25,587 bases of DNA from a virus (IMGVR_UViG_3300009164_004932:1-25587), one strand, 5' to 3'. Counted from the stretch's first letter, positions 1 to 25,587 are shown. Made by a program: numbers and translations. Notes: a model not told the origin generated them from the sequence alone.

Positions 1-654
1 ACTAGGATCAGCATGAAAAAGTTTATCAACAATATATTCTTCCAAATAATATTCACCTGTTTGTTCACGTACCTTAAGCCATTCAGGATCACTTTCTGGA
101 TCAATTAGAATATCATTAACTTCCGACCACCATTTATTATAAAAGTTACTATCTTTCCGTGTAATCATAAAACCGGTATCAAAAGGATTAGTCCATCCTT
201 CTTCTAGTGTACGCTGTAGTCTTGTACTGTAATCATCATATTGTCCACAAACAACTTCACCACAATTTACTAATTCTTCAGGTAAAGGTTGTATCAGATT
301 CATATCCAAATCGATCTTAATAATTACATCAACATCTAATCGATCTTCCATTAACTTGCCAACATATGGAATATTTAAAAACCCTGAAGTAAAAGTTTCT
401 ATAATTGGATGATATTCTTCAATGTATGTAACATTCAATGCAGAAAGTTTATCTTGTGTATCTTTACTGATGGTATTGTGAGTAGGACATAATACATAAA
501 TGGGTATGTCTTTTAACCAACCACCATTTTTTCTCCAATTTTGAAAACAAATAATAGCTTCTGATTCATACAGTCTTTCAAACTGCACGATATTCATATC
601 ATTATTTAAATTTTTTCGGTCACCTTCAATGGCTGCAATCAAAGCGTATTTCAT
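1..654 (-). CDS. GT-A type glycosyltransferase, C-terminus outside window
   Basis: The frame is open from an ATG at 654 to base 1 (218 codons, no stop), so the gene is cut by the window edge. The protein begins MKYALIAAIEGDRKNL. Around residues 111-124 it has IKIDLDMNLIQPLP, in which D-L-D fits the metal/nucleotide-sugar binding DxD motif of GT-A glycosyltransferases. It is followed by an acceptor-side stretch (FDTGFMITRKDSNFYNKWW, near residue 160) that resembles small phage and bacterial GT-A proteins. The likely role is transfer of a sugar from a nucleotide-sugar donor in the host cytoplasm; the acceptor is unknown. It starts 18 bases after the stop of the preceding radical SAM gene, with a weak AGAAAG ribosome site, and so appears to be the next gene of the same transcript. 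The family is inferred from motif and length, not from a search. Confidence 0.72.
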   Translation of the reverse strand, partial: MKYALIAAIEGDRKNLNNDMNIVQFERLYESEAIICFQNWRKNGGWLKDIPIYVLCPTHNTISKDTQDKLSALNVTYIEEYHPIIETFTSGFLNIPYVGKLMEDRLDVDVIIKIDLDMNLIQPLPEELVNCGEVVCGQYDDYSTRLQRTLEEGWTNPFDTGFMITRKDSNFYNKWWSEVNDILIDPESDPEWLKVREQTGEYYLEEYIVDKLFHADPS

Positions 655-672
655 AATTAACTTTCTAAAATA

Positions 673-1584
673 TTATATTATGTATCTCAAATCTTTTTTA
701 TTACATAAGTCTATAACGGCTCTATCGCAATGTTTACATACATCATATTGCATGTTTAATATTTTATTGTAATCGCCATCCCATGGTTTACCTTTACTTG
801 CCTCTAAAAAAAGATAACATGGGTATATTTTTCCATCAATATCAACTTGTTGACTTTTGTTTTCCCAACTCATGCAATAGGCTTTACCTTTAACTGGACT
901 AGCATACTTGGCTCTAGCAAATTTATCCATATATTCATAATCAGCTATTTTTTTAGAATTGGGATGTAATTTATCTAACCGACTTGTATCCACATAATTT
1001 GATTTATCTCTTAATAAAAATGTTTCGGTCCAATACACATTACTAAATTCATTAACCATATTTTTAAATGCCGCACTATCAAAATCAACATCATTATAAT
1101 CAAAACGAATACATTGAGCATAGTCATTTTTATTTACACCACGAAATGATCTTGCATTATCGAGTATTCGTTTTAACTTAGTATTAGTCCTATACACCTC
1201 ATGTAACTCTTGTGTGCTACCACAAATACTAAAATAAACACGATCATCAGAATTCATATAGGTAGATAATTCTTTCCACCAATTTGGTTTATGAGTATCT
1301 CCATTGGTACATATTTCTATTTTAACATTACGACTTTTAATATATTGTACTAATCCAAAAAAATCTTTATATAAAGTAGGTTCACTTATCGTACCCACAA
1401 GTCTTACCCATTCTAAATCTGGAAAAGTTTCAAGTTGTTCAATAACTTCTTGTAGTGGTCTTACTTTATTTTCTGGATAGTGTTCTGTAAATGTAGTATA
1501 GTTGCGATAACAAAGTTGGCATTGAGCATTACATAAAGTTGTAAGCTCTAATTCTATATCGATAACTTTAGGTAGATTTAACAT
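673..1584 (-). CDS. Radical SAM protein with Twitch/SPASM-like C-terminus, paralogue 1 of 3
   Basis: A 303-residue radical SAM protein. The [4Fe-4S]/SAM-binding motif CxxxCxxC is C18-NAQ-C22-QL-C25, placed right after the first beta strand (IDIELELTTLC). The C-terminus has C237-x13-G-x4-C256, the CX(9-15)GX4C signature of Twitch/SPASM domains, then C283-x2-C286-x7-C294; these could hold one auxiliary cluster. It is clearly paralogous to the proteins at 2465-3379 and 3376-4290: all three share the P-L-Q-E/I-D-Q-L region, a G-x-x-SEPT-x-YK motif where many radical SAM enzymes have GGEP, and CGSTQELHE-x-YR near residue 120. Such enzymes generate a 5'-deoxyadenosyl radical and often modify peptides. 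The substrate is unknown. Its ATG lies inside the end of the upstream gene (7-base overlap), implying coupled translation. Confidence 0.88.
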   Translation of the reverse strand: MLNLPKVIDIELELTTLCNAQCQLCYRNYTTFTEHYPENKVRPLQEVIEQLETFPDLEWVRLVGTISEPTLYKDFFGLVQYIKSRNVKIEICTNGDTHKPNWWKELSTYMNSDDRVYFSICGSTQELHEVYRTNTKLKRILDNARSFRGVNKNDYAQCIRFDYNDVDFDSAAFKNMVNEFSNVYWTETFLLRDKSNYVDTSRLDKLHPNSKKIADYEYMDKFARAKYASPVKGKAYCMSWENKSQQVDIDGKIYPCYLFLEASKGKPWDGDYNKILNMQYDVCKHCDRAVIDLCNKKDLRYII

Positions 1585-2471
1585 TTATATTTTTTATAAT
1601 GTAACATAGGCCTACAGGCGCACCTATCTTTGTTGGGGCAAATTAAAAACTTGGTGTAGTCTTCCGTTTTGCTGGTCAAACCAATCTTTTCATCCGTACA
1701 TTGATTTGCAATATTACCTGCAACATCAATTTTATAAGTTAATGGTTGGCATTTATATCCATAATAACTAATGTTGTTTATGAGTATATCGTTTTCAGTT
1801 ACATACTCGACACCAGTATCCGTAACATGTTCAATTTTGGTACCAATGTTAGTTAGATATTTGTCAAAAGTTTCATAGAAACCATCTTCAACAATTCCAT
1901 CCCAAAATTCATTGTTGTTGGTTAGATTCGTGCAAAAATTTATGTTGTTATCTTCCATACCTTTTATGAAATCTAACATCTGTTGGTAGTATTTTTGTTT
2001 AGGATATAAAATTACCTCGACAAGTACCTTTGCGTGTTTGAGTTGTTCGTTTAACTTGATTATCTTATTCAATAATTTTTTACTATATTCGGCATGATAA
2101 CTTATATGGATTTCTATATTAGGTTTGTCGTATTGTAAAAAATAATCTAAATCTTTAGCAAAATTAGTAATCAAACTTATGTGTTTACAATTATCAATTT
2201 TCTGTAACTCATCTATAACATAAGGCAATTCTGGATGTAATGTGGGTTCACCACCTAAAATTTCAATTGTAAAATTAAAATCTAATTTCTTTAAACGATG
2301 CAAAACAAATTTGTATGCACTATGCGATAAACCTTGGCGATACAAATCATGATCCATCAGATTTTTGGCACAGCAATAAGTACATTTCCATTGGCAATAG
2401 TCTATGATAGACCAATAAAATGTTACCATTTCACCAAGTTTACCAGCTTCAATAATATTTTTATTTAACAT
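1578..2471 (-). CDS. Radical SAM protein with C-terminal cysteine cluster
   Basis: A 297-residue radical SAM protein, not one of the three close paralogues beside it. The SAM-cluster motif is C26-QWK-C30-TY-C33, followed by another Cys. The classical GGEPTLHPE motif (SAM amino-group contact) follows near residue 73. The C-terminus carries C-x10-G-x5-C (CQPLTYKIDVAGNIANQC), close to the CX(9-15)GX4C Twitch/SPASM pattern, then a CPNKDRCAC group and a final Cys as last residue. This suggests at least one auxiliary iron-sulfur cluster. It starts with ATG overlapping the upstream stop by 7 bases and ends inside the next gene. It sits between two members of the paralogue family, so the trio is interrupted rather than contiguous. 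Substrate unknown. Confidence 0.86.
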   Translation of the reverse strand: MLNKNIIEAGKLGEMVTFYWSIIDYCQWKCTYCCAKNLMDHDLYRQGLSHSAYKFVLHRLKKLDFNFTIEILGGEPTLHPELPYVIDELQKIDNCKHISLITNFAKDLDYFLQYDKPNIEIHISYHAEYSKKLLNKIIKLNEQLKHAKVLVEVILYPKQKYYQQMLDFIKGMEDNNINFCTNLTNNNEFWDGIVEDGFYETFDKYLTNIGTKIEHVTDTGVEYVTENDILINNISYYGYKCQPLTYKIDVAGNIANQCTDEKIGLTSKTEDYTKFLICPNKDRCACRPMLHYKKYKC

Positions 2472-3379
2472 ACAAAATCTAATCCCATTTTATCAATAAA
2501 GGTTCTTGTTCTCTTTTCACATAGAAAACAATCGGGATAGTTGAATGACAATATATCCGAATAATCAAATTCTTCATTTTGAAAATAGTCTTGTTCATTC
2601 TCCGCATGAGTGTAACAAGCACTTACTTGCCCCCATTGGTTAATGTATACTTTCTTTTGTTGCAAACTTCGACATTGTATTTCATAATTTTTACCATCAT
2701 TAGGCTTTGGTCTATTATCAAATAATTTTTTAATTGTAAGGTCTCTAACTTTTATAGGTTTGACACCAATTTCAACTTCTTTATTATAAACATTAACTCT
2801 GCGTACACCTTCTGTTTCAACTTTAAGTACATTACTGAATTGGTCAAATATGTTTTTCATACCAATACTTTCTCTATCTTCAGCATTATATTCAAATCGA
2901 ATGTGTTGTATCCAATCATTACCTAAATTGTTTTTGCGAAATGCGGCTGCATGATTTAAAATTTCTTGCAAATTGGAACCAACACGATACTTTTCGTGTA
3001 ACTCTTGTGTACTGCCACAAATAGTGAAAGCACACATACATTTCTTTGGAACTATACTGCCTAATTTTTCCCACCACTCCACATCTCGGGTATTTCCATT
3101 AGTAAAAATTTCATAGTAAATATCACGACTATTCAAATACTCTATAAATTTAATAAAATCTTTGTACATTGTAGGTTCTGAAACCGCACCTGCAATGAAG
3201 AATCTTTCGAGTCCGGTATATTGATCAAGTTGTTTAATAATATCATCAATACTACGAACATTTTTTTCTACCAAATGGTTGGCATGTTGGTAGTTACGAG
3301 TACATAATGGGCAAGAGAGATTACAGACTCCTGTTAAGTCCATTTCAATTTCTTGTATCTCTGATTTTTTAACAATCAT
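2465..3379 (-). CDS. Radical SAM protein with Twitch/SPASM-like C-terminus, paralogue 2 of 3
   Basis: A 304-residue radical SAM protein with C19-NLS-C23-PL-C26 after the strand EIEMDLTGVC. I place the start at the ATG at 3379, which overlaps the upstream stop as ATGA, rather than the in-frame GTG at 3433. The shorter form lines up with the starts of its two paralogues, while the extra 18 residues would be read through the upstream coding end. GAVSEPTMYKDF and CGSTQELHEKYRVGS are almost identical to the neighbour at 3376-4290. The C-terminus has C-x13-G-x4-C (CRSLQQKKVYINQWGQVSAC), then CFLC and a terminal Cys, again a Twitch/SPASM-like cluster. Its adjacency to paralogue 3 suggests tandem duplication. 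The enzyme type is secure; the substrate is unknown. Confidence 0.88.
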   Translation of the reverse strand: MIVKKSEIQEIEMDLTGVCNLSCPLCTRNYQHANHLVEKNVRSIDDIIKQLDQYTGLERFFIAGAVSEPTMYKDFIKFIEYLNSRDIYYEIFTNGNTRDVEWWEKLGSIVPKKCMCAFTICGSTQELHEKYRVGSNLQEILNHAAAFRKNNLGNDWIQHIRFEYNAEDRESIGMKNIFDQFSNVLKVETEGVRRVNVYNKEVEIGVKPIKVRDLTIKKLFDNRPKPNDGKNYEIQCRSLQQKKVYINQWGQVSACYTHAENEQDYFQNEEFDYSDILSFNYPDCFLCEKRTRTFIDKMGLDFVC

Positions 3380-4290
3380 CCCATTCGTTCCATACCATTG
3401 CGTTCTAACATAGTTTTGGTAAGACTTTCGCACTCATAACAAAATCTATTTTTAAATTCGTGTATCTCACTATAATCAGTATGATCGAAAGGAGTTCCTT
3501 TATACATTCTATAAAGGAAACACGGATGAATATTACCAAAATTATCAATACTTAAAAAACGCAATTCAAAACTTTTACATTTCATCTCACATTTAACACC
3601 ATCATCATATCTTTTCAATGAAGCATTTCTAATGATATTATATTTTCCACTTAATTTTGCAGGCATTTTAATATCAGTTTCACTCTTAATGATATTAAAT
3701 CTTTCTTGGTATGGTGCAGTTAAACAATAATAGATAGTGTTGAATTCTGCTTTGATTTTAGCCATTTCTTCAGATTCAAGATCATCTTCATTGTATTCAA
3801 ATTTAATTAATTGTAACCAATCATTTTTGGCACCTGAAGCTCTATAAGCACGAGCATGCCTTAATACTTCTTCTAAACTTGAACCAACACGATACTTTTC
3901 ATGTAACTCTTGAGTACTACCGCAAACAGTAAACCAAACTTTATCTGTTGGCCTTAAAATGGTACCCAACTCTGTCCACCAAGATTCTTTGTGAGTATTG
4001 GCATTGGTGTATATTTCTATTTCACAATTGCGTGAAACTAAGTATCGCATTAATGGTAGAAATTCTTTATACATCGTAGGTTCTGAAACCGCACCACTTA
4101 CGCAAACATATTGTAGATTTGGAAAAGTATCCAATTGATCTATCCATTCTTGCAATGGCCTAATATTTTTTACATTAAGATGTTTGCCGTTTTCGTAAGA
4201 ACGTGTGCAGAGTGGACAATCGAGATTACATGTTCCCGTCAGTTCCAATTCCACTTCTCTAATTTGTTCTACTGATAAACCTTTTTTCAT
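3376..4290 (-). CDS. Radical SAM protein with Twitch/SPASM-like C-terminus, paralogue 3 of 3
   Basis: A 304-residue radical SAM protein. The SAM-cluster motif is C21-NLD-C25-PL-C28. SGAVSEPTMYKEF occupies the place of the usual GGEP region, and VCGSTQELHEKYRVGSS follows. The C-terminal region contains C-x13-G-x4-C (CKSFELRFLSIDNFGNIHPC) and a CYEC pair, the same spacing as in its two paralogues. The ATG at 4290 overlaps the upstream stop as ATGA, and its own stop overlaps the next ATG the same way: hallmarks of translational coupling. The close match to the next gene suggests a recent duplication, and conservation of all cysteines suggests both copies are active. They may act on different residues of one substrate, or as partners, but this is inference. 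Confidence 0.88.
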   Translation of the reverse strand: MKKGLSVEQIREVELELTGTCNLDCPLCTRSYENGKHLNVKNIRPLQEWIDQLDTFPNLQYVCVSGAVSEPTMYKEFLPLMRYLVSRNCEIEIYTNANTHKESWWTELGTILRPTDKVWFTVCGSTQELHEKYRVGSSLEEVLRHARAYRASGAKNDWLQLIKFEYNEDDLESEEMAKIKAEFNTIYYCLTAPYQERFNIIKSETDIKMPAKLSGKYNIIRNASLKRYDDGVKCEMKCKSFELRFLSIDNFGNIHPCFLYRMYKGTPFDHTDYSEIHEFKNRFCYECESLTKTMLERNGMERMG

Positions 4291-4898
4291 AAGTATATTA
4301 TACTATCAAAATCTTTTTCTCTGATTACTCTTTTTTTAGATTCGACAGTCATCCTTTTATATTGTGTTGACAACATCTTGTGTTTCAATTTATTACTTAG
4401 TGTTACATTATTAATACCTTCTGGATTCGAAGCGGCCACCAAATTAAAAGATATGTCAGGATATTTTTTTAAGAAATTATCCAATCTATTATAATTGTTA
4501 TTGGTAATAATTAATAGGTACTCCAAATTTAAATTGGAATCAATAATGATTTTATCATCCTCTAAATCTTCCGAACAATGATATAATATAGTTTTAAATC
4601 TAGGCAACAAATCTTTATATTTTTTAATAAACAATCCGTTTGTATTAATATTGATTTCGCAACCTTTCTTCTCCAACTCATCCAAAATATATTCAATATC
4701 TTTTCTTTTCATGGTACCAACTTCACCACCACTTAATGTTACTTTATAACCAGGTATAATTTTTTCCAATTTGAATTTAACTTCATCCATGGTCAAATCT
4801 GGCCTATTGTGAGTATCAACACAACAATATTCACAATGCCAATTGCATACCCAAGTAACAACAAGTTCTATTTCATTATCAAGAGCTAGGACAGCCAT
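4287..4898 (-). CDS. Short radical SAM protein without auxiliary-cluster domain
   Basis: A 203-residue protein with the radical SAM motif C18-NWH-C22-EY-C25 (plus C26) and TLSGGEVGTM, a GGE variant, near residue 55. It then has the NINTNGLF strand typical of the family. It stops about 100 residues short of its neighbours and has no C-terminal cysteine cluster: after the N-terminal motif only scattered Cys remain. The last third is Asn/Lys-rich and basic. It may be a minimal radical SAM enzyme of the activase-like size class, a partner subunit, or a decayed copy; the intact N-terminal motifs argue against simple decay. The ATG at 4898 lies 20 bases inside the upstream gene, and the stop forms ATGA with the next start. 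Confidence 0.8.
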   Translation of the reverse strand: MAVLALDNEIELVVTWVCNWHCEYCCVDTHNRPDLTMDEVKFKLEKIIPGYKVTLSGGEVGTMKRKDIEYILDELEKKGCEININTNGLFIKKYKDLLPRFKTILYHCSEDLEDDKIIIDSNLNLEYLLIITNNNYNRLDNFLKKYPDISFNLVAASNPEGINNVTLSNKLKHKMLSTQYKRMTVESKKRVIREKDFDSIIYL

Positions 4899-5916
4899 AC
4901 CATCCTTTTCGATAAAAATTGACAGATTTTATCTTTTCACCCATCTCAGGTTTTAACTCTATTTCTTTTATTTGTTTTTCAACACCATCACATATAAAAT
5001 AGTGTTTACAATCCAAACATTCTTTCTTTTTATAATATGTCCAATTTCGTTTGCGTTCAGCTGCACTATACATTGATTTATATACATCACTTCTATACTC
5101 TACAGGATCAATTTTACCATCATAAACGGCAATATTCCAATCATATACATCATAGATATGTTGGTAATAATTACAGACATATTGCTCATATCCTTTCATA
5201 AAACAATAAGGTGTATATCTTACATTAATAATAGGTACGAAACTTTTTAATAAATCTATAGCACTATGTACATGTGGCATTACTTTACCATAATTAATAG
5301 TGTCTTGTATTCCAGCATCGTCCCAATAATTCAAGGTTAAAAAGTTAACTTCGTATGGAGTTAATTCTTTCATCAAATCGACAAATTGAGTTGATAGATT
5401 CTTATAGTTTTTATGTGTGACGGTACAATTAATACGAACTATTATGCCTAATTCATGAGCATTGTGTATGGCTTGAACTATATTTTCAAATCCTTTTCGA
5501 TGACCAACTAATGTATTGTGACTTTCTTTATCATATCCATGTACACTAAAAAGTATTTCGTCTAATCCATGTTCTTTAGATTTAACCAAAAACTGTTTAT
5601 CTGCAAACTTATAACCATTACTTAATGTACTTATCTTCAAACCTTTACTTTTACAATAGTCTAATATATCAAACCATTGTTTATGAATACTGGATTCTCC
5701 TCCAGAAAGGTCTACTTCTTTGATACCGCAATCCACAAGGTAATCAATTCGTTCTTTAATTATATTAAATTCGGTTACATCATTTAGTTGTGTTTTGTAA
5801 TAACAAAATTCACAACGATAATTACAATGTGTACCTGTATCCAACTTGGCTCGTTGGCACAAAGGTTCATCATAATCGATTTCTAATTGATGACTTAGTT
5901 CATTATATAACTTCAT
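4879..5916 (-). CDS. Radical SAM protein with partial SPASM signature
   Basis: A 345-residue radical SAM protein from the ATG at 5916. A TTG six bases further upstream is in frame, but the ATG has AGAG about 7 bases before it and is preferred. The SAM motif is C31-NYR-C35-EF-C38, preceded by an N-terminal extension of about 25 residues containing another Cys (C20). EVDLSGGESSIH (GGE motif) and FSVHGYDKESHNTLVG (strand 4 region) match the radical SAM core, as in MoaA/PqqE-type enzymes. Near the C-terminus, CLDCKHYFIC gives C-x2-C-x5-C, the first three cysteines of the SPASM signature CX2CX5CX3C, and a last Cys lies in GWYGCPSS. The start overlaps the upstream gene by 14 bases. Substrate unknown. 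Confidence 0.86.
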   Translation of the reverse strand: MKLYNELSHQLEIDYDEPLCQRAKLDTGTHCNYRCEFCYYKTQLNDVTEFNIIKERIDYLVDCGIKEVDLSGGESSIHKQWFDILDYCKSKGLKISTLSNGYKFADKQFLVKSKEHGLDEILFSVHGYDKESHNTLVGHRKGFENIVQAIHNAHELGIIVRINCTVTHKNYKNLSTQFVDLMKELTPYEVNFLTLNYWDDAGIQDTINYGKVMPHVHSAIDLLKSFVPIINVRYTPYCFMKGYEQYVCNYYQHIYDVYDWNIAVYDGKIDPVEYRSDVYKSMYSAAERKRNWTYYKKKECLDCKHYFICDGVEKQIKEIELKPEMGEKIKSVNFYRKGWYGCPSS

Positions 5917-6739
5917 TTTCAATCTCTTTATATAATTTGTCCGTTGTTTCTTTTGAATTTAAATAATTTTTCTTGGAGATATTCAGTAACTTTAATGATG
6001 TTAAAGTATGACCAACATAACAATTCTGTTCATATGAACTGCATTTGCTAGAACATATACTTTGTGAATCGTAAAATTTATACCTTAAAGGATCCTCCAT
6101 TGCATCTTTTAAAGTACCAGAATTTAAATTTGCATAAAAAATCTTTTTAGAATTGGGTAATTCTTCTCTAGTGAATATACAAAAACTTACATCACCATTT
6201 ACAAACACTTTAGGTTCTTGGTGATATTTACATTTTACGGTTTTATCTAATTGTTTATCGTTAACATGGTTTTCATCATAATCAAAAATATAACCTTGAT
6301 CACGCCTGTGTACTTCATGTGGAATACCAGCACTACTCAATTGTTTTAGTTTACGATGAAAAATTTTAAATAAAGATTTATTAGATTCGGTAAGTTCAAT
6401 AAATTTATCTAAAGTTTCTCCATAATATGAAACATTTAATTTGATATTGTTTAGTTTTAATTCCTTTAATTTATCCATATTAATTGCCGTTGCATTGGTG
6501 AACACCAAAGATTCTTTCATATGTTCATTTGCAAAACTTAAAATCTCATAGATGTTTGGATGCATGAAAGGCTCGCCTTTGCATGGCGTGAGATTTAATT
6601 TGGTAATACCTAAATCTTTGGCTTCAAGTACCACCTTTTTAAACAGTTCTAAATTCATGTAAGTAACCGATTCCAAATCTTTTGCCTTACAGAAATAGCA
6701 TTTAAAATTGCAACCTTCAATAATCTCTATAGCTAACAT
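5903..6739 (-). CDS. Radical SAM protein with Twitch/SPASM-like C-terminus
   Basis: A 278-residue radical SAM protein. The SAM-cluster motif is C10-NFK-C14-YF-C17 immediately after the first strand (LAIEIIEGC), so there is no N-terminal extension. LTPCKGEPFMHP, with KGEP in place of GGEP, follows near residue 53, then LVFTNAT and LNVSYYG core strands. The C-terminal part has C-x11-G-x4-C (CKYHQEPKVFVNGDVSFC), an exact CX(9-15)GX4C Twitch/SPASM pattern, followed by C-x3-C-x6-C (CSSKCSSYEQNC). The ATG lies 7 bases inside the upstream glycosyltransferase-like gene, linking the sugar and radical SAM parts in one transcript. It is the first of seven consecutive radical SAM genes. Substrate unknown. 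Confidence 0.86.
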   Translation of the reverse strand: MLAIEIIEGCNFKCYFCKAKDLESVTYMNLELFKKVVLEAKDLGITKLNLTPCKGEPFMHPNIYEILSFANEHMKESLVFTNATAINMDKLKELKLNNIKLNVSYYGETLDKFIELTESNKSLFKIFHRKLKQLSSAGIPHEVHRRDQGYIFDYDENHVNDKQLDKTVKCKYHQEPKVFVNGDVSFCIFTREELPNSKKIFYANLNSGTLKDAMEDPLRYKFYDSQSICSSKCSSYEQNCYVGHTLTSLKLLNISKKNYLNSKETTDKLYKEIENEVI

Positions 6740-7623
6740 ATGACACCTTTGAGTATTTCTATAATATCATCGTTATCTTTTAAATGCAAACTATCAAAAT
6801 CATTATCAATGTCCCATTTTCGCACTCGCAATCCATGATCTTCTTCCCAATAGTCAATATTATGATATATTACTTTTTTACCATAGTGTTTACATTCAGC
6901 AATAAATCTAGGACTACAATCCCATTTGCGTGGTATAGGAGTGTAAACATAGGTATTAAATTGTTCAAAGATATTATCTACTGGCGGCATTAGAAATTCT
7001 ATACCAGATACAGATTTTTGTATAGAATTAACAATAGCAATAATTTTACCATATTTGGTATAGTCAGTAAAATCTGAAATATGCCTACAATTTTTTGTTG
7101 CGTAAAGTAATACCCGATCTTTACTATCACCAATAGGTTTTAATCTATCAAATAGTATTCTTTTTTTATAATTGATACCATTGCGTTTTACAGGTTCATA
7201 AACTCTATCATCTTGTAATATGTAAACATTATCTTTATCATTATCTTTAATTTCTTTATTACCACAAGCAAAATAGAAGATGTTATTAAACAATAGAGTG
7301 ACGGATTCCATATTCACAACACCGCCATCTGTGAATAATATATTACTACCTTTAATTAAATTAGGTCTATTATTGAATACTGTATTGTCTTTAATGTTTT
7401 GCAATTCTATATCAGTAAAATTATATTTGGATTTGATACTAAGTTCAAATGTTTCCCAATCAATATCTTCACACAATAATATACCAACTTTAAAATGATT
7501 TTTTAATATATGGTAATAATCAATCACCTCATATGTGTGGCCACAAATACCATGGTTGTTATCACTCCATGAATAACTTAACCATAAATCATATTCGGAA
7601 TTGAGTTGTACTATTTTAGACAA
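6733..7623 (-). CDS. Putative GT-B-like glycosyltransferase (uncertain)
   Basis: A 296-residue protein that I can place only loosely. Its C-terminal half has WDCSPRFIAECKHYGKKVIY followed by EDHGLRVRKWDI, which resembles the acidic E-x-x-x-G-K-x-V segment of the donor-binding half of GT-B glycosyltransferases. The N-terminal half (YDLWLSYSWSDNNHGICGHTYEVIDYYHILKN, shown in part) could be the acceptor-side Rossmann domain. No signal peptide or membrane segment is visible. The only start upstream of the conserved region is a TTG at 7623, 13 bases inside the previous gene, with GGTG about 6 bases before it. It pairs with the next gene upstream, and the two may form a complex or act in sequence. 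It could also be a sugar-related protein of another kind. Confidence 0.5.
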   Translation of the reverse strand: MSKIVQLNSEYDLWLSYSWSDNNHGICGHTYEVIDYYHILKNHFKVGILLCEDIDWETFELSIKSKYNFTDIELQNIKDNTVFNNRPNLIKGSNILFTDGGVVNMESVTLLFNNIFYFACGNKEIKDNDKDNVYILQDDRVYEPVKRNGINYKKRILFDRLKPIGDSKDRVLLYATKNCRHISDFTDYTKYGKIIAIVNSIQKSVSGIEFLMPPVDNIFEQFNTYVYTPIPRKWDCSPRFIAECKHYGKKVIYHNIDYWEEDHGLRVRKWDIDNDFDSLHLKDNDDIIEILKGVIC

Positions 7624-8399
7624 GCTTGCACCATGGCATCATTTTCAGTTATGGTATAATTTTTTAAACCATTAATTAATATATCATTATAACGCAATTC
7701 TATACTATCTTGTTCATTGAATAATTTTTCTATTGTTACCGGTTTATTATAGAAAAATGATTCGGGAATAATTCGATTATTTGTATCTTGTTGAGTATGA
7801 ACATAATGTACCGCATCTATCATGTCGAACAAATTACCAAATCCGCAATCGCTTTGTTTTAATATGATTGGCCGATTAAATTTGGTTTTCCATTTTTCCA
7901 AATTTTGGCGAATGAAATTTAAATTCAAACCACTAACAAAAACACCATAACCTTTTTGTTTTAGTGGATGAAATAAATCAAAATTGAGTTTTAAAAGGCA
8001 TTCAATATCAAAAGGTTGGTAATGATATGATCCATAATAAGTTACAGATCGATCATTCTTATAACGAAAAACATCATGAGTTTCATTACTGAAACAATGC
8101 ACTTCATTAGTTAAGAATTCTTTACATTCATTAAAACTTCTAATATCTAGAATTAATGTTTTATCTAGTTTTTCTTTATATAAATCAACTAAACTAATGG
8201 GTACAATATTATCAAAAGAAGTATTATATTTGTCAGAGAATATTTTAAGTATTAACTTTAAATCTTTATCTGTAATTCCGACAATGTAAAATTTAAAGTC
8301 TTTATATTGCCGTAAAAATTTGAAGTATTCAAAACAATAAAATAAAGTTCCGTTTATCTTATGGTTGGGTTTAAACTTATATACAACTCCATATTTCAT
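7611..8399 (-). CDS. Putative GT-B-like glycosyltransferase (uncertain)
   Basis: A 262-residue protein starting at an ATG one base after the upstream stop. It begins MKYGVVYKFKPNHKINGTLF, with an alternating Rossmann-like pattern in the first 90 residues (FYIVGITDKDL, TLILDIRSF). Near residue 210 it has NNRIIPESFFYNKPVTIE, where E-x(4)-N-K-P-V resembles the E-x-x-x-x-G-K-P-V donor-binding segment of GT4-type enzymes. The C-terminus is NGLKNYTITENDAM. The likely role is cytoplasmic sugar transfer, perhaps to the tail protein encoded two genes upstream or to a host or phage glycan. It overlaps the following GT-like gene by 13 bases. No metal-binding DxD motif is visible, as expected for GT-B. 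Family-level evidence is modest. Confidence 0.5.
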   Translation of the reverse strand: MKYGVVYKFKPNHKINGTLFYCFEYFKFLRQYKDFKFYIVGITDKDLKLILKIFSDKYNTSFDNIVPISLVDLYKEKLDKTLILDIRSFNECKEFLTNEVHCFSNETHDVFRYKNDRSVTYYGSYHYQPFDIECLLKLNFDLFHPLKQKGYGVFVSGLNLNFIRQNLEKWKTKFNRPIILKQSDCGFGNLFDMIDAVHYVHTQQDTNNRIIPESFFYNKPVTIEKLFNEQDSIELRYNDILINGLKNYTITENDAMVQACLK

Positions 8400-8400
8400 T

Positions 8401-9018
8401 TCAATAATTTAAATAAAAATTTTCTAAAAATTTATTTGTAATTTCGGTAATATCTTCTACTGCTGACGAAGATAATACATCGTTTTTAAATTTAGAAAAC
8501 TTTCTTTCCAAATGAGCAACTTTTTCTATTTCATCTTTATAATTTAAATAGTCTTCCAATTTAGAAATTAATTTCTCATCACCGGTTTCCAATATTTGCA
8601 AATATTTTTCTTCTCGATTTTCATTCGTAATTGCATATCCAGAATTAATCAAATCGTTATTTAAAACCATAAAACCATACAATGTTAAACCTGCAATTTT
8701 AGATAAATCGGGAGTAACTAACATTCTTACTCTTGCTAAATTATAATTTTTTGATTCTTGGAGAGGATCTTCTAATGATGTATCTTTTACTTCAATCTCA
8801 AAAGGCAGTACTTCATCAGCCATCATATTCTTAGTGATGTGTACCGTTTTATTGGCTAATAAAGCTTCTTCAATTTTTTTGTGAGAAACATAAGATAATT
8901 TTAATAATTTTTCATTATTATTTACCAAATTATCAAATGTATTTTTTGTTACATTGGTTACTTTCCAATGTGTACCACAATCAACAACCATAGCTAAATC
9001 ATAAATCATAGAACTCAT
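8401..9018 (-). CDS. Unknown protein with helical C-terminus
   Basis: I do not recognise this 205-residue protein. It starts at an ATG with a good AGAAGG ribosome site 6 bases upstream. The first 120 residues look like a mixed alpha/beta domain (YDLAMVVDCGTHWKVTNVT; ARVRMLVTPDLSKIAGLTLYGFMVLN). The last 75 are charged and probably helical or coiled-coil (ISKLEDYLNYKDEIEKV, HLERKFSKFKNDVL). It has one cysteine, no signal peptide and no membrane segment. It is encoded 16 bases after the Cys-repeat tail protein and directly before the GT-like pair. A job as a tail assembly chaperone, a virion accessory protein or a partner for modification of the tail protein would fit the position, but nothing in the sequence proves any of these. 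Confidence 0.75.
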   Translation of the reverse strand: MSSMIYDLAMVVDCGTHWKVTNVTKNTFDNLVNNNEKLLKLSYVSHKKIEEALLANKTVHITKNMMADEVLPFEIEVKDTSLEDPLQESKNYNLARVRMLVTPDLSKIAGLTLYGFMVLNNDLINSGYAITNENREEKYLQILETGDEKLISKLEDYLNYKDEIEKVAHLERKFSKFKNDVLSSSAVEDITEITNKFLENFYLNY

Positions 9019-9024
9019 TTCAAA

Positions 9025-9030
9025 CCTTCT
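9025..9030 (-). promoter_or_regulatory. Ribosome binding site for the 205-residue protein
   Basis: AGAAGG on the minus strand, 6 bases before the ATG at 9018. It decides this start over a second in-frame Met three codons later. It is one of the few strong Shine-Dalgarno sites in the island, where most starts are coupled to the preceding stop. Confidence 0.6.
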
Positions 9031-9034
9031 TTCA

Positions 9035-9745
9035 TCAAATTGGTAATTTATTATAATCTACTTTATAGTATCCGTTTTTATCGGTTAAAACAGCGTTTGA
9101 ATAAATTGTGTTTAACAAATCTTGCGCCATGACACCCACTTTGGTAATACTTTTATCCCAAATATAATTAAATGAATATAGTTTAATTCCTTTTTTAGTA
9201 TAGAGGTATTTAATATTTTCTTTTAATCTTTCATCACTATAATTACAACCGCAATTTCCGTTACAACTACAAACTAAATTACATGCACAATCGGAGTTAC
9301 AAATACAATCTTGTCGCATGGTATTATATTTTTCTAAAAGTACTGACCAATGCGTATCTTCAACCAATGTACCATCAGCATAACTATTAGGCGCTGTCGT
9401 ATTGTCAGCAGGATCCGTAAGCACAGCATAGTTGGTACCAACAGGCTCAACAACGTTGTTTACTCTTTGTACAATTGTTTCATAGTCATTGATATGTTTA
9501 TTATCAATTACAGTAACACCTGCACCGTGGTCTGCACCACTCTGATCGTTAGCGGTATATGCGGAAGCCATATCTCCAGCATTAGCAAAACTTCTATGTT
9601 GAGCATATCTTGCTAATTCAGCTCTAATAGCATTTTTTAAACCATTAATATCGGCAGCAGTAATTAAACCTCCAGCTACTGCAAAATTACCAGATAATGC
9701 GGTTGGATTATTTGTAGAACATGGTGCTCTATTGCCAGTACACAT
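9035..9745 (-). CDS. Tail-type protein with (CxCNxx)4 repeat and S74-like self-cleaving chaperone end
   Basis: A 236-residue protein. Residues 1-140 include GGLITAADINGLKNAIRAEL and a helical stretch as seen at the head of many phage tail/fibre proteins. Residues 147-168 are four perfect hexads C-x-C-N-x-x (Cys at 147/149, 153/155, 159/161, 165/167; Asn at 150, 156, 162, 168). From Ser170, S-D-E-R-L-K-E-N-I begins a domain like Peptidase_S74, the intramolecular chaperone of endosialidases and fibres. In that family the Ser (here 170) and Lys (here 175) drive self-cleavage just before the Ser. GVMAQDLL and YYKVDYNKL also fit. The domain is short and ends without the usual C-terminal helix. Cleavage would expose the Cys-rich tail as the mature C-terminus. 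Genes for two SPASM enzymes lie just upstream, making this the best candidate substrate in the window. Confidence 0.82.
   Translation of the reverse strand: MCTGNRAPCSTNNPTALSGNFAVAGGLITAADINGLKNAIRAELARYAQHRSFANAGDMASAYTANDQSGADHGAGVTVIDNKHINDYETIVQRVNNVVEPVGTNYAVLTDPADNTTAPNSYADGTLVEDTHWSVLLEKYNTMRQDCICNSDCACNLVCSCNGNCGCNYSDERLKENIKYLYTKKGIKLYSFNYIWDKSITKVGVMAQDLLNTIYSNAVLTDKNGYYKVDYNKLPI
9242..9307 (-). repeat. Four in-frame 18-base units encoding C-x-C-N-x-x
   Basis: This stretch encodes residues 147-168 of the tail-type protein. The hexads begin CICNSD, CACNLV, CSCNGN and CGCNYS; the last one runs into the S74-like motif. The Cys-x-Cys-Asn positions are invariant while the other three vary, so selection on the pattern, rather than recent DNA duplication, keeps it. 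The only other cysteines in the protein are residues 2 and 9. A six-residue period is also that of left-handed beta-helices, so cysteine ladders, metal binding or thioether bridges are all conceivable. Confidence 0.9.
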
Positions 9746-9746
9746 T

Positions 9747-10898
9747 TCAGACTTCCTTTTCCACTAATTTTATTTCTTTATTTAAGTATGATTGAACCGA
9801 TCTATCAATTTCACCAAATGCTTTAAAGAAACCACACATATTATTAACCCATCTATCCGTCCATCGGTCAAAATAATCTTCTTTTTTACTGTTGTCCAAA
9901 CTACTAACTGGACAAATCATACATGTTGTGGCCACGCATCCTTTACATATATCGGATACATCTTTAATCGGAGTCTGATATTTCTTGCTCATAGATTCTA
10001 CGCTATTTATAAAACCATCATCCATAATATTGCCACCCTTCATCAAATCTTTATTGGGTGAGTATATTGAACCGTGACATGCATAACTATTACCATCAAC
10101 ATCAATAGCATGCATATGAGCACCAGATGTACAATGAGATTTTGAATCTGAACCATTAAACCACGCACACAAATGATACCCGTGTTCTTTAAAAAACTTG
10201 ATTTCTTCAGCTGCAATTTTTATCATTTCGGATCTGAAATTTTGGATCAGTTCTTCCAAATTTTCTTTAGGTATTTCTTCAACATAATCAATTGTAGGTG
10301 CATACGAAACATTAATATTCGGTCCTATAGAATTGAGTTTGAGGTGTAACTCTTTAAAATCCAACCAAGTATTGTAAAGACCTTTCATACTCTTTAAAGG
10401 TATTGTAGATTTGAGGAATACATTAATACCTTTTCTAGCAAAGTATTCTATGTTCTCAACAACTTTATCTGAAGTTGGTTTACCCGAATGAGTGATTCTA
10501 AATTTATCACCAATTTCTTTACCATCATGTGATATTTGTACCGATAATTTACGAATATCCACTTTATCAAGAATATCATCTAGTCTTTTTCTATTGTAAC
10601 CATTTGTATAGATGTGAAAGTTAACTTTATCCAAATGTTGAAATTCCGTCATTATATCTACAATCAAATTTCCGTTCAAAGTAGGTTCACCACCCCAAAA
10701 AGTAAGATTCAACATTTCATAGTTGTCTTTAAAGAAACTACTATCTAAAAGTTCATAAACTCTTTTTTTGACAACATCAACTTTGTCATCTAGTCTTTGT
10801 GTATTAGTTTTTGCTCCTTCAAAACAATATGTGCAACCCATATTGCAAAGTGCAGTAGTTGTAATTTCTAATGTGAACTGATCATGTTTTTTGTTCAT
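9747..10898 (-). CDS. Radical SAM/SPASM protein-modifying enzyme
   Basis: A 383-residue radical SAM protein with a SPASM-type end. The SAM-cluster motif is C18-NMG-C22-TY-C25, then LTFWGGEPTLNG near residue 67 and VQISHDGK in strand 4. The C-terminal domain has C-x12-G-x4-C (CTSGAHMHAIDVDGNSYAC) followed by CKGCVATTCMIC and a final Cys in NNMCGFF, enough ligands for two auxiliary clusters. This layout is that of anaerobic sulfatase-maturating enzymes and of RiPP maturases such as those making Cys thioether or carbon-carbon crosslinks. Its stop is one base before the ATG of the Cys-repeat tail protein, so the two are made together. Its own ATG overlaps the upstream 79-residue gene as ATGA. Acting on that tail protein is the natural guess, but unproven. 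Confidence 0.9.
   Translation of the reverse strand: MNKKHDQFTLEITTTALCNMGCTYCFEGAKTNTQRLDDKVDVVKKRVYELLDSSFFKDNYEMLNLTFWGGEPTLNGNLIVDIMTEFQHLDKVNFHIYTNGYNRKRLDDILDKVDIRKLSVQISHDGKEIGDKFRITHSGKPTSDKVVENIEYFARKGINVFLKSTIPLKSMKGLYNTWLDFKELHLKLNSIGPNINVSYAPTIDYVEEIPKENLEELIQNFRSEMIKIAAEEIKFFKEHGYHLCAWFNGSDSKSHCTSGAHMHAIDVDGNSYACHGSIYSPNKDLMKGGNIMDDGFINSVESMSKKYQTPIKDVSDICKGCVATTCMICPVSSLDNSKKEDYFDRWTDRWVNNMCGFFKAFGEIDRSVQSYLNKEIKLVEKEV
9752..9758 (-). promoter_or_regulatory. Ribosome binding site for the Cys-repeat tail protein
   Basis: AAGGAAG on the minus strand, 6 bases before the ATG at 9745 and inside the last codons of the SPASM gene. It is a clearly stronger site than those of the radical SAM genes, consistent with higher output of a structural or substrate protein than of its enzymes. 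Confidence 0.65.
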
Positions 10899-11134
10899 TT
10901 AGTTTTTTCTTCCTTAGAGAACTCCATTATTTCATCGAGTATTGAAAACATCTTTTCTTCTGTAACCTTATTGGCTTCCGGTTTAACAATACCTATCATT
11001 TCTTCTGCCATTTGAAATAGTTTAACGGCTTCGGTTCTAAAGTCCTCAACATTAGTTAAATATTTTCCAGCTTCATTTAAATGAAACGCTGCACCATAAA
11101 GTGCTTTATTCATCTTCTTTATAGAATTAGCCAT
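10895..11134 (-). CDS. Small helical protein between two SPASM genes
   Basis: A 79-residue acidic-tailed protein, MANSIKKMNKALYGAAFHLN..., predicted by eye to be almost entirely helical with amphipathic stretches (FRTEAVKLFQMAEEM; EEKMFSILDEIMEF). It contains no cysteine, no Gly-Gly leader motif and no signal peptide, so it does not look like a thioether-peptide precursor. The ATG at 11134 lies 8 bases inside the upstream SPASM gene and its stop forms ATGA with the next SPASM gene, so the three are translated as a unit. It may be a small partner, for example a substrate-presenting or stability factor of the flanking enzymes, but the sequence gives no direct support for a function. Confidence 0.75.
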   Translation of the reverse strand: MANSIKKMNKALYGAAFHLNEAGKYLTNVEDFRTEAVKLFQMAEEMIGIVKPEANKVTEEKMFSILDEIMEFSKEEKTK

Positions 11135-12131
11135 CTATCAATTCTTTCATAACAGTATTTTTAAAATTTTCATTATTTCTTAATTGTTTTGTCATATCAC
11201 CAACATTCTTATACATAAATTTATATACATCACACAATTCTTTTATTGGTCCTTTATTTTTTATCTGTTCAAATAAACAACCTTTTTCACAATAATTTTT
11301 TACTTCACATGTTTGACATTCAGACATGCGCTGATATTCTGGAATCAATTCTACCATTTCTGGATTATCCTTGAATCGATTACAAGGTACAGGTTTGTTT
11401 TCACTAAACATAAAAATGTCTGTTCCTGCACCACAAAAATCTTTAACAAATCCACTAGATTCATAATTGATAAAATGTCGTAAATAAAACAATATGAAGT
11501 ACGGCATTTCTTCTTCGGGATTATTGATGTACCAGTTAAACAATTCTGTTATACCAACTTTCAATCTCTCCACACTTCTTGCATCCCAAACATGCATATC
11601 ACGAACCAAAGTAAGTTCAGGATTAACACCAAAGTGTTTCCTAATATATAGGTGGTTTTCCAAAAGGTTATAACAACCCTTGTAGATCATAGTGTGTATC
11701 TTGAAATTTGGTATTCTCTGAAACAATTCCCGTTTTTCAAAAAATCTATGTGCAGTACCTTTACCATTGGGCTGTAATCTATTTTTATCGTGCCACAAAC
11801 CATCAAAACTTAAAGATACATTTACTTTCTTTTCAATCAAATATTCCAAAATTTCTTCAGTAAGCAGTAAACCATTCGTTGGCATTCCATATTGAATATT
11901 GCCATCATTCTCAGTTTCACTAATAATGGTTCTTATTAGATCCATAAAAAGTAATGGTTCACCACCAAAGAAGTCAATTTGTATCAGTTCATCAGGAAAA
12001 GATTTTCTAACCCTACGATATTCATTTAAAAATAATTGTGGATCTATAACATCTTTAGACATTTTGTCTTGATTGCAATATGAACAATTGAGATTACATT
12101 TCTCAGATAGAAATACGGTAACTAATTTCAT
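11127..12131 (-). CDS. Radical SAM/SPASM enzyme of the anSME-like class
   Basis: A 334-residue radical SAM protein with the clearest SPASM domain of the window. The SAM-cluster motif is C12-NLN-C16-SY-C19 at the very N-terminus. QIDFFGGEPLLF follows near residue 55, and VSLSFDGLWHDKNR fits the substrate-side strand. The C-terminal half has FCGAGTDIFMFSENKPVPC, then CQTCEVKNYCEKGC, an exact CX2CX5CX3C SPASM signature, and a further Cys (KELCDVYKF). This is the cysteine set that holds two auxiliary [4Fe-4S] clusters in sulfatase-maturating and peptide-crosslinking enzymes. One deviation is that the first pair lacks the usual GX4C glycine. The start overlaps the dehydrogenase stop as ATGA. It is the first radical SAM gene of the island in order of transcription. 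Confidence 0.9.
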   Translation of the reverse strand: MKLVTVFLSEKCNLNCSYCNQDKMSKDVIDPQLFLNEYRRVRKSFPDELIQIDFFGGEPLLFMDLIRTIISETENDGNIQYGMPTNGLLLTEEILEYLIEKKVNVSLSFDGLWHDKNRLQPNGKGTAHRFFEKRELFQRIPNFKIHTMIYKGCYNLLENHLYIRKHFGVNPELTLVRDMHVWDARSVERLKVGITELFNWYINNPEEEMPYFILFYLRHFINYESSGFVKDFCGAGTDIFMFSENKPVPCNRFKDNPEMVELIPEYQRMSECQTCEVKNYCEKGCLFEQIKNKGPIKELCDVYKFMYKNVGDMTKQLRNNENFKNTVMKELIDG

Positions 12132-12859
12132 TGTCTATATTGATCATTAAGTTCTAATACGGTATTTAAAAGTTTCATATTAAATTTTTTACTTAAAGCT
12201 TGTGTATCTTTTGGTAAACATGGACCTCCAAACCCTCGTTGGCCATCAGGACCAGGCACTTCAAAATGATGTGAACCCATCCATGGTTGTTTTGAAAGTA
12301 TTGCAGTCAACTCATTATAGTTAACATCCATCTCTTTTGATATGTCATATATTGAATTCATAAAGGTAACTTTCAAAGCATAAAATGAATTCATCGTATA
12401 TTTTGCAAGACTGGCCGTTTGTATATCGGTCAAAAAAACATTATCAGTTTTAACAATAGAATATTTTTGGTAAATATCCAAAACTTCTTTTGCCTTATCA
12501 CCACCAATAATCAACATTGGAGGGTTAACAAAATCTTCATTTGAAGTTTTTCTTGATAGAAATTCAGGGTTATAAATTATATCATAACCTTCTAATTCAT
12601 GCGGCAATATTGTTGATTTTACTACTGTCAGTCCTTTATAACCAACTTTATTGATCTGATCTAATACTTCTTTTAAAATCTTGTAATTTGTATTGTCTGT
12701 CGGAGTTGGAACGCAAATGAATATTGCCTCCGAATTTGAGGAACAAACTTCTTCTAATGATATATCATTATATTCAGGATCACAAATAATTTTAGATGTG
12801 TTGGGAAAGCCATAATCAACGGCTTTCCCCACCATACCATAACCAACAATACCAATCAT
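12128..12859 (-). CDS. Short UDP-glucose/GDP-mannose dehydrogenase-family protein
   Basis: A 243-residue nucleotide-sugar dehydrogenase relative. GIVGYGMVGKAV at residues 3-14 holds the GxGxxG NAD-binding loop. FLSRKTSNEDFVNPP and KYTMNSFYALKVTFMNSIYD fit the central helical domain with its conserved Lys and Asn. GFGGPCLPKD contains the catalytic-type Cys214. Known enzymes oxidise the C6 hydroxyl of UDP-glucose or UDP/GDP-sugars to the uronate in two NAD-dependent steps, with Cys forming a thioester. Members usually exceed 380 residues. This one ends soon after the Cys motif and lacks the C-terminal domain that closes the UDP-sugar site, so it may use another partner or act on another substrate. 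No continuation exists: its stop forms ATGA with the next gene. It links the island to sugar-nucleotide supply. Confidence 0.85.
   Translation of the reverse strand: MIGIVGYGMVGKAVDYGFPNTSKIICDPEYNDISLEEVCSSNSEAIFICVPTPTDNTNYKILKEVLDQINKVGYKGLTVVKSTILPHELEGYDIIYNPEFLSRKTSNEDFVNPPMLIIGGDKAKEVLDIYQKYSIVKTDNVFLTDIQTASLAKYTMNSFYALKVTFMNSIYDISKEMDVNYNELTAILSKQPWMGSHHFEVPGPDGQRGFGGPCLPKDTQALSKKFNMKLLNTVLELNDQYRQ
12803..12829 (-). other. Perfect 9-bp GC-rich hairpin just after the tail-fibre gene
   Basis: GGGAAAGCC and GGCTTTCCC form a perfect 9-bp inverted repeat around a 9-base loop, starting 36 bases downstream of the tail-fibre stop and inside the first codons of the dehydrogenase gene. No T-run follows on the minus strand, so it is not a standard intrinsic terminator. 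It could mark a transcript end, slow polymerase or ribosomes, or protect the fibre mRNA 3' end, at the border between the virion genes and the accessory island. It may also be a chance product of coding constraint. Confidence 0.35.
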
Positions 12860-12865
12860 ATCACA

Positions 12866-15800
12866 TTATAGGATAACCGCTTCGATTAATCCTTCTTCTT
12901 CAGTTGTTTTCGATTTGAGTGCAATTGCAAAATACTTATCTTCAGTATATTTAGCTACTCCAGGAATATCACTTGGTCCTAATGGTTGACCTTTTTTAAC
13001 TTTACCAATTACACGAACTGGTACTCGTCCTTTCAAAGCAACCACGGTGCCATTTTTCAAATCACTATTCATCAAATAAGCTGGATAGTTAGAAACAACA
13101 CCTAAAGGTCTGAAGTGTGAATCAGTAGCCGCAGTAACTTCCTTTTTACCACCTACAGCCAATACAGTACCTTCTGAATATTCATCATCAGCAATATATT
13201 TCTCGGCCAAGTCAGCGTATCGAGCTGAACTTGCGGTACCAGATAAGTTGCCAATAAAGGTAGTTGCGTACATGTTACCTGTACCAGCAACATCACCTAC
13301 GATTTTAAGTGCGGGTGTTGATTGACCTGTACCACCAGATAAAAACTCACCCATGACATAGTTTTTAAATGTTCCACTTAACTGTTGATAACCTGTTGCA
13401 CCAGCAATACTACCACCACTTAGATTAGTTGCGGTACCAGCAGTTGTTGCGGATGAAGCAGTTGTTGCACTACCAGCAGTTGTTGCTGAAGCAGCAGTAC
13501 CTGAAATATTAATTCCATATGTACCACTCAAACGAGCTGATGGTACTGTACCAGATGTTAGATTGGAGGCATTGAGATTTGAAAGGTCAACACCACTTAA
13601 AGAAGCATCAACATAAGCCTTCGTAGCGGCATGTAAAGCTGATGTTGGAGCACCAGCAAGTACTAGAGTACCCGTCATTGTACCACCTGCAAGTGGTAGA
13701 TAACCTGCAAGTTGTGAGGTAACTTCAGCAGCACCAATAATATTTTGGTAGTCAGCTCCGTTATTAGTGAATGTCCACTTGTCAGTTGTTTCATTCCAAA
13801 GAACATAAACGTTTGCAGAAGTGCCTCGATCAATTTCAATACCACCATTTTCAACTGGTGATGAGCTTTGACCAATGTCAGCATTTAATGTAATAACGGC
13901 ATCAGCAACTTTTAAATCATTTGCGTAGATACTTGCACCAGCAGCATTTAATGTTCCAGTAATTGTTAAATCACCAGAAATTGTACCGCCTGAGGTACTT
14001 AATTTTGTATTAGCTGCACCAAAAGCCGCATTAGCATATGTACCAGCACTAACAGCATTTGTGTTAGCAGTATTAGCCCGTGCAAAAGCTCCGTTAGCAT
14101 ATGATGAGGCTGAAGTAGCATTAGTATTTGCAGTTACGGCTTTTTGATCTGCCAAAGCAGCATCAACAAGTGCGGTGTTTGCAGTTGAGTAAGCTGCGTT
14201 AGCGTGAGTGCCGGTTGTACCAGCAAATGCAGCATTAGCAGTAACAAAAGAAGCATTTGCATAAGCGCCAGCAGTTTGACCACCAGCAACATATGCGGTG
14301 TTAGCAGCATCATATGCAAGTTGCGCTAAATTGTTTGCAGTATTGGCTCTTGCAAATGCACCATTAGCATATGAAGAACCGGAGTTAGCAACATGACTTG
14401 GAGTGTTTGCGGTAACAAAAGCGGCATTAGCATGAATGTATGCCGAGTTAGCATAAATGCCTGTTGTGTTTTGACTTACATATGCCGAATTAGCATGGCG
14501 GTAAGCGGCATTTGCATACCCACCAGCGATCACACCTCCAGCTTCGTATGCAAACTTAACAGCACTTGCGGATGCAACCAAAGTGTCGCTGGTTGAATTA
14601 ACTCCTGTGTATATGTCTGCACCATCTAAAATCTTATAAGTGCTTGTCCAAGTGTTTCCTGTTGAAATTTCCCAACGATCATTGGTTTCATTCCATTTAA
14701 TGATGGCATCATTACCGCTTACTCGATCATTAACAATTAATCCGTCTTTATTTGTACCTGTATTTGCATTTAATACAAGTCTATCCACCTCAAAGTTTAA
14801 ATTACCTGTTTGTGTAAACGAACCAGAAACAATTAAGTTACCCTCAATTACCACACCTTGCAAAGTTGTAATACCGCTTTCGACAATAATAGCATCTCGA
14901 CTTGCACCTGTGTTAACTTTAAGTGTAGCGTTTTGGAGATTCAAATTACTAGTTACATTTGCAGTAGTAATTAGTGCAGATACAATATTGGTCGAAAGTA
15001 ATGTTGAATTATTTAATGTTGCAGAATTAGAAGTTAAAGTTACAACATTACCATTGATGATTGTACCATTAGTGATTCTACTTGTGGTTATATTACCTGT
15101 AGTTATTGTTGCAGTTGTTATAACAGCATTAGCAATTGCAGTATTTGTTAAAGTACTGTTAATTAATGTTGAAGTGTTTAGTGTTGCAACATTAGAAGTT
15201 AGAGTTACAACATTACCATTAATGATTGTACCATTGGTTGCAGTAAGATTACCAATAGTAGCAGTATTGATTGTAGCCACATTAGATGTGAGATTTACAA
15301 TGTTTGCAGTATTATTAGCAACAAAATCCCTTATCGTACCAGTATTTGCATATAAAGTATTTGATGATAGGTAATACACATTACCAGTTGTAGCTCTTAA
15401 AATATCCGCACCAATAGAACCTACATCTGATAGATTTTCAATGAAAGCTTCTAAAGCATAAATTGTTGTTACATTAGCTCTTGTTAAATATGCATTTGCA
15501 AGGTACGCATCTTTTACATATACTGTACCACTATTAGCTGAAAGTACTTTACCAGTACCACTCAAAGTTACAACGCCAGCAACGGCAACATTGTTACCAA
15601 TTGTCGCATTAGTATTAACTGTCGCATAATTTACATAAACATTTTGTACGATATTTAAATCTTTATTAATAATTGCACTATTCGAAACACTCAAGCTTGT
15701 ACCACGACCAGCAACAGTCAAAGTATTACCAATTGAAACATTACCTACATTTGAACCTACAGTACCAACTGTAAGATTATTTGCAACTGAAAGGTCGTTA

Positions 15801-16000
15801 CCAATAAGAGCATTATTTGAAGTTTGTAATACTGTACCTGGACCAGTAAGTATTAATGAACTATTACCAGAAAGAGTTAAAGTTCCGTTTGACTTAGTAT
15901 AATTGTTAGATGATAAATTGTTTAATTCAATAGCCGATAAATTGGTTTGAATTCGCCATTCATCAATCGTATTTGTTCTTGTTATAATAGGAATAGGCAT
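12866..16000 (-). CDS. Long tail fibre with Ala/Asn repeats
   Basis: A 1044-residue, cysteine-free fibre protein. The order is: a short N-terminal part (MPIPIITRTNTIDEWRIQTN); about 350 residues of Thr/Asn/Val-rich beta repeats (NGTIINGNVVTLTSN, twice nearly identical); a module ending IIKWNETNDRWEIST (about 420-450); an Ala/Asn/Tyr repeat region of YANGAFARANTA type (about 490-665); a second module with GGIEIDRGTSANVYVLWNETTDKW (about 715-750); an AATKAYVDA segment; and a C-terminal domain from about 922 (ARYADLAEKYIADDEY...). Such layouts are typical of T4-like marine phage fibres, which form trimeric shafts and bind the host surface. There is no S74-type end. It is the last structural gene before the accessory island and 9 bases after the small coiled-coil gene. 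Confidence 0.88.
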   Translation of the reverse strand: MPIPIITRTNTIDEWRIQTNLSAIELNNLSSNNYTKSNGTLTLSGNSSLILTGPGTVLQTSNNALIGNDLSVANNLTVGTVGSNVGNVSIGNTLTVAGRGTSLSVSNSAIINKDLNIVQNVYVNYATVNTNATIGNNVAVAGVVTLSGTGKVLSANSGTVYVKDAYLANAYLTRANVTTIYALEAFIENLSDVGSIGADILRATTGNVYYLSSNTLYANTGTIRDFVANNTANIVNLTSNVATINTATIGNLTATNGTIINGNVVTLTSNVATLNTSTLINSTLTNTAIANAVITTATITTGNITTSRITNGTIINGNVVTLTSNSATLNNSTLLSTNIVSALITTANVTSNLNLQNATLKVNTGASRDAIIVESGITTLQGVVIEGNLIVSGSFTQTGNLNFEVDRLVLNANTGTNKDGLIVNDRVSGNDAIIKWNETNDRWEISTGNTWTSTYKILDGADIYTGVNSTSDTLVASASAVKFAYEAGGVIAGGYANAAYRHANSAYVSQNTTGIYANSAYIHANAAFVTANTPSHVANSGSSYANGAFARANTANNLAQLAYDAANTAYVAGGQTAGAYANASFVTANAAFAGTTGTHANAAYSTANTALVDAALADQKAVTANTNATSASSYANGAFARANTANTNAVSAGTYANAAFGAANTKLSTSGGTISGDLTITGTLNAAGASIYANDLKVADAVITLNADIGQSSSPVENGGIEIDRGTSANVYVLWNETTDKWTFTNNGADYQNIIGAAEVTSQLAGYLPLAGGTMTGTLVLAGAPTSALHAATKAYVDASLSGVDLSNLNASNLTSGTVPSARLSGTYGINISGTAASATTAGSATTASSATTAGTATNLSGGSIAGATGYQQLSGTFKNYVMGEFLSGGTGQSTPALKIVGDVAGTGNMYATTFIGNLSGTASSARYADLAEKYIADDEYSEGTVLAVGGKKEVTAATDSHFRPLGVVSNYPAYLMNSDLKNGTVVALKGRVPVRVIGKVKKGQPLGPSDIPGVAKYTEDKYFAIALKSKTTEEEGLIEAVIL
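14000..14530 (-). repeat. Ala/Asn-rich repeat region in the tail fibre
   Basis: This region encodes about residues 490-665 of the fibre. Units of the type Y/F-A-N-A/G-A-F/Y-x-x-A-N-T/A recur at irregular spacing, and YANGAFARANTAN occurs twice in identical form. At the DNA level, GCATATG/GTTAGCA-like words recur. Such arrays favour recombination and length change and probably form a helical or coiled shaft segment. Confidence 0.8.
15026..15235 (-). repeat. Direct repeat of about 45 bases in the tail fibre, 165 bases apart
   Basis: The stretches beginning at 15026 and 15191 match over about 45 bases with only two or three differences (common core TTACAACATTACCATT on the plus strand). They encode NGTIINGNVVTLTSN twice, 55 residues apart. 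A partly similar unit follows near 15285. This looks like internal duplication of a 55-residue beta-repeat unit in the fibre shaft. Confidence 0.75.
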
Positions 16001-16009
16001 TTTAGAACT

Positions 16010-16237
16010 TTAATCTCTCTTAATTAATTGTTTTAACATATTTTTTATATCACCAATATCTTGGCCAAGTAAATCTACTTGCTCTTTTAGTTTATTTATT
16101 TCATCATTCTTAGAGTTTAATTTTGCTTTCAATCTTTTTCTGGCTTCATTTTCAGCCAAAACGCTGGGGTTTACAGTAAGTAAAGCCCCAGTCGTGGTAT
16201 CTTTTACAAAATTAGTTCCTCTAACCGGCAATCTCAT
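16010..16237 (-). CDS. Small coiled-coil phage protein
   Basis: A 75-residue protein from the ATG at 16237, one base after the stop of the giant structural gene. An in-frame TTG at 16258 would add 7 residues inside the upstream gene and is less likely. The N-terminus, MRLPVRGTNFVKDTTTGALL, is an extended, Arg-containing segment. The rest (ENEARKRLKAKLNSKNDEINKLKEQVDLLGQDIGDIKNMLKQL, shown here in outline) is a strongly charged heptad-like helix, that is, a coiled coil. There are no cysteines and no membrane segment. Its position between a baseplate/tail structural gene and a fibre gene suggests a small virion connector or assembly protein, by context only. Confidence 0.75.
   Translation of the reverse strand: MRLPVRGTNFVKDTTTGALLTVNPSVLAENEARKRLKAKLNSKNDEINKLKEQVDLLGQDIGDIKNMLKQLIKRD
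16164..16191 (-). other. GC-rich hairpin just after the giant structural gene
   Basis: CTGGGG and CCCCAG pair, and with a one-base bulge extend through TTTA/TAAA to a 7-base loop, giving 10 paired bases. It begins about 48 bases downstream of the stop of the 2066-residue gene, inside the small coiled-coil gene. No T-run follows. Its placement resembles that of the hairpin after the tail fibre, so both may be RNA stability or pausing elements, but chance is possible. Confidence 0.3.
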
Positions 16238-16238
16238 A

Positions 16239-19200
16239 TTACGCACTTGGTAAAGCAATCACACGAAGGTCTTTTACTTTTGGTACGATAGACGGATCGG
16301 TAGAAGTCATTACAATCTTGATTGCAAAGGTTTTAAATGAATCGTAAGTAACGCCAGTATCAGTAGAATAAGTTACAACATCATTTGTTAAAGACGGACG
16401 ATATTCGTATTCTCTAAAATCTTCTGTTGTTTGAGAAGCTGCAACTGTTGGGTTGTAACATTCCATTTTCAAATATGGACGATCTTTAAATGGTGTTGCA
16501 TCTGAACCAGAAAGTACTTTGTAATATACATGCACTTCTGTTGTTCCAGGTTTATTTGCGGACAAGAATACTCGTAAATCACCAGCATCAAATCCATCAG
16601 CGAGTGTAATTGGTTTAGTAATATATCTTGCTAATGATGGACCACCTGCACTATCATACTCTGAATTTAATACAATAGAAGCGTTAGATGTGATTGCACC
16701 AGAACCTGTTCCAGGTATTGAGATTGTGAAATCGTCATAGTAACCAGAACCTGTTGCAGCTACATTTATACCAACAACATTACCAGCAGTACCATTAGTT
16801 ACAAGATAAACAAGAGCGCCTGTACCTGTATTAGATGTTATTGTTACAGTATTACTATTTGAGTAACCACCACCCGGTGCAATAATATTAAAGTCATCAG
16901 AATTAATTTCTGAATTATCTAAGAAATTTTCCCAAGCATTTAAGTAAATACTCTCTAATGAGATTAATGGTGACACGGCATCATCGGTAGAAGCAATAGT
17001 CAAAGATGCTTTGAAGTCACCTTGATTTTGCAATTCTTTTCTACGACTGCCTGCAATATACAGGTCATCATCACCCATTGAATAAGTTACAAAAGGTAAC
17101 ATATCACGATAATTGGTTTCTTTTGCACCATCAACAAGTTTAGAAATAAATTTATAATCCATTGTAAACGGATTATCAGACTCGGTTTCTAAATGTTTTT
17201 GAATCAATCTGAATTTATCGATGTAATATTTACTAGATTGTTTTTCGTTTTCTAAAATAAATGTTGCAGGAGAACTGGTAAACAAGCAACGATCTAATGA
17301 GAACATTAAATCTTCATTTAGATATGGAACATATTCCATGGCATTTTGAGATTTATACAAAGTGCCAACATATGGGTTTACAGAAACATATTGATTGTTT
17401 ACTGTTGTGCCACCTTTTTCAGCAACCCACAATGAATATTGTGGACTATCTGTAAGAATTACTAAAGCATATAATCCAGGCTTTAAGAATACTGGTGAAC
17501 CAAAAGTAAACTTGGTGTAACTTGTATCAGAAGCAAAATCTGGTGTTGCTGATGTGTTAACTTCAAATGGATACTTTGTTACTACCGATTCTGGATATGA
17601 AAAGTCTGAAGATGGTAATCCATTGACTGTAGGACGAATCTGTATATTAACAGGAATATTACTATCGTCTTTTGCAGAGAAGAACAATTTGACATTCTCA
17701 ACAAAAAGACCATTTGGATAAACTTCTGGATCAACAAAGAAAGTTTGTGCCATTGGGTCAACACGCCAAGTACTAGTAACAACACCTCTAGAAGTTGTAG
17801 ACTGTAACAATGGTGAAGTAGCATTACCAACAAATTTAACACCAACATCCACATTGTAAACAGTATTCAATAGATTCGTTTTGTTTACTTTAATACCGGA
17901 TGATACAAAGGTCTTTTCAGCAAAAGAAATAGCGTCTGCATCGTAAGTATTACTAAACGATTCAGTTAAACGGAAATTTCTTTCACCATTTCGGAATGTT
18001 GCAACTGGAGGATAAAATACACCAGAAACATCACCTAATTTATTTGCAGAATTATAACCAATGCTATATGTCCAACTTGTTGCAGTTTGCTCACCAGCAG
18101 TTGTTGTTTCGGCTGTTGTTGCAATTTTTGTTGAAGTATTATAAGCTACAACAGTAAATTCTCTACCATGACCTTCGTTACTGCCGGTCTCATGAACTAG
18201 AGTCAATGTGTTGCCTGCAATATTTACAGAAGGAGCATCAGAAGCTAATGTAATGGTATTTGAACTAACGCCTCTTGTTAAACCTGAGCGGTGATCCAAT
18301 ACAGATGCAATTGCATAGGTACTCTTAGATTCTAGTCCATAAATTACTTTACCTGAAAGTGGTTTACCAGTTTCATTAATAACGCTTACATTTGAAGAAC
18401 CTTTTTCACTATTCGAAACAATTACCATACTGTAATTTGTTCCACCAGCAAGGTAACTAGCAATATTAAACGCTAAGTCGGAACCATTGTTTGCAACTAA
18501 AGCAATTTCACCAGATACAAAAACAGTATTTGCATGTATGCCTGAAGTTACTTGTAATTTATTTGGTATTACAATGTATTCGTCAACTGAAACATCATCA
18601 AAATAAGCATAGAATCTTGCATTTGGTTTTAGTGATGTAGCAACAAAAGTAATATCTCTTGGTTTGATGTATGGTTGGATTGCAAGGTCTGTTACATATG
18701 TTCCAAGATCAACTTCAGTAGTTGAACTACTAATTTGTTTCATGTTGAGTTCTGCACCTTTTTGTACATAAACTCGGTCGGTTGTTGTTTGTAAATTACC
18801 AAACGAATTGCCACCAAGGCCAATTGTTCGGTTGTCTACTGTCGTTACAGTTTCGAACCACTTACTATCAACAACTTTAGCAAAAGGATTATCTTTATCA
18901 TTTACCCATGTTGGATTTTGATCAGAGATATATTTGAAAGCTTCATTTACGAAATTAAATGCGTTTTCTAAACCTTGTGCAGAATTGATTGTAACTTTTG
19001 CAGTATGGTTAGTATCAACATCACCAGTATACTCAGGCAATAATTTAATGTTGCCTTTAAAGTTAGCAAATAAAGCATTTGCAATTGGTACAGATTTAGT
19101 TGCATAAGGTTGTGATGCAAAAGCAGTATTTGCATAACTTAACATCAATGATTTCTGATCATTAATACCTACAGCAGCATAAGAACCTGATGAATTAGCT

Positions 19201-22200
19201 TGTGACCATTTTAATTTAAATGTTCTCATTAATGAAGCTGGTTTTAATTGAGCTTCTTCAATAAGATTGCGGTTATCAAAACCAACATCACTATAGGTTG
19301 CTTGCACATCTCTTGTAGTAAAATTGTCTACAAGAATACCGTATTTGGATCTTTCAAGACCATCGGCATCCAAAATTTTAGAATCAGCAGCATTCTTTTC
19401 CAAATTTGTCAGAGCAACATAATACTCTAGACCTTTAATTCGTTTTTCAAACGCACCAATATCATTCATTGTAAAGCGGCGATTGTTTTTAAACTCCGCA
19501 TTAATTTCTTTGACACTTTCCGTATAAGGAGGAATAGTCAAAGTATAGATCATCATATCGTTTGGATCGATAGGAGGAGGAATTGGTGTAACAGATGATT
19601 TACCTGAAACAACCGCAAATTCTTTAGATGGCTTAACAACCAACTTATCAATACGACTTAAATAATATTCGAAACTGAGTTCTGCGGTATAATCAGGATC
19701 GGCATTAACTGCACCAGATATTGTTTCTGAAGCAATTTGTCTTGTTGGTCTAAAGTCTAAACAAGAACGTAGTGAGATTAATTTACCATCTTCATTACTC
19801 AAAAATTTGGACATTTCATCATAGGTGAAATTAGATCCGGTTTTAAGGTAAGAATCAACAGTAAAGAATCCAATATTTTGTGGAGACGGAGCAGCTTGAT
19901 GTTTTAAATATTTGTATTGTACCAACAAAGATGAACCTGTTGGTGAACTATAACCACGCTTTAATTTAATTGTCGCATGGTCATAATGTGTTTTACGTTG
20001 GCCGTTATCGAACTCGTAATGACTTGTTACATCATAAGTTGCATCTGTTAACATTGCGGTCGTTACATTGCCTGCACCACGGGAATCTGTAATACGAACA
20101 ATTTCATAAACATCAGGTACTTGTAAACTAACAGCAGTACCAGGAGTTTTTAATTGTTGCATTAATGATCCACTATTAAAGAATGTTGCACCAACATCTT
20201 CAAAAACATATCCACCAGTAATAGTGGTTACGGTACCAGTATTACCTGATGTTAATGAATTACCAGCAGTATCTAAATTGTAAGGAACTTTTGCGTGTAA
20301 AGCTGCACCTGTAGTGAGCGGTATCATTTGTTTACCACGAATTGCACCAGATGTTCCATTTTCCGCATTGTTTACTTTAGTTGTAATAATAAAGTCAGCA
20401 CGAACACCGGCAGTATTAAAGTCAACAGAAATAGAAGTATTACTTAAAGCAGTAACAGTAAATAGGTTGTTAGCTAAACTTACAACAGTATTTGGTGTAA
20501 TTCCAGAAGCAGAATTTGATGTGGAGTTATAACGAATAAAACAAATAATATTATTTAAAATCTGTGAGTCGTTAAGAACACCTGGTGAACCTGCAAATGC
20601 AAAAGTATCTGTACCAGTTGTTGAAATTGTTAATAGACCACCTGAATCAGCAAGCTTATCTGAGTACACTTTTCGTGCATAAAAATCTAAATTAGAAATA
20701 GAACCTGCTTTAATAGAATCAAACGGAGTATCAAATATTAAACTTGTCTTTGATGGTTCAGTAATATATGCATCACCAGTCGTAGTGTCTTTTGAACTAC
20801 TGTGAACATTGGCTGCAAATGATAAAGATGAACCAGATTTTACAGCAATTGATTCGGCTACTTTAAAGTCCGATTCAATAGAATAGGTATTTGAAGCAGG
20901 TATAAATGGTAACGCTTGAGAAAGTGTAATTGTTCGAGCTACACTATTAGATTGTGAAATTAGAATTGGTGCCAAATAAAGACCTGCACCATCAGTAATC
21001 CGATAGTACATATTAGCAAAACAGTTTGCTTGAGCTGTTGTTGAGAATGAAGATTCTAACTTAATAACAGTATTTGTAGATCCAGAACTTGGTACGGTAC
21101 CAACGATTGGTGTTGAAGTTACATCAAAAACATTCACATAGAATGAGTGTGAAGTACCCAAATCAGATGCATAAGATGTATCATACTTCATCATATCGGC
21201 ACGAAGCGTACCAATCTTTGTTGAATTATATTCGTTAGATGAAGCTGGATTAATTGTATTTAAACTTGTGCAATGAATGTCTAGTTTTGGAAAAGCTGAT
21301 ATGTCTAATGTACCATAGGTATTAGCTACAACAATATAACTAGAATAGTTTGTTGGTAGATCATAGTCGGACACATTAGATGTTGTTCTTGCTCTAGGTA
21401 TAGTTATACGAGTAGGCGCAATCGTTTGAACTTCATAACCACCAACATAAGCTTTACCTGGATCCAATACTGCTGTAAATGAATCTGCAATTAAATTATT
21501 GTTTGCATCATAAGCTTCTTCTTCAAGCGACAACACAAAAGGATCAACAGTATAATTACCTGATTCTTCAAATGTTCTACGTGCAAGAGTTTTTTCAATT
21601 TCACTATAAACTGGATAATTAATTTCTTTGGTTTTAACACCATTAACGATTCGAATAACTTCAAAGAATGATGATTCATCAGTAGAATCTAAAGTTCTTT
21701 TTGACAGTCTAGTTGCAATTTCAAATCGTGCGGCACCAGGAGCTTGATAATTAAACGCACCTTGAGCAGGATCTAATAGTGAAGTATCATCAACTTCATC
21801 TATAATATTTTCTTCAAATTCAATACCAATTTTATATGAAGGTTGAGTGTTTATTTCTGTTGCGTTATAGCCTATACGATAGAACAATTCCAATACTAGA
21901 AATTGAGGAACAACTTTTACAAAATTGCCTTTGAAGTAATAAACACCTTCTTGAATACTGGCAACATAGGATCGTCCTACAGCTGAAGTGTCTTTTGCTT
22001 GAGCAAATATATTTTGACCAAAAATCTTAATCTCATCACTTTCAGAGAATGTATCTGAACTTAAATACTTCAAAATCAAAACTGGATTGGTTGTACTATC
22101 ATCAATTGCAATTACTTTAGCACGAACATTTTTGCCAGAATTATAACTTGTAACAGTTTTATCGGCAAATTGAGTAACATCAATATCTTCATTATTATAT

Positions 22201-22439
22201 TGTGTGTTTAGAATCAAATAGAAGCAACGATCATCTAAAGAAATTTTACCGCCAACAATTGGACTACCACTTTTGAAAATGTGGTTACCAAACTTTTCAA
22301 TTTGACTTGATAAGATTGTTTGTAATTGTGTTAATTCACGAGCTTGAACGGAATAACCAGGTCGGAAAAGAACCCGCATGTAGTTCTTATCTTCGTCAAA
22401 ATCGTCATAGTATGGATCGTAATTAAAAAAAGTAGTCAT
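16239..22439 (-). CDS. Giant baseplate/tail structural protein with DUF4815-like N-terminus
   Basis: A 2066-residue protein, the largest here. Its beginning, TTFFNYDPYYDDFDEDKNYMR followed by LFRPGYSVQARELTQLQTILSSQIEKFG, is typical of the DUF4815-type structural proteins of T4-like marine phages. The middle is Ser/Thr/Asn-rich beta sequence without obvious enzymatic motifs. Near residues 1855-1925 it has a GGGYSNSNTVTIT...GSGYYDDFTISI module, also seen in its two upstream neighbours. It ends DLRVIALPSA. The likely place is the outer baseplate or the base of the tail fibres, judged from gene order right after gp8 and before the fibre. Start: ATG at 22439 with a strong AGAGGA site overlapping the gp8 stop. 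No frameshift or stop interrupts the 6.2 kb. Confidence 0.88.
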   Translation of the reverse strand: MTTFFNYDPYYDDFDEDKNYMRVLFRPGYSVQARELTQLQTILSSQIEKFGNHIFKSGSPIVGGKISLDDRCFYLILNTQYNNEDIDVTQFADKTVTSYNSGKNVRAKVIAIDDSTTNPVLILKYLSSDTFSESDEIKIFGQNIFAQAKDTSAVGRSYVASIQEGVYYFKGNFVKVVPQFLVLELFYRIGYNATEINTQPSYKIGIEFEENIIDEVDDTSLLDPAQGAFNYQAPGAARFEIATRLSKRTLDSTDESSFFEVIRIVNGVKTKEINYPVYSEIEKTLARRTFEESGNYTVDPFVLSLEEEAYDANNNLIADSFTAVLDPGKAYVGGYEVQTIAPTRITIPRARTTSNVSDYDLPTNYSSYIVVANTYGTLDISAFPKLDIHCTSLNTINPASSNEYNSTKIGTLRADMMKYDTSYASDLGTSHSFYVNVFDVTSTPIVGTVPSSGSTNTVIKLESSFSTTAQANCFANMYYRITDGAGLYLAPILISQSNSVARTITLSQALPFIPASNTYSIESDFKVAESIAVKSGSSLSFAANVHSSSKDTTTGDAYITEPSKTSLIFDTPFDSIKAGSISNLDFYARKVYSDKLADSGGLLTISTTGTDTFAFAGSPGVLNDSQILNNIICFIRYNSTSNSASGITPNTVVSLANNLFTVTALSNTSISVDFNTAGVRADFIITTKVNNAENGTSGAIRGKQMIPLTTGAALHAKVPYNLDTAGNSLTSGNTGTVTTITGGYVFEDVGATFFNSGSLMQQLKTPGTAVSLQVPDVYEIVRITDSRGAGNVTTAMLTDATYDVTSHYEFDNGQRKTHYDHATIKLKRGYSSPTGSSLLVQYKYLKHQAAPSPQNIGFFTVDSYLKTGSNFTYDEMSKFLSNEDGKLISLRSCLDFRPTRQIASETISGAVNADPDYTAELSFEYYLSRIDKLVVKPSKEFAVVSGKSSVTPIPPPIDPNDMMIYTLTIPPYTESVKEINAEFKNNRRFTMNDIGAFEKRIKGLEYYVALTNLEKNAADSKILDADGLERSKYGILVDNFTTRDVQATYSDVGFDNRNLIEEAQLKPASLMRTFKLKWSQANSSGSYAAVGINDQKSLMLSYANTAFASQPYATKSVPIANALFANFKGNIKLLPEYTGDVDTNHTAKVTINSAQGLENAFNFVNEAFKYISDQNPTWVNDKDNPFAKVVDSKWFETVTTVDNRTIGLGGNSFGNLQTTTDRVYVQKGAELNMKQISSSTTEVDLGTYVTDLAIQPYIKPRDITFVATSLKPNARFYAYFDDVSVDEYIVIPNKLQVTSGIHANTVFVSGEIALVANNGSDLAFNIASYLAGGTNYSMVIVSNSEKGSSNVSVINETGKPLSGKVIYGLESKSTYAIASVLDHRSGLTRGVSSNTITLASDAPSVNIAGNTLTLVHETGSNEGHGREFTVVAYNTSTKIATTAETTTAGEQTATSWTYSIGYNSANKLGDVSGVFYPPVATFRNGERNFRLTESFSNTYDADAISFAEKTFVSSGIKVNKTNLLNTVYNVDVGVKFVGNATSPLLQSTTSRGVVTSTWRVDPMAQTFFVDPEVYPNGLFVENVKLFFSAKDDSNIPVNIQIRPTVNGLPSSDFSYPESVVTKYPFEVNTSATPDFASDTSYTKFTFGSPVFLKPGLYALVILTDSPQYSLWVAEKGGTTVNNQYVSVNPYVGTLYKSQNAMEYVPYLNEDLMFSLDRCLFTSSPATFILENEKQSSKYYIDKFRLIQKHLETESDNPFTMDYKFISKLVDGAKETNYRDMLPFVTYSMGDDDLYIAGSRRKELQNQGDFKASLTIASTDDAVSPLISLESIYLNAWENFLDNSEINSDDFNIIAPGGGYSNSNTVTITSNTGTGALVYLVTNGTAGNVVGINVAATGSGYYDDFTISIPGTGSGAITSNASIVLNSEYDSAGGPSLARYITKPITLADGFDAGDLRVFLSANKPGTTEVHVYYKVLSGSDATPFKDRPYLKMECYNPTVAASQTTEDFREYEYRPSLTNDVVTYSTDTGVTYDSFKTFAIKIVMTSTDPSIVPKVKDLRVIALPSA

Positions 22440-22443
22440 TTAT

Positions 22444-22449
22444 TCCTCT
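22444..22449 (-). promoter_or_regulatory. Ribosome binding site for the giant structural protein
   Basis: AGAGGA on the minus strand, 4 bases before the ATG at 22439 and overlapping the gp8 stop codon. It is one of the strongest Shine-Dalgarno sites in the window and fixes the start of the 2066-residue protein. Confidence 0.65.
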
Positions 22450-23788
22450 AGAAACTTAAAATGAATCGTATTCTATCTATTTGGTCTGCATCTCTTGTAA
22501 TAGGCGTTTTATCCGAAACATATAAAACTTTACCTGAATATAATTCTAGTGATGGTTCAGTTTTATTTATGGCTACTCGGATAGAGCCACTTGATTGTCC
22601 TTTAATAGGTTCATTTGTAGCCAATGTACCATTTACATTATTTACATAAAGTAAATTATTGGTTTCATCAAATGAAATTACTTCAGCACTAAATGTTGAT
22701 GATGCGTAATCAACACCTTGATAAATGATTTCGTCATTATTATAATTACCTACACCAGCTGATGTTTTAATTTTTGTATATAAAGTATACAATTCATCTG
22801 ATGCTAAGGTTGTTGTTCCATATTCATATGGATTTTTTAAAATTACAACTTCACGATATTCGTTTTCTGTAGGAAAAACACCAGATTCACTACCATCAAA
22901 ATCAACATTAAATATAATAGTGTTGGCATAAAGTTCTTCTACTGGATCATATCCGTGTCCGTTTTGTGGTGAGAGAACAACTTCAGCTGTAGCTGAGGTT
23001 CCAATACCACCAGCAACATCTCTAAAAGTTAAGTTTGCTTTGGTATAATCCAAACCTCTATTTTGAATGGTAACACTTGCAATTCGTCCATTGGCCACAT
23101 TGGCTTTCAAGATTGCTCCTGTACCATCGCCTGCAATAGTGATAATATCTTGAGATGATCCATCGGTATAGTTATTACCTGAATTTGTAACTCTTACTAT
23201 GTCTATACTTCTATTTACAGCAGCTGCTCTAACAAATCGATTGTATAAAACTGGTAAATAGTCATTAGTTAAAAACTTCTGTTTCTGTTGTGCAGTTAAA
23301 GTGTACATGTATTTCCACTTATAACCATCAGCAGTTTGGAAATACGGTTCTTCTAAAGATGTAGAAGATAAAGATAATTGTGGTTCACTAGTTGATGCAA
23401 CACCATTGTTGTTCCATAAACACTTAAAAACTTGATCTTTAGAATTTAAAACATAAAAATTTGTGCCAATTGGGCATACACCACAACCAGCAAATCTGTA
23501 AATTGTATTTGTTGTCCAATTAACTCTAGGTACAACAAACGATGCATTTTCTTGCGACAGTCTTTTTGCAACCATTCCACGATCATAGTAGGAATTTAAA
23601 TCCCTAATTGCTTGACCTGGTGTTGGTGCAGTTTCAGTACCAGCATTCCAAACAGTTTCTTTTCCTAAAGATACAAACATGTAGGATTTTCTATTTGTTG
23701 GAAGATACGAATTGGCACTTACATCCAATAAATCATAGATGCTTTGTGCCAATAGAGTGGAAAATTGAGAAGTCAGTAAGGAAGCCAT
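22448..23788 (-). CDS. 8: Baseplate wedge protein gp8 (T4-type), enlarged
   Basis: A 446-residue homologue of T4 gp8, a baseplate wedge subunit. Similar landmarks are: an N-terminal helix then SYMFVSLGKETVWNAG, which parallels the FITFGRSEPWSSN region of T4; VVPRVNWTTNTIYRF, which parallels IPRRDWGDTRY; FKCLWNNNGV; ADGYKWKYMYTL, which parallels GDGYVWEYLFEI; REVVILKNPYEYG; and the C-terminal RIRFILSF against NILFTF. T4 gp8 is about 334 residues. The excess lies mainly at residues 195-272, a Gly/Tyr beta module (SGNNYTDGS, RGLDYTKANLTF), and in a later segment starting DEIIYQG. Both modules recur in the upstream protein. It begins 8 bases after the upstream stop with no clear Shine-Dalgarno site. 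Confidence 0.85.
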   Translation of the reverse strand: MASLLTSQFSTLLAQSIYDLLDVSANSYLPTNRKSYMFVSLGKETVWNAGTETAPTPGQAIRDLNSYYDRGMVAKRLSQENASFVVPRVNWTTNTIYRFAGCGVCPIGTNFYVLNSKDQVFKCLWNNNGVASTSEPQLSLSSTSLEEPYFQTADGYKWKYMYTLTAQQKQKFLTNDYLPVLYNRFVRAAAVNRSIDIVRVTNSGNNYTDGSSQDIITIAGDGTGAILKANVANGRIASVTIQNRGLDYTKANLTFRDVAGGIGTSATAEVVLSPQNGHGYDPVEELYANTIIFNVDFDGSESGVFPTENEYREVVILKNPYEYGTTTLASDELYTLYTKIKTSAGVGNYNNDEIIYQGVDYASSTFSAEVISFDETNNLLYVNNVNGTLATNEPIKGQSSGSIRVAINKTEPSLELYSGKVLYVSDKTPITRDADQIDRIRFILSF

Positions 23789-23796
23789 AGTTCTAT

Positions 23797-25587
23797 TTAT
23801 TCAACTTTTTGAAGGATTGTGGTGACTAAGTTTGCGGTGGTCGTAAATGATCCAGAAACCAGAATGGTGTTGGCATTTACATATGTAACAGTTCTTATGT
23901 CGTCAAATACCACATTGATTGTTTGGTTATTTGCTGTAACATTGATTGTATTTTGTGTCATTAAACTGGAAGCGTTTGTAACATAGGTTACAGTTTCCGT
24001 ATTTCCACTTGAAATGTAAATGGTATCACCATCTTGTATATCGTTAATAAAGGTTGTTGCATTACCCGTAATCACATTTGATGTGGAAGCCACATTTACT
24101 GTACCATTAACTCGTTTAGATAGTGTAGTGAGTATGACCATATCACCAACATTTACTGTATTTGCAAGATTTGGTGATGCTCCTGTAGCAACCATATTAT
24201 TTGAACCACTTCGAATATTAAATGTATTTGCAAGTTCGGTTCTAATAATATTAATTGTGGTCAATGATGTATTTGCTACATCTTCAGTATGAGAATTTAT
24301 TCTATTAACAAATGTTTTGGTTCCTAATGGATGCATAATTTCATTTAATGATTTCTTATATATAGTGTAGTCATTTTCACTTTCAATTTGATATGAAAAA
24401 TTATGGTATTTTGTACCATCTTGTACTTTCTTATCAGAACTAGGTTGACCATCCGTATTTAAATAAATTCCAGGATAACGAATTAGACCATTTTCAAATT
24501 TGGCGGTTGCTTTTGCTTTACCATCACCATAGTATAATACAGAATCAACATTTGCTTTTACTGCATTATCGGATGATGAAATTTGTATTTGATTATTAAG
24601 AGTACCTTTATAATTAAAGATACGCAAAAGACCATTTGAAGGAGTAAACTTTTCAACATATGCCGTAAATGTAGCATTACTACTTGAATTGCCTTGATAG
24701 ATTATTGTATTTGAAACGAATAATTGTCCTGAAGTAACATTAGATACAGTTAGGTCAGCATTTCGTAATGATATAGTTGGAGCGCTAACATAGTCATAAC
24801 CATAACTAGAAATTCTAAGAGTTGATATGGATCCAATTTTTGTTGTGTACAAACTAACATCAACACCTTCACCTAAAATTTCTGTAACAGAAAGGACTGC
24901 GTTTGAACCATTTGCTGTATTGACAGTAATTGTTGGTAAATTTGTTTGTGTGTAACCTTCACCGCCTTTGATCAAAGATCCATTATCATTAAATGTCACA
25001 GTTTTGATGCCATTATTTCCAGCGTGAACTTGTGTAATTGAAGCATTTGCACCATAGCCAGTAGAACCTGTAAACACCAAGTATTCACCAACATTATAAT
25101 TTGCACCACCATTAGTAATTTTAATTCTACCTAAAGCACCAACTTTATTAATTGGCCTTCTAAACATTTTATACACATCTACAGCACCAACATCATTTTC
25201 AAAATTATCACCTTCTAGTGTGATTGTATTTGTTGTTACTGATTGTATATTTCTAATTTCTTCAAATTTATTAGGTGAATTTAAACGTATTGTATCACCA
25301 GCTTCAAAAGAATTTGTTAAATCTTGTGAAGCATCATATATAATTTTTGTTCCTTTTAACAGGGATGTGGATGAAATAATCAAAGAATCATCAATCTCTT
25401 CCAAATAATAACTGTAAAAATTAGCTACAGGTAAAGATTTGTAACCACCACCAGATCCGTCTGTTGTTACATATGAGATTGGAAATAAATTTAATGTTTG
25501 TGTTGTAGTAATAAAACTAATTTGGCAATTTTCAATATTTGCGGTATTTGCTGCACCATCTAATGTTAAACTATAGATTGTTTGAAT
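23797..25587 (-). CDS. Large virion (baseplate) structural protein, N-terminus outside window
   Basis: The frame is open from the stop at 23797 to the window edge at 25587 (596 residues). There is no real start at the internal TTG at 25404, because coding clearly continues upstream with no stop (ending ...VANFYSYYLEEIDDS). The protein is Asn/Thr/Val-rich beta sequence with GGANYNVGEYLVFTGSTGYG and GGEGYTQTNLPTITV modules, a TIIYQG...LLRIFNYKGTL segment paralleling one in gp8, and SLNEIMHPLGTKTF, a His-Pro-x-Gly motif I associate with cyanophage-type structural proteins. Its position immediately before gene 8 corresponds to gene 7 in T4, so a wedge protein at the gp7 position is possible, but I see no specific match to T4 gp7. 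Confidence 0.75.
   Translation of the reverse strand: MQTIYSLTLDGAANTANIENCQISFITTTQTLNLFPISYVTTDGSGGGYKSLPVANFYSYYLEEIDDSLIISSTSLLKGTKIIYDASQDLTNSFEAGDTIRLNSPNKFEEIRNIQSVTTNTITLEGDNFENDVGAVDVYKMFRRPINKVGALGRIKITNGGANYNVGEYLVFTGSTGYGANASITQVHAGNNGIKTVTFNDNGSLIKGGEGYTQTNLPTITVNTANGSNAVLSVTEILGEGVDVSLYTTKIGSISTLRISSYGYDYVSAPTISLRNADLTVSNVTSGQLFVSNTIIYQGNSSSNATFTAYVEKFTPSNGLLRIFNYKGTLNNQIQISSSDNAVKANVDSVLYYGDGKAKATAKFENGLIRYPGIYLNTDGQPSSDKKVQDGTKYHNFSYQIESENDYTIYKKSLNEIMHPLGTKTFVNRINSHTEDVANTSLTTINIIRTELANTFNIRSGSNNMVATGASPNLANTVNVGDMVILTTLSKRVNGTVNVASTSNVITGNATTFINDIQDGDTIYISSGNTETVTYVTNASSLMTQNTINVTANNQTINVVFDDIRTVTYVNANTILVSGSFTTTANLVTTILQKVE

Follow-up and report, generated by a model that had tools for sequence, protein, structure and literature searches.

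Why a tailed phage should carry nine radical SAM (rSAM) genes, and on what their products might act, is the question raised by the DNA analysed here, an IMG/VR virus contig of 25,587 bases (the window). A first-pass annotation had read all nine as one multi-step modification system. This reading is weakened by our analysis, since two SPASM-type enzymes and a cysteine-array protein make up a unit of their own, which in the Campylobacter phage CP220 is spread over loci separate from a five-gene rSAM cassette. The annotation had rightly recognised modifying enzymes, but overlooked their likely substrate, the tail protein that carries the array.

Nine radical SAM genes in a T4-like phage

Nine open reading frames with an intact CxxxCxxC motif lie between positions 673 and 12131, all on the minus strand (as are all genes from 1 to 12859 described below), with ends abutting or overlapping, just as the annotation had it. 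The genes are not contiguous, five others being interspersed (6733-9745 and 10895-11134); the packing fits a single transcript for 673-12131, within which no terminator-like sites were found. The profile search that had been recommended places the set in the radical SAM superfamily: besides the motif in all nine, PF04055 is matched by every one and its curated cut-off exceeded by eight, the exception (1578-2471) scoring 25.8 against 29.5 bits, and all nine match PHROG rSAM families. C-terminal cysteine sets occur in eight, as claimed, and are missing from the 203-aa product of 4287-4898. A near-complete SPASM-like cysteine set is confined, among the nine, to 9747-10898 (rSAM-B) and 11127-12131 (rSAM-A), with the CX(9-15)GX4C signature also present in four more (673-1584, 2465-3433, 3376-4290, and 5903-6739). 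Thus, the earlier assignment of several enzymes to the SPASM type that modifies proteins or peptides holds.

The contig itself is no assembly chimera. Such an artefact was ruled out by a second contig, L129, collinear with the window at 89% identity over 6738-20898 (~14 kb), a span that takes in both rSAM and tail genes; the left end of the window is matched by contig L001 at 87-91% identity, and the cluster runs on beyond that edge in L001 and L002. The order of the block is kept across viral contigs, beside tail genes, which was the synteny that the annotation had asked for. The T4-like assignment of the virus is likewise sustained by a baseplate wedge gp8 gene at 22448-23788, found in the Pfam/PHROG profile search of the window. 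The supposed absence of any described phage system with so many rSAMs, on the other hand, does not stand: CP220 and CPt10 possess 11 and 12 such genes (Timms 2010, PMC2853527), and homologues of the window proteins occur there as well, so that the claim of uniqueness fails.

Seven of the nine lie apart from the two SPASM enzymes in character and company. From the left, they comprise 673..1584 (303 aa, PF04055); 1578..2471 (297 aa, under the Pfam cut-off but with a PHROG rSAM match), in place of which L001 has a 316-aa protein; 2465..3433 (322 aa from a GTG start, PF04055); 3376..4290 (304 aa, PF04055), 31% identical to CP220 gp083 of the five-rSAM cluster; 4287..4898, an rSAM core only (PF04055); 4879..5922 (347 aa, phrog_27238, E 1e-95), 46% identical to gp163, which stands apart in the CP220 genome; and 5903..6739 (278 aa, PF04055, 47.9 bits). 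All seven are assigned to a variable cassette, whose rSAM content differs between contigs, as in CP220. Sugar-type genes accompany the seven: amidinotransferase-like, epimerase, PIG-L, DegT, and possible glycosyltransferases. One of these, an incomplete glycosyltransferase-like gene (1..654, phrog_23758), is cut by the window edge, beyond which L001 continues into amidinotransferase-like, epimerase, and PIG-L genes. A separate, swappable cassette of seven rSAMs and sugar-type genes is the best explanation of this arrangement. That its enzymes serve a glycan or metabolite is an even guess, the making or attachment of an unusual glycan being the more likely variant.

Two SPASM enzymes and a cysteine-array tail protein

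The conserved module opens with a short UDP-glucose dehydrogenase-like gene (12128..12859, 243 aa; PF00984, E 1.2e-16; phrog_9148), found at the same position in CP220 (gp019) and in many other loci. It is followed by rSAM-A (11127..12131, 334 aa), a SPASM enzyme with C233, C250, CQTCEVKNYCEKGC, and C300, whose closest solved sequence is CteB (5wgg, E 8e-22) and which is 25% identical to CP220 gp023. Between rSAM-A and rSAM-B lies a helical protein of 79 aa without cysteine (10895..11134), homologous to CP220 gp020 and present at the same place in 15 sequences. The second SPASM enzyme, rSAM-B (9747..10898, 383 aa), is the proposed array maturase and ~29% identical to CP220 gp136. In an alignment of 25 rSAM-B sequences the CxxxCxxC motif and C256, C274, C318, C321, C326, C329, and C355 are invariant; of the nine, only rSAM-A and rSAM-B carry the cysteines of SPASM auxiliary clusters. 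The structure model of rSAM-B (pLDDT 87) has a maturase-like fold, its top Foldseek match being CteB (5wgg, E 6.7e-16, TM 0.68), a thioether-forming SCIFF peptide maturase, followed by anSME (4k36, E 1e-14) and then ChlB. Among NCBIfam profiles, PapB and CXXX-repeat maturases rank first for rSAM-B, far under their curated cut-offs: no named maturase family was reached at its cut-off, the best being PapB (92 and 102 bits against 340), and the CXXX-repeat model TIGR04115 was missed by rSAM-B with 72 against 350 bits. Pfam and NCBIfam profiles recognised no leader-binding (RRE) domain; many rSAM maturases of RiPPs lack a detectable one. A scan of bacterial genomes gave a single close relative of rSAM-B, on a MAG contig assigned to Bdellovibrionales where the genes are arranged in the same way, and thus did not identify a cellular source.

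Directly after rSAM-B comes a cysteine-rich gene of the kind expected of a maturase substrate (9035..9745). Its product, of 236 aa, matches phrog_6121 (E 1.9e-14), a family of virion structural proteins, and Peptidase S74 (PF13884, E 7.1e-7; 29.9 bits against a cut-off of 22, with the SDxRxK start in the alignment). The array read from the sequence, CICNSDCACNLVCSCNGNCGCN (residues 147-168; 9242..9307), sits just before the SDERLK that begins the S74 chaperone domain (residues 170-219; 9089..9238); the target-repeat model TIGR04114 does not match it. S74 proteins cleave themselves before the serine of an SDxRLK-type start, so the array would be the mature C-terminus. In the structure model it is disordered (residues 149-166, pLDDT < 50), flanked by a helical stalk on one side and by the S74 domain, itself well folded, on the other; Foldseek returned no meaningful match for the protein.

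Relatives end at the same place by different means. Without an S74 domain (L135, L137, L139, L169, and L225), the protein stops at the same point, with CNY and one or two further residues; type-2 relatives break off soon after SDxRLK, the rest of the S74-like region being encoded in L147 and L148 by its own reading frame downstream. Achromobacter phages JWF and 2-1 have arrays (NCNCDCNCNCSC in gp028 of JWF) that lead straight into the opening cysteine of a Hint self-cleaving domain, and the rSAM-B neighbour in L151 combines an array with a Hint-like domain. Given two kinds of self-cleaving domain, or else a stop codon, the array comes to lie at the mature C-terminus nearly always, CP220 gp140, with its internal array, being an exception.

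Three further genes complete the stretch: a 205-aa protein (8401..9018, phrog_25260), whose gene in most loci comes after that of the array; a 262-aa protein (7611..8399), possibly part of a GT-B glycosyltransferase, with a weak match to WlaC (6eji, E 0.011) and no Pfam match; and a conserved 296-aa protein (6733..7623, phrog_24441) with no Pfam or PDB match. Profile searches of PDB and Pfam with these three yielded nothing firm.

Arrays and radical SAM genes across phages

The pairing extends well beyond the window. Scanning DNA for the S74-type array pattern alone retrieved 15 viral contigs, all 15 with rSAM-B. Conversely, rSAM-B contigs gathered by a separate scan, independent of the array pattern, gave 35 distinct loci, 33 of which have an array in the neighbourhood, usually as the next gene; none was found in the available DNA of the other two, L154 and L159. 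The next gene encodes at least six cysteines within 24 aa in 27 of 34 cases on a recount of the listing (23/34 in the automated count, whose rSAM filter also removed some arrays), and under the same automated filter 1 of 360 far genes was array-like. In the Campylobacter phages, three genes and ~2.2 kb separate the array gene gp140 from rSAM-B. An initial, looser array pattern mostly picked up repetitive DNA read in the wrong frame and was discarded; the array classes retained are in-frame only.

As a control, a DNA pattern for YSDERLKxNI served as the sole criterion for choosing 120 loci (1045 genes). Their 123 S74 proteins are themselves all without an array; the loci contain four array genes and nine rSAM genes, all within the same four loci (L236, L268, L291, and L306), a full coincidence with a chance of 1/C(120,4), about 1e-7. 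Mapped onto the rSAM-B tree, array spacing (CxCNxx or CNYxC) changes once, at a split with support 98/94; as few changes arose in 0 of 500 shuffles. An array type that tracks the enzyme clade is as expected if enzyme and substrate co-evolve, on the evidence of the sequences compared; co-inheritance of neighbouring genes could also give a single split.

Other array families repeat the association. Class 2 consists of 122-aa proteins ending in NCNCNCACNCNCACNCNC, encoded just after a tail-fibre gene, with an rSAM one to three genes downstream in 12/12 loci (those with at least 1.5 kb of sequence). A tblastn search with the class-2 protein retrieved no deposited phage, probably owing to low-complexity filtering and few relatives. 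Class 3, met by chance in the S74 control, comprises proteins of ~70 aa ending in CxCxCxCxC. A held-out scan using only HIxYDDYxT gave 27 loci, three of them (L236, L268, and L291) the very loci that supplied the lead; 26 could be read through to their ends and have five or six cysteines each, and an rSAM follows within 1 kb downstream in 25/25 testable loci, L361 and L357 having insufficient downstream DNA. For Hint-domain arrays, an rSAM is present in 4/4 contigs, namely three together with JWF, itself the source of the lead. In Erwinia phage EarlPhillipIV, gp162 bears a C-terminal repeat of 20 cysteines and is the only array that reaches TIGR04114 (just), with rSAMs gp158 and gp157 ~1.6 kb further on, the latter a CXXX-repeat-type maturase by profile. 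The link is kept in loci that have one or two rSAMs and no recognised sugar genes (L145, JWF, and class 2); one SPASM enzyme paired with one array protein is therefore the smallest unit.

A proposed maturation of fibre tips and its relation to known systems

The occurrence of rSAM genes beside a tail protein with a row of cysteines, in many unrelated phages, suggests that fibre tips are cross-linked by radical chemistry. We consider it probable, judging from gene content and arrangement, that rSAM-B, likely with help from rSAM-A and the 79-aa protein, cross-links the tip of the fibre by modifying the tail protein's cysteine array; the array would be the substrate, presumably displayed on the tip of the virion. 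CteB, PapB, and QhpD-type SPASM enzymes make thioether cross-links, and by analogy a thioether from cysteine sulfur to neighbouring residues is the most likely bond. The tail protein would trimerise with the S74 domain assisting its fold, rSAM-B and rSAM-A would form cross-links within the array during infection, and the S74 domain would then cut itself off just after the array and expose the cross-linked tip, a disordered tail rich in cysteine and asparagine having thus been turned into a stable, compact one. We infer the order of modification and cleavage, as well as the part given to the 79-aa protein. More broadly, and with somewhat less assurance, we favour the view that many unrelated tailed phages carry such an array at the mature C-terminus of a fibre-tip protein, often freed by S74 or Hint domains and cross-linked by dedicated rSAMs, a general step of virion maturation that would have arisen or spread several times.

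Cysteines at such density, in CxC periodicity and in a segment predicted to be disordered without ligand, might also form a metal-binding, iron-sulfur-binding, or disulfide-knotted tip, with the rSAMs acting elsewhere or only helping to load metal. A radical enzyme is superfluous for such sites, whereas arrays of four families are accompanied almost without exception by SPASM rSAMs, and we hold this alternative to be unlikely. The same linkage bears on the proposal that all the rSAMs are auxiliary metabolic genes, for low-oxygen host metabolism or for sugars, and the tail protein a mere neighbour. This is the published view for CP220/CPt10 (PMC2853527), it agrees with the UDP-glucose dehydrogenase, epimerase, PIG-L, DegT, and amidinotransferase genes nearby, and it may apply to the other seven enzymes; as an account of the whole set it is quite improbable, given that the array link persists in the small loci without recognised sugar genes.

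The nature of the modification can be questioned too. With anSME among its closest folds, and with JWF gp030 annotated as a sulfatase maturase, rSAM-B might behave like an anaerobic sulfatase maturase and convert array cysteines to formylglycine, the aldehydes possibly reacting with amines of the host surface. The aligned arrays, however, lack the CxPxR sulfatase motif, and the closest fold and profiles are those of peptide cross-linking enzymes, which makes formylglycine a very doubtful product. Cross-linking of the array by rSAM-B remains the reading that we prefer. Radical SAM cross-linking is established for small secreted peptides and a few enzymes. If the proposal is true, tail fibres become a new class of substrate for it, the many iron-sulfur enzymes kept by phages like CP220, a puzzle since 2010, would be accounted for, and the part of the virion that contacts the host would hold a hidden chemical layer. 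That such enzymes act on cysteine-rich peptides is known; their systematic pairing with the mature ends of phage tail proteins appears to be new, and the open-access literature gave no prior report pairing rSAMs with phage tail proteins. Cultured phages with arrays (Achromobacter JWF, Firehammerviruses, and Erwinia Derbicusvirus) make the proposal directly testable.

The closest known parallel is with CP220 and CPt10 (Firehammervirus), T4-like phages that share with the window many rSAMs and an interchangeable cluster of five, along with amidinotransferase and sugar-transferase genes (PMC2853527). Their authors, who proposed a role in host metabolism, drew no connection between the array and the enzyme (PMC2853527). 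Five homologues in one genome, those of rSAM-A, rSAM-B, the 79-aa protein, and UDP-glucose dehydrogenase together with the cysteine-array protein gp140 near rSAM-B, make the window module one of the Firehammervirus type, with different array spacings. Unlike in the window, the CP220/CPt10 module is split over three places, and the internal array of gp140 has a 21-bp DNA repeat. With the SPASM maturases of RiPPs (CteB/SCIFF, PapB/ranthipeptide, and CXXX-repeat TIGR04115/TIGR04114) the window enzymes have in common the fold, the auxiliary-cluster cysteines, and an adjacent gene for a cysteine-rich ribosomal substrate, here proposed to be modified in its C-terminal region. They differ in scoring far under the curated cut-offs, in the lack of a recognised RRE domain, and in a proposed substrate that belongs to the phage tail and brings its own domain for self-cleavage, in place of a small secreted peptide. 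Like other S74 (endosialidase chaperone) tail proteins, the proposed substrate has a C-terminal chaperone starting at SDxRLK, which self-cleavage would remove; unlike the 123 others sampled, it carries a cysteine array exactly at the cleavage point. The trimeric fibre tip of T4 gp37 has iron-binding HxH sites, and the array may resemble it: here too a short periodic run of residues like those that bind metal would cap a fibre, with cysteine instead of histidine and with a tie to radical enzymes.

Array proteins and neighbouring radical SAM genes

The order radical SAM (rSAM)-A, small protein, rSAM-B and array protein recurs as in the window, at 46% identity, in a contig of a Bdellovibrionales metagenome-assembled genome (L225; MEQL01000015). 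The contig probably stems from a phage and ended up in the bacterial bin, which offers a hint as to the host. On a further contig (L213:2703-6207) two differing C-terminal cysteine-array proteins are each followed by a separate rSAM gene downstream. More distant rSAM relatives adjoin long cysteine-rich proteins with CxxxC or CxxC repeats in L174, L182, L186, L187, L189 and L193, that of L193 comprising 494 aa with 81 cysteines.

Accompanying enzymes

In a 278-kb phage (L002:12695-14206) the cassette includes an additional rSAM enzyme with a B12-binding domain, adjoining a 2OG-Fe(II) oxygenase of the same cassette. The UDP-glucose dehydrogenase-like protein of the window (12128-12859) and its counterpart in Campylobacter phage CP220, gp019, are just ~250 aa long and lack the usual C-terminal domain; the position of this short protein is kept in distant phages.

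Architecture of the array proteins

Many array proteins carry a second, N-terminal Cys/His motif, CxxxxCxxHxxxxxxCxxHRxxC (alignment A5), partly lost in the window protein. In CP220 gp140 (L005:1152-2756) a tandem repeat of 21 bp codes for the array, whose length could thus vary among isolates. At the array end, two loci (L147:11159-12056 and L148:11065-12050) divide the S74 domain between two ORFs: the array protein retains just SDxRLK and a few residues, and the rest of the S74-like part forms its own ORF downstream, perhaps a chaperone working in trans. Elsewhere the array is fused directly to a Hint domain in tail-fibre proteins (Achromobacter phage JWF, L227:4760-6211; L228; L230-L233; L151:11773-12453). 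By analogy with Hedgehog proteins, something could also be attached at the array end through Hint cleavage.
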